Part shown: positions 1-64,000 of the stretch, piece after piece | Layout: each line of letters starts with the position of its first letter | Numbering within the stretch: the first letter of the stretch is position 1 | Assembly: GCA_029224465.1 (NCBI GenBank) | Contig: JAQXUQ010000001.1 | Span: 1 to 64,000, forward strand | Length of the DNA stretch: 64,000 nucleotides | Direction of reading: 5' to 3' | Source of the DNA: Bacillota bacterium | Lineage (GTDB): Bacteria; Bacillota; Clostridia; Lachnospirales; Lachnospiraceae | Notes under the pieces: model-generated | The model's input: the letters and a program-made list of their open reading frames with translations, nothing else | Database searches by the model: none | What the model was told of the DNA's origin: nothing | Program-made: the position numbers and the translations under genes

Positions 1-39
1 AGAAAACAGTCGCCAACAAGAAGAAAGCTACAAAATAAT
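1..39 (+). CDS. rpsM: 30S ribosomal protein S13, C-terminal end only
   Basis: The first 12 codons read [12 protein letters not shown] and end in TAA at 37-39. This lysine-rich tail matches the C-terminus of S13, which sits in the head of the small subunit. It lies directly before rpsK, as in the alpha operon of Firmicutes. The rest of the gene is outside the window, so the call rests on the tail and the neighbour. Confidence 0.85.
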
Positions 40-53
40 ATCGTAATAACAAT

Positions 54-443
54 ATGGCAAAAAAGACAGTCGCAGCAAAAAAGAGGAATGTCAAGGTTGA
101 CGGAACAGGTCAGCTTCATGTGCATAGCTCTTTCAACAACATCATTGTGTGTCTTGCCAACAGCCAGGGTCAGGTAATCTCTTGGTCGTCGGCCGGCAAG
201 ATGGGCTTCAGAGGCTCCAAGAAGAACACGCCCTATGCTGCCCAGATGGCAGCTCAGGATTGTGCGAAGGTAGCCTACGACCTTGGACTTCGCAAAGTAA
301 AGGCATATGTGAAGGGTCCGGGCAACGGTCGCGAGGCCGCCATCCGTTTCGTTCACCAGAGCGGCATCGAGGTGACAGAGATCATCGATGTGACTCCGCT
401 TCCCCACAATGGATGCCGTCCTCCGAAGAGAAGAAGAGTCTAG
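54..443 (+). CDS. rpsK: 30S ribosomal protein S11
   Basis: A 129-residue protein of normal length for S11, a component of the small-subunit platform. Family hallmarks are visible: [11 protein letters not shown] near residue 23, the Gly-rich stretch [15 protein letters not shown] around 87-99, and the basic C-terminus [11 protein letters not shown]. It starts 14 bases after rpsM, and 164 bases separate it from rpsD. It is part of the rpsM-rpsK-rpsD-rpoA-rplQ transcription unit. Confidence 0.98.
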
Positions 444-607
444 TTTGTTACGGATGCTGCGGCATCCTGACAATAAATGTAGGCGTTGGAAGAAGACTGC
501 GGGCAGTCTGCTGACAGACAGCAGGCGCAGTTGTAAACAACAGACGCAGCTCTGCGGCTGCGCATGAATTCCTCCCCGTAGCGGGGAAACTACGAAAGGA
601 GCCGATT
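444..607 (+). promoter_or_regulatory. Hairpin-rich leader between rpsK and rpsD
   Basis: This 164-base gap has no gene but several short inverted repeats: gatgc/gcatc near 453-466, agactgc/gcagtct near 495-510, cgcag/ctgcg near 546-563 and ccccg/cgggg near 574-586. S4 is a known translational autoregulator in bacteria, including Firmicutes. A structured leader just before rpsD would fit that role, but I cannot match it to a defined RNA family by eye. Confidence 0.3.
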
Positions 608-1201
608 ATGGCAGTAGATAAGACACCAGTTTTGAAGAGATGCAGATCTCTTGATCTTGATCCGACCTTCCTCGGATATGACAAGAAGTCCAAGAGAACC
701 CTTGTAAGAAGAAGCAGAAAGCTTTCCGAATACGGCACACAGCTTCGCGAGAAGCAGAAGGCAAAGTTCATTTACGGCGTTCTTGAGAAACCTTTCAGAA
801 ACTATTATGAGAAGGCCGACAGAATGAAGGGGATGACCGGTGATAACCTTATGGTTATGCTCGAGAGCCGTCTGGATAATGTTGTTTTCCGCATGGGCTT
901 TGCGAGAACAAGAAGAGAAGCCCGTCAGGTCGTTGACCACAAGCACATTCTTGTTAACGGCAAGTGCATCAATATTCCTTCTTATCAGGTAAGCGCGGGC
1001 GATGTAATCGAAGTCAAGGAGAAATCCAAGACGATGCAGAGATTCAAGGATATCGCTGCAGTTACCGCCGGCAGACTTACTCCCGAGTGGGTTGATGTGG
1101 ACAAGGAGAACTTCAAGGGCACAGTAAGTACACTTCCTAAGAGAGATCAGATTGACGTTCCTGTAAACGAAATGCAGATCGTCGAGCTCTATTCCAAATA
1201 A
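608..1201 (+). CDS. rpsD: 30S ribosomal protein S4
   Basis: A 197-residue S4 protein, a primary 16S rRNA-binding protein that nucleates 30S assembly. The S4 domain is clear from about residue 87 (MLESRLDNVVFRMGFARTRREARQVVDHKHILVNG), an RNA-binding fold shared with tyrosyl-tRNA synthetases. The N-terminus lacks the Cys4 zinc knuckle found in some S4 proteins, so this is the zinc-free type. The RBS gaaaggag is 6-8 bases before the ATG. Confidence 0.98.
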   Translation: MAVDKTPVLKRCRSLDLDPTFLGYDKKSKRTLVRRSRKLSEYGTQLREKQKAKFIYGVLEKPFRNYYEKADRMKGMTGDNLMVMLESRLDNVVFRMGFARTRREARQVVDHKHILVNGKCINIPSYQVSAGDVIEVKEKSKTMQRFKDIAAVTAGRLTPEWVDVDKENFKGTVSTLPKRDQIDVPVNEMQIVELYSK

Positions 1202-1249
1202 TGTTCTGATAGCATTAGGGAAACACAAAACCATGAAGGAGGTATACGC

Positions 1250-2218
1250 GTGTTTGACTTTGAAAGACCCCGTATTGAAATCGCTGAGATTACAGACGAT
1301 AAGAAGTATGGCAGATTCGTTGTGGAACCGCTTGAAAGAGGTTATGGCATCACGCTGGGCAATTCCCTCCGCAGAATCATGCTTTCCTCGCTTCCCGGAG
1401 CAGCTGTCAGCCAGATCATGATTTCCGGTGTAAATCACGAGTTCAGTACAATTCCCGGCGTTAAGGAAGATGTTTCGGATATAATCCTGAATATCAAGAG
1501 CCTTGCGATTCAGAATAACAGTGAATCCGCTGAGCCGAAAACCGCTTATATCGATTACGAAGGCGAAGGCGTTGTATATGCCAAGGATATCCAGGCGGAT
1601 CAGGATATCGAGATTATGAATCCCGACCAGGTCATCGCGACGCTCAGCGGCAGCAAGGCAAAGCTTTATATTGAGCTGACCATTACAAAGGGAAGAGGCT
1701 ACGTTAGCGCGGATAAGAATAAGGACGAGAACACCAAGATTGGCGTTATTCCGATCGATTCTATCTATACTCCTGTTCAGAGAGTCAATGTTACGGTTGA
1801 GAACACCCGTGTCGGCCAGCAGACAGACTATGACAAGCTGACGCTCGAAGTTACAACTAACGGCACACTGGCTCCCGATGATGCTGTAAGCCTTGCGGCA
1901 AAGGTGCTTTCCGAGCATCTTTCCGTATTCATCGATCTTTCCGAGAACGGTGAAAATGCAGTTGTCATGGCTGACAAGGAAGAGAGCCAGTCGTCGCAGG
2001 TGCTCGAGATGAGCATCGATGAGCTCGAGCTTTCCGTACGCTCCTATAATTGCCTGAAGCGCGCGGGAATCAATACAGTTCAGGAACTGTGCGACAAGAC
2101 AGAAGACGAGATGATGAAAGTCAGGAACCTCGGCAAGAAGTCTCTTGATGAAGTCCATGAGAAGCTCAAAGAGCTCGGACTCGGATTCAAGAGCAGCGGC
2201 GAGAGCACGGCAGAGTAA
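1250..2218 (+). CDS. rpoA: DNA-directed RNA polymerase subunit alpha
   Basis: A 322-residue alpha subunit. It dimerises to start RNA polymerase assembly and contacts activators and UP elements through its C-terminal domain. The N-terminal domain starts [13 protein letters not shown] and contains [19 protein letters not shown] around residues 32-50. The C-terminal domain has the helix-hairpin-helix elements [18 protein letters not shown] and LGKKSLDEV. The start is GTG at 1250, chosen because aaggagg lies at 1235-1241; an overlapping ATG at 1233 is in another frame. Confidence 0.98.
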
Positions 2219-2362
2219 TTGCTTCGCGGGTGAATGCCTGCGCAGCGTGTAAATCCCGGCATGGTAATTCCTGTGAGGTACATGCAGGGCATGGCAGAAT
2301 CAGTTGACAGCCGCGGGTAAATCCGAAGGTGCCGCGGCTGCCGCCATAGAAAGGACAGACAA

Positions 2363-2905
2363 ATGGCTGAGTACAGAAAATTAGGCAAGAAAACAAAACT
2401 TAGAAAAGCACTTCTCCGCAACCAGGTGACACAGCTGGTTTACAAGGGAAAAATCGTTACAACCGAGGCAAGAGCCAAGGAAGTTCAGAAGATTGTCGAG
2501 CCTCTTGTAACACTTGCTGCCAAGGAGAAGGATAATTTCGAAGAAGTAACCGTTAAGGCTAAGGTTGCGCGCAGGGACAAGGATGGCAAGCGCGTCAAGG
2601 AAGTCGTAGACGGCAAGAAGGTTACCGTTTATGACGAAGTTGAGAAGAAGATCACAAAGGATGCTCCGAGCCGTCTTCATGCGAGAAGACAGATCGCACG
2701 CGTTCTGTATCCTGTAGTTGAGGTTCCGACAGCAGCTGCCGGCCGCAAGAAGAATACCAAGAAGGTTGATCTTGTTGCCAAGATGTTCGATGAGTACGGC
2801 AAGAAGTATGCCGGACGCAAGGGTGGTTATACCCGTATTGTCAAGATCGGACAGAGAAAGGGCGATGCAGCTCTGATGGTTGTTCTTGAGTTTGTAGAAG
2901 CTTAA
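2363..2905 (+). CDS. rplQ: 50S ribosomal protein L17 with internal extension
   Basis: An L17 protein of the peptide exit-tunnel region. The N-terminus (YRKLGKKTKLRKALLRNQVTQLV) and the end (GGYTRIVKIGQRKGDAALMVVLEFVEA) are typical. At 180 residues it is longer than the roughly 115-130 of most bacterial L17 proteins. The extra length is a Lys-rich insertion from about residue 57 to 100 and another near 118-133. Similar long L17 proteins occur in Lachnospiraceae, which supports the placement. It ends the alpha operon before a terminator. Confidence 0.97.
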   Translation: MAEYRKLGKKTKLRKALLRNQVTQLVYKGKIVTTEARAKEVQKIVEPLVTLAAKEKDNFEEVTVKAKVARRDKDGKRVKEVVDGKKVTVYDEVEKKITKDAPSRLHARRQIARVLYPVVEVPTAAAGRKKNTKKVDLVAKMFDEYGKKYAGRKGGYTRIVKIGQRKGDAALMVVLEFVEA

Positions 2906-2922
2906 ATCTGAAATATTTTTAC

Positions 2923-2954
2923 GCGGGAGGGTGGAGACATCCTTCCGCTTTTTT
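2923..2954 (+). terminator. Rho-independent terminator after rplQ
   Basis: An 8-base stem, gcgggagg (2923-2930) with ccttccgc (2941-2948), one G-T pair, followed immediately by six T. It separates the ribosomal operon from the ECF transporter genes. Confidence 0.75.
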
Positions 2955-3038
2955 ATTTTTCTTCACATCATACCAAAAGTCTGCTATCCTTCTTTCATAT
3001 GCGAAGAACGTTCCGCAGCAGACGATAGAGGATAATCG

Positions 3039-3944
3039 ATGGAAATGGTGAAAGCCGTAGGGCTGATTCATGATTATATAACAAGAGATGAGGAAGGCAA
3101 TGTTTCCGGTACGGTACGTGCGGTTGACGGAGTTGACCTCGATGTACAGCCGGGACAGTTTATTGCCGTACTCGGACACAACGGTTCGGGAAAATCTACC
3201 CTGGCAAAACATATCAACGCGCTATTGTATCCTACCGGCGGAACCGTCTGGCTGGACGGCATGGACACGCAGGACGAGTCCAGACTCTGGAATATCCGGC
3301 AGGAAGCCGGCATGATTTTTCAGAATCCCGATAACCAGATCATTGGTCAGGTTGTAGAGGAAGATGTCGGCTTCGGCCCTGAGAACATGGGTGTTCCGAC
3401 AAAGGAAATCTGGCAGCGTGTCGAAGAGGCTTTAAAGGCGGTCGGCATGTGGGAGTTCCGCAAGAAGTCTCCGAACCGTCTTTCAGGCGGTCAGAAGCAG
3501 CGCGTATCTATCGCAGGCGTTATCGCGATGCATCCGAAGTGCATCGTCATGGACGAGCCGACGGCAATGCTCGATCCGGGCGGCCGGAGGGAAGTTATCC
3601 GCGCTGCGAGAGCGCTCAATGAAGTTGAGAAAATCACGATTATTCTGATTACGCATCACATGGAAGAAGCTATTTACGCGGATCATGTTTATGTCATGGA
3701 TCAGGGAAAGATCGCACTGCAGGGAACGCCGCGTGAAGTCTTTTCTCATGTGGAGCAGATGCAGAAGCTCCACCTCGATGTGCCGAAGGTCACACTGCTC
3801 GCGTATGAACTGGGGAAGAGGGGATTAAAACTTCCGGCAGGAATACTGACCAAAGAGGAACTGGCGGAGGCACTAGGGCTTACTTCCGGCAAGGAAGAAC
3901 ACGCTTCCGCGTCAGGCGCATTGAACGCGGGACAGGAGCAGTAA
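3039..3944 (+). CDS. ecfA1: Energy-coupling factor transporter ATPase EcfA1
   Basis: A 301-residue ABC ATPase that, with EcfA2 and EcfT, powers uptake through interchangeable vitamin or metal-binding S components. Walker A is GHNGSGKST near residue 46, the Q-loop is IFQNPDNQ, the signature LSGGQKQR is near 148, and Walker B is CIVMDEPTAMLD near 167-178. The position after rplQ and the 1-base TAATG overlap with the next gene are the standard arrangement in Firmicutes. The C-terminus extends past the nucleotide-binding domain, as is usual for EcfA1. Confidence 0.95.
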   Translation: MEMVKAVGLIHDYITRDEEGNVSGTVRAVDGVDLDVQPGQFIAVLGHNGSGKSTLAKHINALLYPTGGTVWLDGMDTQDESRLWNIRQEAGMIFQNPDNQIIGQVVEEDVGFGPENMGVPTKEIWQRVEEALKAVGMWEFRKKSPNRLSGGQKQRVSIAGVIAMHPKCIVMDEPTAMLDPGGRREVIRAARALNEVEKITIILITHHMEEAIYADHVYVMDQGKIALQGTPREVFSHVEQMQKLHLDVPKVTLLAYELGKRGLKLPAGILTKEELAEALGLTSGKEEHASASGALNAGQEQ

Positions 3945-4804
3945 TGGCACTTAGAGTCGACGATATAAGCTATGAATATGAAAAAGGCACTGCCATGTCC
4001 GTGCATGCGCTGGAACATGTCAGTGTTGATATCCCAGATGGTCAGTTTATCGGTTTGGTAGGGCATACAGGCTCCGGAAAGTCCACATTTGTACAGATGC
4101 TGAACGGTCTGCTGAAACCTTCCGAAGGGCACATTTACTGGAACGATCAGGATATCCATGCGGACGGATTTGACAGGAAGAAGCTGCGCGCGGATGTCGG
4201 GCTTGTTTTTCAGTATCCGGAACACCAGCTGTTCGAGCAGGATGTCATCAGTGATGTTATGTTCGGACCGCGAAACCTCGGACTTTCCGAGGAAGAATGC
4301 AGGAAAAGAGCAGAGGAAGCGCTTAGACGAAGCGGACTTTCCGAAGAATTCTGGAAACAGTCCCCGTTTGATCTTTCGGGCGGCCAGCAGCGCAGAGCGG
4401 CCATCGCGGGCGTACTTGCGATGCTGCCGAAAGTCCTGATCCTTGATGAGCCGACAGCAGGACTGGACCCCAAAGGACGCGATGAGATTCTTGATATGGT
4501 GCGCGGGATGAAGCAGCAGCTTCACATGACAATACTTCTTGTATCGCACAGTATGGACGATGTCGCTGAATACGCGGACCGTATTATTGTCATGAATGAC
4601 GCGAAAATATTGATGGACGGCTCGCCCAAAGAGGTTTTTGCGCGCTATAAAGAGCTGGAAGCCGTCGGACTTTCCGCACCGCAGATGGCCTATATCATGC
4701 AGTATCTGAAGGAGTGCGGCCTTCCTGTCCGGACGGATATTCTGACTGTGGATGAGGCGGCGGAGGAGATTCTGCGTCACAGAGGAGAGCTGCATGTTCA
4801 ATGA
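3944..4804 (+). CDS. ecfA2: Energy-coupling factor transporter ATPase EcfA2
   Basis: The second ATPase of the ECF module, 286 residues. Walker A is GHTGSGKST, the Q-loop is VFQYPEHQLFEQ, the signature is LSGGQQRR, and Walker B is VLILDEPTAGLD. The YPEHQLF sequence after the Q-loop is typical of the EcfA2 partner. It overlaps ecfA1 by one base and ecfT by 11 bases, pointing to translational coupling of the three subunits. The S component is not in this window. Confidence 0.95.
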   Translation: MALRVDDISYEYEKGTAMSVHALEHVSVDIPDGQFIGLVGHTGSGKSTFVQMLNGLLKPSEGHIYWNDQDIHADGFDRKKLRADVGLVFQYPEHQLFEQDVISDVMFGPRNLGLSEEECRKRAEEALRRSGLSEEFWKQSPFDLSGGQQRRAAIAGVLAMLPKVLILDEPTAGLDPKGRDEILDMVRGMKQQLHMTILLVSHSMDDVAEYADRIIVMNDAKILMDGSPKEVFARYKELEAVGLSAPQMAYIMQYLKECGLPVRTDILTVDEAAEEILRHRGELHVQ

Positions 4805-5597
4805 AATTACACTCGGGCAATACTATCAGACAGATTCGGTCATCCACAGGCTCGACCCCAGAGTAAAACTGATTGCAACGCTCGCGTACATCATTTCCCT
4901 TTTCATTGTGAACGGATGGATCGGTTATGCGCTCGCGGCACTTTATCTGGTCATCGTCATTTCGCTTTCCAGAGTTCCGTTCCACTATATTGTGCGCGGA
5001 ATGAAAGCGGTGATGTTCATTCTGCTGATCACCCTTCTGTTCAACCTGTTCCTGACACCGGGAACGCCGGTCTGGACACTCGGACCCTTGACGCTGACGC
5101 GGGAGGGCATTGTTTTTGCGGTGAAAATGGCGGTGCGCCTGACCTTCCTGATTTTCGGCTCGTCACTGATGACGCTGACGACGACGCCGAACGAACTTAC
5201 GGACGCGATGGAAAGCGTGATGGGACCGTTAAAAGTGCTTCACGTACCGGTACATGAAATTTCGATGATGATGTCCATCGCGCTCCGGTTTATTCCGATT
5301 CTGATGGAAGAAACCGACAAAATCATGAAAGCGCAGATTGCACGCGGCGCGGACTTTGAATCCAGAAATCTCATGAAGAAAATCAAAAGCCTTGTCCCTC
5401 TGCTCGTTCCGCTTTTTATCTCCGCTTTCCGAAGAGCCAATGATCTGGCGATGGCGATGGAAGCAAGATGCTACCGCGGCGGAGAGGGACGGACCAAAAT
5501 GAAGCCGCTCGTCTATAGAGGCGCGGACGCCGCAGCGTATGTGTTTCTGGCACTGTATTTTGTGTCCTGCATTGTTTTGCGCGTACTGGGGATGTGA
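4794..5597 (+). CDS. ecfT: Energy-coupling factor transporter transmembrane protein EcfT
   Basis: A 267-residue membrane scaffold that links the EcfA ATPases to S components. Several hydrophobic segments are visible (KLIATLAYIISLFIVNGWIG, VMFILLITLLFNLFL). The coupling helices carry the typical Ala-Arg-Gly motif, QIARGAD, and a second AMEARCYRGG sequence. I chose ATG 4794, preceded by agaggagag, instead of the longer reading that begins with a run of arginines. An RFIPILMEETDKIMKAQ helix is typical of the family. Confidence 0.93.
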   Translation: MFNEITLGQYYQTDSVIHRLDPRVKLIATLAYIISLFIVNGWIGYALAALYLVIVISLSRVPFHYIVRGMKAVMFILLITLLFNLFLTPGTPVWTLGPLTLTREGIVFAVKMAVRLTFLIFGSSLMTLTTTPNELTDAMESVMGPLKVLHVPVHEISMMMSIALRFIPILMEETDKIMKAQIARGADFESRNLMKKIKSLVPLLVPLFISAFRRANDLAMAMEARCYRGGEGRTKMKPLVYRGADAAAYVFLALYFVSCIVLRVLGM

Positions 5598-5600
5598 GCC

Positions 5601-6410
5601 ATGACACAGAGAATCCTGCTGGTGATCGCCTATGACGGCACGAATTACAACGGTTTCGCGATGCAGAAGGATGAAAGCCTTGTCACGATTGAGGGTACGT
5701 TGAACCACGCGCTGCGGCAGCTGACGGGTGAAGACATCCATGTGATCGGAGCAAGCCGTACCGACGCGGGGGTGCACGCATACTGCAACTATGTGGTTTT
5801 CGATACGCAGAGCCGGATTCCGCCGGTAAAATTCGCCGACGCGCTGAATACGAAGCTTCCGCCCGATATCCGTGTCCGGAAATCCAGACTGACAGAACCG
5901 GACTTTCATCCGAGGAACGCGGAAACGGTCAAAACATACGAATACCGGATCTACAACGCGCGGGTGCCGGATCCCATCCGGCGGAATTACTGTTACTATA
6001 CGCATTTTCATCTTGACTGTGACAGGATGCGCGAGGCAGCGAAGTACCTTGTCGGCGAGCATGATTTCAAGAGTTTCTGCAACCCGGCAACCGCGGCAGC
6101 GACAACGGTCCGGGAAGTCGTATCCATTGAGATTGCTGAAAAAAGCTGCAGTGTGCCGTCCATCATGCTGACGAAAAACCATACTGTCGCGCAGCAGGAT
6201 GAGGCGCGGGAGATCACGATCCGCGTACAGGGCAAGGGCTTTCTGTACAACATGGTCCGCATCATTGCAGGGACGCTGATAGATGTCGGACGGGGCAACC
6301 GGGAGCCGTATCAGGTGAAAGAAATGCTGGATGCGCGAGATCGCCGGTGCGCCGGGCCGACTGCGCCGGCCTGCGGACTTTTTCTTACGGATTACCGATT
6401 CATCCATTGA
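5601..6410 (+). CDS. truA: tRNA pseudouridine synthase A
   Basis: A 269-residue TruA, which converts uridines 38-40 of the tRNA anticodon arm to pseudouridine. The N-terminal motif AYDGTNYNGF is followed by the catalytic loop GASRTDAGVHA around residues 50-60, whose Asp is the nucleophile. Also visible are YEYRIYNARVPDP and GKGFLYNMVRIIAGTL near the C-terminus. It follows ecfT by three bases. Its stop codon lies inside the -35 region of the rplM promoter. Confidence 0.96.
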   Translation: MTQRILLVIAYDGTNYNGFAMQKDESLVTIEGTLNHALRQLTGEDIHVIGASRTDAGVHAYCNYVVFDTQSRIPPVKFADALNTKLPPDIRVRKSRLTEPDFHPRNAETVKTYEYRIYNARVPDPIRRNYCYYTHFHLDCDRMREAAKYLVGEHDFKSFCNPATAAATTVREVVSIEIAEKSCSVPSIMLTKNHTVAQQDEAREITIRVQGKGFLYNMVRIIAGTLIDVGRGNREPYQVKEMLDARDRRCAGPTAPACGLFLTDYRFIH

Positions 6411-6435
6411 CACTGCAATTTCAAAGTTTTATAAT
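6407..6435 (+). promoter_or_regulatory. Consensus sigma-A promoter for rplM-rpsI
   Basis: A perfect TTGACA (6407-6412), a 17-base spacer and a perfect TATAAT (6430-6435). Transcription should start near 6442. The -35 overlaps the truA stop codon, so rplM-rpsI have a strong promoter of their own although they follow truA closely. Confidence 0.88.
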
Positions 6436-6441
6436 GTCTTC

Positions 6442-6596
6442 CGTGTGACGCGACAAGGCATTATTCTGCCTTCTTTTGATCGGAAGATCATGGCTGCAGG
6501 ATAGCGAAACTCCCCGGTTTTTGCGAAACGTGCCGCGGCGCGGTGCGATCACACATGATGAATGGAAATGTTTTCACACAAACTGGAGGCTATATA
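6442..6596 (+). ncRNA. 5' leader of rplM, possible L13 leader RNA
   Basis: About 155 untranslated bases lie between the predicted start of transcription and the rplM ATG. Complementary segments include cttccg/cggaag and a GC-rich stretch around 6530-6545. Firmicutes have a described L13 leader in this position for autoregulation. Position and length fit, but I did not fold or match it to the family model. Confidence 0.45.
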
Positions 6597-7031
6597 ATGA
6601 AGACCTATATTCCCAGCGCCAAATCCATTGAAAGAAAATGGTATGTTGTAGACGCTACAGATAAGACTCTCGGACGTCTTGCTTCGGAAGTGGCAACTGT
6701 CCTTCGCGGCAAGAACAAGCCCATTTATACACCGTTCCTTGACTGCGGTGACTATGTGATCGTAATCAACGCCGAGAAGATTAAAGTGACAGGCAAGAAG
6801 ATGGAGCAGAAGCTGTACTTCCGCCATTCCGCATATATCGGCGGCAACGCATGGCACCTGACAACACTCCGTGAAGCACTTGCCAAGAAGCCTGTATGGG
6901 TTGTTGAGCACGCAATCCGTGGAATGCTCCCTTCCGGAAAGCTTGGTGATCAGATGTACACGAAGCTTCATGTATATGAAGGCCCTGAGCACAATCACGC
7001 AGCGCAGAAGCCTGAAGTACTGGAATTCTAA
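6597..7031 (+). CDS. rplM: 50S ribosomal protein L13
   Basis: A 144-residue L13, an early-assembly large-subunit protein. Visible motifs are [21 protein letters not shown] near the N-terminus, [22 protein letters not shown], and the signature [22 protein letters not shown] chose ATG 6597 with the RBS ctggagg because the longer reading from 6543 adds 18 residues foreign to the family. It forms a two-gene operon with rpsI 18 bases downstream. Confidence 0.97.
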
Positions 7032-7049
7032 TCGGAGGAGGATACGAAG

Positions 7050-7445
7050 ATGGCAAAGGCAGTTACTTACTACGGAACAGGCAGAAGAAAATCTTCTGTA
7101 GCCAGAGTTTTCCTTACACCTGGCAAGGGTAATATCACAATCAACAAGAGAACAGTTGATGATTACTTTGGTCTTGATACCCTCAAGATTATCGTTAATC
7201 AGCCGCTGGAAGCAACAAAGACAGCGGATCAGTACGATCTTTACATTACGGTAAAGGGCGGCGGAACAACCGGACAGGCTGGCGCTATCCGTCAGGGTAT
7301 CGCGAGAGCGCTGTGCGAGGCAGATGCCGAGTTCAGACCGGTGCTCAAGGCAGCCGGATATCTTACTCGTGATTCGAGAATGAAGGAGAGAAAGAAGTAC
7401 GGTCTCAAGAAGGCTCGTAGAGCTCCGCAGTTCTCCAAGAGATAA
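7050..7445 (+). CDS. rpsI: 30S ribosomal protein S9
   Basis: A 131-residue S9, whose C-terminal tail reaches the decoding centre near the P-site tRNA. The motifs [37 protein letters not shown] and the basic end [12 protein letters not shown] are all present. RBS cggagg precedes the ATG. A strong terminator follows. Confidence 0.98.
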
Positions 7446-7463
7446 TAACAGTTTTGAAAATTA

Positions 7464-7506
7464 CCCCGTACATATGCGGTTCACCGTATATGTACGGGGA
7501 TTTTTT
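7464..7506 (+). terminator. Rho-independent terminator after rpsI
   Basis: A 16-17 base stem (ccccgtacatatgcggt paired with ccgtatatgtacgggg, 7464-7499) with a very short loop, followed by six T. It marks the end of the core block. Confidence 0.92.
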
Positions 7507-7755
7507 GTGTTTTGGAATAGGGGGAAGTCAACCAAAAATCAACGCACTGTAAAAATGTATGCCTATGCCTGTGATGATCTGAAATGGCGTGAACATTGTT
7601 TTTGACGGGATTTTGATTGTTTTGTGCCGGGATCTGCCTCATTCTGTATGCGGCGAACAAGCCGGAGAGATTAACGGCGTCCGCCGCCAAAATATGATAT
7701 GCTATTTCTGATGCTTTAGCGGATTTAAGAAGAAAGTTTCTTTGGAGGATGAGCG
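7507..7755. other. Intergenic region with no recognisable gene
   Basis: About 250 bases after the rpsI terminator have no convincing reading frame on either strand. A possible -10 box (tatgat or tatgct) lies near 7694-7703 and the RBS ttggagg near 7742-7748, both serving the acetyltransferase. I see nothing else here. Confidence 0.5.
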
Positions 7756-8229
7756 ATGCGTATCAGAAGAGCAGAAGAAAAAGATATTCCGCGGCTGCAT
7801 GAGCTGCTGGGGCAGGTATTGCAGATCCATGCGGACATCCGGCCGGATATTTTTATTCCGGGCACTACGAAGTACACGGACGATGAACTTCGGGACATGG
7901 TTCACGACGATCAGAACCCGATTTATATCGCGGCAGATGAGCAGGATGTCTGCGAAGGATACGCGTTCTGCCAGCTCCGGCAGCAGCCTTTTTCCAACAA
8001 TATGGTACCGTTCCTGTCACTTTTCATCGACGATTTATGTGTTGATCAGAAGACCAGAGGACAGCATGTCGGCGAGAGCCTGTTCGAATTTGTGAAGCAG
8101 GAGGCGAAGAGGCTTGGCTGCTATGAGGTGCAGCTTGATGTTTGGGGTGGCAACACGTCGGCAGAAAAGTTCTATGAAAAGATGGGGATGAGGACCAAAG
8201 AGCGGCGCCTGGAGTATATTGTGGGATAA
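7756..8229 (+). CDS. GNAT family N-acetyltransferase
   Basis: A 157-residue acetyl-CoA-dependent acetyltransferase of the GNAT fold. The acetyl-CoA-binding motif A is visible as VDQKTRGQHVGESLFEFV around residues 97-114, and the following beta strand and helix as QLDVWGGNTSAEKFYEKMGM. The start MRIRRAEEKDIPRLHEL is typical of the family. The substrate cannot be read from sequence. It stands alone, 21 bases before the helicase, and could share its transcript. Confidence 0.88.
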   Translation: MRIRRAEEKDIPRLHELLGQVLQIHADIRPDIFIPGTTKYTDDELRDMVHDDQNPIYIAADEQDVCEGYAFCQLRQQPFSNNMVPFLSLFIDDLCVDQKTRGQHVGESLFEFVKQEAKRLGCYEVQLDVWGGNTSAEKFYEKMGMRTKERRLEYIVG

Positions 8230-8250
8230 GCGCTGCCAAGAGGGAAACCA

Positions 8251-11200
8251 ATGCTTAGCGACGGACTATATGAGCAGGTTATCAATGACGGCATGGACAG
8301 TGAGCTTTCGGAAAGCGAAAAGCTTAGCCAGACTGCCCATATCGATTCGGCCGAGGCATCCAAGGTGCTTGCCAAGTATGTAGCCGAAGTTGTAGAAGAA
8401 GGCCTTGAGAATATTAAAGACAGCGGCGGCGATATTAACGACCAGGTCGCTCTGACGAATCAGATCATCAATACGATCCGTGCGAGAACGAAGGATGAAG
8501 ATTTCCGGTCTCTTACGGTGGCGGAGCGCGCGGAACAGCTTCTTGCGTTGTATGACCGGCAGAATACGATCTGGGCGGTGGACGACCACGCCAAAATAGT
8601 GCGCCCTGAAACCTCCATTGCGCAGTCCAGCCTTTTTACCGGTGCAGTTCATGAGCCACAGATGTATACGGAGCTCAAAAAGGAGATTCTATCCTGTAAC
8701 CGGATTGATATGCTGGTTTCTTTCATCAAGTGGAGCGGACTTCGCCTTCTTATGGATGAGCTGATTGAATTCACACAAAAAGGAGGAGAGCTCCGCGTTA
8801 TTACGACTTCCTACATGGGCGCGACCGATGTGAAAGCAATCGAAGAGCTGCGAAAGCTTCCGGGAACAAAGATCAAAGTCAGCTATAATACAAAAATTAC
8901 CCGACTTCATGCGAAGGCATACATCTTTTATCGCAATACCGGCTTTACAACTGCCTACATCGGCTCATCAAACCTCTCAAATGCGGCGCTGACGAGCGGC
9001 CTTGAATGGAACACAAAAATTACAAGTAAAGATCTGCCGGAAACTATGGACAAGGTTACGGCAACCTTCGAATTCTATTGGAACGACAGAGAATTCGAAT
9101 ACTACGATGAGGGGCAGAAGGAACGGCTTGCCAAGGCCCTGCATGCCGAGAAATATCAGGATGGCAGCTGCCCGGAAATCTATACCATGGATATTCGTCC
9201 TTACTCCTATCAGCAGGAAATTCTGGACAAACTGCAGGCCGAGCGGACAGTTCGTGGATACACGCGGAATCTTGTCGTTGCTGCCACGGGTACCGGAAAA
9301 ACTGTCATTTCCGCACTGGATTACAAACGTTTTCGCAGGGAGAATGCCGGCAGCCCGTGCCGGTTATTATTTGTTGCTCACCGAGAAGAAATCTTAAGGC
9401 AGAGCATGTATACGTTCCGTGCTGTTTTGAAGGATGCGAATTTCGGAGAAATGTTTACGGGCAGCGTGAAGCCGGACAGTCCGGATTATCTGTTTATGTC
9501 TATTCAGACTTTCAACAGCCAGAATTTTCCGGCTAAAACAACTCCGGATTTTTACGATTACATTGTTGTGGATGAGTTCCACCATGCCGCAGCACCGTCC
9601 TATCAGAAATTGCTTGAATATTATCATCCGAAGATTTTGCTTGGCCTGACTGCTACGCCGGAGAGGATGGACGGCAAGAGTGTCACAGGATATTTTCATG
9701 GCCGTATTGCTGCGGAAATACGGCTGCCGGAAGCAATTGACCGGAAACTGCTTTGTCCGTTTCAGTATTTTGGCGTAACGGACACCGTAGATTTGGATAA
9801 ACTTCGCTGGACCGCAGGCGGATATGACAAAACAGAACTCTCCAACATCTACACGATAAGCGGTTTTGCTGCTCGTCAGCGTGCGGATCTGATTATTTCC
9901 TCCATTCTGAAATATGTGACGGATATCAATACTGTAAAAGGACTTGGCTTTTGTGTAACGGTTGAACACGCAGAGTTTATGTGCCGCCACTTCAATGAGC
10001 ATGGAATTCCAGCCATGTTTCTGACCGGGCAGTCTCCGGCTGAGGTTCGGAAGAATGCGAAGGAAAATCTGATAACCGGAAAGGTACGCTTTATTTTCGT
10101 TGTCGATATCTATAATGAAGGCGTTGACATTCCGGAAGTCAATACGGTCCTGTTTCTTCGCCCGACGGAATCCCTGACCGTATTCCTGCAGCAGCTTGGC
10201 CGCGGTCTGCGTCTTTCGCCGGATAAAGACTGCCTTACTGTATTGGATTTTATCGGTCAGGCAAATAAAAAGTATAACTTTGAAGATAAATTTGCAGCAC
10301 TGCTCTCTAATACGTCTCGAAGTGTGACACGGGAAATCAAGGAGGGCTTTGTATCGGCGCCGAAGGGCTGTTACATACAACTGGAAAAGAAAGCGGCAAA
10401 GTATATTCTGGATAACATCCGTGCCACATATGGAAACGCAGCAGGGTTAGTGTTACGCATAGCTTCCTTTGAGGAAGATACGGGCTTGACACTCAGTCTT
10501 GAAAGCTTTCTTTCCTACTATCATCTGGATCCTCGGAGCATTTACCGGTGCGCAATGTTTTCCCGCTTATGCGCACGAGCGGATGTAATACCAGATTTCG
10601 ATGAGCCTTTGGAAGCTGCGCTGACAAAAGCAATGCCGAAGCTGGCTGTTATTGATTCGCGCAGGTGGATTTCGTTTCTGCTGGACATCCTGCCGCGGCT
10701 CGATAACGTGAATTTCGATCAGCTTTCAGATCTACACAAACGAATGCTGCAGATGTTTTATATTACTGTCTGGGGAAAGGCGGCAGAAGACTGGAACAGT
10801 GGTGAGGTTCTGGGAAATCTCTATGCGCTTGCGGACAGTCCGGTTTTGTTGAGAGAGCTGATTACGCTTTTGCAGTATCAGTATGACAGAATTGACTTTA
10901 TCGATGCTCCTGTGGCTGCGGAGTTTGACTGCCCGCTTGACCTGTATTGCACGTATTCACGCGATCAGCTGCTTGTGGCTCTGGATTTTCTACGACCGTC
11001 AACAGTACGCGAAGGCGTCAAATGGCTCCCGGAACATCAGATAGATGTGCTCTTTGTGACACTGAATAAATCGGACAAAGATTATTCCCCTACAACAATG
11101 TATAAAGATTATTCCATTAATGAGTGGCTCTTTCATTGGCAGAGCCAGAGCACTACGAGTGCAAATTCATCGACGGGGCAGCGCTATATTCACCATAAAC

Positions 11201-11400
11201 AAAGAGGCAGCAGGGTGCTTCTCTTTGTACGGGAGTTTAAGTCTGACAAGATCACAAATAGCGCAGAAGCATACACTTGTCTTAGCACGGCAACCTATGT
11301 TAAGCATGAAGGCGAAAAGCCGATGAACATAACCTGGCGGTTGGATTCTCCGATTCCTGCCAAGTATTTGCGGAAGACAAACAAGCTGGTCGTCGGATGA
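8251..11400 (+). CDS. PLD-like / DEAD-box helicase / DUF3427 protein
   Basis: A 1049-residue multidomain protein. After a helical N-terminus comes a phospholipase-D-like domain (HAK around residues 220-222, then GSSNLSNAAL). It is followed by a superfamily 2 helicase: Walker A ATGTGKT near 345-351, Walker B DEFH at 441, LTATPER, and motif VI QQLGRGLRLS near 647. The long C-terminal part fits the DUF3427 arrangement, with IHHKQRGSRVLLFVREFKSDK-like sequence near the end. This architecture suggests DNA processing; in islands it is often taken as defence. RBS gaggga precedes the ATG. It lies next to a decayed gene, so recent insertion is plausible. Confidence 0.85.
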   Translation: MLSDGLYEQVINDGMDSELSESEKLSQTAHIDSAEASKVLAKYVAEVVEEGLENIKDSGGDINDQVALTNQIINTIRARTKDEDFRSLTVAERAEQLLALYDRQNTIWAVDDHAKIVRPETSIAQSSLFTGAVHEPQMYTELKKEILSCNRIDMLVSFIKWSGLRLLMDELIEFTQKGGELRVITTSYMGATDVKAIEELRKLPGTKIKVSYNTKITRLHAKAYIFYRNTGFTTAYIGSSNLSNAALTSGLEWNTKITSKDLPETMDKVTATFEFYWNDREFEYYDEGQKERLAKALHAEKYQDGSCPEIYTMDIRPYSYQQEILDKLQAERTVRGYTRNLVVAATGTGKTVISALDYKRFRRENAGSPCRLLFVAHREEILRQSMYTFRAVLKDANFGEMFTGSVKPDSPDYLFMSIQTFNSQNFPAKTTPDFYDYIVVDEFHHAAAPSYQKLLEYYHPKILLGLTATPERMDGKSVTGYFHGRIAAEIRLPEAIDRKLLCPFQYFGVTDTVDLDKLRWTAGGYDKTELSNIYTISGFAARQRADLIISSILKYVTDINTVKGLGFCVTVEHAEFMCRHFNEHGIPAMFLTGQSPAEVRKNAKENLITGKVRFIFVVDIYNEGVDIPEVNTVLFLRPTESLTVFLQQLGRGLRLSPDKDCLTVLDFIGQANKKYNFEDKFAALLSNTSRSVTREIKEGFVSAPKGCYIQLEKKAAKYILDNIRATYGNAAGLVLRIASFEEDTGLTLSLESFLSYYHLDPRSIYRCAMFSRLCARADVIPDFDEPLEAALTKAMPKLAVIDSRRWISFLLDILPRLDNVNFDQLSDLHKRMLQMFYITVWGKAAEDWNSGEVLGNLYALADSPVLLRELITLLQYQYDRIDFIDAPVAAEFDCPLDLYCTYSRDQLLVALDFLRPSTVREGVKWLPEHQIDVLFVTLNKSDKDYSPTTMYKDYSINEWLFHWQSQSTTSANSSTGQRYIHHKQRGSRVLLFVREFKSDKITNSAEAYTCLSTATYVKHEGEKPMNITWRLDSPIPAKYLRKTNKLVVG

Positions 11401-11605
11401 CTTGTATGCCTCGATTTATGCAAGAGAACTTTCACGGCAGATTTGAGAAAGCGCCGGAAACTGGGGACTGATCGACATCAGCGGCTTACTGACATTAGCC
11501 GACTTCTTCATTGATGGATTTGTGGCAGACATTTTTGTGCAGTCCAAGATCCGGAAAAGGCAGCAAGTGCAGGAAGAGATCCTCCGCGTTTTACGCAGAT
11601 CTTAA
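11396..11605 (+). pseudogene. Decayed gene remnant after the helicase
   Basis: One frame reads DDLYASIYARELSRQI, then TGA at 11444-11446, then ESAGNWGLIDISGLLTLADF and further plausible protein (DGFVADIFVQSKIRKRQQ) to TAA at 11603-11605. The sequence on both sides of the TGA looks protein-like and has a hydrophobic segment followed by a charged helix. There is no start codon or RBS of its own, and it overlaps the helicase stop. I read it as the 3' end of a broken gene. I do not recognise the family. Confidence 0.4.
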
Positions 11606-11682
11606 TTCAGTGGCCGCCCGGATAAACGGAACGGTGTCCTCAAACATTATGATCCTTTGATTTTGCGGATGGCTCGCAGAAG
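11606..11682. other. Short gap between gene remnant and nitroreductase
   Basis: Seventy-seven bases with no gene and no clear terminator. The convergent nitroreductase ends at its far side. Confidence 0.4.
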
Positions 11683-12417
11683 TCACCCGCGCAAGTACTG
11701 CTCCAGATACTCCGCCACGGAACGGCTCATTTCCCGTGAAAAACCAGAGTTATATTTGCGGTTACAGAATGCGCGCATCCAGTCAGTATAATCACAGTTG
11801 CCACACTGCTTTCGGAACATGGACTCCAGTTCCTGTGCATCCCGGTGGTGATAATAGTTTTCCTGCACAATGTCTTTGAGGTCCATACGTTCCGGCTTTC
11901 TGCGGTCCATCTGCTGCGGAGTCGGATAACCGAAAACCAGCAGCGCCGCGGGAAAAACATAATCCGGAAGCGCCAAAAGCTTTCGGATCGTTTCGCAGTT
12001 TTCCATGACATCTCCGATGTAACAGGAGCCGATGCCCAGGCTTTCCGCCGCGGTAACGGCATTCTGCGCAGCAATCAGAGCGTCATCAATCGAAAGAATC
12101 AGATCCCCGGGGCCGGGCTTTCGCGGGTCACATCCGCAGGCCTTAAATGCCTCATACCATTTCAGACAGTCGGCGAGATACAGAAGGACCAGCTTCGCCT
12201 GCGCGATAAACGGCTGATGATCACAGGCGTCTGCCAGCGCCGACTGCACCTGCGGATCTGTGACCTTCAAAATCGTGTATAATTGCTGATTTCCGGCAGT
12301 CGGAGCCATTGTGGAGGCCTCGAGTATCACCTGCACTTTCTCCGGTTCGATATCCCTTTCGGTATAGGAGCGGACCGATTTCCTGTTTTTCAGCTGTTTC
12401 AATACTTCGTTCTGCAT
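11683..12417 (-). CDS. NADPH-dependent nitroreductase family protein (FMN)
   Basis: A 244-residue flavoprotein of the nitroreductase/FRP group, which reduces nitro or quinone compounds or flavin with NAD(P)H. The N-terminal FMN-binding pattern KNRKSVRSYTERDIEPEKV and MAPTAGNQQLYTI is clear, with LGIGSCYIGDV in the middle and VFGYPTPQQMDRRKPERM towards the end. The C-terminal extension with QCGNCDYTDWMRAFCNRK is Cys-rich and seen in some clostridial members. It is the only minus-strand gene in this section and stands alone. Confidence 0.88.
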   Translation of the reverse strand: MQNEVLKQLKNRKSVRSYTERDIEPEKVQVILEASTMAPTAGNQQLYTILKVTDPQVQSALADACDHQPFIAQAKLVLLYLADCLKWYEAFKACGCDPRKPGPGDLILSIDDALIAAQNAVTAAESLGIGSCYIGDVMENCETIRKLLALPDYVFPAALLVFGYPTPQQMDRRKPERMDLKDIVQENYYHHRDAQELESMFRKQCGNCDYTDWMRAFCNRKYNSGFSREMSRSVAEYLEQYLRG

Positions 12418-12610
12418 AGTCTGCCTTCCTCTCTGTTATCCAGTATATGGTTTTTCGCAGTCCGATTGCAATCAGATCATTTCATCCGGGCATTCTGTAA
12501 ATTGGAAAAAAGATCTCCAATTCGCTGAGCAGATCCCCAATGCAGCACCGGAACGCCCTCAATACCACCTCTCTGATACTATCTGAAAAATAATTCAATG
12601 AATCACAAAA

Positions 12611-12631
12611 AGTATGAAAAAAGTTCATACT
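12611..12631. promoter_or_regulatory. Perfect palindrome upstream of the ABC importer
   Basis: AGTATGAA (12611-12618), five bases, then its exact complement TTCATACT (12624-12631). The size and symmetry fit a dimeric repressor or activator site. It lies 53 bases before the permease start. No regulator gene next to it can be assigned. Confidence 0.5.
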
Positions 12632-12634
12632 TAT

Positions 12635-12674
12635 CTTTCCTGTGGTCTTTGCTTATGATGGAACCACAGGAAAG
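12635..12674 (+). promoter_or_regulatory. Hairpin covering the permease ribosome binding site
   Basis: A perfect 12-base inverted repeat: ctttcctgtggt (12635-12646) and accacaggaaag (12663-12674) with a 16-base loop. The right arm runs into the Shine-Dalgarno aaaggag (12671-12677), so the folded form would hide the start of the permease gene. It could also be a second operator. Confidence 0.5.
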
Positions 12675-12683
12675 GAGTTCACG

Positions 12684-13460
12684 ATGAATAAAAAGAAAAG
12701 CACATGGGACAAAATACCGAATGGCGTCTGGCTCCTGCTATCGCTTGGCGTTGCCGTCGCCCTCTGGCTGTTCGCTGCTTACCGGTGGCCGATTGTTTTT
12801 GCCAGCCCGAAAAAGGTGCTGGATGCCTTTATCTCCAAAGGTATTGATTCGTCGATCCTCTGGGAACACATCTGGGGTTCCCTGTCCAGAGTGTTGACAG
12901 GCTTCGGCATCGCGTTTGTTCTGGCAATTCCGACCGCGTTCCTGATGGCATGGTACGAACCGTTCTGCAGGATCGTCGAGCCGTGGATACAGTTTGTCAG
13001 AAACATACCGCCTCTTGCGTATGTTTTCCTGATTACGGCAGCGCTCGGCGTCGGCAATATCGGCAAAGTCACGGTCATCGTGATCGCGTCTTTCCTCGTA
13101 CAGGTTGTTACCGTGTATCAGGGCGTCAAAGGTGTTGACGCGACGCTGATCAAGGCGGCGAGAGTACTCGGCGCGGGCAACCGGGATATCTTCTTCAAGA
13201 TCATCATTCCGGCTTCGACACCGTACATTTTAGTAGCCGCAAGACTTGGCCTTTCGACTTCCCTGACGACCCTGATGGCATCGGAAATCGTCGGCGGCGA
13301 CAGAGGCCTCGGCATGATGATCCAGAAGGCCAGCGGTTATTATCAGATGGACGTCGTACTTCTGGGTATTATCATTCTCGGTATTATCGGTATCTCGTTT
13401 GAAAAGATCGTTAAATTCCTTGAAAGGAGGTTTACAGGATGGCAGGAAACAGTCCAGTAA
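12684..13460 (+). CDS. ABC transporter permease, TauT/SsuC/NitT family
   Basis: A 258-residue inner-membrane permease with about six hydrophobic segments. The cytoplasmic EAA loop that docks on the ATPase is visible as AARVLGAGNRDIFFKIIIPASTPYI around residues 155-180. The family imports small anions such as sulfonates, taurine, nitrate or thiamine precursors. I chose ATG 12684, preceded by aaaggag, over an earlier in-frame ATG at 12642. It overlaps the ATPase gene by 22 bases, so the two are translationally coupled. Confidence 0.9.
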   Translation: MNKKKSTWDKIPNGVWLLLSLGVAVALWLFAAYRWPIVFASPKKVLDAFISKGIDSSILWEHIWGSLSRVLTGFGIAFVLAIPTAFLMAWYEPFCRIVEPWIQFVRNIPPLAYVFLITAALGVGNIGKVTVIVIASFLVQVVTVYQGVKGVDATLIKAARVLGAGNRDIFFKIIIPASTPYILVAARLGLSTSLTTLMASEIVGGDRGLGMMIQKASGYYQMDVVLLGIIILGIIGISFEKIVKFLERRFTGWQETVQ

Positions 13461-14227
13461 AAGTCAAAATCGACCACGTCGTCAAGAAATTTAACGGCCG
13501 AAACGGAGAAATGACAGCACTGAACGGCGTGGATCTGGATATTCATGAAAATGAATTTGTCTGTGTCGTAGGACCGTCGGGCTGCGGAAAATCAACGCTG
13601 CTCAACATCATCGGAGGCCTGGACAAGCCGACAGACGGACATGTCTATGTAGACGGCAAAGAGGTCGACGGGCCGAGCCCGGAGAGGGGCATTGTTTTCC
13701 AGCAATACGCACTATTTCCCTGGCTGACGGTTGAGAAGAACGTCATGTTCGGCCTTCTGCAGCAGGGCGTTAACCGCAGCGATGCGCTCGAAACAGCTCA
13801 CAAATATCTGAAGATGGTAGATCTCGAAGAGTTTGCGAAAGCGTATCCGAAGGAGCTTTCCGGCGGCATGAAGCAGAGAGTCGCAATCGCGAGAGCCTAC
13901 GCGGTAAATCCGAAAGTCCTTCTGATGGACGAACCGTTCGGCGCGCTGGATGCGCAGACAAGAACACAGCTGCAGACCGAGCTTCTGGAGACCTGGGAAA
14001 AGGAGCAGAAGACCTGTTTCTTCATCACGCATGATGTAGAAGAGGCAATCATTCTCGCGCAGAGAGTCGTCGTCATGCACGCGCGGCCCGGCAGAGTAAA
14101 AGAGATCGTTGATATCGATATTCCTTATCCGAGAGATCAGGCGACTAAGATGTCCCCGAGATTCCTGGAGCTCAAGAATCATATCTGGAAACAGGTATAT
14201 GAGGAATATCTGGCAGTCCGCAAATAA
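13439..14227 (+). CDS. ABC transporter ATP-binding protein, TauB/SsuB family
   Basis: A 262-residue ATPase of the sulfonate/nitrate/taurine group. Walker A is GPSGCGKST near residue 42, the Q-loop VFQQYALFPWLTV, the signature LSGGMKQR, and Walker B VLLMDEPFGALD. The PWLTV sequence after the Q-loop is typical of TauB/SsuB/NrtD. RBS aaaggagg lies inside the end of the permease gene. It provides energy for the permease at 12684 and the lipoprotein at 14287. Confidence 0.93.
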   Translation: MAGNSPVKVKIDHVVKKFNGRNGEMTALNGVDLDIHENEFVCVVGPSGCGKSTLLNIIGGLDKPTDGHVYVDGKEVDGPSPERGIVFQQYALFPWLTVEKNVMFGLLQQGVNRSDALETAHKYLKMVDLEEFAKAYPKELSGGMKQRVAIARAYAVNPKVLLMDEPFGALDAQTRTQLQTELLETWEKEQKTCFFITHDVEEAIILAQRVVVMHARPGRVKEIVDIDIPYPRDQATKMSPRFLELKNHIWKQVYEEYLAVRK

Positions 14228-14286
14228 AATTCAGAAATATCCACACAGGTGGATCAGATAAAACAAGCACAACAGGAGGAATCATT

Positions 14287-15420
14287 ATGAAGAGAAGAGC
14301 ACTGGCAGTTCTCCTTACAGCTTCCATGGCTGCGATGCTTGCAGCCTGCGGCGGCAATTCCGGAGCGGCATCGTCCAAGGCGGATTCGGCAGCGACAACA
14401 GCAGCGACAGAAGCACCGGCCGCTGCGACAGAAGCGAAAACAGACAGCGCCGAAGCAGCAACAGACACAGCAGCGGCAGCACCTGCGAAGGAATATGAGC
14501 CCGTTACGGTCAGAGTTGCGTACATGCCGAACATGGGATCCGCAGCTTCGTTATTCGTCGGTATTGATCAGGGATATTTCGAGGAGTACGGAATCACCGT
14601 AGAGCCTGCGGAGTTCCAGGGCGGCCCCGCGGAGATTACGGCAATGGCTTCGGGCGACATTGACATTTCTCAGATCGGACACGGCGCGCACGCACTCTGC
14701 ATCGAAGGACAGGCGAAGATTTTCCAGATGGATCATACTACCTCTCTATCGGATGAAGTGGTCGCGAACAAGTCCCATGGTATCGAGAAGCCGGAAGATC
14801 TGAAGGGAAAGACCATCGCGGTCGCGTCCGGAACTTCTTCGGAAATCATCCTGCAGCAGGTACTCGCGAAAGCCGGTCTGACAGACAAGGATGTCAAGCT
14901 CGTTGAGATGGCAGTAGACGGCATGACAACCGCTATGGTTGCGGATCAGATTGATGCCTGCGCTACCTGGAGTCCGAATACGGTTACACTTAAAAATGCA
15001 TTGAAAGATAATTATGTATCCCTTGGTGGCAACAAGGACTTCCTTGATCAGGCGATTTTCCCGTCCAGCTATATCACGACCGAGAAGTACGCGAATGAGA
15101 ATCACGATGTGCTTGTTCGTTTCGCGGCAGCGCTCGACAAGGCACATGATTACCGCGCGGCACATACCGAGGAAGCTGCAAAGTCGCTTGCAAAGCATCT
15201 TGACGCTCCCGAAGAAACCATGCTCGCTTCGATTAAAGAAGCTGACTGGGATACCATCACGAAGATCGCGGGAGACATGGACGCGCTCAAGAAAGTTTAT
15301 GAGACCCAGCAGAATGTGTTCATCGCGAACGGCCGGATCAAGGAGAAGGTTGATACGGATTCCTATGTATTGTACGATGTGATGAAGGAAGGATACGATC
15401 TGTATTCCGCTTCCAAATAA
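14287..15420 (+). CDS. ABC substrate-binding lipoprotein, TauA/SsuA/NitT family
   Basis: A 377-residue lipoprotein. A signal peptide ends in the lipobox LAAC at residues 18-21, followed by an Ala/Thr/Glu-rich linker to about residue 70. The binding domain (VRVAYMPNMGSAASLFVGID, GPAEITAMASGDIDISQIGH) matches the periplasmic-binding group for sulfonates, taurine and thiamine pyrimidines. It likely delivers substrate to the permease and ATPase before it. The ligand cannot be told from sequence. The next genes, a two-component system and a sugar operon, suggest a link but start 127 bases later. Confidence 0.9.
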   Translation: MKRRALAVLLTASMAAMLAACGGNSGAASSKADSAATTAATEAPAAATEAKTDSAEAATDTAAAAPAKEYEPVTVRVAYMPNMGSAASLFVGIDQGYFEEYGITVEPAEFQGGPAEITAMASGDIDISQIGHGAHALCIEGQAKIFQMDHTTSLSDEVVANKSHGIEKPEDLKGKTIAVASGTSSEIILQQVLAKAGLTDKDVKLVEMAVDGMTTAMVADQIDACATWSPNTVTLKNALKDNYVSLGGNKDFLDQAIFPSSYITTEKYANENHDVLVRFAAALDKAHDYRAAHTEEAAKSLAKHLDAPEETMLASIKEADWDTITKIAGDMDALKKVYETQQNVFIANGRIKEKVDTDSYVLYDVMKEGYDLYSASK

Positions 15421-15499
15421 CGGATGGCCGCACGAGGAACGCAGCATTGAAACAGTATGCCCGAATCCGTTCTCTGCAGCCGCAAAGCTTCAATGAGGG

Positions 15500-15533
15500 A
15501 GGCCGGGTGCTCTGATACAGGGCCCCGGTCTTT
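15500..15533 (+). terminator. Possible terminator or attenuator after the binding protein
   Basis: An 8-pair stem with one G-T pair (aggccggg with cccggtct) followed by a short T run. It may partly separate the importer from the sensor kinase. The T run is short, so read-through is likely. Confidence 0.35.
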
Positions 15534-15547
15534 AAGGTGTCGGATGC

Positions 15548-17086
15548 ATGTTGATTTTAATGCTGGCTATATCAGCCCTTATCTTCTTACTGATCGGCAT
15601 TCTCAAAAAGAGTGACCGCTCCTTTTCGCTCCTGCTTCTGAGTGCCACCGAGACGATCATGTTCGGCGGCATCATTATCTACATCGCGATGATGGGCGGT
15701 ACGGCCGCAAAGGAGGTAAGACTTCTGTTCGGCTCCTCGGACATTCAGCACTGGCTGCGGGCGCTGCCGATTCATCTGGACCGGCTCGGATATACCGTCG
15801 CGGTATGCAGGCTGCTGTTTCCGTGGCTATATCTGCGGGTATCGCTGGAATTCTGCAATACCGGAATGATCCGGAGGCGCGCGCGGCTGATCCGGATGGT
15901 GACGTTCCTGCCGACGGCATTGTTTCTGGCTTATTACTATCCGCCGGTCTTCCGGTGGTTCGCGGAGCTGCACTTTGAAATGCAGGTAGTTATGATGAAG
16001 CTTGTCTTCGCATGGCTTCTGCTGATTATTGCGGTTTCGTTCGCTCTGCTGCTTCTCGAATATGCACGAACGACGATTCCGATGTTCCGCAGGGACTTTT
16101 TCTATATCCTGCTGTATCTTTTCGCGGCGGCTGTTTTATATCTGCTGTATGCGACAAAGGATCCGTCGCAGATCTACAACATGTTCATCTCCGAGTACAT
16201 TCAGCTGGGGATCAGCAATTATATCAGTTCCGCCCTTTCCTCCCGTGGCTGGATTGTGATCTTTATCATTACGCTGTTATCCACGGCCGCCGGAACTTAT
16301 GGCGTTTTCCGGTATGTGCAGGTGGAGTACTCCGAGAACCGGGAGGACCTGCGGCTGGAACGGCAGTTTGATCTGGCGGGCATGGGCGTGTCTGTTTTCG
16401 CGCACGGGATGAAGAATCAGGTGCTCACGGCACAGGTTCTGCATAAAAGAATGAAAAAGGAACTTGCCAAAGACGAGCCGGACATCGAACAGCTGCGGCG
16501 CATCGAAGAGCAGCTGAGCGATCTGAACGTCACAATGAAAACGAGGCTGGAGGAATTCTATTCGGCGGTCAGAAACAACGCGCTGACCCTTGTGCCGGTT
16601 CCGGCGGAGCAGATCGCGGAGCTCGCCGTGGAACGCTTCCATGAGAAGTATCCGGAAGGACAGGTGCAGACGCAGATCTGCACCCGCAGGAAGGTGCTGG
16701 CCGACAAGACAGCAATGTCCGAAGCCGTTTACAATCTTCTGACCAACGGGTATGAGGCCGCGGCTGCCGCGGGAAGAACGCCGCAGGTGCGGCTTTCGGT
16801 ACGTGCGGAAAGAATGTGGACCATCTTCGAGGTTACGGACAACGGAAACGGCATACCGCCTTCGCTTCGCGGCAAAATCTTCGAGCCGTTTTATACCAGT
16901 AAGAGTAAAAACACAAACTGGGGCATGGGACTTTTCTATGTCCGCAGAATTGTGCGCAAACATTTCGGTCACCTGAAAACGGTTTCCGAAGAAGGAAAGG
17001 GAAGTACTTTCCTTCTGATGCTTCCGCGTTACGGAGATGAAGAAGGAGGAAAACACCGCTCTTCCCGGCAGGAGGCAAAGTCATGA
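15548..17086 (+). CDS. Membrane sensor histidine kinase
   Basis: A 512-residue kinase. The N-terminal half has about seven to eight hydrophobic helices (LILMLAISALIFLLIGIL, FYILLYLFAAAVLYLLYA) with little outside the membrane. The dimerisation part has a His candidate in VFAHGMKNQVLTAQ near residue 282. The C-terminal ATPase has the N box (AVYNLLTNGYEAA), NGNGIPP and GMGLFYVRRIVRKHFG. Its ATGA overlap with the response regulator shows they are partners. The signal may be sensed within the membrane. It heads the sugar operon that follows. Confidence 0.88.
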   Translation: MLILMLAISALIFLLIGILKKSDRSFSLLLLSATETIMFGGIIIYIAMMGGTAAKEVRLLFGSSDIQHWLRALPIHLDRLGYTVAVCRLLFPWLYLRVSLEFCNTGMIRRRARLIRMVTFLPTALFLAYYYPPVFRWFAELHFEMQVVMMKLVFAWLLLIIAVSFALLLLEYARTTIPMFRRDFFYILLYLFAAAVLYLLYATKDPSQIYNMFISEYIQLGISNYISSALSSRGWIVIFIITLLSTAAGTYGVFRYVQVEYSENREDLRLERQFDLAGMGVSVFAHGMKNQVLTAQVLHKRMKKELAKDEPDIEQLRRIEEQLSDLNVTMKTRLEEFYSAVRNNALTLVPVPAEQIAELAVERFHEKYPEGQVQTQICTRRKVLADKTAMSEAVYNLLTNGYEAAAAAGRTPQVRLSVRAERMWTIFEVTDNGNGIPPSLRGKIFEPFYTSKSKNTNWGMGLFYVRRIVRKHFGHLKTVSEEGKGSTFLLMLPRYGDEEGGKHRSSRQEAKS

Positions 17087-17769
17087 AGAAGATAGGAGAA
17101 TATCTGATCCGGGTCATGGTTGCCGAAGACATCGACATCCTGCGGGAAGACTTCTGTGAAATCATCGGCGAACAGGAGGACATGGAGATTGTCGGAAGCG
17201 CGCCGAGCGGTCAGGAAATCGTGCAGCTCGCGCTGGAACGGAAGCCCGATATTGTCCTGATGGATATAGAAATGGAGACGCTGACCGCCGGTATCGATGC
17301 CGCAGAGGAAATACATAGAAGCAGTCCCGGAATCAAAATTATCTTTATGACGGCGCATGAAACCGACGATATGATTCACTCCGGCATGGGAACCGGCGCC
17401 GTCGATTACATTGTCAAGGGTTGCGATGACGAAGTCCTTCTGGAACATATCCGGAGGGCATACGATGGAACAACCGTGCTGGAAAGCAATGTGTCGCAGT
17501 CCATCATGAAAGAGTATAACCGTCTGCGCAAAAGCGAGCAGTCGCTGGTCTTTTTCATCAACAACGTATCGCATCTTACCAATTCCGAGCGGGAGATCAT
17601 AAGACTCCTGCTGGACGGTAAAAAGATCAGGGAAATTGCCCGGATCAGAAGCGTCGAAGAGGTTACGATCAAGACGCAGATCAAAGGTCTTCTGCACAAA
17701 TTCGGCTGCAGCAGAAGCAGGGAAATTGTAGAGCTGATCAGGGAGCTCGGACTGGAGAAGCTGTTTTGA
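17083..17769 (+). CDS. NarL/LuxR-type response regulator
   Basis: A 228-residue regulator. The receiver domain has the acidic pocket at E15-D16, the phospho-acceptor Asp at about 61 (VLMDIEME), Thr in FMTAHE, and Lys in YIVKG. The C-terminal DNA-binding helix-turn-helix is LTNSEREIIRLLLDGKKIREIARI then VTIKTQIKGLLHKFG, a LuxR-type fold. It overlaps the kinase by 4 bases and is 18 bases before the NagB-like gene, so it is probably co-transcribed with, and controls, the sugar operon. Confidence 0.9.
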   Translation: MKKIGEYLIRVMVAEDIDILREDFCEIIGEQEDMEIVGSAPSGQEIVQLALERKPDIVLMDIEMETLTAGIDAAEEIHRSSPGIKIIFMTAHETDDMIHSGMGTGAVDYIVKGCDDEVLLEHIRRAYDGTTVLESNVSQSIMKEYNRLRKSEQSLVFFINNVSHLTNSEREIIRLLLDGKKIREIARIRSVEEVTIKTQIKGLLHKFGCSRSREIVELIRELGLEKLF

Positions 17770-17787
17770 CACAGCAGGGGGAACAGA

Positions 17788-18612
17788 ATGCAAAACATGG
17801 ACTACTATCAGATTTCGGCAGAAGAACTGGGGAAGAATTCAAAAATTCCGATTTTAAAGCTTTCGGATTCCGGTGAGGTTTTTTATGAGCTCGCGCTTGA
17901 AATGAAGGAAACGATCGAGAATAACAATCAGGCCGGCAGACATACCGTCTTTATCTGTCCGGTCGGACCTGTCGGACAATATCCGATTTTCGTTCGCCTG
18001 GTCAACCGCGACAAGGTGTCGCTGAAGAACTGCTGGTTCATCAACATGGATGAATATCTCAATGACGCTGAAACTTATATCAATGAAGACAGCCCGTTGT
18101 CTTTCCGCGGCTTCATGAATCGCTCCGTTTATGAAAAGATTGATCCGGAGCTTGTCATGCCGCAGGAGCAGAGAATCTTCCCTGATCCGAAGGCGCCGGA
18201 AAAGATTCATGAAATTATCACACGCCTTGGCGGCGTCGATGTCTGCTTCGGCGGAATCGGCATCAACGGGCATCTGGCGTTCAATGAGGCGCAGGACGAA
18301 CTTTCCGCAGAGGAATTCGCAAAGCTCCCGACAAGGGTGCTGACAATCAGCCGTGAAACAAGGACGAGCAACGCGATCGGCGACAGGAGCGGCGCGATTG
18401 ACGCGATGCCGAAAAAGGCTGTCACGATCGGAATCAATGAAATTCTGGCAGCCAGAAAAGTCAGGATCGGCGTCTTCCGCGACTGGCACCGCGCAGTTAT
18501 CCGGCAGGCTGCTTACGGCGAAGTCAGCGGACATTTCCCGGCAACGCTTCTGCAGCGGCACGCGGACGCGATGATCATCACAAACGCGAACGCCGCGAAG
18601 CAGCCGTTTTAA
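17788..18612 (+). CDS. NagB-family sugar isomerase/deaminase with altered phosphate site
   Basis: A 274-residue member of the glucosamine-6-phosphate deaminase family. Catalytic landmarks are kept: Asp88 in NMDEY, His162 and Glu167 in INGHLAFNE; the Asp next to the His in E. coli is Asn160 here. Residues that bind the 6-phosphate in E. coli NagB are not kept. The phosphate loop PTGGTP becomes PVGPVG (58-63), Arg172 aligns with Ile197, and Lys208 aligns with Arg235. I infer a changed substrate, perhaps an amino sugar that is not 6-phosphorylated. It starts the enzyme run of the operon. Confidence 0.82.
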   Translation: MQNMDYYQISAEELGKNSKIPILKLSDSGEVFYELALEMKETIENNNQAGRHTVFICPVGPVGQYPIFVRLVNRDKVSLKNCWFINMDEYLNDAETYINEDSPLSFRGFMNRSVYEKIDPELVMPQEQRIFPDPKAPEKIHEIITRLGGVDVCFGGIGINGHLAFNEAQDELSAEEFAKLPTRVLTISRETRTSNAIGDRSGAIDAMPKKAVTIGINEILAARKVRIGVFRDWHRAVIRQAAYGEVSGHFPATLLQRHADAMIITNANAAKQPF

Positions 18613-18627
18613 GGAGGACTACAAGTC

Positions 18628-19776
18628 ATGCTGTTAAAAAACGGAGAGTTTTATCTGAATCACAGTTTCATTCAGGCGGATTTGCGAATTAGAGATGGCA
18701 GAATTGATTCTTATGGCGAACTTTCGGCAGAGCCGGAGGAAGAAGTTACAGACCTTTCGGGGAGCAGGGTGATTCCCGGATTTTTCGATATTCATACGCA
18801 TGGAGCATACGGAACGGATGTCAATGCCGCGACGCCGGAGGAGCTGGAGAAAATCTGCCGCTTTTTTGCGAGTCAGGGGACAACAAGCTGGCTGGGGTCC
18901 GTTTTGACGGATACAGAAGAGGCGACCTGCCGCGCGATCGACGCGTTCCTTGGATGGCAGAAACTGCCGCACCACGGAGCGGTCATGGAAGGCATTCATC
19001 TCGAGGGGCCGTTCCTTTCGAAGGACTACAAGGGGGCAATGCCCGAAAAACTGCTGCGGATGCCGGACCTTGACCTGATCCGCAGGTATCAGGAGCGGGC
19101 GGAAGGAAACATTCGTTATATCACGGTAGCACCCGAGCTTCCGGGCGTCATTTCGATGATTCCGAAGCTGAAGGAAATGGGCATTCAGGTCGCGATTGGG
19201 CATTCCGGCGCAAGTTATGAGACTTCGATGGAAGCGATCCGGGCAGGGGCCATGGCTTCCACGCATACGGGAAACGGCATGAAGCTGCTGCATCAGCATT
19301 TCCCCTCGATTTTCGGCGCGGCGCTGGAGTCGCAGGATCTGTACTGTGAAATGATCTGTGACGGACGGCACCTGCATCCCGCGACAGTCCGTATCATCAT
19401 CAAGGCAAAAGGACTGGACAGAGTCGTTGCCGTGACGGATTCGATTATGGCGGCGGGTCTGCCGGACGGCAGGTACAAGCTGGGCGTAAACGACGTCGTA
19501 GTCGAAAAGGGCGACGCGAGGCTTGCAAGTGACGGTACGAGAGCGGGGAGCACGCTGACGACAGGACAGGCGCTGCGGAACCTCCGCCGCTTTACGCAGT
19601 TTTCTCTGGCGGAACTTGTGCCTGCCCTGACAGAAAATCCGGCGAAGCTGATCGGGCTCGATCAGCGGATAGGAACCATCAATCCCGGAAAGGAAGCCAG
19701 TCTTCTTGTCCTGAAAAACGGACATGTCGCGAAAACCATGGTGCATGGTCAGTTCGTATATGAAGAAGCGCAGTAA
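18628..19776 (+). CDS. nagA: NagA-family N-acetyl amino sugar deacetylase
   Basis: A 382-residue amidohydrolase. Metal and catalytic residues are present: HTH (56-58), Glu126 in HLEGPF, His192 in GHSGAS, His213 in STHTGNGM and Asp271 in VTD. In NagA the segment THLFNAM....HRxPG supplies the phosphate-binding Arg (Arg227 in E. coli). Here it reads THTGNGMKLLHQHFPS, with His224 at the Arg position. Deacetylation of an N-acetyl amino sugar is likely; whether the substrate is a 6-phosphate is doubtful. The gene begins 15 bases after the NagB-like gene. Confidence 0.85.
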   Translation: MLLKNGEFYLNHSFIQADLRIRDGRIDSYGELSAEPEEEVTDLSGSRVIPGFFDIHTHGAYGTDVNAATPEELEKICRFFASQGTTSWLGSVLTDTEEATCRAIDAFLGWQKLPHHGAVMEGIHLEGPFLSKDYKGAMPEKLLRMPDLDLIRRYQERAEGNIRYITVAPELPGVISMIPKLKEMGIQVAIGHSGASYETSMEAIRAGAMASTHTGNGMKLLHQHFPSIFGAALESQDLYCEMICDGRHLHPATVRIIIKAKGLDRVVAVTDSIMAAGLPDGRYKLGVNDVVVEKGDARLASDGTRAGSTLTTGQALRNLRRFTQFSLAELVPALTENPAKLIGLDQRIGTINPGKEASLLVLKNGHVAKTMVHGQFVYEEAQ

Positions 19777-19795
19777 CGGACAGCAGGATGAAGAT

Positions 19796-21055
19796 ATGTT
19801 GCGATTAGAGGTGAATTCCGACATCACAGGTTTCTCGAAGGAACTGCAGGATATGATGAACGCGCATGCGGTTCTTCTGGAAACGACGCAGAAGGGAGAT
19901 CCTGCGTACAGAGACTCCCTCGGCTGGCTGGACACCGGCATCTGTGCCGGTGAAAAGGAGCTGGAGCGGATAGAGAAAAAGGCGGCGCAGATCCGGGAGA
20001 ACGCGGACGCGTTTGTGCTGATCGGCGTCGGCGGCTCCAATAACGCGGCGAGAGCTGTCATTGAAGGGACCGCGAAAAGAAACGTGTGCGAAGTTATCTA
20101 CGCCGGCAACACACTGCATCCCCGCGTTTTGCTGGAAACGCTGCGAAAGCTTGACGGCAGGGAGTTTTACATCGACTGCATCGCGAAGAATTTCGAAACG
20201 CTGGAGCCGGCCTCCGCGTTCCGGGTTCTGCGGCAGTACATGGACAGCAGGTATGGAGCTTCCGCGGCGGAGCGCGTGATCGCGACCGGAACACCGGGCA
20301 GTTCCCTGTGGCGGCTTTGTCAGGAAGAAGGGTATGACTTTTTCGATTTTCCGGAGACGGTGGGCGGCAGATACTCGGCCGTCACAAATGTAGGCCTGCT
20401 TCCGATGGCTGCCGCCGGTATTGATGTGAAGGAGCTTGTCAGAGGAGCCAATGATATGCAGATGCAGCTGCGTTCGCTCGGGCCGCAGGAGAATCCTGCG
20501 TACCGGTACGCCTGCCTTCGCAGGCTCTTTGACAGGCACGGATACCATATCGAGATGCTTTCTTCCTTTGAGCCGGAGCTGCGATACTTCTATCTGTGGT
20601 GGAAGCAGCTGTTTGCGGAAAGCGAAGGTAAAGACGGAAAAGGTATTTTCCCGGTCACCGGCGAATTCTCCGAAGAGCTGCATTCGACCGGGCAGTATAT
20701 TCAGGACGGGCCGCCGGCTATATTTGAGACATTTCTGGATTTCCGGCGGCAGCAGGACAGTTTTGTCATAGAGCCGGATTCACGCAAAGATGATCTGGAC
20801 TATCTGAACGGCCTCGATTTTTACAATATCAACAAAGCCGCGCAGCAGGCGACAATCAAGGCGCACAGCGAAAAGCTTCCGGTCATGACAATTTCGGCAG
20901 ACGCTCCGGATGCGTATCATTTCGGACAGCTCTTTTATTTCTTTGAGTTCGCCTGCGCTCTCTCGTGCGGAATTCTCGGAGTGAATCCGTTTGACCAGCC
21001 GGGAGTAGAGGCTTACAAACAGCGGATGTTTAAACTACTTGGCAAATCGAAATGA
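19796..21055 (+). CDS. Glucose-6-phosphate isomerase family protein with altered phosphate loop
   Basis: A 419-residue Pgi homologue of the Bacillus type. Active-site sequence is well kept: IGVGGSNNAARA (76-87), GGRYSAVTNVGLLP, FYLWWKQLFAESEGKDGKG, the catalytic region HSTGQYIQDG, and NPFDQPGVEAYKQRMF. The phosphate-binding loop, ISKSGTTTEP in Bacillus Pgi, is IAKNFETLEP here (129-138): Ser to Ala, Ser to Asn and Thr to Glu. A Glu in that loop should repel a phosphate. An aldose-ketose isomerase of another sugar is the best reading. Start ATG 19796 is chosen by position after nagA. Confidence 0.85.
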   Translation: MLRLEVNSDITGFSKELQDMMNAHAVLLETTQKGDPAYRDSLGWLDTGICAGEKELERIEKKAAQIRENADAFVLIGVGGSNNAARAVIEGTAKRNVCEVIYAGNTLHPRVLLETLRKLDGREFYIDCIAKNFETLEPASAFRVLRQYMDSRYGASAAERVIATGTPGSSLWRLCQEEGYDFFDFPETVGGRYSAVTNVGLLPMAAAGIDVKELVRGANDMQMQLRSLGPQENPAYRYACLRRLFDRHGYHIEMLSSFEPELRYFYLWWKQLFAESEGKDGKGIFPVTGEFSEELHSTGQYIQDGPPAIFETFLDFRRQQDSFVIEPDSRKDDLDYLNGLDFYNINKAAQQATIKAHSEKLPVMTISADAPDAYHFGQLFYFFEFACALSCGILGVNPFDQPGVEAYKQRMFKLLGKSK

Positions 21056-21086
21056 GCGGCGCAGGCTTTGGAAAGGAACGCAGCGA

Positions 21087-22262
21087 ATGAGTGAAGCAGG
21101 GAAAGAAACTGTTCTGATTGTACACGGCGGCGGACCGACAGCCGTCATGAACGCCTCTCTTTACGGAGCGGTGATGGAAGCACGGCAAAACAAATCCGCC
21201 TACAGAATTCTCGCCGCGAAGAACGGAACCGGAGGGCTCCTGCGGGAAGAGTTCATCGATCTTACGGATGTGCCGGAAGACAGACTGCAACTTCTGTTAA
21301 AGACACCGGGCAGCGCGATCGGAACGTCCAGAGATCAGCTGGAACCACCGGAATATGAGGCTATGGTACGGATTCTCGAAAAACATCAGATCGGCGGCGT
21401 CCTTATGAACGGCGGCAACGGCACGATGGATACCTGTGGCAAGCTCCATAAAACCTGCCGGGCGCTGCAGAAAGACATCCTTGTCATGGGAATTCCCAAG
21501 ACCATGGATAATGACCTGGCGATTACGGATCACAGCCCGGGATACGGGAGCGCAGCGAGATATATTGCGCAGAGTACGAGGGAACTTGCAGCGGATATCA
21601 AAGGTCTTCCGATTCATGTCGTCGTGCTGGAGGTTTCCGGCAGGAACGCGGGATGGATCGCGGCAGCCAGCGCTCTTGCTGCGGATGGAAATGCGCCGGG
21701 ACCGGATCTGATCTATCTGCCGGAGCGGGCGTTCGATGAGGAACGGTTTATTCAGGATGTCAGCCGTCTATTAAAGGTCAAGAAGGGAATTCTGGTGGTC
21801 GCCAGCGAAGGCCTCAAAGACAAAGAAGGTAAGCCGATTGTCGAACCGGTTTTTCAGGTTGGAAGATCAACGTATTTCGGCGATGTGGGAACGCACCTCG
21901 CGAATGTGGTGATCCGGCGGCTCGGATACAAAGCCCGCGGCGAAAAGCCGGGTCTTCTCGGAAGATGTTCGGTTCTGCTGCAGAGCAAGGTTGACCTTGA
22001 AGAAGCGGAGCTTGCCGGAACACTGGCCTGCCGGGCGCTCCTGCAGGGAAAGACCGGCAAAATGGTCGGCTTCCGCCGTGTCTCCACGAAGCCTTACAAA
22101 GTAGTTCCGCTTCTGATCGATATTGATGAGGTCATGATGCATGAGAAGAAACTGCCGGACGCGTATATCAACGCGGAGGGAAACGGTGTTACACAGCAGT
22201 TCACGGATTGGGCAAGGCCTTTGATCGGGGGAGACCTTGGCGAGATGATTTCGTTCAACTGA
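21087..22262 (+). CDS. Phosphofructokinase (PfkA superfamily), substrate uncertain
   Basis: A 391-residue PfkA-fold kinase that would phosphorylate O1 of a ketose or ketose phosphate. The phosphoryl site reads GGNGTMD (109-115) and PKTMDND (137-143). The E. coli positions 104/124 are therefore Gly/Lys, a pair seen in ATP-using plant and trypanosome enzymes; PPi-using ones have Asp/Lys. The sugar-binding MGR is SGR (184-186). The Arg pair in the C-terminal half (KARGEKPGLLGRC) is kept. ATG 21087 with aaagga is preferred over the upstream reading from 21039. Confidence 0.85.
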   Translation: MSEAGKETVLIVHGGGPTAVMNASLYGAVMEARQNKSAYRILAAKNGTGGLLREEFIDLTDVPEDRLQLLLKTPGSAIGTSRDQLEPPEYEAMVRILEKHQIGGVLMNGGNGTMDTCGKLHKTCRALQKDILVMGIPKTMDNDLAITDHSPGYGSAARYIAQSTRELAADIKGLPIHVVVLEVSGRNAGWIAAASALAADGNAPGPDLIYLPERAFDEERFIQDVSRLLKVKKGILVVASEGLKDKEGKPIVEPVFQVGRSTYFGDVGTHLANVVIRRLGYKARGEKPGLLGRCSVLLQSKVDLEEAELAGTLACRALLQGKTGKMVGFRRVSTKPYKVVPLLIDIDEVMMHEKKLPDAYINAEGNGVTQQFTDWARPLIGGDLGEMISFN

Positions 22263-22276
22263 AGGGAGGATTACAT

Positions 22277-23431
22277 ATGCTTGTTCCGATGAGAGCAATT
22301 CTGGAAGCGGCAGACAAGGGAAATTACGCGCAGGGCGCTTTCAATGTTAACGCGGTCTGTCAGATCAAGGCTGCGGTCGAAGTGCATGAGATGCTGAGAA
22401 GCCCGGCGCTTTTGCAGGGGGCGGACCTGGCAAACGGCTTTATGGGCGGCTGCGCGGAGTTTGCGCATTCCACGCTGGAAGACAAGAAAAAAGGCGCGAA
22501 AAACATCGCGGATGCCGTCAGAAAATACGGACAGGACAGCAGGATTCCGGTTGCGATTCATCTGGATCACGGCAGAGATTTTGACTCCTGTGTGGCAGCG
22601 GTGGAAGGCGGATATACGTCTGTAATGATTGATGGCAGCGCACTGCCGTACGAGGAGAATGTCGAGCTTACGAGAGAGGTTGTAAAATACGCGCATGCGC
22701 GCGGCGTTACCGTGGAAGGCGAACTCGGGGTTCTTGCCGGTGTCGAGGATGATGTATTCGCGGAGACATCGACATATACGAATCCTCTGACAGCCATTGA
22801 CTTTTTCCGGAAAACCGGATGCGACGCGCTTGCAATCAGTTACGGGACAAAACACGGTGCCAACAAGGGAAAAGACGCGAAAATCCGTAAGGAGATCGTC
22901 ATCGCCATCAAGGAGTGCATGCGGCATGAGCATATTGACGGCTTTCTGGTAAGCCATGGCTCTTCGACCGTCCCGGAATATATCGTTACGGAGCTGAACG
23001 CTCTCGGCGGCAAAATCACAAATGCCTATGGCATTGATGTCAATCAGCTGGTGGAAGTTTCTCACTGCGGCATTAACAAAATCAATGTAGATACGGACCT
23101 TCGCCTTGCGGTTACAAGAAATCTGCGGGAGCTTTTCACGCTTGATCCGTCGCTGCAGGGCAGCGCGTCAATCGGCGGCGTCTATGAGCTTCTGATGAAA
23201 AATCCGGAGAAATTTGATCCGCGCGTTTTCTTTGTGCCGCTGATGGATATGGTTATGTACGGAAACGAGAAGGACGAGGATGTGCAGCGGCTTGCATGCG
23301 CCGTCGAAGACGGCGTCAAAGAAGCGCTCGCGCCGCTGATCGTCAAATTCGGCAGTTACGGGAAGGCGGCGCAGGTTGAGCCGGTTTCCCTGGAAGAAAT
23401 GGCGCAGAGATATCAGAAGGCAGGTATATAA
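22277..23431 (+). CDS. Class II fructose-bisphosphate aldolase family protein
   Basis: A 384-residue zinc aldolase. Zinc and catalytic motifs are HLDHGRDFD, VEGELGVLAG, SYGTKHGANKG, LVSHGSST and KINVDTDLR. It is longer than the 285-310 residues of common clostridial class II aldolases, with an extended N-terminal region. HGGS of typical members reads HGSS here. It would split a ketose 1,6-bisphosphate or analogue into dihydroxyacetone phosphate and an aldehyde. ATG 22277 is preceded by agggagg and lies 14 bases after the kinase gene. Confidence 0.87.
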   Translation: MLVPMRAILEAADKGNYAQGAFNVNAVCQIKAAVEVHEMLRSPALLQGADLANGFMGGCAEFAHSTLEDKKKGAKNIADAVRKYGQDSRIPVAIHLDHGRDFDSCVAAVEGGYTSVMIDGSALPYEENVELTREVVKYAHARGVTVEGELGVLAGVEDDVFAETSTYTNPLTAIDFFRKTGCDALAISYGTKHGANKGKDAKIRKEIVIAIKECMRHEHIDGFLVSHGSSTVPEYIVTELNALGGKITNAYGIDVNQLVEVSHCGINKINVDTDLRLAVTRNLRELFTLDPSLQGSASIGGVYELLMKNPEKFDPRVFFVPLMDMVMYGNEKDEDVQRLACAVEDGVKEALAPLIVKFGSYGKAAQVEPVSLEEMAQRYQKAGI

Positions 23432-23502
23432 GAAAAGCGCAGGCTGTTATGTTTTGGCGGCGATGCGGTGAAGACTTTGCAATCATCAGGAGGATGGGCT
23501 AC

Positions 23503-25029
23503 ATGAAACACTTTGAATTTGAATACGGACAGGGAACGCTGGGCGCGGATCTTCCGGATACAACGGACGTTTTTATTCCGGGAGAAACTGTGGCGGACCC
23601 GCCTTTTATTCCGGAGGATCAGCTGGAGGCCGCGTACAAGGAAAGTCTCGCGCATCCGATCGGCATGCCGAGGGTTTCGGAGCTCGTACATAAGGGATCA
23701 AAAGTAGTATTCATCGTACCGGACAGAGTAAAAGGCGGAGAGCAGCCGACCAGTCACAGGAAGCTTTCGATCCGCTATATTCTCGAGGAGCTCTACAGCG
23801 CAGGCGTTGAGAAGAAGGACATCCTGTTCATCATTTCCAACGGCCTGCATCCGAGAAGCAAACCGGAGGACGCGCTCGCGATTTTCGGACCGGAGCTGTA
23901 TAATGAATTCTGGCACAGCGGCCAGATCATCAGCCATGATTCGGAAGACAAGGAACACATGGTGGATCTGGGGACCACGAAGCGCGGCGACAAGGTGCAC
24001 ATGAACCGGTTTGTTTTTGAGGCGGATCTGCCGATCCTGATCGGCCACGTGCAGGGCAATCCTTACGGCGGATATTCGGGCGGATACAAGCACAGCGCGA
24101 CCGGGATTACGGACTGGGAATGTATCGGTGCGCACCATGTGCCTTCGGTCATGCATCAGCCGGATTTCACGCCGGTCAACAACGGCTCTCTCATGCGGCA
24201 TAAGTTCAATGAGATCAGCATGCACATGGAAGAGAAGATGGGACATCCGTTCTTCTGCTGCGACGCGGTTCTGGATTCAAAATCGCGGCAGATCGCGATT
24301 TTCTCGGGATACGCGAAAGAGATGATGCCGCAGTCGTGGAAGATTGCGGACAAGCGGACTTACGTGCACTGGGCGGAGAAGAAATACGACGTGCTCGTTT
24401 TCGGTATGCCGCAGAAATTCCACTATGGCGACGGCATGGGGACAAATCCGATCATGATGATGCAGGCGCTCTCCGCGCAGGTTCTGCGGTTCCGCCGTGT
24501 CATGAGTGATCACTGCGTCATTCTCTGCGCGTCCACCTGCAACGGATATTTCCACGACGAGCTCTGGCCGTATCTGCGGGAGCTTTACGATATGTTCCAG
24601 AAGGACCATATGAATACGCTTCCTGATATGAACCGCTATGGCGAATACTTTGCGACAAACGAGGAGTACATCCGCAAATACCGCTTTACCAATGCGTTCC
24701 ATCCGTTCCACGGTTTCTCGATGATGAGCTGCGGACACATCGCGGAAATGAATACCAGCGCGATCTACATCGTCGGCGCGCAGGAGCCCGGGTACGCAAG
24801 AGGCATGGGACTGAAGACACGGGCGACGTTTGAAGAAGCGCTTGAAGACGCGAAGAAGAAATATGTCGGCGCGAATCCGAATATTCTGGCACTGCCGCGG
24901 ACATTCAAGACAGCATCCGTACATCTTTGCATGAAAGATGCGGGCCTGGACTGCATGGACGCGTATGGAAATCATCCCGGAGAAGCGAAATTCGGCAGCG
25001 GGGAAGCTGCGGAAGGGGATATGGTCTGA
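23503..25029 (+). CDS. LarA-family (DUF2088) nickel-pincer racemase/epimerase homologue
   Basis: A 508-residue LarA homologue. LarA uses a nickel-pincer nucleotide to racemise lactate; relatives act on malate, gluconate and other 2-hydroxyacids. The His of NGLHPR (His116) matches the first catalytic His, and Lys196 in YSGGYKHSATG matches the pincer-attachment Lys. Ten residues before that Lys, where L. plantarum LarA has its second catalytic His174, this protein has Asn186 (VQGNPYGGYSGG). The protein also has a long C-terminal part. larB, larC and larE are not in the window. ATG 23503 follows caggagg. Confidence 0.82.
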   Translation: MKHFEFEYGQGTLGADLPDTTDVFIPGETVADPPFIPEDQLEAAYKESLAHPIGMPRVSELVHKGSKVVFIVPDRVKGGEQPTSHRKLSIRYILEELYSAGVEKKDILFIISNGLHPRSKPEDALAIFGPELYNEFWHSGQIISHDSEDKEHMVDLGTTKRGDKVHMNRFVFEADLPILIGHVQGNPYGGYSGGYKHSATGITDWECIGAHHVPSVMHQPDFTPVNNGSLMRHKFNEISMHMEEKMGHPFFCCDAVLDSKSRQIAIFSGYAKEMMPQSWKIADKRTYVHWAEKKYDVLVFGMPQKFHYGDGMGTNPIMMMQALSAQVLRFRRVMSDHCVILCASTCNGYFHDELWPYLRELYDMFQKDHMNTLPDMNRYGEYFATNEEYIRKYRFTNAFHPFHGFSMMSCGHIAEMNTSAIYIVGAQEPGYARGMGLKTRATFEEALEDAKKKYVGANPNILALPRTFKTASVHLCMKDAGLDCMDAYGNHPGEAKFGSGEAAEGDMV

Positions 25030-25880
25030 TGAAACATATTTTACTGAATTTAAAGCGTTTTGATGTACCTTCGGAGCTCGGGGGTGTCAACAGACTAGCG
25101 CCTGTCACGGACTGGGCAGGTGAAATAGTCAGGAAGACGCAGGACGAACTCGGCGGATATGATCCGAAAGAGGTGGAATTCATTGATTTTATGCCGGAGG
25201 CGCACATTCAGAATGCCGTGAAAGCGCTCTGTGAAGGGAGCGCACTGCAGATCGGCAGCCAGGGTATTTTCCGAAGTGATGTGACACCGGGCGGTAATTT
25301 CGGCGCCTTCACGACAAATCTTCCCGCGGCGGCAGTCAAGGCACTTGGCGCGAAAGCTGCTCTGATCGGACACTGCGAAGAGAGAAACGATAAAAAGGAG
25401 ATTCTTGCGGCGGCCGGTGTAACCGGGAATGCTGCGGCGGATGTCGTGAATAAGCTGCTGAATGAAGAAATTCTTCGCGCGCAGGCCAGAGGACTCAAGG
25501 TTGTTTACTGCATCGGCGAGACTTCAGAAGAACAGGAGCGCTGGCAGGAAGTGCTTGGCGCGCAGCTGGACAAGGGACTTGCGGGTGCGGATAAAAAGAG
25601 CATTGTCATCGCCTATGAACCGGTGTGGAGTATCGGACCCGGGAAGACACCTGCCGGGAAGGACTACATCACGATGATCGCCCGTTTTGTAAAGGAAAGA
25701 ACAGGCGGAATCGATGTTGTTTACGGCGGCGGACTCAAGAAAGATAATGCCGCGATGCTGGCATCGATCCCCGAAATCGACGGCGGGCTGATTGCCTTGA
25801 CCCGTTTTCAGGGAGAGATCGGTTTTTATCCGGATGAATATCTGGAAATCATCAGAATCTATCTGAACGCGGCAGTCTGA
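25029..25880 (+). CDS. Triose-phosphate isomerase family protein
   Basis: A 283-residue TIM-barrel isomerase, about 30 residues longer than usual. The catalytic set is present: Asn and Lys in LNLKRFD (common form NWKMN), His in GHCEER, Glu in AYEPVWSIG, and the phosphate-binding YGGGLKKDNA. Changes from the norm are Ser to Cys and Arg to Glu in GHSERR, and Ser to Gly in YGGS. It overlaps the LarA-like stop by one base (TGATG). It may interconvert triose phosphates or act as a tetrose-phosphate isomerase, as some paralogues do. Confidence 0.85.
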   Translation: MKHILLNLKRFDVPSELGGVNRLAPVTDWAGEIVRKTQDELGGYDPKEVEFIDFMPEAHIQNAVKALCEGSALQIGSQGIFRSDVTPGGNFGAFTTNLPAAAVKALGAKAALIGHCEERNDKKEILAAAGVTGNAAADVVNKLLNEEILRAQARGLKVVYCIGETSEEQERWQEVLGAQLDKGLAGADKKSIVIAYEPVWSIGPGKTPAGKDYITMIARFVKERTGGIDVVYGGGLKKDNAAMLASIPEIDGGLIALTRFQGEIGFYPDEYLEIIRIYLNAAV

Positions 25881-25895
25881 ACGACAGGTGGAAAC

Positions 25896-26447
25896 ATGCA
25901 GCGAAAATCGAGCAGGGAAATTCTGGCGGAGTCGTTCCGCGAGCTGGCGCAGAGCAGGCCGGCGGACAGGATCACCGTACAGGAAATTACACAGAACTGC
26001 GGATATTCTCCGGCGACCTTCTACCGCCAGTTCCGCGACAAGTATGATCTGATCGCCTGGGATTACAGCGCACATTGCAGCGCGATTATGGATAACGCCG
26101 GAGCGGACGGCAAAACATGGGAAGCCGTCATGCGGGAAGGCTGCGATTATCTGTGCAGTCAGCGAAAATACATCGAAAATCTCCTGCAGAATACCGGCGG
26201 GCAGGATTCCTTCTTCCGGTACATGTCACTGGTGAATGCGCAGCTGGTGACGCAGGCGGTTACAGCCAAACGCGGGGAAGAGACGCTTTCGAAGGAACTT
26301 ACCGTTTGCATCAAGGTCTTTGCGTATGGAATCGCGCAGCTTCTTTGCGAATTCCTTGCGGAGCCGCAGACACTTTCGGACGCGGATCTGCCCGGCTATC
26401 TGTGTAAAGCGCTTCCCGAACCGCTGGTTCCCTATTTATTGACATAA
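25896..26447 (+). CDS. TetR family transcriptional regulator (DhaS-like)
   Basis: A 183-residue regulator. The helix-turn-helix is ADRITVQEITQNCGYSPATFYRQFRDKYDLI near residues 21-50. The C-terminal domain resembles that of dihydroxyacetone-kinase-type TetR regulators, with short helices and LVNAQLV. It is the last gene of the sugar operon, 15 bases after the TIM-like gene, and is followed by a strong terminator. It probably senses a pathway intermediate, in addition to the two-component system at the operon head. Confidence 0.85.
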   Translation: MQRKSSREILAESFRELAQSRPADRITVQEITQNCGYSPATFYRQFRDKYDLIAWDYSAHCSAIMDNAGADGKTWEAVMREGCDYLCSQRKYIENLLQNTGGQDSFFRYMSLVNAQLVTQAVTAKRGEETLSKELTVCIKVFAYGIAQLLCEFLAEPQTLSDADLPGYLCKALPEPLVPYLLT

Positions 26448-26456
26448 TCAAATGAT

Positions 26457-26503
26457 ACAAAACAGCCGCTTTCTCTCATTATGAGAGAAAGCGGCTGTTT
26501 TGC
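26457..26503 (+). terminator. Strong terminator closing the sugar operon
   Basis: A perfect inverted repeat of 19 bases per arm (aacagccgctttctctcat at 26461-26479 and its complement at 26481-26499), flanked by A and T runs, which can serve both strands. Confidence 0.93.
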
Positions 26504-26544
26504 TGATTGCGTAAAAACAGTCTCCGGGTAAAATGAAAATATAA

Positions 26545-26570
26545 ATTGTAAGCAATTAAATTGTAACAAT
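26545..26570. promoter_or_regulatory. OhrR-like operator before the flavodoxin gene
   Basis: The sequence contains GCAATTAAATTGTA (26552-26565), close to the TACAATTAAATTGTA half-element known for B. subtilis OhrR, and further TTGTAA half sites on both sides. Similar elements occur at 51925 and 56243 near the OhrR-like regulator gene of this window. Confidence 0.5.
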
Positions 26571-26589
26571 GCAAACGAGAGGTACGAAA

Positions 26590-26985
26590 ATGAAGACAGC
26601 AGTGCGGTATTATTCAAGATCGGGCAATACGGAAGCAGCGGCAAAGGCAATCGCACGGGCGGCGGGTACTACCGCCGTCTCCGTAGACGCAAAGGATGCG
26701 CCGATACAGGAACCCGTTGATGTTCTGTTCATCGGAGGCGCCCTGTACGCATACGGAATTGACGAGCATCTGAAAACTTATATCCGGAGTCTGCAGCAGG
26801 AGAATGTCCGGAAGGCGGTCATCTTCTCAACGTCCTGGATTTCCAAGCACGCGATCGATCTGATCCGTTCGGAGCTTTCCAAACGGGGAATTAAGGCAGC
26901 AGAGGAAACGCTTTATTTCCGCGGAAAGCCCGGAGACAGGCAGATCAAAGAGGCAGAGGAATTTACCAGAAAAGAGCTGTCATAA
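26590..26985 (+). CDS. Flavodoxin
   Basis: A 131-residue FMN electron carrier. The phosphate-binding loop is YYSRSGNTEAAAKAIA at about residues 6-21, and the second region FIGGALYAYGIDEHLKTYI follows, typical of flavodoxin-like proteins of clostridia. ATG 26590 is preferred because gagaggt lies before it; the reading from 26569 lacks an RBS. It is monocistronic or leads into the ABC pair, 63 bases downstream. The operator before it suggests control by a peroxide-type regulator. Confidence 0.87.
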   Translation: MKTAVRYYSRSGNTEAAAKAIARAAGTTAVSVDAKDAPIQEPVDVLFIGGALYAYGIDEHLKTYIRSLQQENVRKAVIFSTSWISKHAIDLIRSELSKRGIKAAEETLYFRGKPGDRQIKEAEEFTRKELS

Positions 26986-27048
26986 TCGGTGGCGGCAGAA
27001 AGAGTATACCGGCATCATCCGGCAGTGACTGGAAGGACAAGAGAAAAG

Positions 27049-28131
27049 ATGAGACTTGCATGGAAAGATTTGAAATATAACTGGAAGAAATATCTTCTGG
27101 TCGAAATTATCGTCGTACTGATGATGTTTATGGTGCTCTTCCTGTCGGGCCTTGTAAAGGGCCTTGGAAGCGCGGTGTCTTCCAGTGTTGAACACATGGA
27201 TGCGGACGCATTCCTTTTAAGTGACGACTCCGAAAAGCTGCTTACGGTTTCCAACCTGACCGCGGACGAGTTCAAAACAGCACAGGATGAATATAACAGC
27301 AGAATCACCCCGATTGATATCCAGCGGATGTATCTGCAGAAGGACAAGGACAGCGATAAAATCGACGTCACTTATTTTGCAATCGATCCGGAAGGATTCC
27401 TGAATCCGGCGGTTTATCAGGGACAGAAGCTGGACAATGAAGCTAACACAATCGTCCTTGATGATGACTACGAGAGCAAGGGAATCGGCGTCGGCGATAC
27501 GGTTATAGATGCGGCGTCCGGCATTTCGCTGAAAGTAGTAGGCTTTACGAAAGACGCGATGTACGGACATGTGTCTGTCGGATACATTTCTACCGATACC
27601 TACACGTCGATCATGAAAGAAGTGAATCCGATGTATCAGGAATCGGTGCACGCCGCGGCTATTCAGGGAGAAGCCGGCAAGGAAATCGACGGCACACAGC
27701 TTTATTCGAAACAGGAGATCATCAAAGCGATCCCCGGATATCAGGCGGAACAGATGACAATCACGATGGTTGAATGGCTGCTCGTTGTAATTACGGCACT
27801 GATTATCGGAATCTTCTTCTTCGTGATCAATTTGCAGAAGGAAAAGGAGTACGGTGTACTCAAGGCAATCGGAACCGGTATGGGAAGCCTTGCTTCGATG
27901 ATTCTGTGCCAGGTATTTCTGATCGCGGCCTGTGGCGCGGTGATCGCCGCCTGCCTCGTTTACGTTATGAGTGCAGCGCTTCCCGCGACGATGCCGTTTA
28001 CACTGGACGGCTTACAGGTAGCCGTTGTACTGTGCGCGTTTGTCCTGATTTCCATCACCGGAAGTCTTGCAACAATGCTTCGTGTATCCAGAATTGATCC
28101 GGCACAGATTATCGGAGGTGATTTCCAATGA
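27049..28131 (+). CDS. ABC transporter permease, FtsX/MacB type
   Basis: A 360-residue permease of the FtsX-like family. One membrane helix (YLLVEIIVVLMMFMVLFLSG) lies near the N-terminus. It is followed by an extracellular domain of about 200 residues and three C-terminal helices (WLLVVITALIIGIFFFVINL, SMILCQVFLIAACGAVIAAC, LQVAVVLCAFVLISITGSL). The conserved RVSRIDPAQIIGG ends it. The likely roles are peptide or lipoprotein export or sensing, not uptake. ATG 27049 is chosen because the upstream 20 residues from a GTG look non-coding. It overlaps the ATPase gene by 4 bases. Confidence 0.88.
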   Translation: MRLAWKDLKYNWKKYLLVEIIVVLMMFMVLFLSGLVKGLGSAVSSSVEHMDADAFLLSDDSEKLLTVSNLTADEFKTAQDEYNSRITPIDIQRMYLQKDKDSDKIDVTYFAIDPEGFLNPAVYQGQKLDNEANTIVLDDDYESKGIGVGDTVIDAASGISLKVVGFTKDAMYGHVSVGYISTDTYTSIMKEVNPMYQESVHAAAIQGEAGKEIDGTQLYSKQEIIKAIPGYQAEQMTITMVEWLLVVITALIIGIFFFVINLQKEKEYGVLKAIGTGMGSLASMILCQVFLIAACGAVIAACLVYVMSAALPATMPFTLDGLQVAVVLCAFVLISITGSLATMLRVSRIDPAQIIGGDFQ

Positions 28132-28781
28132 CAAATGCTGTTTTGCAGATGAAAGATATTGTAAAGAGCTATCAGGACGGCGAGTCGAAAAGAACAATTC
28201 TTGACCATGTGAACCTGACGGTGAACGCGGGCGAATTCGTCGCGGTAGTAGGGCCGTCCGGCTGCGGCAAGAGTACGCTCCTCAACATTGCGGGTATGAT
28301 GCTCTCGCCGGATGCGGGAACGATCTGCCTGTGCGGCCAGAACGTATCCGCGCTTCCGAAGAGAAAGTGGACAGAGCTGCGAAGGGACAAAATCGGATTT
28401 ATCTTCCAGAATCATCAGCTGCTGCCGTATCTGAAAGCGGGAGAGCAGCTGTCTGTCCTCCTGAAGGCGGATAAAAAGGAAGTCAGGGAACTCTTCACGG
28501 AACTGAACATTGAACATCTGATCGATCACTATCCGGCGACTCTTTCCGGTGGTGAGAGACAGAGAGTGGCGATTGCGAGAGCGTTTGCCTCGGACGCCGA
28601 TCTGATTCTTGCGGATGAACCGACAGCGTCTTTGGATTCCGAAAGAGGCAGACATGTCGTTGAAATGATCCGGATGGAGGTCCACAAAAGGAACAAGGCG
28701 GCGGTGATGGTGACGCATGATGAGCGTGTGCTGGATCTGGCTGATAAGATTTATAAGATGGAAGACGGGAAGCTGATGTAA
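28128..28781 (+). CDS. ABC transporter ATP-binding protein, LolD/MacB type
   Basis: A 217-residue ATPase partner of the FtsX-type permease. Walker A is GPSGCGKST near residue 42, the Q-loop IFQNHQLLPYL, the signature LSGGERQR and Walker B LILADEPTASLD. The short length and the absence of extra domains fit the LolD/MacB group. ATGA overlap with the permease shows coupling. Confidence 0.93.
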   Translation: MTNAVLQMKDIVKSYQDGESKRTILDHVNLTVNAGEFVAVVGPSGCGKSTLLNIAGMMLSPDAGTICLCGQNVSALPKRKWTELRRDKIGFIFQNHQLLPYLKAGEQLSVLLKADKKEVRELFTELNIEHLIDHYPATLSGGERQRVAIARAFASDADLILADEPTASLDSERGRHVVEMIRMEVHKRNKAAVMVTHDERVLDLADKIYKMEDGKLM

Positions 28782-28835
28782 AATCTATTTTTCTTTTCAT
28801 AAAAACAGATTTGAAAACCTATATTTAACTACGCG

Positions 28836-28875
28836 CAGCGGTCAGGTGAGAATTTTCGCCCGGCCGCTTTTCATT
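28836..28875 (+). terminator. Likely terminator before the VTC operon
   Basis: GC-rich imperfect stem (agcgg...ccgct, with inner agg/ccc pairing) followed by TTTTC. It lies between the ABC pair and the next promoter. Confidence 0.45.
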
Positions 28876-28905
28876 TAGGCTCAATTTAGGTACGCCCTGT
28901 ATGCT
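28873..28905 (+). promoter_or_regulatory. Promoter with response-regulator direct repeats
   Basis: Two ATTTAGG copies at 28873-28879 and 28884-28890 are exactly 11 bases apart, the spacing used by OmpR/PhoB-type dimers. Nine bases after the second copy is TATGCT (28900-28905), a good -10. The repeats sit where a -35 would be, as in activated promoters. The OmpR-type regulator at 32311 in the same operon is the likely binder. Confidence 0.6.
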
Positions 28906-28956
28906 GACTCCATAGCAAAGAAACGCCCGCAGATGTTTCAAAGGAGGTACATAGGC

Positions 28957-29688
28957 ATGAGCGGATACAAAGAAACATTTGAGCGCAAGGAAGTGAAATA
29001 TCTTCTTGGCTGGAAACAGTATGAGGCGCTGCGCAGAAGACTTTCGCCATACGTGGAAGAAGACGCATACGGCAAAACACAGATTCTGAACATCTACTTC
29101 GACACACCGGATTTCCGGCTGGTGCGCCGCTCGCTGGAAAAACCGGCTTATAAGGAAAAACTAAGGCTCCGCACTTACCGGATTCCGGACGATGATACAA
29201 CCGCTTTTGTTGAGATCAAGAAGAAGTACCAGGGTATCGTCTATAAACGAAGAATTGATATGACGTACCGGCAGGCAGTTGACTATCTCTGCCATGGCAG
29301 GGAAGCTCCGCAAAGGTCGCAGATTTCCGATGAGATCGACTATTTTCTGACCTTTTACAGACAGATTGTTCCGGCAATGAAAATCCGGTATGAACGGATT
29401 GCTCTTGCAGGCAGATATGATCCGGAGCTTCGGATCACATTTGACAGAAATCTGCAGTGGTCGATGAATCTCGATCTCCGGGACACCGGAGAAGGTGTCC
29501 CGATTCTGGAAGAGGATCAGATCCTGATGGAGCTGAAAGTACAGGGCGCGATAAAACCGGTCATCGCGGACACCCTGAATGAACTTGCGATTTACCCGGT
29601 GTCCTTTTCCAAGTACGGCAGAGGCTACGAAATGTATTCCCAGCAGCAGAAGAGGATACCCCCGGAAGGAGAATTCAAATATGCTTAA
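28957..29688 (+). CDS. VTC-domain polyphosphate polymerase family protein
   Basis: A 243-residue protein with the VTC/CYTH tunnel fold, whose eukaryotic members make polyphosphate from ATP. Basic and acidic tunnel residues are visible: RKEVKYLL near residue 10, NIYFDTPDF, EKLRLRTYR, FVEIKKKYQGIVYKRR, and MELKVQGAIKP near the end. The RBS aaaggagg decides the start at 28957. It overlaps the DUF4956 gene by 8 bases, the usual pairing in Clostridia. The cellular role of this pair is not settled; it may act at the membrane. Confidence 0.9.
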   Translation: MSGYKETFERKEVKYLLGWKQYEALRRRLSPYVEEDAYGKTQILNIYFDTPDFRLVRRSLEKPAYKEKLRLRTYRIPDDDTTAFVEIKKKYQGIVYKRRIDMTYRQAVDYLCHGREAPQRSQISDEIDYFLTFYRQIVPAMKIRYERIALAGRYDPELRITFDRNLQWSMNLDLRDTGEGVPILEEDQILMELKVQGAIKPVIADTLNELAIYPVSFSKYGRGYEMYSQQQKRIPPEGEFKYA

Positions 29689-30364
29689 CACGCTTTTTTC
29701 ATCCATCATTGTATCCGGAACGGTAACACCGGCTTCGTTTTTTCTGGCGACGCTTGTTTCTCTGGCACTCGGACTTGCGATCTCGCTATGTTTTCATCTG
29801 TCAAAACAGTCCTCGCAAAGTTTTGCCATCACACTGGCGCTGCTTCCGGTAATTGTTGAAGTTGTCATTATGATGGTGAACGGCAATATCGGCGCAGGCG
29901 TCGCTGTCGCGGGCGCATTTTCTCTGGTCCGCTTCCGGAGCGCGCAGGGAACCGGACAGGAAATCACGATGGTCTTTCTCGCGATGGCGGCAGGACTCGC
30001 GACCGGGATGGGGTATCTTCTGATCGCAGTTGTTTTTACGGCGATTGTGCTGGGAAGTTATGTTCTTCTGCAGAAAGCCGGATTCGGAAGCGGCAATGCA
30101 AAGGAACGGACATTGAAAGTCACGGTTCCGGAAACGCTGGATTTTGAAGGAATCTTTGACGATATCTTTGCGAAGTATACCGCCGGAGCGGAACTGCTGG
30201 ATGTCCGTACAGCAGGAATGGGTTCCATGTACCGATTAAGTTACAGAATTGTCATGCGGGACGGTTTGTCCGTAAAGCGCATGATCGACGAAATGAGGAC
30301 AAGAAACGGCAACCTTGAGATTGCCTGCTCAAGGGAAGTCCATGCCAGAACCGAGGAGCTTTGA
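29681..30364 (+). CDS. DUF4956 domain-containing membrane protein
   Basis: A 227-residue protein with about four membrane helices in the first 130 residues (FFLATLVSLALGLAISLCFH, ALLPVIVEVVIMMVNGN, FLAMAAGLATGMGYLLIAVV) and a soluble C-terminal domain. The segment GAFSLVRFRSAQGTGQEI is a hallmark of the family. It is nearly always found next to VTC-domain proteins, as here. No enzymatic function is known; it may anchor or regulate the VTC partner. Confidence 0.88.
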   Translation: MLNTLFSSIIVSGTVTPASFFLATLVSLALGLAISLCFHLSKQSSQSFAITLALLPVIVEVVIMMVNGNIGAGVAVAGAFSLVRFRSAQGTGQEITMVFLAMAAGLATGMGYLLIAVVFTAIVLGSYVLLQKAGFGSGNAKERTLKVTVPETLDFEGIFDDIFAKYTAGAELLDVRTAGMGSMYRLSYRIVMRDGLSVKRMIDEMRTRNGNLEIACSREVHARTEEL

Positions 30365-30388
30365 TAAACATACAAAGAAGGAGCGAAG

Positions 30389-32311
30389 ATGAAAAAACAA
30401 GTTGTATTAAAACTACTTGCCGCGATGATGGCGGCATCCCTAACAGTGACAGGCTGCGCGGTAACAAACGCGGCTGCAGGAAACAAGACCACAGTGACAG
30501 CGGAAGCGGAGACGGAAACGTCTGCAGGGGATACGGAAACAATGTCTGCAGACGCGGAATCATCCGAGGGCAGCAGCACAGAAGACGGCACCGCAGAAGA
30601 GAGTACGGAGGGACTTCTTGTCAAGCTTGAAGATCTGGATCTGACAGACCAGTTCTCGGATCGCGATCTGGATTCCTCTTATGACGAATCAACAGCAGTT
30701 AAAATATCGCTGAACGGAGACAGCGCGGATGTTACAGGGGAAGGCGCTTCCGCAGAAAACGGTGTCGTGACGATAACAGCCGCAGGTACTTATGTCATTT
30801 CCGGGACACTGAACAAAGGACAGATTGTCGTCGATGCCGCGGATACAGACAAAGTGCAGCTGGTTCTGGACAACGCATCGATCACCGCGGACGAGAATGC
30901 AGCGATTCTGATGAAAAATGCCGATAAGGTATTTCTGACACTCGCGGCCGGGTCGACCAATACGCTGGCGGACAGCGCACAGGAATATGTCCAGCCGGAG
31001 GATATGGAGAATACGGTGGACGGTGTTGTTTTCTCTGTCTGTGATCTGACATTGAACGGCAGCGGGACACTGAATGTCACGGCAGGCTATAAGCACGGCA
31101 TTGTCTGCAAGGATGATCTTGTGATTACGGATGGCACGTACAATATAACCTCTGCGGGTAAAGGAATTTCTGCAAACGACTCGATCCGGATCAAAGAAGG
31201 CGAGATGAATATCACGGCGGAGGATGACGCGATCCATACGAGCAAGGATGACACGGAAGGAAAAGGCTATATCTATATCGAAGGCGGCACCTTGAAGCTT
31301 TCTTCCGGAGACGACGGAATTCACGCGGCGACGGCACTCGTCATTGCCGGAGGCGAAATTGATGTGACAAAGTCTTATGAAGGGCTGGAAGGCGATACGA
31401 TGGATATCCAGGGCGGCGAAATAAACGTTGCGGCATCCGACGACGGGCTGAATGCTTCGTCCAATGCCAGCGCTTCGGATAATCAGGACGATCTGGATTT
31501 CGCGGACCACGGGAAAAGACCGGAGGAAGGCGGTGAGGATGCGGTAACATCGGCGACGCCACGGAAGCAGGACGGCACGTCGCAGAAGTCGTTCGGAGCA
31601 GAGGCGGCGGACGCATCGCAGAGCAATTCTGCCGAAGACACTGCCGGCGCGCCGCAGGAACCTTCCGATCGCAGCGCCCAAGGCATGCCGGAAAAACCTG
31701 CAGACGGAGAAAAGCCTTCTGACGGCGAAAAACCTGCCAATGGAGAAAAGCCTGTCGATGGCGGAAGACCTTCCGGCGGCCGCGGAATGCACTCGGATCC
31801 GTACGCATATATCAGGATCAGTGGCGGAACGATTGTTGTTAACGCGGACGGCGACGGCATAGATTCCAACGGCTCTTTATATGTTGACGGCGGCGACTTT
31901 ACCGTTTACGGACCGACGAACAATGGAAACGGGGCAATTGATATCGGAGACGGGAGTGATGCGGCGGCGCAGATTACCGGAGGAAGTGTCAGGATCGCGG
32001 GATCATCCGGCATGGCTGTAACCTTCGATGACAGTTCTTCGCAGTACTCGGTTATGTACAATTTCGACGAGGTGCAGAAGGCCGGGACGATGGTAACGCT
32101 CAAAGACAGCGACGGAAATGTGATCCTTACGATGACGCCGGAGAAAGATTTCCAGTCCGTGATTTTCAGCAGCAGTTCTCTGCGTGCAGGAAGTTATACC
32201 ATCACCGCCGGTGATATAATGGACACAATCACAGTTGACAGTGTTTCCGTTACGGCAGGAGCAGCCTCTGCGGCCGGACGGATGCCGGACAATAAAGAAG
32301 GAAACGAATAA
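30389..32311 (+). CDS. Carbohydrate-binding domain-containing lipoprotein (DUF4353-like)
   Basis: A 640-residue secreted lipoprotein. The signal peptide ends at TVTGC (Cys near residue 23). After an acidic linker comes a long beta-helix-like region of repeated short strands (GTYNITSAGKGISANDSIRI, GGTLKLSSGDDGIHAATALV), typical of the carbohydrate-binding DUF4353 family. A Pro/Lys/Glu repeat interrupts it near residues 435-465, and the strands then resume (GGTIVVNADGDGIDSNG). It probably sits on the cell surface and binds glycans. It is the third gene of the VTC-DUF4956 operon and overlaps the regulator gene by one base. Confidence 0.82.
   Translation: MKKQVVLKLLAAMMAASLTVTGCAVTNAAAGNKTTVTAEAETETSAGDTETMSADAESSEGSSTEDGTAEESTEGLLVKLEDLDLTDQFSDRDLDSSYDESTAVKISLNGDSADVTGEGASAENGVVTITAAGTYVISGTLNKGQIVVDAADTDKVQLVLDNASITADENAAILMKNADKVFLTLAAGSTNTLADSAQEYVQPEDMENTVDGVVFSVCDLTLNGSGTLNVTAGYKHGIVCKDDLVITDGTYNITSAGKGISANDSIRIKEGEMNITAEDDAIHTSKDDTEGKGYIYIEGGTLKLSSGDDGIHAATALVIAGGEIDVTKSYEGLEGDTMDIQGGEINVAASDDGLNASSNASASDNQDDLDFADHGKRPEEGGEDAVTSATPRKQDGTSQKSFGAEAADASQSNSAEDTAGAPQEPSDRSAQGMPEKPADGEKPSDGEKPANGEKPVDGGRPSGGRGMHSDPYAYIRISGGTIVVNADGDGIDSNGSLYVDGGDFTVYGPTNNGNGAIDIGDGSDAAAQITGGSVRIAGSSGMAVTFDDSSSQYSVMYNFDEVQKAGTMVTLKDSDGNVILTMTPEKDFQSVIFSSSSLRAGSYTITAGDIMDTITVDSVSVTAGAASAAGRMPDNKEGNE
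31691..31780 (+). repeat. 18-base tandem repeat within the lipoprotein gene
   Basis: Five consecutive 18-base units encode EKPADG, EKPSDG, EKPANG, EKPVDG and a diverged GRPSGG. The unit is a charged, Pro-rich spacer. Copy number may vary between strains. Confidence 0.75.
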
Positions 32312-33003
32312 TGAAACTGCTTCTTGCGGAAGATGAAGTGGAACTGTCCAACGCACTGTGCGCGATTCTCAAGCACGCGGGATACAGCGTTGACGCAGTG
32401 TACAACGGCAGGGATGCATATGAATACGCGAGGGTCGGCTCCTATGACGGGCTGATCCTCGATATAATGATGCCGGGAATGGACGGAATGGAAGTGCTGA
32501 AAACGCTGCGCATGGAGGGAAAGACGATGCCGGCGCTTTTTCTGACGGCGCGGCAGGAAGTGAACGACCGGGTCAGAGGACTTGACCTCGGCGCGGACGA
32601 CTATCTGACCAAATCGTTTGACATGAATGAACTGCTTGCGAGAATCCGCGCGATGCTGCGGCGCAGGGAAGAGTTCCGGCCCGCAGAGCTGACTTTCGGC
32701 AATGTTTCTCTGGTCCGCCTGCTTTGCGAGCTGCGGACAAACGATCATGAACCGTGCCGCCTTTCCGGAAAAGAGTTCCAGATGATGGAGATGCTGATGG
32801 AAGCACCCGGAAGAGTCATCTCTGTCGAAACGTTCATGGATTCGATCTGGGCAGACGGGGAAGCCGATGTCAATGTCGTCTGGGTTTATATTTCGAATCT
32901 CCGCAGGAAGCTCAAAACGCTGGATGCCGATATCGAAATCCGCTCAACGAGGGGACTTGGGTATTCTCTGGGCGCGCTTCCGAACGCGGGTGGAACGCGT
33001 TGA
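32311..33003 (+). CDS. OmpR-family response regulator
   Basis: A 230-residue regulator. The receiver has DE at residues 7-8, the phospho-acceptor Asp at about 51 (LILDIMMPGMDG), Thr in FLTAR and Lys in DDYLTKSF. The C-terminal winged helix ends RSTRGLGYSLG. It begins one base inside the lipoprotein stop (TAATG), so it is co-transcribed with the VTC-DUF4956-lipoprotein genes and probably controls them through the 11-base-spaced repeats at 28873. Confidence 0.94.
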   Translation: MKLLLAEDEVELSNALCAILKHAGYSVDAVYNGRDAYEYARVGSYDGLILDIMMPGMDGMEVLKTLRMEGKTMPALFLTARQEVNDRVRGLDLGADDYLTKSFDMNELLARIRAMLRRREEFRPAELTFGNVSLVRLLCELRTNDHEPCRLSGKEFQMMEMLMEAPGRVISVETFMDSIWADGEADVNVVWVYISNLRRKLKTLDADIEIRSTRGLGYSLGALPNAGGTR

Positions 33004-33048
33004 TGGCAGGAGGGGAATTGTTTTGCCGCGGGTGAAAGGAAAACAGAC

Positions 33049-34320
33049 ATGACCAATCAACATCGCCGAAGATACGAGTCACCGATGATCCGTAAGCTCC
33101 GGAAAAAGTTTGTCCTGACGGCTATGGGAGCGCTTCTGATCATTCTGATTCTGATCCTCGGATTTATTAATCTTCTGAACTATCATCAGATCGAATCCCG
33201 CACGGACGAGATTGTGCAGACGCTCCTGGCCGGCGGCGGCAGGTTTCCGCAGGAAAAATCTGTCATGCCCGGACCGCCGCAGGATTTCGAGCGTACGCAC
33301 AGAATGGAAGCTCCGTTCGAGACCAGATATTTCACGGTAACGGTAGCGGAAGACGGGACGATTCTGAATACGGATACAGGACATGTCGCTGCTGTTTCCA
33401 AGGAGGATGCGGACTCGTATGCCGCAGGGATCGTTTCACAGGGCAAAACAAAAGGCAGCATCGGCACTTACCGGTATGGAACAGGCAGGACGGAGAACGG
33501 TGCAACCCTGGTTGTCTTTGTAGACCGTTCATCGAGACTTTCGCAGGCATTTTCCCTTTTCTGCAATACGATGTATATCGGAGCCGCGGCGCTGATTTCC
33601 ATGTTCATTCTCGTATTTATGCTGTCCGGTCTGGCTGCTTCGCCTGTCATAGAATCTCTGGAAAAACAGAAGAAGTTCATATCTGATGCAGGCCATGAAC
33701 TCAAGACACCGCTGACCATTATTTCAGCCAATGTCGATGTGCTCGAGATGACCGGCGTCAGGAACGAGTGGACAGGGTCCATCCGGGGACAGGTCCGGCG
33801 GATGACGGAACTTGTAAACAACCTGCTGACGCTCTCAAGAATGGAAGAAGACAGTGTGCAGGAAGTGTTTACCGATGTCGATCTGTCCCGCTGCGTACAG
33901 GAAGCCGCGCAGAATTATGTGCCGGTCGCCGCGGCGAAAAACCGCGCCTACACGATGGATATTCAGGACGGAATCTTTATGACCGGCGACCGGAAATCGC
34001 TTCTGCAGCTCTGCAGTCTCCTGCTCGACAATGCGATGAAATATTCGAATGAGGGTGGGAACGTGCGGCTTTCTCTTCAAAAGAGCAAAAACAAAATTCT
34101 GCTCGAAGTCATCAACACCTGCGACGAGCTGCCGGAAGGAAACCTCGACCGGCTGTTCGACAGGTTTTACCGCGCGGACGCATCAAGGAGCCGGGAGAGC
34201 GGCGGCTTCGGGATCGGACTCTCGGCGGCCAGAGCAATCTGCAAAAGGCACGGAGGGAACATTCACGCGATGAAAGAAGGGGATCATAGTATCAGGTTCC
34301 GGGCGCAGCTGCCGGGCTGA
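33049..34320 (+). CDS. Membrane sensor histidine kinase
   Basis: A 423-residue kinase. Helix one is VLTAMGALLIILILILGFINLL near residues 20-42, and helix two is MYIGAAALISMFILVFMLSGLAA near 175-200. Between them lies an extracellular sensor domain. The H box is SDAGHELKTPLTIISANVDV, and the ATPase ends with the G boxes GGFGIGLSAARAICKRHGG. It partners with the OmpR regulator 45 bases upstream. ATG 33049 has the RBS aaagga. Confidence 0.92.
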   Translation: MTNQHRRRYESPMIRKLRKKFVLTAMGALLIILILILGFINLLNYHQIESRTDEIVQTLLAGGGRFPQEKSVMPGPPQDFERTHRMEAPFETRYFTVTVAEDGTILNTDTGHVAAVSKEDADSYAAGIVSQGKTKGSIGTYRYGTGRTENGATLVVFVDRSSRLSQAFSLFCNTMYIGAAALISMFILVFMLSGLAASPVIESLEKQKKFISDAGHELKTPLTIISANVDVLEMTGVRNEWTGSIRGQVRRMTELVNNLLTLSRMEEDSVQEVFTDVDLSRCVQEAAQNYVPVAAAKNRAYTMDIQDGIFMTGDRKSLLQLCSLLLDNAMKYSNEGGNVRLSLQKSKNKILLEVINTCDELPEGNLDRLFDRFYRADASRSRESGGFGIGLSAARAICKRHGGNIHAMKEGDHSIRFRAQLPG

Positions 34321-34442
34321 CCACTTTTCGTTCACTGCAAACCAGTTATACAAATGCCATTGCGGCGGTTATCCTGTTTTCATACAATTCAACTGTATCC
34401 AGAAAACCGAAGGGTTGATTTTCATATGAAGGAGGATTGGTT

Positions 34443-37400
34443 GTGAAAAAAGGGTATGCGCTGCGTGGACTTTCATCCATCATGGCAGCAGTCTTCGGAT
34501 TATCCTTTGCTGCCGGAAGTATCGCGGAAGGGTATAGCTCCACGATTGATACGGCACTTGGAACAAAAAGCGAAAGCTTTGTTTCCACGAGTACAAAAGA
34601 TGATCCGCTCTACAGTAAGTTCAAGCCGTCGCAGGATGTGCTGCATGAAGACGGCACGGGTGATTCCCATGCGCTGATTCAGAAAGCGATTGACTTAAAC
34701 CGCGAACAGCTTCAGGAGGGAGCCGTACTGCTGAAAAACAGGACAGAAGACGGCAAAGGTCTTCCGCTTGCAAAGGGTTCGGCAGTATCGCTTCTGGGAA
34801 TTCATTCGCAGATGAATCTGCTGGGATCCGGCTTTGGCGTAAAGGCGCAGGGCGGGTATATTTCACTCCGGCAGGCGCTGGAAGGCAACAGAACGGATTT
34901 TGCCGATACGATTGCAACCAGCCTTTCGCAGAACTGGAAAACCCACAAAGTCGAGCTGGGTTCCACGCTCAAAGACGGCTGGCATGGGGATGAGTTTGAT
35001 TTTGACGGTGCCGGATTTAAAGTGAATCCTGTGCTGCCGGACATTTACCAGAAGCTCAACGACGATAAATATCATCACGCGAACAATGAGCAGCCGACCA
35101 ATGAATTTGATCCCGGGGAACCTTCCGTAAAGGAAATGGAACAGGTAAAATCGGATTTCAGGGACAGCTTCAAGGACTATCAGGATGCGGCCATTGTCGT
35201 AATCGCGCGTCCGAGCGCGGAGTCGACCGACTATCTTCCGGGAGGCGTCGCAAAGGGAACCGGAGCGAAAGAGCCGTTAGCCCTTACTGCAAACGAGAAG
35301 GAACAGATAGCGCTCGCGAAAGAAGCTTCCGACAATGTCATTGTTCTCCTGGACAGCGCGTCGCCGATCGAGGTTTCCGATCTGGAAAATGACGACGAAA
35401 TCAGTGCGATCCTCTGGATCGGGGCGCCGGGTTCTTACGGAAATCTCGGCGTTGCGGATATCCTCTCCGGAAAGGTTTCTCCTTCGGGCGGACTTCCGGA
35501 CATCTATCCGACCTACAATATGTCCGCTCCCGCCATGCAGAACATGGGAGATTTCCAGTATACGAACGCGGAAGATCTGATTACCAGAGGCGGTGGCCAG
35601 TTTGGAGGTAAAGTCGGAACCTACATTATGGAGGCCGAAGGGCTTTATACCGGATACCGCTATTATGAGACAAGGTACTACGATCTTGTGAACGGCAACG
35701 GAAATGCCGATTCCGCAAAAGGTGCCTACGCCGGAGAGAAGTCGTGGAATTATGACGACGAAGTTGTTTACGGCTTCGGCTACGGACTTTCTTACACAAC
35801 GTTCGATTTTGACATGGAAGGAAAACCGGAGTTTTCCATCACGAAAAACGAGAACGGATCGGTAGATGCCTACGCAGTGTTTAATGTAAAGGTTACGAAC
35901 ACGGGCAAAACAGCAGGCAAAACATCCGTTCAGATTTACGGACAGGCTCCGTATACAGAAGGCGGTGTGGAGAAGTCGGCCGTTCAGCTTCTGAACTACG
36001 ATAAAACGCAGGTTCTGCAGCCGGGCGAATCTCAGGTCGTACCTGTCAAAGCGGATCTGCAGTATATCGCAAGCTATGACAGCACGCACGCGAATGAGGA
36101 CGGAACGACAGGAACTTATATACTGGATCCCGGCAAATACTACTTCGCGGCAGGCAACGGAGCACACCTTGCACTGAACAACATGATGTCGCTGCAGGGT
36201 ACAAAAGAAGACAAGCTCACCGGAGAAGCCGACAAAACAGCGGCAGTCGCAGTCGACATCACCGAAGATCAGATTTCGCAAACGGCTTTCTCCGTTTCCA
36301 AAAACGGAGCGGCCATTCATAATCAGCTGGAATATGCGGACTGGAACCATTTCCAGCCGGGCGAAGTTATATATCTTTCCCGCGCGGACTGGGATGCTAC
36401 ATGGCCGAAGACCTATGACAAGCTGACGCTTACCTCCAGGGAACTGATTGATGATCTGAACGGTAAGTATTACACCATCCACACAGACGATGACACCAGC
36501 AGTATTCTCTGGGATCAGAACAGCGATATCAAGTTTTATGAGATGGCCGGCGCGGCATATGATGATCCACGCTGGGAAAAACTCCTGAACAGCATTTCAC
36601 TCGAAGACGCGCAGTATCTGGCCACGTACGGCGGACCGGATATGCCCGGCATTGAAAAGCTTGGAATGGTGGAAGCGAAGCTGGCGGAGAACTGCGGAAA
36701 CGGTATTGATGTCAATCTCGCTTCGTCAACAGACACGAATGCTCCGTGGTCAATTCAGGCAGATGATCCGAACGGGAACTGGCATCCGCAGGTGTTCGCA
36801 AGCTCGCCGGTTGTCGCGGCATCCTTCAACCCTGATCTGAGCCACAGACTTGGTGAGTTTATCGGTACAGAGTCCCTGTTTGTCGGCATACCGATTCTCT
36901 GGGGTCCCGGACTGAACACACACCGCCATGCTTACAACGGCCGAAACGGTGAGTATTATTCGGAGGACCCGATTCTTTCCGGATATACGGCAATGGAATT
37001 TGCAATCGGCGCGCAGGCGTATGGTCTGATCGCGGCACCCAAGCACTATGCGTTCAACGACCAGGAGACGAACAGATCCGGTGTTTCGCCCTGGATGACA
37101 GAGCAGAGAGCGCGTGAGATTGAGCTCCGCGCATATCAGATCGCGTTTGAAGCAAGCAAATATGATACCGCCGATAACAACGTCGGCATGAACGGCCTGA
37201 TGATTTCCTTCTCCAAGATCGGACCGGTTGAATGTACAGTTTCGACCGGACTCATGACAGAAATTCTGCAGAAGGAATTCGGATTCCACGGCTACGCGGT
37301 AACAGATATTTATGATGATACAGACCTTTATGGTGCTGTTTTGACATCCGGAGCGACAAACTATGACATGAGAGGCCTTTCCGGATTCCACGGTACGACA

Positions 37401-37697
37401 AGACTGGAAAGTACAGCCAATCTGATGAATCAGGTTGACGGTTCGCATGTCAGTGCGGATCTGTTCAAGAAGGACGCGAATGCGCAGGCGCATATCAAAG
37501 AGTCTGTTCACAATGTGCTTTATGCGCTCAGCCGTTCCAACCTGATGAACCGGTATAACGCAACAACCAGAATCAAACAGAACATGACCTGGTGGAGAGG
37601 ACTGTATATCGGAATCGGATCGGTAAGTGCAGTTCTGATGATATTATTCGCGCTGCTTTCTATCAGAAAGAACAGAACAGCAAAGGAGGCACAGTAA
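34443..37697 (+). CDS. GH3 family beta-glycosidase, domain-permuted and membrane-anchored
   Basis: A 1084-residue protein. It starts with a hydrophobic N-terminal segment and ends with a membrane helix (GLYIGIGSVSAVLMILFALL) and a short basic tail. The domain order is inverted: the alpha/beta domain and the fibronectin-like domain (VTNTGKTAGKTSVQIYGQAP) come first, and the TIM-barrel catalytic domain comes last (WGPGLNTHRHAYNGRNGEYY, APKHYAFNDQE). The nucleophile Asp is about 955 in YAVTDIYDD. Inverted GH3 enzymes are known from Ruminococcus albus and Butyrivibrio. The start is GTG 34443 because aaggagg lies 7 bases before it. The substrate is likely a beta-glucoside or xyloside. Confidence 0.87.
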   Translation: MKKGYALRGLSSIMAAVFGLSFAAGSIAEGYSSTIDTALGTKSESFVSTSTKDDPLYSKFKPSQDVLHEDGTGDSHALIQKAIDLNREQLQEGAVLLKNRTEDGKGLPLAKGSAVSLLGIHSQMNLLGSGFGVKAQGGYISLRQALEGNRTDFADTIATSLSQNWKTHKVELGSTLKDGWHGDEFDFDGAGFKVNPVLPDIYQKLNDDKYHHANNEQPTNEFDPGEPSVKEMEQVKSDFRDSFKDYQDAAIVVIARPSAESTDYLPGGVAKGTGAKEPLALTANEKEQIALAKEASDNVIVLLDSASPIEVSDLENDDEISAILWIGAPGSYGNLGVADILSGKVSPSGGLPDIYPTYNMSAPAMQNMGDFQYTNAEDLITRGGGQFGGKVGTYIMEAEGLYTGYRYYETRYYDLVNGNGNADSAKGAYAGEKSWNYDDEVVYGFGYGLSYTTFDFDMEGKPEFSITKNENGSVDAYAVFNVKVTNTGKTAGKTSVQIYGQAPYTEGGVEKSAVQLLNYDKTQVLQPGESQVVPVKADLQYIASYDSTHANEDGTTGTYILDPGKYYFAAGNGAHLALNNMMSLQGTKEDKLTGEADKTAAVAVDITEDQISQTAFSVSKNGAAIHNQLEYADWNHFQPGEVIYLSRADWDATWPKTYDKLTLTSRELIDDLNGKYYTIHTDDDTSSILWDQNSDIKFYEMAGAAYDDPRWEKLLNSISLEDAQYLATYGGPDMPGIEKLGMVEAKLAENCGNGIDVNLASSTDTNAPWSIQADDPNGNWHPQVFASSPVVAASFNPDLSHRLGEFIGTESLFVGIPILWGPGLNTHRHAYNGRNGEYYSEDPILSGYTAMEFAIGAQAYGLIAAPKHYAFNDQETNRSGVSPWMTEQRAREIELRAYQIAFEASKYDTADNNVGMNGLMISFSKIGPVECTVSTGLMTEILQKEFGFHGYAVTDIYDDTDLYGAVLTSGATNYDMRGLSGFHGTTRLESTANLMNQVDGSHVSADLFKKDANAQAHIKESVHNVLYALSRSNLMNRYNATTRIKQNMTWWRGLYIGIGSVSAVLMILFALLSIRKNRTAKEAQ

Positions 37698-37698
37698 G

Positions 37699-38133
37699 AT
37701 GTCGGCTATATTGAAACAAGGAGCAGTCGGAATAACCGGATGTCTTGCAGTGATCATCAGTGCGGCAGGCATCATCGCGACGATGATCTGCAGTTTTATG
37801 AATACAGCATACGCACTCAGCACTCTTCCTGCCATTTTCGTTCTGGAGCTTCTGGGCACGGTTCTGACAGTTGCCGGAATTGCTCTTGGCAGCCGGCAGG
37901 ATGCGAAGAAGAGCTATGGCATATTTCCGGTGCTTGCAGCGATTATCGCTTTCATGTTCGCAATCGGTAAACTGATCAATGAGAGAATCCTTTTGATCTC
38001 GGGATTATTTACCTATAATTCACAGAACGCAGCCGGATGGCAGGTGTTTTACGTAACAGCAGCTGCTGTTATCTGCCTTCTGCTGGCAGTGATTCTTCTG
38101 ATTGTAAGTTCTTTCGCTGCACCGAAGGAATAA
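37699..38133 (+). CDS. Small membrane protein of unknown function
   Basis: A 144-residue protein with four predicted membrane helices (GITGCLAVIISAAGIIATMI, LPAIFVLELLGTVLTVAGIA, IFPVLAAIIAFMFAIGKLI, VFYVTAAAVICLLLAVILLI). It begins immediately after the GH3 stop, so the two share a transcript, and it may act with the anchored GH3 enzyme. I do not recognise the family. Confidence 0.7.
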   Translation: MSAILKQGAVGITGCLAVIISAAGIIATMICSFMNTAYALSTLPAIFVLELLGTVLTVAGIALGSRQDAKKSYGIFPVLAAIIAFMFAIGKLINERILLISGLFTYNSQNAAGWQVFYVTAAAVICLLLAVILLIVSSFAAPKE

Positions 38134-38137
38134 TTCC

Positions 38138-38806
38138 TTTTCTAAACGTAATCCAAATTCGTATTTTTTAACGCGGAGCGCATCTTTGAGAACCCGGTTT
38201 GCATTTGTTCTGCAGGCGAAATCCACATCAGCCGGTGTGGATATGCCGATGCCCGAAGGCTCCGACGGGGACACGAAGACTGTGACGATTCAAGGCGAAG
38301 GTTCTGCAGAGTTCGGTTATCTATACTTTTGGAAGCCCGGAACGTATGTTTACGAAGTCCGTGAAGAAAACACCAGCGAGCAGGGTTATACTTATGATTC
38401 TGCCGTTTACACGGTGACTTATGAGGTAGTAAGAGACTGGGATCGGCTGTCGGTTACGAGAACTTATCGAAGGGAAAATGCGATTACAGATGATATTGTA
38501 TTCTCCAATCGATATACAGCCCCGGAAAAGCATGACGCCAACGCTGCACCGGGCAGTTCTTCTGAAAATCACCCCGAACCGGAAATGATGAACGCGGCGC
38601 CGGCCGGGGTGATGACCGGAGCGGCAGCAGAGAACCACGCAGGGAAAAATGGAGCGGAGGCGGAAGAGATTGTAAATAAGAACAGCCGCCCGATTCCGTA
38701 TACAGGCGATTCTTCGAGTCTGTCTTTGTGGGCCGGACTTTTTGCGGCTGCCGGACTTGCGGATGCAATCATTATTCTTCAGAAAATCAGATCGGGACGA
38801 TCCTGA
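38138..38806 (+). pseudogene. 5'-truncated pilin/surface protein remnant (Spy0128-like domain, LPXTG-type end)
   Basis: The frame reads one Spy0128/FctA-type pilin domain: RFAFVLQAKS, KTVTIQGEGSAEFGYLYF, KPGTYVYEVREEN and GYTYDSAVYTVTYEV. A linker, the sortase-like motif IPYTG, a membrane helix and a basic tail (IRSGRS) follow. There is no signal peptide. The frame stays open back into the previous gene without a good start codon or RBS; the first usable codon is TTG at 38186. Such proteins normally begin with an export signal and more domains. I read this as the 3' end of a broken surface-protein gene. Confidence 0.6.
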
Positions 38807-38826
38807 TGCGTAATATCTAAAGCTGC

Positions 38827-38868
38827 AACCGCGGCGCTCGCCTTATTTTCCGGGCAGGCGCCGCGGTT
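38827..38868. terminator. Bidirectional hairpin between pilin remnant and araC gene
   Basis: A perfect 11-base inverted repeat, aaccgcggcgc (38827-38837) and gcgccgcggtt (38858-38868). The right arm lies in the last codons of the convergent AraC-type gene. Confidence 0.6.
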
Positions 38869-39745
38869 CATTATAAGATTGCAAATGCTGCGCCTTTCGT
38901 GACTCTTTCGGCGACATGCCGTACTCCTTGCGGAAAGCGCGGTAGAAACTCGAATAATCCGAAAAGCCATATTCCGAATAGATCTTCGTGATGTCATCAC
39001 CCGCCACGATTCTGGTATGGCAGCGTTCCAGACGCTTCCGGATCAGATACTGATGGACCGAAATGCCGAGCGTGTCTTTGAACAGGTGCGCGATATAGTA
39101 TTTACTGACGAAGAACTGGTTCGCGAGCGATTCCAGCGACAGATTTTCTTCGAGATGCGTATCCAGATAGGACAGAACGTTCTGGAACAGATCTTCATTC
39201 TGGTCTTTCTCCGCCGTGTGTTCCTGTTCGTAGACAACGCGGTTCATGGTTAGAACAAGGTCGCTGACAGACAGATGGATGCAGGCGTTGCGCCCGTAGC
39301 GGCTGCCGTTGACTTCTTCCAGCAGACGCAGGACTTTGGACTGCACCAGATAAAAGCCGTCTGTGGTGCAGGGAAACAGATACCGGTGCTGCGCCGCGGC
39401 CTGCTGGAACAGATACATATAATCCGGAGACTGCCGCAGGAACTCATTGCAGTATTCCTCACTGATCCAGAAAACAAAACGCCGGTAGGGCGTCTCCGGA
39501 TCCGTCAGGACGCTTCTGTGCATAACGCCGGGCGGGAGCAGGGCGATGCTGCCTTTCTGCAAGGGGATTTTTCTGCCTTCGATTTCAAGATACACCCTGC
39601 CTTCCAGAAGAATATAAAACTCATAGTAGGTGTGCCTGTGCGGTTCGACGGCCTTGAAATTCAGGTCGCTGTAATAATAGATTTCGAAGTCCCGCGAGAG
39701 CATGTACTGGCGGGTATTGAATGCGGAGCGAAGATTTTTTCTCAT
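38843..39745 (-). CDS. AraC family transcriptional regulator
   Basis: A 300-residue regulator. The N-terminal cupin domain binds a ligand (HRHTYYEFYILLEGRVYLEIEG, IALLPPGVMHRS). The C-terminal double helix-turn-helix is LSLESLANQFFVSKYYIAHLFKDTLG and DITKIYSEYGFSDYSSFYRAFRKEYG. It is divergent from uxuA across a 203-base gap, so it probably responds to a hexuronate or glucuronide and controls the uxuA-uxuB operon. Confidence 0.93.
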   Translation of the reverse strand: MRKNLRSAFNTRQYMLSRDFEIYYYSDLNFKAVEPHRHTYYEFYILLEGRVYLEIEGRKIPLQKGSIALLPPGVMHRSVLTDPETPYRRFVFWISEEYCNEFLRQSPDYMYLFQQAAAQHRYLFPCTTDGFYLVQSKVLRLLEEVNGSRYGRNACIHLSVSDLVLTMNRVVYEQEHTAEKDQNEDLFQNVLSYLDTHLEENLSLESLANQFFVSKYYIAHLFKDTLGISVHQYLIRKRLERCHTRIVAGDDITKIYSEYGFSDYSSFYRAFRKEYGMSPKESRKAQHLQSYNEPRRLPGK

Positions 39746-39797
39746 TGTATCCGGTCTCTCATGAGTGCCTGAAAGAATATGAAAAGCTTACAAATGG

Positions 39798-39826
39798 ATT
39801 CTACCTGCGTATAGCAACTTTTGCAA
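39798..39826 (-). promoter_or_regulatory. Promoter of the araC-type gene
   Basis: Read on the minus strand: TTGCAA (39821-39826), 17 bases, TAGAAT (39798-39803). Confidence 0.55.
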
Positions 39827-39850
39827 TGTTAACAGCAAAGATGACAATCG

Positions 39851-39879
39851 TTTCATGGTATGGTTCTATGTTTTAATAA
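39851..39879 (+). promoter_or_regulatory. Possible promoter of uxuA-uxuB
   Basis: TTTCAT (39851-39856), 17 bases, TAATAA (39874-39879). The -35 is weak, which is expected for a promoter that needs an activator such as the AraC-type regulator. Confidence 0.4.
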
Positions 39880-39948
39880 TAGTGACAAAGATGTGCTGAC
39901 AGGCACGTTTGAACACTGGCAGATTTATACCACGGGGGTAATAAAGCT

Positions 39949-41043
39949 ATGGAAATGACAATGCGCTGGTACACGAAAAACTATGACACGGTGACGCTGG
40001 AGCAGATCCGTCAGACTGCATATGTCAAGGGCGTTATCACAATGCTCTATGACAAGCAGCCCGGAGATCTCTGGACACAGGAAGAGATTCACGCGCTGAA
40101 GGAAGAGGTCGAGGCAGCGGGACTTCATATTTCCGGTATTGAATCCGTCAACGTTTCGGATGCCATCAAGACGGGCAGCAAAGACCGCGACAAGGATATC
40201 GACACTTACATCAAATGCCTTGAGAATCTGGGCAAGGAAGACATTCATACGGTCTGCTACAACTTCATGCCGGTTTTTGACTGGACCAGAACCGAGCTGG
40301 CAAGAGTAAGACCGGACGGCTCCACTGTCCTTGCATATACGCAGGAAGCCGTTGACGCGATCAAGCCCGAAGAGATGTTCGATTCCATCAAGGGCAACAT
40401 GAACGGATCGGTAATGCCCGGCTGGGAACCGGAACGTATGGCACATGTCAAGGAGCTGTTCGAGCTCTATAAGGATGTGGACGAGAACAAACTTTTCGAG
40501 AACCTTGTTTACTTCCTGAATGCTATTATGCCGGTCTGCGACAAGTACAACATCAACATGGCGATTCACCCGGACGATCCCGCATGGAGCGTATTCGGCC
40601 TTCCCAGAATCATCACAAACAAGGCGAATATCCAGAAGATGCTCAAGGCGGTAGACAACCCGCACAACGGCGTGACACTCTGCACAGGCTCGCTTGGAAC
40701 CAACCTCTCCAACGACCTGCCGGATCTGATCCGCAGCATCCCGGGCCGCATTCATTTTGCACATGTGCGCAATCTTTTCTTCCATTCCCCGACAAACTTC
40801 GAGGAATCCGCGCACCTGTCCACAGACGGCACCTTCGATATGTATGAGATTGTCAAGGCGCTGTATGACATCGGCTTTGACGGACCGATCCGTCCGGACC
40901 ATGGCCGCATGATCTGGGGCGAGAAGGCAATGCCCGGTTACGGCCTGTATGACAGAGCGCTTGGCGCCGCGTATATCTGCGGACTCTGGGAATCGATTGA
41001 CAAGGCAGAGTCACGAGACGGCGCAAAGAAGCTTACCTATTGA
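39949..41043 (+). CDS. uxuA: D-mannonate dehydratase
   Basis: A 364-residue enzyme that converts D-mannonate to 2-keto-3-deoxygluconate in hexuronate breakdown. Recognisable segments are MTMRWYTKNYDTVTLEQIRQ, SVNVSDAIKTGSKDRD, CYNFMPVFDWTRT, MAIHPDDPAW, CTGSLGT, and RPDHGRMIWGE. The His and Cys metal ligands typical of UxuA are in these motifs. It is followed 48 bases later by the oxidoreductase that makes its substrate. Confidence 0.96.
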   Translation: MEMTMRWYTKNYDTVTLEQIRQTAYVKGVITMLYDKQPGDLWTQEEIHALKEEVEAAGLHISGIESVNVSDAIKTGSKDRDKDIDTYIKCLENLGKEDIHTVCYNFMPVFDWTRTELARVRPDGSTVLAYTQEAVDAIKPEEMFDSIKGNMNGSVMPGWEPERMAHVKELFELYKDVDENKLFENLVYFLNAIMPVCDKYNINMAIHPDDPAWSVFGLPRIITNKANIQKMLKAVDNPHNGVTLCTGSLGTNLSNDLPDLIRSIPGRIHFAHVRNLFFHSPTNFEESAHLSTDGTFDMYEIVKALYDIGFDGPIRPDHGRMIWGEKAMPGYGLYDRALGAAYICGLWESIDKAESRDGAKKLTY

Positions 41044-41091
41044 TCTTCATGTACAAAGGAAGTAAATTTTATATACAGGGAGGTATAGAAA

Positions 41092-42714
41092 ATGAAGTTA
41101 AGTGATCAGGGATTACAGAACAGACAGGAATGGCTTTCCAAAGGATATCAGCTGCCGGCATTTGACCGCGCGGAGATGATCAGAAAGACGCATGAGAATC
41201 CGGTCTGGGTTCATTTCGGCGCCGGCAATATTTTCCGCGCTTTCCATGCAAATCTCGCGCAAAAGGCTCTGGAGAGCGGCGTGATGACGAGCGGTATTAC
41301 CGTATGCGAAGGCTTCGATTATGAAATCGTGGAAAAACAATACCGTCCGCACGATGATCTCTCCGTTCTGGTAACGCTCAAGGCGGACGGAAGCATCGAG
41401 AAGACCGTGATCGGTTCGATCGGCGAGTCGACAATTCTGGATTCCGAAAATGAGAAGGAATTCGCAAGACTGAAGGAGATCTTTTCCGCGGATTCTCTGC
41501 AGCTCTGCACATTTACCGTAACCGAAAAGGGATACAGCCTTGTAAACGGCAGAGGCGAGCAGCTTCCCGCTGTAACAGCGGACTTCGCGGCAGGTCCGGA
41601 AAAGCCGCAGAGCTATATCGGCAAGGTCGTTTCTCTTCTGTATACAAGATATCTTGCCGGCAAAAAGAAGATTGCCATGGTTTCCACAGATAACTGCTCT
41701 CACAACGGCGAGAAGCTTTACAACGCGGTGATTGCTTTTGCAAAGGCCTGGGCTGCGAACGGAAAAGCGGAAGCAGGCTTCGTTGATTATCTGAACGACG
41801 AGACACTGGTTTCCTTCCCCTGGTCCATGATCGACAAGATCACACCCCGCCCGGATGCTTCCGTAGAAGAAATCCTTCGTAAAGACGGACTGGAAGATCT
41901 GGATCCGGTTGTTACGGCGAAGAAGACCTGGGTTGCTCCTTTTGTTAACGCGGAAGAGACCGAGTATCTCGTTATCGAGGACAAGTTCCCGAACGGCCGT
42001 CCCGCTCTTGAGAAGACCGGCGTTATCTTCACGGATCGTGATACGGTTAATAAGGTTGAGCGCATGAAGGTTACGACCTGCCTGAACCCGCTGCACACGG
42101 CGCTCGCTGTCTATGGCTGCCTTCTCGGATACACGAAGATTTCCGATGAAATGAAGGATCAGCAGCTGGTCAACCTTGTGCATACCCTCGGTTACAAGGA
42201 AGGACTTCCGGTTGTTGTCAATCCCGGTGTTCTTGACCCGAAGGAATTCATTGATACCGTACTGAACGTACGTATTCCGAATCCTTTCATGCCGGATACG
42301 CCGCAGAGAATTGCAACCGATACTTCCCAGAAGCTCGCGATCCGTTATGGCGAGACCATCAAGTCCTACATCGCGGATCCGCAGAGAAAGACTTCCGATC
42401 TGCATATGATTCCGCTTGTACAGGCAGGCTGGCTGCGTTACCTGATGGCGGTAGACGATCAGGGCAAGGCGTTCGAGCCTTCACCGGATCCGCTTCTTGA
42501 GGATGCGCAGAAGTATGTTGCGGACTTCAAGCTCGGAACCGTTCCGTCCGAAGAAGAAACCAGAGAGAAGGTTCTTCCTCTTCTGAAGAACGCGCAGGTC
42601 TTCGGTGTTGACCTTGAAGAGGCAGGCCTTGCGGACGAAGTCATCCGCGACTTCCGTGAAGAGCTTGCAGGCGCCGGAGCGGTACGTGCGACACTTGAAA
42701 AGTACTGCGGATAA
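41092..42714 (+). CDS. uxuB: Fructuronate reductase / mannitol dehydrogenase family protein
   Basis: A 540-residue NAD-dependent long-chain dehydrogenase that would reduce D-fructuronate to D-mannonate. The N-terminal cofactor region is VWVHFGAGNIFRAFHANLAQ; the catalytic region has MVSTDNCSHNGEK and VTTCLNPLHTALAVYGCLLGY, whose Lys/Asn/His pattern is typical. The pairing with uxuA supports fructuronate reductase and not mannitol or altronate dehydrogenase. RBS gggagg precedes ATG 41092. Confidence 0.92.
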   Translation: MKLSDQGLQNRQEWLSKGYQLPAFDRAEMIRKTHENPVWVHFGAGNIFRAFHANLAQKALESGVMTSGITVCEGFDYEIVEKQYRPHDDLSVLVTLKADGSIEKTVIGSIGESTILDSENEKEFARLKEIFSADSLQLCTFTVTEKGYSLVNGRGEQLPAVTADFAAGPEKPQSYIGKVVSLLYTRYLAGKKKIAMVSTDNCSHNGEKLYNAVIAFAKAWAANGKAEAGFVDYLNDETLVSFPWSMIDKITPRPDASVEEILRKDGLEDLDPVVTAKKTWVAPFVNAEETEYLVIEDKFPNGRPALEKTGVIFTDRDTVNKVERMKVTTCLNPLHTALAVYGCLLGYTKISDEMKDQQLVNLVHTLGYKEGLPVVVNPGVLDPKEFIDTVLNVRIPNPFMPDTPQRIATDTSQKLAIRYGETIKSYIADPQRKTSDLHMIPLVQAGWLRYLMAVDDQGKAFEPSPDPLLEDAQKYVADFKLGTVPSEEETREKVLPLLKNAQVFGVDLEEAGLADEVIRDFREELAGAGAVRATLEKYCG

Positions 42715-42737
42715 TTGAAACAGCAGAGTCTATAGTA

Positions 42738-42781
42738 AACAGTAAGGCGGAGCAGTAACATGCGCCGCTTTGCTGTTTTTT
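42738..42781 (+). terminator. Terminator after uxuB
   Basis: A 13-pair stem with G-T pairs (aacagtaaggcgg with ccgctttgctgtt) followed by a run of T to 42781. Confidence 0.75.
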
Positions 42782-42800
42782 ACGTATAAGGAATACTGCG

Positions 42801-43520
42801 ATGCTGAAAATTGCGATTGTGGAAGACCACGAACAGACCGCGCGGGAAGTGCGGGAGATGATCCGGAGATACGCGCAGGAACATCAGCTGGAAACCGAGT
42901 GCCGGTGGTTTCCCGATGGAGAAGAGATTGCGGCAGTCTATGAAAGCGGAGAGAAAAACCCGTTTGACATTGTCCTTCTGGATATAGAAATGCAGCAGAC
43001 GAACGGCATGGACGCCGCGGCACGAATCCGGGACAAGGATAAGAAGGTGGTGCTTTCATTCATTACAAATATGGCGCAGTACGCGATCCGCGGCTATGAA
43101 GTCAACGCGCTTGACTTTATCTTAAAGCCGGTCGAATATTTTCCGTTCAGCATGCGCCTCGACAGGATGGTGGAGAGAGTCAAAGAGCGCACCGATGTAT
43201 GCATTTCGTTTCCGACCTCCGGCGGCATGCAGCTGATTCCGATCGGTGAAATCCGGTATTTCGAAACCGGCAGCCGCATGCTCTACTGCCATGCGGGCGG
43301 CAAGGTGTATACAAGCCGGATGTCCATGAAAGAAGTGGAAAAATCACTCCGGCGGGGGCACTTCGCCAAGTGCAATCAGTGTTATCTTGTGAATCTTTCG
43401 TATGTAAACGGCGTACAGGACAACGTTGTAACGGTGGACGGAGAGGAACTGTTTATGAGCCGCAGGAACAAAACGCCGTTTCTGGAAGCACTGTCGGAAT
43501 ATCTGGGAAGCATTAACTGA
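42801..43520 (+). CDS. LytTR-family response regulator
   Basis: A 239-residue regulator of the AgrA/LytR kind. The receiver has ED at residues 8-9, the phospho-acceptor Asp at about 59 (VLLDIEMQ), and Lys in FILKPVEY. The C-terminal LytTR DNA-binding domain has IPIGEIRYFETGSRM and FAKCNQCYLVNLSYVNGVQDN. It forms a pair with the kinase 22 bases downstream. It may control the glucuronide genes around it, adding a second regulator to the locus. Confidence 0.92.
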   Translation: MLKIAIVEDHEQTAREVREMIRRYAQEHQLETECRWFPDGEEIAAVYESGEKNPFDIVLLDIEMQQTNGMDAAARIRDKDKKVVLSFITNMAQYAIRGYEVNALDFILKPVEYFPFSMRLDRMVERVKERTDVCISFPTSGGMQLIPIGEIRYFETGSRMLYCHAGGKVYTSRMSMKEVEKSLRRGHFAKCNQCYLVNLSYVNGVQDNVVTVDGEELFMSRRNKTPFLEALSEYLGSIN

Positions 43521-43542
43521 CGGCGTCCTCGCAGGAGAATCC

Positions 43543-44838
43543 ATGGAATTTTTACTGGGAGCAATCAATATTGCCGGAGATTTCGCGGCTGTGTATGTTT
43601 TCACGGCAAAGCTGAAACATGGCAGCAGAAAGAATTATGCCCTGTTTCTGATGTCCGCGCTTGTCCTTCTCTGCGCCGCAGTACGCGTAGAAGCGATCGT
43701 TCTTGACAAAGCGTACCCGGTGATTTTCACGGCGCTCTGTGAAGCTGCGAAGATCACGGCGCTGGGTTTTGCCGCGCATTCCTGTATCGGTTCCGGCTGG
43801 CTTGGCTCTTTTTATACCGCCATCTGGAGCATCATGACCGCGGAGTTTCTGCATGAGCTGCCGCTTCTGATCCTTCGCTTTCCGAGACTTTCGGACGCTT
43901 ATTCAACCGCGTTGTATCTTGTTTTTCGAGCCGCATTTACGGCAGCGGTTCTTGTTATCATCTGGAAGACAGCAGCGGTCACGATGCCGCAAAGCGGCGT
44001 TTACAGGACCGGCCCGAGACAGTTTACAAGCGCGGTTACAATCGCGCTCCTGCATGTCGGAATTTTCAGCTATCTGATGACGACCAACTGGATGACGCTT
44101 CTTCCCTGGCCGTATCTTCTGGTGCTGGTTTTCGCGCAGGGGTACTGCCTGATCATCCTTTATCTGCAAAACGAGCTGTTCAAGAAAAGTGCGATGAAAA
44201 AGGAAATGGAAGCGGTGAACGCGCTTCTCTACAAGAGAAAGCAGCAGTATGAAATTGCGCGTCAGAATATTCAGCTGATCAACCGGAGAGTACATGATTT
44301 AAAGCTTCTGATCAGCGATCTCGAAAATGACCGGCAGGACCGGAAGACGGTGGAAGTGCTCGAAAAGGTGCAGGAAGCCGCCGGTATCTATGATTCTGTC
44401 GTCAAAACAGGCAGTGACGTGCTCGACACGGTTCTGACAGATAAAAGTCTTGTCTGTGAATCGAAAGGAATCAAAATCAGCTGTGTCGCCGACGGGCAGA
44501 GTCTTGCTTTCCTCGATGCCGTGGATATCTTTACAATTTTCAACAACATCCTCGATGACTGTATTGACGCGGTCAGCCTGTTTCAGGATACCAGCCGGCG
44601 CAGCATAGACATTTTAGTGCATACGAGGCAGAAATTTCTTGTCATCAATATCCTGCATCCGATCTTTCAGGCCGTGAAATTCAAGGACGGCCTGCCCGTT
44701 CCCCGGAACGAGAGCGCTTCTTATGTCAATTACAACATAAAGGCGGTCCGCGAGATTCTGCGCCGCTATGACGGTCTTCTCAACTGTGAGGAAAAGAACG
44801 GCGTGTTTACCTACAGAATCGTCATTCCTGTTGTGTGA
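43543..44838 (+). CDS. GHKL-domain sensor kinase (AgrC-like)
   Basis: A 431-residue kinase with about six to seven membrane helices in the first 210 residues, then a coiled segment with the His candidate in INRRVHDLKLLISDLEND. The C-terminal GHKL ATPase has FNNILDDCIDAVSLF and ends YDGLLNCEEKNGVFTYRIVIP. This architecture is typical of AgrC and related sensors that often detect peptides, although here it is placed among sugar genes. RBS caggaga precedes the ATG. Confidence 0.88.
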   Translation: MEFLLGAINIAGDFAAVYVFTAKLKHGSRKNYALFLMSALVLLCAAVRVEAIVLDKAYPVIFTALCEAAKITALGFAAHSCIGSGWLGSFYTAIWSIMTAEFLHELPLLILRFPRLSDAYSTALYLVFRAAFTAAVLVIIWKTAAVTMPQSGVYRTGPRQFTSAVTIALLHVGIFSYLMTTNWMTLLPWPYLLVLVFAQGYCLIILYLQNELFKKSAMKKEMEAVNALLYKRKQQYEIARQNIQLINRRVHDLKLLISDLENDRQDRKTVEVLEKVQEAAGIYDSVVKTGSDVLDTVLTDKSLVCESKGIKISCVADGQSLAFLDAVDIFTIFNNILDDCIDAVSLFQDTSRRSIDILVHTRQKFLVINILHPIFQAVKFKDGLPVPRNESASYVNYNIKAVREILRRYDGLLNCEEKNGVFTYRIVIPVV

Positions 44839-44879
44839 AGGCTTCTCCGGCCTAATCTTCATTCAGTCATACCAGTTTT

Positions 44880-44908
44880 CCCCGGCCTATTGAAAGGCCG
44901 GGGTTTTC
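44880..44908 (+). terminator. Terminator after the GHKL kinase gene
   Basis: Perfect 9-base stem ccccggcct/aggccgggg (44880-44903) with a 6-base loop and TTTTCC after it. Confidence 0.88.
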
Positions 44909-44963
44909 CTTACTAAAATGCGTTTACAGGCTGCATCAATACGCATTGCGGTGAAGGAAGGTT

Positions 44964-47018
44964 ATGAGAAAAATTACGAATTTAAATAAAGGCTGGCTGT
45001 TCACAAAGCCGGGCACGGATCCTGTCCGCGTGGATCTGCCGCACACCTGGAACGCGCAGGACGGCGCGGACGGCGGAAACGACTACTGGAGGGGCACCTG
45101 CACCTATGAACGCCCTCTGGAAGTTCCGGCATTTGACAGGGACAGGGAAGAAGTGTGGCTCCAGTTTGACGGGGTGAATTCCGTCGCGGACGTTTACGTG
45201 AACGGAACGAAAGTTGCACACCACGAAGGCGGATATTCCACGTTCCGCTGCAATATTACAGAACTTCTGCCGGAAGCGGACTGGAAGGACAGGGAACGTG
45301 ATGCGGAAAGCGGTGAGAGAGCTTCACGCGAAGCTGTTTTGACCGTAAAGGCGGACAACAGCCGGAGCGACAGCGTCTATCCGCAGAAAGCGGATTTTAC
45401 GTTCTATGGCGGCATCTACAGAGATGTCAGCCTTCTCGTTGTTTCCAAAACCCATTTTCTGTTAAATCATCTCGGCGGAAACGGCCTTTTCGTGACACCG
45501 CAGGTGGAAGAGGATCAGATCCGCGAAGCTCCGTCCGGCCTGACTGCGGAAAATGCATCCGTGCAGGTGGAATCCGAGATCGCGGGGGACGGCATTGTAC
45601 AGGTGACGATTCTGGACGCGCAGGGAACTGTCGCCGCGGAAGGAAGCGGCGAGAATCTAACGCTTCCGATCGAAAACGCGCATCTTTGGAATGGCGTCCG
45701 GGCCCCTTATCTGTATACAGCCTGCGCCAGACTTCTGGATCCTTCCACGAAAGAAGTGCTGGATGAAGTGCAGACCAGATTCGGCATCCGCTGTATCAGG
45801 ATTGACGCGCGGAAGGGCTTTTACCTGAACGGTAGAAATTATCCGCTGCATGGCGTCAGCAGACATCAGGACCGCAAGGGGTGCGGCAACGCGCTGACCC
45901 GTGAAATGCACGAAGAAGATATCCGGCTGATTCTGGAGTGCGGCGCGAATACGGTACGGCTTGCACACTATCAGCATGCACAGCACTTCTATGATCTGTG
46001 CGACGAGGCGGGACTTGTTGTCTGGGCCGAGATTCCGTACATCAGCGAGCATCTGCCTTTTGGGAAAAACAACACTATCAGCCAGATGCGGGAGCTGATC
46101 ACGCAGAATTACAACCATGCTTCGATCTGCGTCTGGGGGATTTCAAACGAAATCACAATCTCCACGAAAGACAGGAAAGGCATGCTGGAGAATCACAGAC
46201 TCCTGCAGAAAATCTGCCATGAGATGGACAGGACGAGACCGACCGTGCTTGCCTGCTATGCCATGTGTACGCCATGGAACCCGGTCGCGCACATCACGGA
46301 CGCGGTCAGCTGGAACCTCTATCTTGGCTGGTATGTGCCGGGACTGTTTCTGAATGACCTGTGGATTGCGTTTTTCCATTTTCTGTATCCGAAGCGGGCA
46401 CTCGGCTTTTCCGAATACGGCGCGGAGGGTATGCCCGATATCCATTCCGCGCATCCAAGGCGCGGCGATCAGTCCGAAGAGTACCAGGCAAAATATCATG
46501 AATTCATGCTCCGGTGCTTTCAGCGGCATCCGTGGATGTGGGCGACGCACGTCTGGAACATGTTCGATTTTGCGGCGGATGCGAGGGATCAGGGCGGTGA
46601 GCCCGGAATGAACCATAAAGGGCTCATCACATTCGACAGAAAGACGAAGAAAGACAGCTTCTACCTCTATAAAGCGTACTGGAACGAAGACGAGCCGTTT
46701 GTACATATCTGTTCCAGCCGTTTCCGCAAGAGGACACAGAAAAACATAACGGTCAAAGTCTATACCAATCAGCAGAGCGTTACATTATACGCCGGCGGTA
46801 AAAAGTTCGCCACGGAAATTGCGGACAAGGTCTTTACGTTCCGGATTCCGCTCGGCGAAACGGGAAGCAGAACAAAGATCCGTGTGGAAGCAGGCCCTGC
46901 GCAGCAGGAATCTCTGCCGGAATCAACTGTTTCCGATGAAGCGGTCTTTATTAGAGCGGCAAAGCCTGATCCGGCTTACAAAGTGAAGAAATCCGGAAAG
47001 AAGAATAACTGGGTCTGA
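44964..47018 (+). CDS. GH2 family glycoside hydrolase (beta-glucuronidase or beta-galactosidase)
   Basis: A 684-residue cytoplasmic GH2 enzyme with no signal peptide. The order is a sugar-binding N-terminal domain (DLPHTWNAQDGADGGNDYWR), an immunoglobulin-like domain and a TIM barrel. The acid/base Glu is in VWGISNEI near residue 394; the nucleophile Glu is in GFSEYGAEG near 485. The segment MNHKGLITFDRK matches the NxK motif that binds the carboxylate of glucuronides, but GH2 galactosidases can look similar. UxuA, UxuB and a GPH transporter next to it make beta-glucuronidase the better guess. Confidence 0.83.
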   Translation: MRKITNLNKGWLFTKPGTDPVRVDLPHTWNAQDGADGGNDYWRGTCTYERPLEVPAFDRDREEVWLQFDGVNSVADVYVNGTKVAHHEGGYSTFRCNITELLPEADWKDRERDAESGERASREAVLTVKADNSRSDSVYPQKADFTFYGGIYRDVSLLVVSKTHFLLNHLGGNGLFVTPQVEEDQIREAPSGLTAENASVQVESEIAGDGIVQVTILDAQGTVAAEGSGENLTLPIENAHLWNGVRAPYLYTACARLLDPSTKEVLDEVQTRFGIRCIRIDARKGFYLNGRNYPLHGVSRHQDRKGCGNALTREMHEEDIRLILECGANTVRLAHYQHAQHFYDLCDEAGLVVWAEIPYISEHLPFGKNNTISQMRELITQNYNHASICVWGISNEITISTKDRKGMLENHRLLQKICHEMDRTRPTVLACYAMCTPWNPVAHITDAVSWNLYLGWYVPGLFLNDLWIAFFHFLYPKRALGFSEYGAEGMPDIHSAHPRRGDQSEEYQAKYHEFMLRCFQRHPWMWATHVWNMFDFAADARDQGGEPGMNHKGLITFDRKTKKDSFYLYKAYWNEDEPFVHICSSRFRKRTQKNITVKVYTNQQSVTLYAGGKKFATEIADKVFTFRIPLGETGSRTKIRVEAGPAQQESLPESTVSDEAVFIRAAKPDPAYKVKKSGKKNNWV

Positions 47019-47031
47019 GGGGAGGAAATGC

Positions 47032-48582
47032 ATGAGCAGAAATGATCATAAAGAAAAAGAAAGTACTTCGCTGAACCGGGCCAAACCTTATCAGCTGATC
47101 CTGTTTCCGTTCAATAACGGCGCGACGAATGTTTATTATATTTTGACTGCTACTTATATTGCTTATTACGGAAACGGTGTTTTAGGACTCGCGCTGATGT
47201 TCGCGACGACGATGGTGACGGTCATGCGTTTATTTGACGCCGTTACAGATCCGATCATCGGCGCCCTGATCGATAAAACAAACGGCAGATTCGGAAAATT
47301 CCGCCCGTATATGATTCTGGGCAACATCGTCATGGCTGTTTCGGCGTTCCTTCTGTATTTCGCGACCCGCTGGATTCCGGAAAGCATGATGTCCCTTCGC
47401 TACATCGCGTACGTCGTCATCTACGCGGTTTACGTGATCGGTTATACGTTCCAGACATCGGTCACAAGGTCCGGACAGACGGTGCTTACCAATGATCCGG
47501 AGCAGCGTCCGCTGTTTACGATTTTCAATCTGATCGCCAGCATGATCGGTATGGGATCCATCCAGTTCTTCGCGCCGATTATCCGCGCGAAATACGGCGA
47601 TTATACAACGCCGCAGTTCTTTGACATCATCATTCCGATTGCGGTACTAGTATCCGCATTTCTGACGCTGCTTGCGGTGATTGGCATCTGGGAAAAGGAC
47701 CGGCCGGAATACTTCGGCATTGCCGGCAGCGCTGCGCAGAAGGTCAGGATCAGCGAGTATCTGGAGATCCTGAAAAACAATTCCCCTCTCCGGCGCCTGA
47801 TGGTAGCCGGTGCCGGCTGCAAGCTCGCGCTCGCGATCGCGACGAACGGGACGGTTCTGTGCATGCTGTACGGCGGCATGATGGGCAATTACAACGGACT
47901 GTATCTGCCGATGATGATTGCAGGGTACGTGTTCTCCGCACCGTTTTTCCTTTTATCCGTGAGAACGAGTCAGAAGAAGGGGCAGAAAGCGTCTCTGATG
48001 CGTTACGTCAGTATTGCGCTTGTCATGTATGCCGGTGTTCTGGTGCTGCTGCTCCTCTGGAAACAGGGTATTCCGGGTGTGAATCTTTCGCTCTACAGCA
48101 TGGAAGGCGGCTTCCATCTGACATTGAATCTGTACACGATTCTGTTTCTTGTTTTCTTCGGAATCGGGTACGGCGCGTATTACGCGACCGCGGATATGCC
48201 GATCCCGATGGTGGCGGACTGCTCGGACTACGAGACGTACCGTTCGGGCAGATTTATTCCGGGCATTCTGGGAACCCTGTTCAGTCTGGTGGACAAGCTG
48301 GTTTCGTCCCTGAGTTCCACGGTTGTGGGCTTTGCGGTTGCGTCGATCGGCTTATCGACACTGCCGGGCGGAGATACGCCCTACACGAAGGGAATGAGCG
48401 GCGTTGTTATTGTACTGTTCTGCGTCATTCCCATGATCGCGTGGGCGGTAACACTTCTTGCCATGAAGGGGTATATCCTGACAGGTGAAAAGATGCGGGA
48501 AGTGCAGGAGGTCAATGCCAGAAGAAAAGAAGCGGTGGAAGGCGGCATGAGCCTGGAAGAAGCCATGCGGCAGTTTAAATGA
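47032..48582 (+). CDS. GPH-family sugar/glycoside:cation symporter
   Basis: A 516-residue transporter of the glycoside-pentoside-hexuronide family with about twelve membrane helices. Hallmarks are the FDAVTDPIIGALIDKTNGRFGKFRPYM loop near residues 63-90 and MVADCSDYETYRSGRFIPG near 390. It starts 13 bases after the GH2 gene, so it probably imports the glycoside that the enzyme cuts. Its 3' end overlaps the convergent metal-binding gene by 8 bases. Confidence 0.93.
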   Translation: MSRNDHKEKESTSLNRAKPYQLILFPFNNGATNVYYILTATYIAYYGNGVLGLALMFATTMVTVMRLFDAVTDPIIGALIDKTNGRFGKFRPYMILGNIVMAVSAFLLYFATRWIPESMMSLRYIAYVVIYAVYVIGYTFQTSVTRSGQTVLTNDPEQRPLFTIFNLIASMIGMGSIQFFAPIIRAKYGDYTTPQFFDIIIPIAVLVSAFLTLLAVIGIWEKDRPEYFGIAGSAAQKVRISEYLEILKNNSPLRRLMVAGAGCKLALAIATNGTVLCMLYGGMMGNYNGLYLPMMIAGYVFSAPFFLLSVRTSQKKGQKASLMRYVSIALVMYAGVLVLLLLWKQGIPGVNLSLYSMEGGFHLTLNLYTILFLVFFGIGYGAYYATADMPIPMVADCSDYETYRSGRFIPGILGTLFSLVDKLVSSLSSTVVGFAVASIGLSTLPGGDTPYTKGMSGVVIVLFCVIPMIAWAVTLLAMKGYILTGEKMREVQEVNARRKEAVEGGMSLEEAMRQFK

Positions 48583-48829
48583 TACCGAAAAGTTTCTTCC
48601 TGTTATAAGGTACTGACCTGACCTCCAGGCACTGATAGCCTGTTGCGTCAACCGCCGATTTAATCAGTTCCGCAGAGACCGTTTCTTCCGTAAGGAAAGA
48701 AGCGGTCTTTTTGCTGCGCGAGGCAGTTACCTTCCTTGCGGAAGGTACTGCCTCACGAATCGCGTCGCAGATATGCGCTTCGCACATACCACACATCATA
48801 CCGTCAATTTTTAAAACTGTTTTAACCAT
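48575..48829 (-). CDS. Heavy-metal-associated (HMA) domain protein
   Basis: An 84-residue CopZ-like protein. The metal site GMMCGMCEAH at residues 10-19 contains CxxC, and the ferredoxin-like fold continues to SAELIKSAVDATGYQC. It is the last gene of the minus-strand feo operon, 19 bases after feoB, so it may handle iron or another metal with FeoB, or a metal chaperone role unrelated to iron. It overlaps the GPH transporter gene by 8 bases at the 3' ends. Confidence 0.82.
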   Translation of the reverse strand: MVKTVLKIDGMMCGMCEAHICDAIREAVPSARKVTASRSKKTASFLTEETVSAELIKSAVDATGYQCLEVRSVPYNRKKLFGII

Positions 48830-48848
48830 TTTCCATGCTCCTATGCGC

Positions 48849-51257
48849 TTATGCTCTCTGTTTAAGAGGCATTGTCTTTAATGTTGTCGCCTCTTTGTAC
48901 TTCTTGAAGAACAGCATGTAAATGATCAGGAGCAGTGCTGCCGAAGCCGCGATGGCACCGGGGACGTTTCCGTGACCTGTAAAGAGCGCGCCGAACTGAT
49001 TGATCATCAGGGCCACAATGTAGGCAAAACCGCACTGGTAGGAAATCGCGAACCATGTCCATTTCGCGCTGTTCATTTCCCGCCTGATCGCGCCGATCGC
49101 GGCAAAGCACGGAGCGCAGAGCAGGTTGAACACAAGGAAGGAGTAACCGGTGATTCCGTTGAAAGCCTGTGCAAGCGCCTGCCATACGGTCTGATCGCCG
49201 CCGCCGTAGAGAATACCCATGGTTCCGACGATGTTTTCCTTTGCTACAAGACCGGTAATTGTCGCGACCGCGGCCTGCCAGTTGCCAAAGCCGAGCGGGA
49301 TGAAAATCCATGCGATTGCGTTGCCGAGGAAAGCCAGAATCGAATACTGCAGCTCATCGGAGGAGAGCATACGGAAGCCGTCCTGTGTGAATCCGAAGTA
49401 GGAGAGGAACCAGATGACGATCGTGGAGAGCATGATGACGGTTCCAGCTTTCTTGATGAATGACCAGCCGCGCTCCCACATGGAACGGAGCACATTGCCG
49501 ATGGTCGGCCAGTGGTAGGCAGGAAGCTCCATGACAAACGGAGCCGGATCTCCGGAGAACATCTTTGTCTTCTTGAGCATGATGCCGGAAATGATGATTG
49601 CTGCCATTCCAACGAAGTATGCGGAGGTTGCAACGAGAGAGGAACCGCCGAAAATGGCGCCTGCGATCATCGAGATAAACGGAACCTTCGCACCGCAGGG
49701 AATGAAGGTTGTTGTCATGATCGTCATCCTTCTGTCGCGCTCGTTTTCAATCGTACGGCTCGCCATGACGCCGGGGACGCCGCAGCCGGTGCCGATCAGC
49801 ATGGGGATGAAGGATTTTCCGGAAAGGCCGAACTTACGGAACACGCGGTCCAGAACGAACGCGATGCGTGACATATAGCCGCATGCTTCGAGGAACGCAA
49901 GCAGGAAAAACAATACCAGCATCTGCGGCACGAACCCGAGAACGGCGCCGACACCGGCGACAATACCGTCCAGAATGAGACCTTTGAGCCATCCGGCCGC
50001 GCCGGCCGCGTCAAGAACTTTTTCAACGAGAGCAGGGATACCGGGGATCCAGATGCCATAATCAGCAGGATCCGGTTCACCGCCGATTGCTGCCAGCGTC
50101 TTTTCCGCTGCCGCATAATCCGCAGGAGTCGCTGTTTCTGTTGTTGTCTCCAGCGTTTCATCGTCTTCGATGGTATAAGGAAATTCACCGGAGGGCGCGC
50201 CACCGTGCTCTTTGACATAAGTGTCATAGCCGTCCGCAATCGCGGAAGCAGTCGAATACTCTTCGGCAACCTCAGAATAGCCGCCGTCGGTGATCAGGTG
50301 GAAGCCGTCGCCGAAGATATGGTCGTTGGTAAAATCTGTAGCCGCGGCGCCGATGCCCACCATCGAAATCCAGTAGACAAGGAACATAACGGCCGCGAAG
50401 ATCGGAAGCCCGAGCCAGCGGTTTGTAACGACACGGTCGATTTTATCAGAAACGGAGAGCTTATTCGCACCTTTCTTTTTATAGCAGGCCTTGATGATCT
50501 CCGCGATATAGGTATACCGCTCATTGGTAATGATGCTTTCCGCGTCATCGTCGAGTTCTTTTTCGGCGGCGCGGATATCATTCTCGATATGCGCCATCGT
50601 GTCCTTTGAAATCTGCAGCTTTTCGAGAACCTTGTCGTCGCGCTCGAAGACCTTGACCGCGTACCATCTTTGCTGCTCTTCGGGCATGCTGTGAACCGCT
50701 GCCTCTTCAATATGGGCCAGTGCGTGTTCCACCGGCCCCGAGAAAGTATGCATGGGAACTGTCTTGCCATGATGCGCGGCATTTACCGCAGTATCGGCAG
50801 CTTCCATGACTCCGGTCCCCTTGAGGGCGGAGATTTCGACAACAGGGCATCCGAGCTGCCTTGAAAGTTCCTGCGTGTTGATTTTGTCACCGCTTTTGCG
50901 GACAAGGTCCATCATGTTGATCGCGACGACCACGGGAATTCCGAGTTCCGTGAACTGGGTTGTCAGATAGAGGTTTCTTTCGAGATTTGTTCCATCGATA
51001 ATGTTCAGAATCGCGTCGGGGCGCTCATCAATCAGATAATTTCTTGCGACGACCTCCTCCAGCGTATAAGGGGAGAGGGAGTAGATGCCCGGAAGGTCCG
51101 TAATGATGACATCTTCGTGCTTTTTCAGCTTTCCTTCCTTTTTATCTACCGTAACGCCCGGCCAGTTGCCTACAAACTGGTTGGAACCCGTCAGGGCGTT
51201 GAACAGTGTTGTTTTGCCGCTGTTCGGGTTTCCGGCAAGCGCAATCCGTATACTCAT
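48849..51257 (-). CDS. feoB: Ferrous iron transport protein B
   Basis: An 802-residue FeoB. The N-terminal G domain has GNPNSGKTTLFN (G1), a G3 DLPG and a G4 NMMD, followed by a helical regulatory domain. The membrane part has the Gate motifs CGAKVPF and GTGCGVPGVMASR. An acidic insertion rich in Glu and Thr near residues 350-400 lies between membrane segments. It imports Fe2+ across the inner membrane under anaerobic conditions. It is preceded by two feoA genes. Confidence 0.97.
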   Translation of the reverse strand: MSIRIALAGNPNSGKTTLFNALTGSNQFVGNWPGVTVDKKEGKLKKHEDVIITDLPGIYSLSPYTLEEVVARNYLIDERPDAILNIIDGTNLERNLYLTTQFTELGIPVVVAINMMDLVRKSGDKINTQELSRQLGCPVVEISALKGTGVMEAADTAVNAAHHGKTVPMHTFSGPVEHALAHIEEAAVHSMPEEQQRWYAVKVFERDDKVLEKLQISKDTMAHIENDIRAAEKELDDDAESIITNERYTYIAEIIKACYKKKGANKLSVSDKIDRVVTNRWLGLPIFAAVMFLVYWISMVGIGAAATDFTNDHIFGDGFHLITDGGYSEVAEEYSTASAIADGYDTYVKEHGGAPSGEFPYTIEDDETLETTTETATPADYAAAEKTLAAIGGEPDPADYGIWIPGIPALVEKVLDAAGAAGWLKGLILDGIVAGVGAVLGFVPQMLVLFFLLAFLEACGYMSRIAFVLDRVFRKFGLSGKSFIPMLIGTGCGVPGVMASRTIENERDRRMTIMTTTFIPCGAKVPFISMIAGAIFGGSSLVATSAYFVGMAAIIISGIMLKKTKMFSGDPAPFVMELPAYHWPTIGNVLRSMWERGWSFIKKAGTVIMLSTIVIWFLSYFGFTQDGFRMLSSDELQYSILAFLGNAIAWIFIPLGFGNWQAAVATITGLVAKENIVGTMGILYGGGDQTVWQALAQAFNGITGYSFLVFNLLCAPCFAAIGAIRREMNSAKWTWFAISYQCGFAYIVALMINQFGALFTGHGNVPGAIAASAALLLIIYMLFFKKYKEATTLKTMPLKQRA

Positions 51258-51344
51258 AAAAATGACTTCCTTTCTGCTCGTGCGAGCTCTGAGATGTTAG
51301 TTTAAACAAACCACAACCTGAAAAAAATAAGGGCAAAGCCCGGA

Positions 51345-51566
51345 TCATTCCACCTCGACCATTTCGGCGTCGGCCTTTCGTATGGACAGTTCATAATTCC
51401 GTACGGTTACCTCGATCGGATCGCCAAGCGGCGCAACCTTCATGACATGCACCGGCGTGTGCTTCGTCAGTCCCATGTCCATGATTCTGCGCTTTACGGC
51501 GCCTTCGCCGTGGAGCTTTACAACAGTCACGGTTTCGCCGATCTTCGCGTCTTTTAATGTTTTCAC
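51345..51566 (-). CDS. feoA: FeoA family protein
   Basis: A 73-residue SH3-like FeoA that helps FeoB. The motif GAVKRRIMDMGLTKHTPVHV and EVTVRNYELSIRKADAEMVEV at the C-terminus are typical. The start is GTG after the RBS ggagga. It is the second of two feoA genes in the operon and the one next to feoB. Confidence 0.92.
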   Translation of the reverse strand: MKTLKDAKIGETVTVVKLHGEGAVKRRIMDMGLTKHTPVHVMKVAPLGDPIEVTVRNYELSIRKADAEMVEVE

Positions 51567-51583
51567 TCTCTGTTCCTCCTCAT

Positions 51584-51796
51584 TTATACCATGATCTTTG
51601 CCGCAAGCCCGCTGCTGAGAGCGACACGGCTTTCTTTGACCTTTACAATTAAGTTGCCGCAGAGGACATTCACGACACAGATCTCACCGCCTACGTGAAA
51701 GCCCAGATTTTCGAGGTGCTGTTTCACTTCCTGATTCCCGCCGATCTTCCTGATGATCTGCTGTTCTCCGATATCCGCCAGATTCAAAGGCATCAT
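51584..51796 (-). CDS. feoA: FeoA family protein, first copy
   Basis: A 70-residue FeoA-like protein (KQHLENLGFHVGGEICVVN, VKESRVALSSGLAAKIMV). I place the start at the ATG at 51796, since the RBS gaaaggagc lies inside the longer reading that begins with TTG. Two FeoA proteins before FeoB are common in Clostridia. It is the first gene of the operon after the promoter at 51872. Confidence 0.9.
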   Translation of the reverse strand: MMPLNLADIGEQQIIRKIGGNQEVKQHLENLGFHVGGEICVVNVLCGNLIVKVKESRVALSSGLAAKIMV

Positions 51797-51847
51797 GCAC
51801 GCTCCTTTCAAATGCGGCCGCGGTAATCGCGCGGCATTGGTGTTGAT

Positions 51848-51882
51848 GTTAGAATAGACTAACTATGCTGCATTATAGTTAG
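51848..51882. promoter_or_regulatory. DtxR/MntR-type operator over the feo promoter
   Basis: Two nested inverted repeats share one arm: GTTAG...CTAAC (51848-51863) and CTAACTAT...ATAGTTAG (51859-51882). The TTAG/CTAA symmetry fits the DtxR family of Fe/Mn-dependent repressors. It covers the -10 box of the feo promoter, as expected for iron repression. Confidence 0.6.
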
Positions 51883-51901
51883 CCATGAATAACCTTGTCA
51901 A
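51872..51901 (-). promoter_or_regulatory. Consensus promoter of the feo operon
   Basis: On the minus strand: TTGACA (51896-51901), 18-base spacer, TATAAT (51872-51877). Confidence 0.85.
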
Positions 51902-51924
51902 GCAATTTCTTAAAAAAATATAAA

Positions 51925-51947
51925 ATTGTATGCAATTTAATTGCCAA
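51925..51947. promoter_or_regulatory. OhrR-like operator before the SPFH-hypB-hypB-neuB operon
   Basis: ATTGTATGCAATTTAATTGC with GCAATT-T-AATTGC as a perfect palindrome. It shares TTGTATGCRATTTAAT with the site upstream of the MarR/OhrR gene at 56243 and resembles the site at 26545. Confidence 0.55.
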
Positions 51948-52084
51948 GGGGAAAGATAAGGAGGCTTTGGAAGGAATGTACAAGCGCCGCGAAATACGCT
52001 ATTCTGTAATAGTTAAAAGATATGCGGTTTCGCGGAGAGAGCAGAGCCTGCCTTTCCGCGGCAGATGGATACGGGAGGCGGATT

Positions 52085-53311
52085 ATGGGATTAATCAGGG
52101 CAGCACTTGGCGCGGCTGGCGGCGTAATGGCCGATCAGTGGAAAGAGTACTTCTACAGTGAAGCGCTCACTTCGGACATGCTGATGGTCAAGGGTAAGAA
52201 AAAGGTATCCGGCAGATCGGCAAATGTCTATGGCAGTGACAACATTATTTCGAACGGATCTGTCATTGCTGTGGCGGACGGGCAGTGCATGCTCCTTGTC
52301 GATCAGGGGAAGGTAACCGAAGTTTGCGCCCAGCCCGGCGAATTTATCTATGACGCGGGCAGCGAGCCGTCGGTTTTTACAGGAGATCTCGGATCAGCCG
52401 TAAAGAATACGTTCGCTTCCATCGGAAAAAGATTCACGTTCGGCGGGGAAGCTCCGAAGGACCAGAGAGTCTACTATATCAATACAAAGGAAATCATCGG
52501 CAACAAGTACGGAACGCCGAACCCGGTGCCGTACCGTGTTGTAGATGAAAGAGCAGGAATTGATCTGGACATTTCGGTCCGCTGCTATGGGGAGTACAGC
52601 TACCGGATTACAGATCCGGTGCTTTTCTATACAAATGTCTGCGGCAACGCGGCCGAAAGCTACAGAAGAGATGACCTGGACGGCCAGCTCCGGACAGAGC
52701 TTCTGACGGCGCTGCAGCCCGCGTTCGCGAAGATTTCCGCGGAAGGAATCCGCTACTCCGCGCTCCCCGGGCATACCGAAGAGATGTCGGCCGCGCTCTA
52801 CGAGATTCTTTCGAAGAAATGGAAGGAGCTGCGCGGCATCGAGATGGTTTCCTTCGGCGTATCCTCTGTGAAAGCGTCGGACGAAGACGAACAGATGATC
52901 AAACAGATGCAGCGGAACGCGGCGCTGACAAATCAGAGCCTTGCGGCGGCAACACTTGTCGGCGCGAAGGCGCAGGCAATGCAGGATGCCGCAAAGAACG
53001 AAAACGGCGCGGCGATGGCATTCATGGGCATGCAGATGGCACAGAACGCGGATGGCACGAGCGCGGCGCAGCTGTTCGCGCAGGCAGCGGAGAAGGATAA
53101 GGAGAAAGTCCCGCAGGGACAGGCGCCGCAGGGGCAGCAGTGGACCTGTCCGCAGTGCGGCGCTTCCAATACCGGCAATTTCTGCACGAACTGCGGAACG
53201 AAGAAGCCGGAAGTAAAGCTTTCTTTCTGCCCGAACTGCGGCGCTCCTATTCCGGACCCTTCAAATCCGCCGAAGTTCTGCCCGCAGTGCGGAAACAGGC
53301 TGAAAGACTAA
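52085..53311 (+). CDS. SPFH-domain protein with C-terminal zinc ribbons (YdjI-like)
   Basis: A 408-residue protein. The SPFH/band-7-like part (residues 1-260) includes VYYINTKEIIGNKYGTPNPV and EMVSFGVSSVKASDEDEQMIKQMQR. A linker rich in Ala and Met follows. Two zinc ribbons close it: CPQCGASNTGNFCTNCG and CPNCGAPIPDPSNPPKFCPQ plus CG. Such proteins are annotated as virion-core-protein-like and resemble B. subtilis YdjI, which is linked to membrane stress. The start is ATG 52085 with gggagg. It is the first gene of an operon with two hypB genes. Confidence 0.85.
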   Translation: MGLIRAALGAAGGVMADQWKEYFYSEALTSDMLMVKGKKKVSGRSANVYGSDNIISNGSVIAVADGQCMLLVDQGKVTEVCAQPGEFIYDAGSEPSVFTGDLGSAVKNTFASIGKRFTFGGEAPKDQRVYYINTKEIIGNKYGTPNPVPYRVVDERAGIDLDISVRCYGEYSYRITDPVLFYTNVCGNAAESYRRDDLDGQLRTELLTALQPAFAKISAEGIRYSALPGHTEEMSAALYEILSKKWKELRGIEMVSFGVSSVKASDEDEQMIKQMQRNAALTNQSLAAATLVGAKAQAMQDAAKNENGAAMAFMGMQMAQNADGTSAAQLFAQAAEKDKEKVPQGQAPQGQQWTCPQCGASNTGNFCTNCGTKKPEVKLSFCPNCGAPIPDPSNPPKFCPQCGNRLKD

Positions 53312-53329
53312 CCCGGACGGTGCAGGTAA

Positions 53330-54001
53330 ATGGAAGCTGTTAAAATCATTCAGTTAAAAGAGTCGATTCTGGAGAACAATGACGCGGACGCGGATGCGCT
53401 GCGGGCGGAGCTGCGAAAGCGTAAGATTTTCACGCTGAACGTCATGTCCTCTCCGGGGTCCGGCAAAACAACGCTGATACTCGCAACAATCAAAAGACTC
53501 AAAGAGCGGTACCGGATCGGCGTTATGGAAGCGGATATCGATTCCGCAGTGGATGCGCAGGCCGTGCTGGACGAGGGCACGAGGGCAGTTCAGCTGCATA
53601 CCGGCGGCATGTGCCATCTGGACGCGCAGATGACAAGGCAGGGACTTTCGGCAGTGGACGCTTCTTCCCTTGATCTTGTGATTCTGGAAAATGTCGGAAA
53701 TCTGGTCTGCCCCGCGGAATTTGACACCGGCTGCAGCAGGAACGCGGTCCTTTTATCCGTGCCGGAAGGAGACGATAAGCCGCGTAAATATCCTCTGATG
53801 TTCGAAAAGGCAGATGTCGTTCTGATCACCAAGACGGACGCGGCGCCGGCGTTTGACTTTGACATGAAGAAGGCGGAGAAATGGATCCGCCGCCGCAATG
53901 CACACTGCAGGATCATTCCGGTTTCCGCAAAGGAGGGAACCGGGATGGACGAGTGGTGCGCGTATCTTTCCCGGGAGGCAGACAGATGGCAGTGCGGGTA
54001 A
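53330..54001 (+). CDS. hypB: HypB-like nickel-insertion GTPase, first copy
   Basis: A 223-residue SIMIBI GTPase of the HypB family, which inserts nickel into [NiFe] hydrogenases. Walker A is SSPGSGKTTL near residues 41-50, EADIDSAVDAQ follows, and then the family signature ENVGNLVCPAEFDTG and SVPEGDDKPRKYPLMF. The base-recognition motif is TKTD and not the usual NKxD. The His-rich N-terminus of some HypB proteins is absent. No other hyp gene or hydrogenase is in the window. It overlaps the next copy by 16 bases. Confidence 0.9.
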   Translation: MEAVKIIQLKESILENNDADADALRAELRKRKIFTLNVMSSPGSGKTTLILATIKRLKERYRIGVMEADIDSAVDAQAVLDEGTRAVQLHTGGMCHLDAQMTRQGLSAVDASSLDLVILENVGNLVCPAEFDTGCSRNAVLLSVPEGDDKPRKYPLMFEKADVVLITKTDAAPAFDFDMKKAEKWIRRRNAHCRIIPVSAKEGTGMDEWCAYLSREADRWQCG

Positions 54002-54690
54002 TTGAGGTGCACGAGTCTGTTTTTGCGGAAAAAGACAGGATCGCGCGGGAAACAAGGCGTCTTTTGAAAGCGCAGGGGACCTTTATGGTAAATCTGATGG
54101 CATCTCCCGGCGCCGGCAAAACAACGACGCTCCTTCGTACTTTCAAGGCTCTGCGGGATGCGTATTCGTGCGGCGTCATGGAAGCGGATATTGACGCCAC
54201 GGTGGATGCGGACAGGATGCAGGATGCGGGTGTTCGGACGATTCAGGTCCATACGGGCGGCGCCTGCGCGATGGACGCGGTTATGACAAGGGACGCGCTG
54301 CAGGCTTTTGATACGAAAGATCTGGATCTTCTTGTACTGGAGAATGTCGGCAATCTGGTCTGCCCTGCCGAAGAAGATGTCGGCGCGGCATGCCGGATCA
54401 ACATTCTCTCCGTACCGGAGGGAGACGACAAGCCGCTCAAGTATCCGCTGATGTTCGAAGTCTGCGACGCGGTTCTGATCAATAAAATCGACGCGGAAGC
54501 GTATTTTGACTTCGACCGGGAAAAGGCGGCAGCGAATATCCGTCTCCGGAATCCGGACGCGGAAATCTTCTTTGTTTCGGCAAAGACAGGAGAAGGTTTT
54601 GATGCGTGGACGGATTATCTCCGGAGGAAGATCGGGGAATGGAAGAGCGGCGCGCAGGCGGCGGACGATCACACGGGAAACAGACAATGA
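53986..54690 (+). CDS. hypB: HypB-like nickel-insertion GTPase, second copy
   Basis: A 234-residue paralogue of the preceding protein. Walker A is ASPGAGKTTT, followed by EADIDATVDAD, HTGGACAMDAVMTRDAL, ENVGNLVCPAEEDVG, SVPEGDDKPLKYPLMF, and a standard NKID. The two copies are clearly related but have diverged, suggesting an old duplication with different roles, perhaps a heterodimer. ATG 53986 lies within the end of the first copy, and the last bases overlap the synthase gene by 4 (ATGA), so all three are coupled. Confidence 0.9.
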   Translation: MAVRVIEVHESVFAEKDRIARETRRLLKAQGTFMVNLMASPGAGKTTTLLRTFKALRDAYSCGVMEADIDATVDADRMQDAGVRTIQVHTGGACAMDAVMTRDALQAFDTKDLDLLVLENVGNLVCPAEEDVGAACRINILSVPEGDDKPLKYPLMFEVCDAVLINKIDAEAYFDFDREKAAANIRLRNPDAEIFFVSAKTGEGFDAWTDYLRRKIGEWKSGAQAADDHTGNRQ

Positions 54691-55742
54691 AATTAAATAA
54701 ATATCTGGAAGAAGGAAAAATCTACATTATCGCCGAGATGAGCGGCAATCACGGCGGCAGTCTGGAAAAGGCGATCGAAATCGTGCGTGCCGCCGCGAAG
54801 GCCGGCGCGGACTGCCTGAAAACGCAGACATACACTGCGGATACGCTGACGATCAATGCGCATACGGAGCCGTTTCTTCTGCGGGACGGCCTCTGGGACA
54901 GGCAGTATCTGTATGACCTGTACCAGAAGGCAGGAACACCCTGGGAATGGATGCCGGTGATCAAGAAAGAGGCGGAAGCGCTCGGAATGGATTTTCTGTC
55001 TACGCCGTTTGATGATACAGCCGTCGATTTCCTCGAGGGAATCGGAGAGGAGTTTTACAAGATAGCGAGCTTTGAGCTCGTTGATATTCCGCTGATTAAA
55101 AAGGCGGCTTCGACCGGGAAACCGCTGATTATTTCATGCGGCATGGGAACCCCCGAAGAAATTCAGGAGGCGGTGGATGCCGCGAAGAGCGCGGGCAGCG
55201 GGCAGGTTGTGCTGCTCAAGTGCTGCAGTGCGTATCCGACCGATTATGAAACCATGCATCTGCGCACAATCACGGATATGAAGGAAAGATTCGGCGTGCC
55301 GGTAGGGCTCTCGGATCATTCGATCGGAACAACGGCCGATATCGCGGCAGCGGCTCTCGGCGCGCAGGTGATTGAAAAGCATTTCTGCATCTCCAGGCAG
55401 GACAATACGGTGGACAGCGCGTTTTCGCTTTCCAAGGAAGAGTTCGCGCAGATGGTGCAGGCCGTGCGGAACACGGAGAAGGCGCTTGGAAATGGAAGTC
55501 CTTCCGGCGGCGTCTCCTACGGACCTTCCGCGGAAGAAGCACAGAGCTATTCCCTCCGCCGGAGCATTTACGCCGTGAAAGATATCGCGGCGGGAGAAGC
55601 GTTCACAAAGGACAATATCCGGTGCATCCGTCCTTCGGGCGGCCTGCACCCCAGATATTATGAAGAACTGATAAACGGAAAAAAGGCAGGCCGCGCGATC
55701 GCGTTCGGTACGCCGATTCATGGGGAGGACATACAGCAGTAG
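54687..55742 (+). CDS. Pseudaminic acid / N-acetylneuraminate synthase family protein (PseI/NeuB)
   Basis: A 351-residue TIM-barrel synthase that condenses PEP with an aldehyde sugar to form a nonulosonic acid. The N-terminus IIAEMSGNHGGSLEKAIEIV, KTQTYTADTLT and FLSTPFDDTAVDFLE match PseI. The C-terminal antifreeze-like SAF domain is RRSIYAVKDIAAGEAF and SGGLHPRYYEELINGKKA. No CMP-sugar synthetase or other nonulosonate gene lies nearby, which makes its partnership with hypB genes odd. It ends next to the convergent marR gene without a gap. Confidence 0.88.
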   Translation: MKLNKYLEEGKIYIIAEMSGNHGGSLEKAIEIVRAAAKAGADCLKTQTYTADTLTINAHTEPFLLRDGLWDRQYLYDLYQKAGTPWEWMPVIKKEAEALGMDFLSTPFDDTAVDFLEGIGEEFYKIASFELVDIPLIKKAASTGKPLIISCGMGTPEEIQEAVDAAKSAGSGQVVLLKCCSAYPTDYETMHLRTITDMKERFGVPVGLSDHSIGTTADIAAAALGAQVIEKHFCISRQDNTVDSAFSLSKEEFAQMVQAVRNTEKALGNGSPSGGVSYGPSAEEAQSYSLRRSIYAVKDIAAGEAFTKDNIRCIRPSGGLHPRYYEELINGKKAGRAIAFGTPIHGEDIQQ

Positions 55743-56201
55743 TCAGTTCCCGGATGGATTGTTTTCTTCCATATGCGCAAGAAGTTTGTGCAGCAGCGTA
55801 TAGAGCGTTTCAGCCTCCTCCCTGCTGAGCGCAAGGCTGCATGCCATTTGTTTTGGCACAAAGAGCGCCTCGTCTTCCAGCGCCATACCTTTGTCCGTAA
55901 CCCGGACGATCAGGTTGCGTTCGTCCGCTCTGGAGCGTTCCCTTGTGATATATCCCTTGTGTTCCAGCTTCTTGAGTACCGGTGTCAGCGTGCCGGAATC
56001 CAGAAGCAGCTTTTCGCCAAGCTCCTTGACGTTCACCTGCTTCTTCTCCCACATGACCATCATCGTAATATACTGCGTATAAGTTAAATCCAGCTTGTCA
56101 AGCGAAGGCTTGTAACGGCGGATGATTTCCTTGCTGACCGCGTAGAGGGGAAAACAAAGCTGATTCTCCAGTTTCAGGCTCGCGTATTTGTCTACAGTCA
56201 T
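55743..56201 (-). CDS. MarR family regulator, OhrR-like
   Basis: A 152-residue winged-helix regulator. The N-terminal Cys16 in LENQLCFPLYAVSKE occupies the peroxide-sensing position of OhrR, and LTYTQYITMMVMWEKK is the conserved tract that contacts it. The DNA-binding helices are VNVKELGEKLLLDSGTLTPVLKKLEHKG and ERSRADERN. Oxidised OhrR leaves its operator. The gene is convergent with the SPFH-hypB-hypB-neuB operon, abuts it, and has an OhrR-like site upstream of itself. Confidence 0.9.
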   Translation of the reverse strand: MTVDKYASLKLENQLCFPLYAVSKEIIRRYKPSLDKLDLTYTQYITMMVMWEKKQVNVKELGEKLLLDSGTLTPVLKKLEHKGYITRERSRADERNLIVRVTDKGMALEDEALFVPKQMACSLALSREEAETLYTLLHKLLAHMEENNPSGN

Positions 56202-56242
56202 ATCGTAAGACCTCCGTTATTATACGAAGTAATGTTACCACG

Positions 56243-56261
56243 CTATTAAATCGCATACAAG
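56243..56261. promoter_or_regulatory. OhrR-like operator upstream of the marR gene
   Basis: On the minus strand TTGTATGCGATTTAATAG; compare TTGTATGCAATTTAATTG at 51926. One arm is degenerate. The position 42 bases before the regulator start fits autoregulation. Confidence 0.45.
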
Positions 56262-56332
56262 CAAACCCGGCAAATTCGGGAACGGCGTAGCTTTAATTTT
56301 ATGTAAATTTGTGTAATAATCGGGTTGTACAT

Positions 56333-56352
56333 GCCGCTCCTTCAGGAGCGGC
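56333..56352 (+). promoter_or_regulatory. Leader hairpin before the BMP lipoprotein gene
   Basis: A perfect 8-base GC-rich stem gccgctcc/ggagcggc with a TTCA loop. It is not followed by a T run, so it is not a terminator. It lies 20 bases before the RBS and may affect stability or translation of the mRNA. Confidence 0.45.
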
Positions 56353-56382
56353 CGGTTTACATTATCCATAGAGGAGGATGTT

Positions 56383-57618
56383 ATGAAGAAAAAGTTACTT
56401 GGCACGGTTATGGCCGCGGTCATGACGGCAGCACTTCTTGCCGGCTGCGGCGCGCCTGTGGACAAGGCGTCGACAGCAGATTCCGCTGCAACCGAGGCGG
56501 CAGCCGCGGCGACAGAGGCTCCCGCTGCTTCCACAGAAGCGGCTGAGGCTGCTACGCAGGCGGAAGCTTCCGGAAAGGTACAGGATGCGGCACTCAAGAT
56601 TGCCATCGTATCCTCGCCGTCCGGTGTGGATGACGGCTCCTTCAACGAGAACAACTATAACGGTATTCTCGATTTCATCAAGGAAGCGCCGAACAGCACG
56701 GTAACGCCTGTCAAGGAAGAGACCGGCGACGTTGCAGCCTGCATTCAGACCGTTTCGGATATCGTCGCGGACTATGATGTCATCGTATGCTGCGGCTTCC
56801 AGTTCGCGGGCATCGGCCCTGTAGCGGAGGAAAACCCGGATGTGAAGTTCATTCTGGTTGACTCGAACCCTACAGACGCGGAAGGAAAGGAAGTAGAAGA
56901 GCCCAACATCTACGCGATGACCTTCAAGGAACAGGAGTCCGGATTCCCGGCAGGCCTTGCGGCAGCGCTTACGACCAAGACCGGAAAGGTCGCTGTTGTC
57001 AACGGTATCGCTTATCCTTCCAACGTCAACTATCAGTACGGCTTCATGAGCGGCGTGAATTATGCCAACAAGTACTATGGCACAAAGGCAGAATGTGTTG
57101 AGCTTCCTTCCTACGCGGGAACCGATGTCAACGGAAACAATGTCGGCGGCAACTATGTCGGCTCTTTCGCGGATGAGGCAACTGGCAAGGTTGTAGGCCA
57201 GGCGCTTCTGAACGAGGGCTGCGATGTGATCTTTGTTGCGGCAGGCGCTTCGGGCAACGGTGTTTTCACGGCCGTCAAGGAAGCAAAGGACGCTTATGTC
57301 ATCGGCTGCGATGTTGACCAGTATGACGACGGCGCAAACGGCAGCTCCAACGTCGTTCTGACGTCCGGCCTCAAGATCATGGACAAGAACGTGAAGCTGC
57401 AGCTTGAGAACATCGCGAACGGCACGTTCAAGGGCGGCAACAATCTGCTTGGCGCTGACACGGATTCCACTGGTTATGTATCTGCGGAAGGCAGACAGCA
57501 GCTCTCTTCGGACGCGATCCAGAAGATTGACGAAGCTTTCGCGAAGGTGAAATCCGGTGAGGTTGTGCCTGCGGCAAACTTCAATGATGAGACGCCGGAT
57601 AACTTCAAGGGTCTTTGA
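56383..57618 (+). CDS. BMP family ABC substrate-binding lipoprotein
   Basis: A 411-residue lipoprotein of the BmpA/PnrA group that binds purine or pyrimidine nucleosides. The signal peptide ends at LLAGC (Cys about 22), and an Ala/Glu/Thr linker runs to about residue 65. The binding domain begins LKIAIVSSPSGVDDGSFNENNY; other conserved parts are KTGKVAVVNGIAYPSNVNYQYGF and VIFVAAGASGNGVFTAVKEA. It feeds the transporter encoded immediately downstream. Confidence 0.92.
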   Translation: MKKKLLGTVMAAVMTAALLAGCGAPVDKASTADSAATEAAAAATEAPAASTEAAEAATQAEASGKVQDAALKIAIVSSPSGVDDGSFNENNYNGILDFIKEAPNSTVTPVKEETGDVAACIQTVSDIVADYDVIVCCGFQFAGIGPVAEENPDVKFILVDSNPTDAEGKEVEEPNIYAMTFKEQESGFPAGLAAALTTKTGKVAVVNGIAYPSNVNYQYGFMSGVNYANKYYGTKAECVELPSYAGTDVNGNNVGGNYVGSFADEATGKVVGQALLNEGCDVIFVAAGASGNGVFTAVKEAKDAYVIGCDVDQYDDGANGSSNVVLTSGLKIMDKNVKLQLENIANGTFKGGNNLLGADTDSTGYVSAEGRQQLSSDAIQKIDEAFAKVKSGEVVPAANFNDETPDNFKGL

Positions 57619-57636
57619 TTATTTTATCTGACTGCA

Positions 57637-57669
57637 AGGAGGCAGGACGGCGGTTCCTGCCTCCTTTTT
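57637..57669 (+). terminator. Attenuator-like hairpin after the BMP gene
   Basis: Perfect 11-base stem aggaggcagga/tcctgcctcct (57637-57665) followed by TTTTC. Partial termination here would yield more binding protein than transporter, a common arrangement for ABC importers. Confidence 0.8.
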
Positions 57670-57721
57670 CAGATATCCGCGGTCCGGACAGCCGTCCGGT
57701 CAATGAAAAAGAGGAATACCA

Positions 57722-59260
57722 ATGGCAGACGATCAGTACATCGTTGAAATGAACCATATCACGAAGCGCTTTCCCGGCATTGTCGCGAATGATGATGTAA
57801 CGGTGAAGATCCGGAAAGGGGAAATCTACGCCCTTCTGGGTGAGAATGGGGCCGGGAAATCGACGCTCATGAGCATGCTGTTCGGCATGTATGAGCCGGA
57901 TGAAGGGCAGATCATTGTGCGCGGGAAGGAAGAGAAGATCACATCTCCCAGCTATGCGGCCGGCCTGAATATCGGCATGGTGCATCAGCATTTCAAACTC
58001 GTATCAAATTATACAATCGCAGAGAATATAATCCTTGGAAACGAACCGGTACGAAAAGCCTTCGGTCTGTTTCCCTATGTTGACATAAAGTCCGCAAATG
58101 ACAGAATCCGGAAGCTCTCGGAGCAGTACGGGCTCGAAGTGAACCCGACGGATGTCATCGAAGACGTGAACGTTTCCACAAGACAGCGCGTGGAAATACT
58201 GAAGATGCTGTACCGGCAGGCGGAAATCCTGATTTTCGACGAACCGACAGCGGTTCTGACACCGCAGGAGATCGATTCCCTGCTGAAGATCATCAAAAAC
58301 CTGCGGGACGGCGGAAAGACGATCATCCTGATTACACATAAACTCGAGGAGATCAAACGCGTCGCCGACCGCTGCGCAATTCTCCGCAGAGGCAGGCTCA
58401 TTGGCGTCTATGACGTGCCTTCGATGAATACGAAGGAAATGGCGAACCTGATGGTCGGCCGGGAAGTGGAACTCACGCTTCAGAAGAATCCGGCGCATTT
58501 CGGTGATGTTGTTCTTGATGTGGAAAATCTCCATGTGGAGAACGCGGACCATTTCGAGGTCGTCAAGGGCGTCAGCTTCCAAATCCATGCCGGCGAGATT
58601 TTCGCGATTGCGGGCGTATCCGGAAACGGACAGACCGAGATTGCCGACGCGATTGCGGGGCTCCTGCGGACGACGCAGGGCAGTATCCGGATACTCGGCA
58701 GGGAGATCAGCAGTTTCACGATCCGGGAACGGACAAGAACCGGAATTTCCTATATTCCCGAAGACAGACAGAGCGTCGGACTGATTCTGGATTTCAATCT
58801 CGCGGAGGATCTCGCGCTCCGCAATTATTATGAGTCGCCGTTCGCAAAAAAGAGTGTTCTGCAGAAAAAGACCTTTGAGGATTACGGCAACCGTCTGATC
58901 GGCAAGTACGATATCCGCTCGGCTTCCGGCAACGCCACAATTGTGCGTTCCATGTCCGGCGGCAATCAGCAGAAAGCCATTGTCGGCAGGGAAATCGAAC
59001 AGGACGCGCCTCTGACCATCTTTGTGCAGCCGACGCGCGGCCTCGACATCGGTGCGATCGAAAACATCCACCGCCAGATTCTCGAAGAACGGGACAAAGG
59101 AAAAGCCGTCCTTCTGATCTCTCTGGAGCTGGATGAAGTCATGCAGCTGGCGGATACGATCGGCGTCATTTATAACGGCGAACTGCGCAAAACAGCGCCC
59201 GCCGCAGACTTTACCACCTCGGAAGTCGGCGAGTACATGATGGGGGTAAAACGGTCATGA
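57722..59260 (+). CDS. ABC nucleoside transporter ATP-binding protein (NupA/RbsA type)
   Basis: A 512-residue ATPase with two nucleotide-binding domains. The first has Walker A LLGENGAGKSTLMSML near residue 40, VHQHFKLV in the Q-loop, and Walker B LIFDEPTAVLTPQE. The second has the usual degenerate Walker A IAGVSGNGQTEI and the signature SGGNQQKAIVGREIEQ. VHQHFKLV and PTRGLDIGA are typical of nucleoside-type transporters with BMP proteins. It overlaps the first permease by 4 bases. Confidence 0.93.
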   Translation: MADDQYIVEMNHITKRFPGIVANDDVTVKIRKGEIYALLGENGAGKSTLMSMLFGMYEPDEGQIIVRGKEEKITSPSYAAGLNIGMVHQHFKLVSNYTIAENIILGNEPVRKAFGLFPYVDIKSANDRIRKLSEQYGLEVNPTDVIEDVNVSTRQRVEILKMLYRQAEILIFDEPTAVLTPQEIDSLLKIIKNLRDGGKTIILITHKLEEIKRVADRCAILRRGRLIGVYDVPSMNTKEMANLMVGREVELTLQKNPAHFGDVVLDVENLHVENADHFEVVKGVSFQIHAGEIFAIAGVSGNGQTEIADAIAGLLRTTQGSIRILGREISSFTIRERTRTGISYIPEDRQSVGLILDFNLAEDLALRNYYESPFAKKSVLQKKTFEDYGNRLIGKYDIRSASGNATIVRSMSGGNQQKAIVGREIEQDAPLTIFVQPTRGLDIGAIENIHRQILEERDKGKAVLLISLELDEVMQLADTIGVIYNGELRKTAPAADFTTSEVGEYMMGVKRS

Positions 59261-60384
59261 GTTATCGGAAGAAATATTTGAAAATCGCTGTTTTATCTGT
59301 CCTTGTGTCGCTGCTTGCCGGCGCAGTCGTCATTCTGATTCTCGGAAAGAATCCTCTGAGCGCTTACTATAATCTGCTGCAGGGATGCGGACTTGCGCCA
59401 AAGGCCAAGTATGCCGGCGGCAAATCGATGTTCACGGATCTTTCCAGTTACATCGACTACCTGACGCCGATGCTGTTCGCGGCGCTATCCTACGCGGTCG
59501 CGATGCGCGCGGGACTCTTTAATATCGGTATTTCCGGCCAGATGCTTGTCGCGGGCTTCATTTCGTCCATTACGATCGGCTACAGCACACTTTCCGCGCC
59601 TGTCGCGAAGCCTCTGGTTCTTCTGATTGGCATTGTCAGTGGTATGGCGGTCGGCGCGCTGATCGGCTTCTTCAAATACCGGTTCAACATCAACGAAGTT
59701 GTCTCTTCGATTATGCTGAATTATATCGCGGAGTACGTCATCAGCTTTTTCATCCATGTGAAATATGTGGATCCCGTGTCCCGCCAGTCCAGAAACATAT
59801 CGGATGCCGCAAGACTGACGCTGCATCAGATTGTCATTGGCGGATATAAGTATGATATTCCGATCGGCTTTGCACTGGCGCTTATTGCAGTGTTTGTGCT
59901 CAAGTTTGTTTTTGACAGAACGGTCCTCGGATATGAGCTGCGGGCAGTCGGCCTGAATCCGACGGCGGCGCGCTATGCCGGTATCCATGTCGGCAGAAAC
60001 CTTGTCCTTTCGATGACCATTTCCGGCGCGCTCGCGGGACTGGCAGGCGTTACATATTACCTCGGCTATTTCGCATCAATCCAGCCGCGTGTTCTGGTAT
60101 CGACGGGGTATGACGCGATCGCGGTGGGACTGCTCGGTAACAATGATCCGGTCGGCATCCTGGCCGCGTCTTTCCTGATTGAAATCATCGGCAAGGGATC
60201 GACCTACATGAGCTCGCAGGCAGGTCTGCAGTCGGAGATCGCGTCGGTTATCACGGGCCTGATCCTTCTTGCTTCCGCATGCAATGCTTTCTTCATGAGC
60301 CGGCTTGACAGAAGGGAAGCCGCAAAGAAGGAGCTTCGCAGAAGGAAGGAAGAGAGCGGCAGCCGGAAAGGAGAGCAGGGATGA
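59257..60384 (+). CDS. ABC nucleoside transporter permease, first (NupP-like)
   Basis: A 375-residue permease of the branched-chain/RbsC superfamily with about nine membrane helices. Conserved parts include FNIGISGQMLVAGFIS and EVVSSIMLNYIAEYV near residues 88-160, and YELRAVGLNPTAARYAGI and SGALAGLAGVTYYLGYF, typical of NupP-type proteins. The C-terminus is a Lys/Arg/Glu-rich tail. It overlaps the ATPase and the second permease genes by 4 bases each. Confidence 0.91.
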   Translation: MSYRKKYLKIAVLSVLVSLLAGAVVILILGKNPLSAYYNLLQGCGLAPKAKYAGGKSMFTDLSSYIDYLTPMLFAALSYAVAMRAGLFNIGISGQMLVAGFISSITIGYSTLSAPVAKPLVLLIGIVSGMAVGALIGFFKYRFNINEVVSSIMLNYIAEYVISFFIHVKYVDPVSRQSRNISDAARLTLHQIVIGGYKYDIPIGFALALIAVFVLKFVFDRTVLGYELRAVGLNPTAARYAGIHVGRNLVLSMTISGALAGLAGVTYYLGYFASIQPRVLVSTGYDAIAVGLLGNNDPVGILAASFLIEIIGKGSTYMSSQAGLQSEIASVITGLILLASACNAFFMSRLDRREAAKKELRRRKEESGSRKGEQG

Positions 60385-61349
60385 ATACGATCAATACGAT
60401 TATTATCGACGGCATGAGCTTTGCCCTGCCTCTTTTCATTATGGCGATCGGCGGCATTTATTCCGAGCGCTCGGGCATTACCAACCTCGCACTCGAAGGT
60501 CTGCAGGGCATGGGCGCGTTTACCGGCGCGCTTGCCGCTTACACGCTCGCAAGGTCCATCGGACCGAATTCGCAGGCGCCGTATTATGTGGCAATCCTGT
60601 GCGCGATGCTCGGCGGCGCGGTCTATTCGATGCTGCATGCGCTTCTGTGCATCCGCTTCAAGGCAAATCAGGTGATCAGCGGTGTCGTGGTCAATATCCT
60701 TGCCATGGCGCTTACAACCTTCCTGACGAAGACCATTAACCGTAACGTATTCGGCGCGGCGTCCGATAAATTCGACCTCGGCGTGTCCAGACGGCTGACC
60801 ATTCCGGTCCTTAGCCGGATACCGGTGCTCGGCGCCTTCTTTACGAAGGTTTATCCGTTTGAATTCATTATCGTGATCATTGCCGTGATCGCGTGGTATT
60901 TCCTGTACAGAACACCTTTTGGCCTGCGTCTTCGCGCCTGCGGCGACAATCCGCATGCGGTAGACGCGGCCGGCGGAAATGTCGCCGGAACAAGGTTTAT
61001 CGCAGTTGTGGTTTCGGGCGCGCTGTCGGGACTCGCCGGCATTTGTTTTGCCTATTCCATTTCCGCGAAGTTTTCGGGCGACATCTATATGGGCTACGGA
61101 TATCTTGCGATTGCCGGCTACATTTTCGGCAACTGGAATCTTCTGCCCAGTCTCGGCGCCTGCCTGATTTTCGGCATGGCAAGAAGCGCGGGATATCAGA
61201 TTGTACAGCTTCTGGGCATGCCGAGCGCGTATTCGGACCTTGTTATGATCCTGCCGTATGTGCTGACGCTGTTCCTGCTGATTTTCCTTTCCAAGAATAC
61301 ACATGCGCCGAGAGCGCTCGGAGAAGTTTATGACAAATCAAAACGCTGA
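60381..61349 (+). CDS. ABC nucleoside transporter permease, second (NupQ-like)
   Basis: A 322-residue permease with about eight membrane helices. ERSGITNLALEGLQGMGAFT near residues 29-48, VISGVVVNILAMALTTFL and LRACGDNPHAVDAAGGNV are family landmarks. It pairs with the permease before it. Its last codons overlap the dehydrogenase gene, tying the transporter to that enzyme. Confidence 0.91.
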   Translation: MNTINTIIIDGMSFALPLFIMAIGGIYSERSGITNLALEGLQGMGAFTGALAAYTLARSIGPNSQAPYYVAILCAMLGGAVYSMLHALLCIRFKANQVISGVVVNILAMALTTFLTKTINRNVFGAASDKFDLGVSRRLTIPVLSRIPVLGAFFTKVYPFEFIIVIIAVIAWYFLYRTPFGLRLRACGDNPHAVDAAGGNVAGTRFIAVVVSGALSGLAGICFAYSISAKFSGDIYMGYGYLAIAGYIFGNWNLLPSLGACLIFGMARSAGYQIVQLLGMPSAYSDLVMILPYVLTLFLLIFLSKNTHAPRALGEVYDKSKR

Positions 61350-62343
61350 AATGATGCGCGGCATCTACTATGACGGGACAAAAGCGGTCTACAGAGAAGA
61401 TCTTCCCGTGCCGGAGCCGGAAGACGGGCACAGCAGAATCCGGATTCTGTACGCGAACATCTGCAGTACGGACAAGGAAATTCTGCGCGGCTACCGCCCG
61501 GACTTTCAGGGCATCATGGGTCATGAGTTTGTCGGCATTGTTGACAAAACAGCGCTGCCTTCACTGCAGGGACGCCTCGTGACAGGAGAGCTGAACGAGG
61601 GGTGCGGCCATTGCCTGTACTGCAGGAGCGGCCGGGAAAAACACTGCCCGGAGCGGAAGGTGATCGGCCTGTCCAAAGACGGGTGCTTCGCCGAATATAT
61701 GACCCTCGCGGATCATCTGATCCACCCGGTCCCGGAAGGGCTGCCGCCGGAAAAAGCGGTGTATACGGAACCTCTGGCGGCGGCGCTCGAAATTCCGTCG
61801 ATGGTGCACATCGATCCCGCGAAAAAGACAGCCGTGATCGGAGACGGGAGACTTGCCTTTATGATCGCGCAGGTGCTTTCGCTTTCGGGAGCGCCGCTCA
61901 CGGTCATCGGAAAGCACGAGGAAAAGCTTGCCGCATTTGAACCATTTGCGCAGACACGTCTGGTTGACAGCTTTCATTTCGGACACGCCGAAGACGGCAT
62001 CGATGAGCCTCCGATGGACAGAATTGAGGAAGACACATATGAAGTGATTGTCGAGGCGAGCGGTTCTCCTTCGGGACTTATGCTGGCATCCAGAATTATC
62101 CGGCGGCAGGGAACAATTGTGTTAAAGAGCACGTATGCCGGAAAGCTTTCTCTTGATATGAGCCACTTTGTGGTTAATGAAATCACGATCAAGGGGAGCA
62201 GGTGCGGTCCGTTCGAGCCGGCGTTAAACCTGCTGCAGCGCGGGCTGATCCGGCTTCCGCAGGCGCAGTGGCATGATCTCAAAGACTATGAGGCCGCGTT
62301 CGCGTCAAAGGCGTTTAAAGCGGGTTTTAAAATCGCAAAGTAA
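61330..62343 (+). CDS. Zinc-type medium-chain dehydrogenase/reductase
   Basis: A 337-residue alcohol dehydrogenase-like protein. It has GHEFVGIVD near residues 64-72 and the structural zinc cysteines in GCGHCLYCRSGREKHC, with YTEPLAAALEI and a Rossmann domain around AVIGDGRLAFMIAQVLSL. The Cys and Asp for the catalytic zinc are in ICSTDKE. I place the start at ATG 61330, preceded by cggagaag, which overlaps the permease by 20 bases. The substrate is unknown; the neighbours suggest nucleoside or sugar alcohol metabolism. Confidence 0.86.
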   Translation: MTNQNAEMMRGIYYDGTKAVYREDLPVPEPEDGHSRIRILYANICSTDKEILRGYRPDFQGIMGHEFVGIVDKTALPSLQGRLVTGELNEGCGHCLYCRSGREKHCPERKVIGLSKDGCFAEYMTLADHLIHPVPEGLPPEKAVYTEPLAAALEIPSMVHIDPAKKTAVIGDGRLAFMIAQVLSLSGAPLTVIGKHEEKLAAFEPFAQTRLVDSFHFGHAEDGIDEPPMDRIEEDTYEVIVEASGSPSGLMLASRIIRRQGTIVLKSTYAGKLSLDMSHFVVNEITIKGSRCGPFEPALNLLQRGLIRLPQAQWHDLKDYEAAFASKAFKAGFKIAK

Positions 62344-62385
62344 AAAGTGCACAGGTGCCGCCGCACGTAAGGCGCGGCGCCGGAG

Positions 62386-62432
62386 AAAAAGCGGGCATCC
62401 GCGGCTTCAGGCCGCAGGTTCCCGCTTTTTCG
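62386..62432 (+). terminator. Terminator after the dehydrogenase gene
   Basis: A 10-base stem aaaaagcggg/cccgcttttt (62386-62430) with an inner gcggc/gccgc hairpin. It ends the nucleoside transport operon. Confidence 0.85.
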
Positions 62433-62485
62433 AAGTCTTTAGAGGCAATGAAGAATTGCCGCCGCACAATCAAGTGAACCCGTGT

Positions 62486-62491
62486 TATAAT
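62486..62491 (+). promoter_or_regulatory. Likely -10 box of the phosphoribosyltransferase gene
   Basis: A perfect TATAAT 80 bases before the ATG at 62571. I do not see a good -35 at the right distance, so the promoter may be activated or weak. Confidence 0.45.
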
Positions 62492-62570
62492 CAAACATAG
62501 GAAGAAGTCTGATAATAAAGCCGGCTTCCGGACAGATTTCACGCAAAAATTTATAACAGGGGGATATCTT

Positions 62571-63209
62571 ATGCAGAATTATTCCAAGCTCTATTCCAGA
62601 AGATTTCCGGATGTTTTCATCAAAGTGATTCCGGGGCACTTTGTTACACCGAACTCTCACATTAATTATTACATCGACATGACGACGATGCGTACGCGTC
62701 TTACGGAGGCCAAGAATGCAGCGGAGGCCCTTTCGGAAGCGTATGTCGCGACAACCGTTGTAGATACGATCATTTGTCTGGACGGCACGGAAGTGATCGG
62801 CGCTTTTCTTGGGGAAGCACTGACGAAGGCCGGCGTTTTGTCCAAGAACGCGCACAGGACCATGTATATCATGACACCGGAATTTGATACATCAGGACAG
62901 ATGATTTTCCGCGAGAACGTACAGATGATGATCCGCGGCAAGAGCGTTCTGATTCTTCTGGCTTCCACAACAACCGGACGGACGGTTGCGAGAGCAATCG
63001 AATCAATCCGGTATTATGGCGGCACCATTTCCGGTGTTTCCGCGATCTTCTCGGCTGCCAGCAAGGTCTGCGGCTGCCCGATCAACGCCTTGTTCACCAA
63101 GCAGGATATTCCGGAGTACAGGACATGGAAGGCGGAAGAGTGCAGCCTTTGTAAAGAAGGCGTTCCGGTTGACGCGATCGCGAACGGATACGGATACAGC
63201 CGTCTGTAA
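62571..63209 (+). CDS. Phosphoribosyltransferase family protein (PyrE-like)
   Basis: A 212-residue protein with a type I PRTase fold. The PRPP-binding loop reads SVLILLASTTTGRTVARAIE near residues 124-143; the usual form has two acidic residues before the loop (DDVxxTG), which are absent here. The protein ends with a Cys-containing region (ECSLCKEGVPVDAI). It may be an orotate PRTase-like protein or a regulatory relative. A strong RBS, aggggga, precedes the ATG. It stands alone. Confidence 0.75.
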   Translation: MQNYSKLYSRRFPDVFIKVIPGHFVTPNSHINYYIDMTTMRTRLTEAKNAAEALSEAYVATTVVDTIICLDGTEVIGAFLGEALTKAGVLSKNAHRTMYIMTPEFDTSGQMIFRENVQMMIRGKSVLILLASTTTGRTVARAIESIRYYGGTISGVSAIFSAASKVCGCPINALFTKQDIPEYRTWKAEECSLCKEGVPVDAIANGYGYSRL

Positions 63210-63232
63210 GATGAAAAGTACCTGTCTTTTCG

Positions 63233-63261
63233 TTGAAGAGCGCCTCATAGTGTGTTAAAAT
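63233..63261 (+). promoter_or_regulatory. Promoter of the ptb gene
   Basis: TTGAAG (63233-63238), 17 bases, TAAAAT (63256-63261). Confidence 0.65.
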
Positions 63262-63268
63262 ATTAACA
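63253..63268. promoter_or_regulatory. Rex operator over the ptb promoter
   Basis: TGTTAA-AATA-TTAACA is a perfect palindrome that matches the core of the Rex site TTGTTAANNNNTTAACAA. It covers the -10 box. Rex is the NADH/NAD+-sensing repressor that controls fermentation genes in Clostridia. Confidence 0.72.
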
Positions 63269-63333
63269 GTTTGCGGGAAGCAAAATTGTTGTGACAGGAG
63301 AAATCCTTTGATTCATTTCTGCAGGAGGAAATT

Positions 63334-64000
63334 ATGAGTGCTTCTTTTGATGAAATTTTGGAACAGGTAAGTCAGATTCCCACAAAGAAACTTTCTGTTG
63401 CGGCCGCGCAGGACCTGCCGGTCATGGAAGCCGTAAAGGAAGCGTACGACCGGAAAATCGCGGTTCCGATCCTGACAGGTGATGAAGCGAAGATCCGTGA
63501 GATCGCTTCGCAGATCGGCTGGGACCTGGACGCTTGCGGCATCCGCGTCATCAATGAGCCGGATGTGGAGCAGGCTGCGCTTGCTGCGGTCAAGCTCGTG
63601 CATGACGGGGAAGCGGACATGTATATGAAGGGGCTTCTGGAATCCAAGACGTTTCTTCGCAGCGTACTGAACAAAGAGGTCGGGCTTCGTACCGGCAAGA
63701 TGCTCAGCCACGTCTGTGTTTTTCAGATCAAAGGCATTGACCGTCTTCTGTTCCTGACAGATGTGGCTTTCCTGCCCTATCCGACGCTCGAAGACAAAGA
63801 GCAGATCATCAACTACGTCGTTAAGGTGTGCAATGCCTGCGGCGTTCAGAATCCGAAGGTTGCACCTCTCGCGGCCGTGGAAGTCGTTAATCCGAAGATG
63901 CCGGTAACGGTCGAGGCCGATCAGCTGACGAAGTGGAACGAGGAAGGCCGCATCAAAGGCTGCATTGTGGACGGTCCGCTCTCCATGGACCTCGCGATTG
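63334..64000 (+). CDS. ptb: Phosphate butyryltransferase, N-terminal part
   Basis: The first 222 residues of a phosphate acyltransferase of the Pta/Ptb superfamily, cut by the window end. Visible are the N-terminal LSVAAAQDLPVMEAVKEAYDR and the conserved DMYMKGLLESKTFLRSVLN, FLTDVAFLPYPTLEDKEQI and VAPLAAVEVVNPKMP. It would make butyryl phosphate from butyryl-CoA. The other enzymes of that route, such as butyrate kinase, would be expected downstream of the window. The Rex site before it fits control by the redox state. RBS caggagg precedes ATG 63334. Confidence 0.88.
   Translation, partial: MSASFDEILEQVSQIPTKKLSVAAAQDLPVMEAVKEAYDRKIAVPILTGDEAKIREIASQIGWDLDACGIRVINEPDVEQAALAAVKLVHDGEADMYMKGLLESKTFLRSVLNKEVGLRTGKMLSHVCVFQIKGIDRLLFLTDVAFLPYPTLEDKEQIINYVVKVCNACGVQNPKVAPLAAVEVVNPKMPVTVEADQLTKWNEEGRIKGCIVDGPLSMDLAI

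Follow-up and report, generated by a model that had tools for sequence, protein, structure and literature searches.

The canonical nag operon, which leads from GlcNAc6P to F6P, and the sulfo-EMP2 pathway (SqvD, SqiK, SqiA) are among the described systems closest to the operon studied here, which lies in a window of 64,000 nucleotides from a Lachnospiraceae genome. Judged by sequence, the NagA-then-NagB chemistry and the catalytic residues of the nag operon seem to be shared, but the phosphate-binding residues are replaced, import is of the sulfonate-type ABC kind, and the operon has private Pfk, Fba, TIM and LarA genes. With sulfo-EMP2 it would share the EMP logic, applied to a sugar whose C6 bears an anion other than phosphate. 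However, sulfo-EMP2 is entered through SqvD, whereas entry here would be through NagA-, NagB- and Pgi-like enzymes, and a TIM-like enzyme and a LarA are present in addition. The latter belongs to the LarABw/LarASp subfamily, whose structures (9q3j, 9q2u) were solved with substrate and reaction left open and with glycolysis-like neighbours noted (PMC12611868); to that work we add the importer, the exporter, the full gene set and the residue changes, compared across loci. As described in the accessible part of another study (PMC10154618), 6-sulfo-GlcNAc is a major substitution of colonic mucins, and GH20 enzymes of some gut bacteria free it as the sulfated sugar. Such 6-sulfo-GlcNAcases (Bifidobacterium bifidum, Prevotella) would make GlcNAc6S available in free form in the gut; while they release it, the operon is proposed to consume it.

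We propose that the operon serves the import and catabolism of N-acetylglucosamine 6-O-sulfate, with the sulfate not removed before uptake, a reading to which we give a probability of about one half; we hold with considerably more confidence the broader claim of an EMP-like route for a sugar bearing an anion other than phosphate at C6. Gene content, conservation, residue changes, co-occurrence and paralogues elsewhere in the genome are what we observed; which sugar is used, that it carries a sulfate, how the steps follow one another and what TIM and LarA do are inferred. The most likely source would be host mucin or glycosaminoglycans, with N-acetylglucosamine 6-sulfate favoured among the 6-O-sulfated N-acetylhexosamines. 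The sugar would be taken up by an SsuABC-like importer under two-component control, deacetylated by the NagA-like enzyme to glucosamine 6-sulfate, and deaminated and isomerised by the NagB-like enzyme to fructose 6-sulfate, while non-amino sugars may enter through the Pgi-like enzyme, joined in some relatives by ManA-like ones. Phosphorylation at C1 by the Pfk-like kinase and cleavage by the class II aldolase would yield dihydroxyacetone phosphate, free to join normal glycolysis, and glyceraldehyde 3-sulfate, which would pass to the TIM-like enzyme and to LarA, the nickel-pincer protein. A sulfur compound would be exported, through TauE in many relatives. If this is true, gut bacteria could use sulfated host sugars without a sulfatase, linking mucin sulfation to growth, and a nickel-pincer subfamily solved without a known substrate (PMC12611868) would gain a physiological role. 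It would also mean that at least four folds, as a matched set, made the same switch from phosphate to another anion, something directly testable with purified enzymes.

A dedicated operon and its relatives

Every gene of the original prediction is where it had been placed, on the + strand, and the operon runs further upstream than had been seen: its upstream part (12642-17769) encodes an importer that resembles SsuABC/TauABC, followed by a two-component system (Table 1). The TetR gene at 25896-26447, which lies within the coordinates of that prediction, is ruled out as a member of the system by its presence in 0/36 relative loci.

Table 1. Genes of the operon in the window; the starts of the Pgi-, Pfk-, Fba-, LarA- and TIM-like genes are the preferred ones.
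Gene product	Coordinates	Strand	Supporting match
ABC importer permease (BPD_transp_1), partners SsuA/TauA-like binding protein	12642..13460	+	PF00528, 85 bits
ABC importer ATPase, most similar to SaoA and TauB	13439..14227	+	NCBIfam models SaoA (268 bits) and taurine ATPase (258 bits), neither reaching its cut-off
Substrate-binding lipoprotein, SsuA family	14287..15420	+	TIGR01728 SsuA_fam 152 bits, cut-off 163.5
Sensor histidine kinase	15548..17086	+	PF02518
Response regulator with LuxR-type DNA-binding domain	17083..17769	+	PF00072, PF00196
NagB-like deaminase/isomerase, 6-phosphate site rebuilt	17788..18612	+	nagB model 107.6 bits, cut-off 236.9
NagA-like deacetylase, Arg227 to His	18628..19776	+	TIGR00221 292.3 bits, above cut-off 225.65
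Pgi-like isomerase, ISKSGT to IAKNFET	19793..21055	+	PRK14097 415 bits, cut-off 443
Pfk-like kinase, PRK14072 clade	21084..22262	+	407 bits, above cut-off 273
Class II ketose-1-phosphate aldolase (Fba-like), Ser50 to Ala	22274..23431	+	cbbA 213 bits, cut-off 216
LarA-like nickel-pincer nucleotide enzyme, His174 to Asn subfamily	23494..25029	+	closest solved chain 9q3j, 1003 bits, E 3.4e-301
TIM-like isomerase with changed phosphate loops, catalytic Lys/His/Glu retained	25023..25880	+	residue comparison with relatives

Co-occurrence was studied in 36 relative loci, each of at least 19 kb, versus 20 canonical nagB loci that were hand-picked among search matches, chiefly for long contigs. Fba was found in 34/36 relative loci versus 0/20 of these controls, and Pfk, TIM and LarA in 30/36 each versus 0/20; the figures for NagA are 33/36 and 8/20. 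The importer permease and the binding protein are present in 32/36 loci each (0/20 in the controls), the ATPase in 32/36 (5/20), and the sensor kinase and the response regulator in 19/36 each (0/20). The Pgi-like gene is optional (14/36 of the long relative loci), and GAPDH is encoded at a single one (1/36, L078). Named carriers include Flavonifractor, Gemmiger, Collinsella and Intestinimonas; locus L088 is from Flavonifractor plautii.

In the trees that we built for NagB, Pgi, TIM, Pfk and Fba, system and canonical sequences split with a support of 1.0. These five separate clades are found together across the relative loci, and clades and co-occurrence support the prediction that an N-acetyl amino sugar is broken down by an EMP-like route of its own. 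The same genome holds further NagB, Pgi, TIM, Pfk and Fba genes outside the operon, which argues that the operon is a dedicated set and rules it out as the sole glycolysis of the organism.

Phosphate sites of the sugar enzymes

The NagB-like protein falls short of the nagB equivalog cut-off, and a Pfam scan gave no family match at E up to 1. We aligned 84 system sequences (82 distinct) with 26 canonical relatives. As predicted, the catalytic residues D72, H143 and E148 are retained in 84/84, and the P-T-G-G-T-P loop reads PVG--PVG, the positions of Gly43 and Thr44 being gapped in all 84. The predicted loss of Arg172 and Lys208 stands too, although with a slight shift of register, since the alignment places Asp199 and His234 there and not Ile197 and Arg235. 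The column of E. coli Arg172 is Arg in 26/26 canonical sequences, and Asp (79), Glu (3), Ser (1) or Ala (1) in the 84 of the system; the residue adjoining Asp199, at position 200, is Leu in 44/84 and Arg in 28/84. The Lys208 column holds Lys in 26/26 canonical relatives versus His in 84/84 system sequences, and the region around it is now occupied by an F-R-x-W-H-R stretch that is invariant in the clade (R231, W233, H234 and R235 in 84/84). Because invariant Arg, His and Trp newly fill the site, it has been remodelled, not emptied. The original prediction had named the filling of phosphate sites by other residues as evidence against itself, and this is what we find in part, for NagB.

In the NagA-like protein, which scores above the GlcNAc6P deacetylase equivalog cut-off, the position of Arg227 is His in 74/74 relatives, while the catalytic E126, H192, H213 and D271 are kept in 74/74; Arg227 is retained in five aligned PDB chains, two of them variants of one protein. 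The phosphate loop of the Pgi-like protein is A-K-N-F-E-T in 23/23 sequences (the Glu itself in 22) versus S/T-K-S-G-x-T in nine canonical relatives, with the catalytic E276, H297, K409 and R193 in 23/23. Both observations agree with the original prediction. The Glu gained by the Pgi-like loop has no obvious fit with an anion, an observation that counts against a 6-sulfate. The same kind of change, missed by the original prediction, affects the TIM-like protein, so that its three unrelated folds altered at the 6-phosphate site become four: in nearly every relative aligned, NagB, NagA, Pgi and TIM have lost the residues that grip phosphate and have kept the catalytic ones.

The Pfk-like kinase keeps Arg243 and Arg252 and has gained one Lys (R285 and R294 in 49/49, K288 in 48/49, with Glu at this last position in 8/8 canonical relatives). 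At the place of E. coli Arg162, 49/49 system sequences have His, and we dropped this as a lost phosphate contact because the eight canonical relatives, mostly with Ser, Thr or Met there, are also without this Arg. In the aldolase, Arg277 and the FDPR Arg317 are retained in 64/64, which suggests that phosphate may also be accepted.

Basic residues kept or gained in the NagB-like, TIM-like and Pfk sites speak for a C6 that bears some other anion, and against a bare sugar. Of the two options first proposed to replace the 6-phosphate, this favours the presence of another group. The other, a neutral, unphosphorylated N-acetylhexosamine, had been the main one, and we now consider it very improbable: it would suit the residues lost from NagB, NagA and Pgi, but not the invariant basic residues that appear in NagB and TIM and persist in Pfk, nor the two conserved aldolase arginines, and such a sugar would need neither a sulfonate-type importer nor TauE. 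A diverged paralogous GlcNAc6P/F6P pathway, in which other residues hold a 6-phosphate still on the substrate, could account for the Arg, His and Trp that refill NagB, for the basic residues of Pfk and aldolase, and for the score of NagA. We regard it as quite improbable, given that the phosphate site has changed in four unrelated folds and nearly every aligned relative, and that separate genes for 6-phosphates exist elsewhere in the genome. Reading the operon ORFs of the window, we saw neither a PTS nor a kinase making 6-phosphates, and the ROK proteins of 11/80 loci carry a MarR-type DNA-binding domain and look like regulators.

The sugar and the proposed anion at C6

NagA, NagB and a DUF4838 glycoside hydrolase, present in 13/80 loci, are signs of an amino sugar. 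The predicted fold of the DUF4838 protein matches GH115 glucuronidases and GH20C/GH84 hexosaminidases, the top matches being of GH115/GH138/GH67 type; a sequence search of this protein against the PDB gave nothing useful.

The importer type, TauE, the module with an SftI-like paralogue and the absence of AldA, FucO and YihU favour a sulfur oxyanion at C6, and the first three point to sulfate or sulfonate, neither of them among the groups originally proposed. The best solved relative of the binding protein is the taurine-binding TauA (6ssy), and the others listed are SsuA (2x26), a nitrate-type protein and a pyrimidine-binding protein. The TauE permease is found in 18/36 relative loci versus 0/20 canonical nagB loci, and in 25/80 of the wider set. 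The importer and TauE families are broad, which counts against the sulfate. A second LarA module of the same genome (C30) contains TauE, a GlmD-like deaminase and an SftI (sulfoquinovose isomerase)-like gene of 212 bits, far under the model cut-off of 700. An iron alcohol dehydrogenase lies 3 kb past this module (L204, 17950-19110); like the low SftI score and the single GAPDH, it counts against our proposal. In another genome (L237), TIM, LarA and an SftI-like gene (28%) stand together with the importer and the two-component pair. SftI-like genes were found only in these two places, the probe giving 0/80 loci.

A carboxylate at C6 would make the substrate an amino-sugar uronate, from which the aldolase would release tartronate semialdehyde, to be turned into hydroxypyruvate by the TIM-like enzyme and racemised by LarA. 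Such a route would offer LarA a 2-hydroxyacid and TIM an aldose-ketose pair with no need of a dehydrogenase, and the modelled DUF4838 fold is also glucuronidase-like. Still, it leaves TauE and the SftI-like paralogue unexplained, and the binding protein is nearest to sulfonate binders, so that we find it distinctly improbable.

The alternative of a sulfonate, carried by a 6-deoxy-6-sulfo hexosamine or a sulfoquinovose-like sugar, would lead in a sulfo-EMP2-like manner to DHAP and sulfolactaldehyde, then through the TIM-like enzyme and LarA to export. It draws on the SftI-like gene of the paralogous module and on the kinase and aldolase, which share, at family level, PF00365 with SqiK and PF01116 with SqiA; TauE, too, occurs in some sulfoglycolysis clusters in the accessible text of the published reports, as in relatives of this operon. 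However, NagA and NagB would demand an N-acetyl amino sulfosugar, and to our knowledge none is known from nature. Neither the sulfoquinovosidase of sulfo-EMP or sulfo-EMP2 nor its sulfoquinovose isomerase (SqvD or YihS) is found in the cluster. Homologues of E. coli YihQ and of YihU are found in 0/80 loci, and AldA, FucO and YihU, the three probed as sulfolactaldehyde reductase or dehydrogenase, in 0/36, unlike the published sulfo-EMP clusters as far as their accessible descriptions go. We consider the sulfonate unlikely.

Some candidate marks of sulfosugars were discarded. The one YihS-like gene (1/80 loci, L103) scores as a D-mannose isomerase and was dropped as evidence of sulfoquinovose; the YihU-like neighbours of two LarA loci (L231 and L233, 31% identity) were set aside as sulfolactaldehyde reductases because the family is broad and these loci are without TIM, Pfk and Fba. 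FGly-type sulfatase genes lie near only 2/100 loci in a motif scan and so provide no independent mark of sulfated sugars in most loci. PF00884, present in 12/15 whole genomes (a list that includes G234 in error and is without G293 and G425), was rejected as sulfatase support, the family being too broad.

TIM-like and LarA-like enzymes

The catalytic Lys, His and Glu of TIM are present in 55/55 TIM-like sequences. Ser211 and Gly232-Gly233, which we take to be carried by the phosphate loops of TIM, are replaced by Gly (55/55) and by Ala and Leu (54/55 each, with one gap), and the clade has gained two Arg, R12 in 55/55 and R261 in 53/55. In the LarA-like protein, the active site comprises His115, Asn185 replacing His, Lys195, His211, His306 and Tyr307, in the window and in 44/44 relatives; the shared His174 to Asn change and these residues, identical to those listed for the LarABw/LarASp subfamily (PMC12611868), tie it to that subfamily. 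The ligand seen in LarASp, of mass 316.5 Da, gives no usable clue to the substrate.

With N-acetylglucosamine 6-sulfate as the substrate, the TIM-like enzyme would act on glyceraldehyde 3-sulfate, either by an aldose-ketose step or by elimination of sulfate, and LarA would carry out an internal hydride shift on its nickel-pincer cofactor with a single histidine, which could suffice because, in our proposal, the hydride is not returned to its carbon of origin. That both form a new NAD-free disposal of the sulfated triose, possibly via lactate or pyruvate plus sulfate, is a tentative idea that we hold as rather doubtful; if true, it would remove sulfate without a sulfatase and extend the reactions of LarA beyond the racemisations and epimerisations described in PMC12611868. 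An end route through methylglyoxal and lactate was also considered. LarC, for the nickel cofactor, is encoded in the same genome.

Operon make-up and gene content of relative loci

The seven enzyme genes indeed form one head-to-tail series on the + strand of the window, as originally predicted, and the unit is larger than first described: the response regulator gene ends 18 bases upstream of the NagB-like gene and is itself preceded by a histidine kinase and ABC importer genes. The importer binding protein resembles SsuA/TauA and the ATPase SaoA/TauB; the nearest solved relative of the binding protein is taurine-binding TauA, further ones being SsuA, a nitrate-type and a pyrimidine-binding protein. 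Family scans bear out the names of the seven enzymes, several of which fall below equivalog cut-offs: the NagB-like protein, which has no Pfam family at E up to 1, scores 107.6 bits with the nagB model (cut-off 236.9), the Pgi-like 415 (443), the aldolase 258 with its best model (511) and 213 with cbbA (216), and the TIM-like 77 with the tim model (130.6). The NagA-like (292 bits, cut-off 226) and Pfk-like proteins (PPi-Pfk subfamily, 407 bits, cut-off 273) score above theirs.

These enzymes are a second set in the same genome, which also encodes another NagB above the Pfam cut-off (contig C16), a long Pgi (416 bits, C2), another TIM (36% identity, C6), other Pfks (28-31%, C14 and C26) and another aldolase (41%, C14). 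Judging from their sequences, these paralogues are probably the canonical enzymes.

A genome-collection scan with the NagB-like query gave 120 relatives, the best 80 of which were retained (60-97% identity). These best 80 are mostly from Clostridia (Gemmiger, Flavonifractor, Intestinimonas, others), and also include Collinsella and bins labelled Chloroflexi, Flexilinea and Spirochaetales; an animal or animal gut site is named in at least seven of their 80 record titles as printed, soil or sea in none. The clade is unevenly distributed over the 117 genomes sampled around that of the window: five, that one included, carry it (59-100% identity), and the remaining matches are 22-35% identical. Every locus of at least 19 kb among the 80 (36 loci) was compared, using identical probes and cut-offs, with 20 control regions from related genomes, each 18-20 kb long and surrounding another nagB gene; the system loci were retrieved by NagB, making the sample NagB-biased, and a second scan used LarA.

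Genes found at system loci and at control nagB loci
Gene	System (of 36)	Control (of 20)
NagA	33	8
Pgi	14	0
Pfk	30	0
Fba	34	0
TIM	30	0
LarA	30	0
Importer permease	32	0
Importer ATPase	32	5
Importer binding protein	32	0
Histidine kinase	19	0
Response regulator	19	0
TauE, either type	18	0
DUF4838	6	0
ROK	4	1
ManA-like	4	1
YihU	0	0
TetR	0	0

Pgi is therefore optional. The TetR/DhaS-like regulator directly after the operon has no counterpart in the 36 long relative loci and is thus ruled out as a member of the system. A ManA-like protein, through which a mannose derivative may enter the route, lies near the system in 7 of the 80 loci (L039, L040, L041, L046, L054, L057, L062).

Coordinates of individual features
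Feature	Stretch	Position	Remarks
TetR/DhaS-like regulator	Window	25896-26447	
ManA-like protein	L040	14162-15235	Between Pgi and Fba; 58 bits, cut-off 116
LacI regulator, GH3-like gene, MFS_2 sugar transporter, FGly-type sulfatase	L044 (Gemmiger)	12203-19152	Between NagA and Pgi; sulfatase motif CVPSR
Second LarA-containing sugar module	L204 (G000:C30:1-20000)	2295-14578	Same genome as window

Changes at the phosphate sites

The original prediction that the NagB-, NagA- and Pgi-like proteins are altered at the 6-phosphate site, with catalytic residues spared, extends to their relatives. The phosphate loop, Arg172 and Lys208 are absent from all 84 NagB-like system sequences (82 distinct, aligned with 26 canonical ones), which all keep D72, H143 and E148; F230, R231, W233, H234 and R235 are invariant in the former Lys208 stretch. 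Arg227 of NagA is His in 74/74, with metal and catalytic residues retained. In the Pgi-like proteins (23 system, 9 canonical), S209 is Ala and T211 Asn in 23/23, a Glu stands two positions beyond T211 in 22, and the catalytic residues and the S159, Lys210 and T214 positions are retained.

The TIM-like proteins (55 system, 21 canonical) all keep catalytic Lys11, His117 and Glu199, while their phosphate loops carry Ser211 to Gly (55/55), Gly232 to Ala and Gly233 to Leu (54/55 each); Arg12 (55/55) and Arg261 (53/55) are gained. Ser50 of the aldolase is Ala in 64/64 system sequences versus Ser in 19/22 canonical ones, and Arg277 and the FDPR Arg317 are retained in all 64. Pfk (49 system, 8 canonical) has no clear loss: the Arg243 and Arg252 positions are retained, and Glu is replaced by Lys at 288 in 48/49. 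Phylogenetic placement, suggested with the original prediction, was done with FastTree for NagB, Pgi, TIM, Pfk and Fba; in each of these five trees, system and canonical sequences separate with support 1.0.

LarA and the proposed route

The family chemistry of the proteins gives a series of uptake, deacetylation, deamination, phosphorylation at C1 and aldol cleavage, steps that would act on a 6-sulfate. The TIM-like enzyme could then isomerise glyceraldehyde 3-sulfate or expel sulfate, because its acid/base residues are kept and its phosphate-holding loops changed, and a LarA with one histidine could make a one-way hydride shift; we consider this C3 end, as proposed, rather unlikely. Among the open-licence PMC matches listed, none is on a route via glyceraldehyde or dihydroxyacetone sulfate, fructose-6-sulfate or glucosamine 6-sulfate or on sulfatase-independent catabolism of this kind, though one may exist in print.

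LarA of the window's kind was found in 12 of 391 Clostridia genomes including its own (15 genes, E up to 1e-100). Around the 13 genes outside that genome, in neighbourhoods some of which end early at contig ends, a TIM-like gene occurs at 11 loci and is therefore the most constant partner, followed by Pfk (7), NagA relatives (7, two only 35% identical) and NagB (1). At locus L237, TIM and LarA occur together with the importer, the two-component pair and a gene resembling SftI (28%). At L231 (genome G293) and L233 (G425), TIM, Pfk, NagA, NagB and Fba are all missing; a LarA of the same subfamily there adjoins other ABC genes and a gene for a YihU-like dehydrogenase, possibly as part of a different pathway.

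Among solved chains, 9q3j (1003 bits) and, after it, 9q2u (809 bits) are by far the closest to the window LarA. In PMC12611868, Asn replaces the second catalytic His in LarABw and LarASp, lactate racemisation is not detected for LarASp, and the authors deduce a covalently bound ligand of unidentified nature, remark on glycolysis-like neighbours and leave the LarA substrate open. The active-site residues named there are also present in 44/44 relatives of the window LarA. LarC, which inserts nickel into the LarA cofactor, is encoded in the window's genome. Of the 80 loci, 7 (L045, L048, L050, L095, L097, L099, L103) contain an AIRC-domain gene resembling LarB and three contain LarC (PF01969), as would be expected if LarA, a nickel-pincer enzyme, operates together with the system. 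Genome G078 has the NagB-like gene as the sole system enzyme on its contig (L034, G078:C116), and Pfk-TIM-LarA-LarB-LarC and the aldolase with a TauE gene on other contigs (L206, L207); either the gene set is split in this genome or the assembly has broken it up.

The second module, on contig C30, combines a sugar ABC importer, a KbaY-like aldolase, a TauE permease, an aldose epimerase-like protein, a SIS-domain protein nearest to glucosamine-6-phosphate deaminase GlmD (151 of 580 bits) and a protein whose best NCBIfam match is sulfoquinovose isomerase SftI (E 1.6e-62, 212 of 700 bits). Its Pfk and LarA are 54% and 82% identical to the window's, and no TIM-like gene was matched within the stretch. 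In this gene set LarA is linked once more, within one organism, to enzymes of the sulfosugar-like and amino-sugar kinds. An iron alcohol dehydrogenase lies about 3 kb beyond the module, past an opposite-strand regulator and a kinase.
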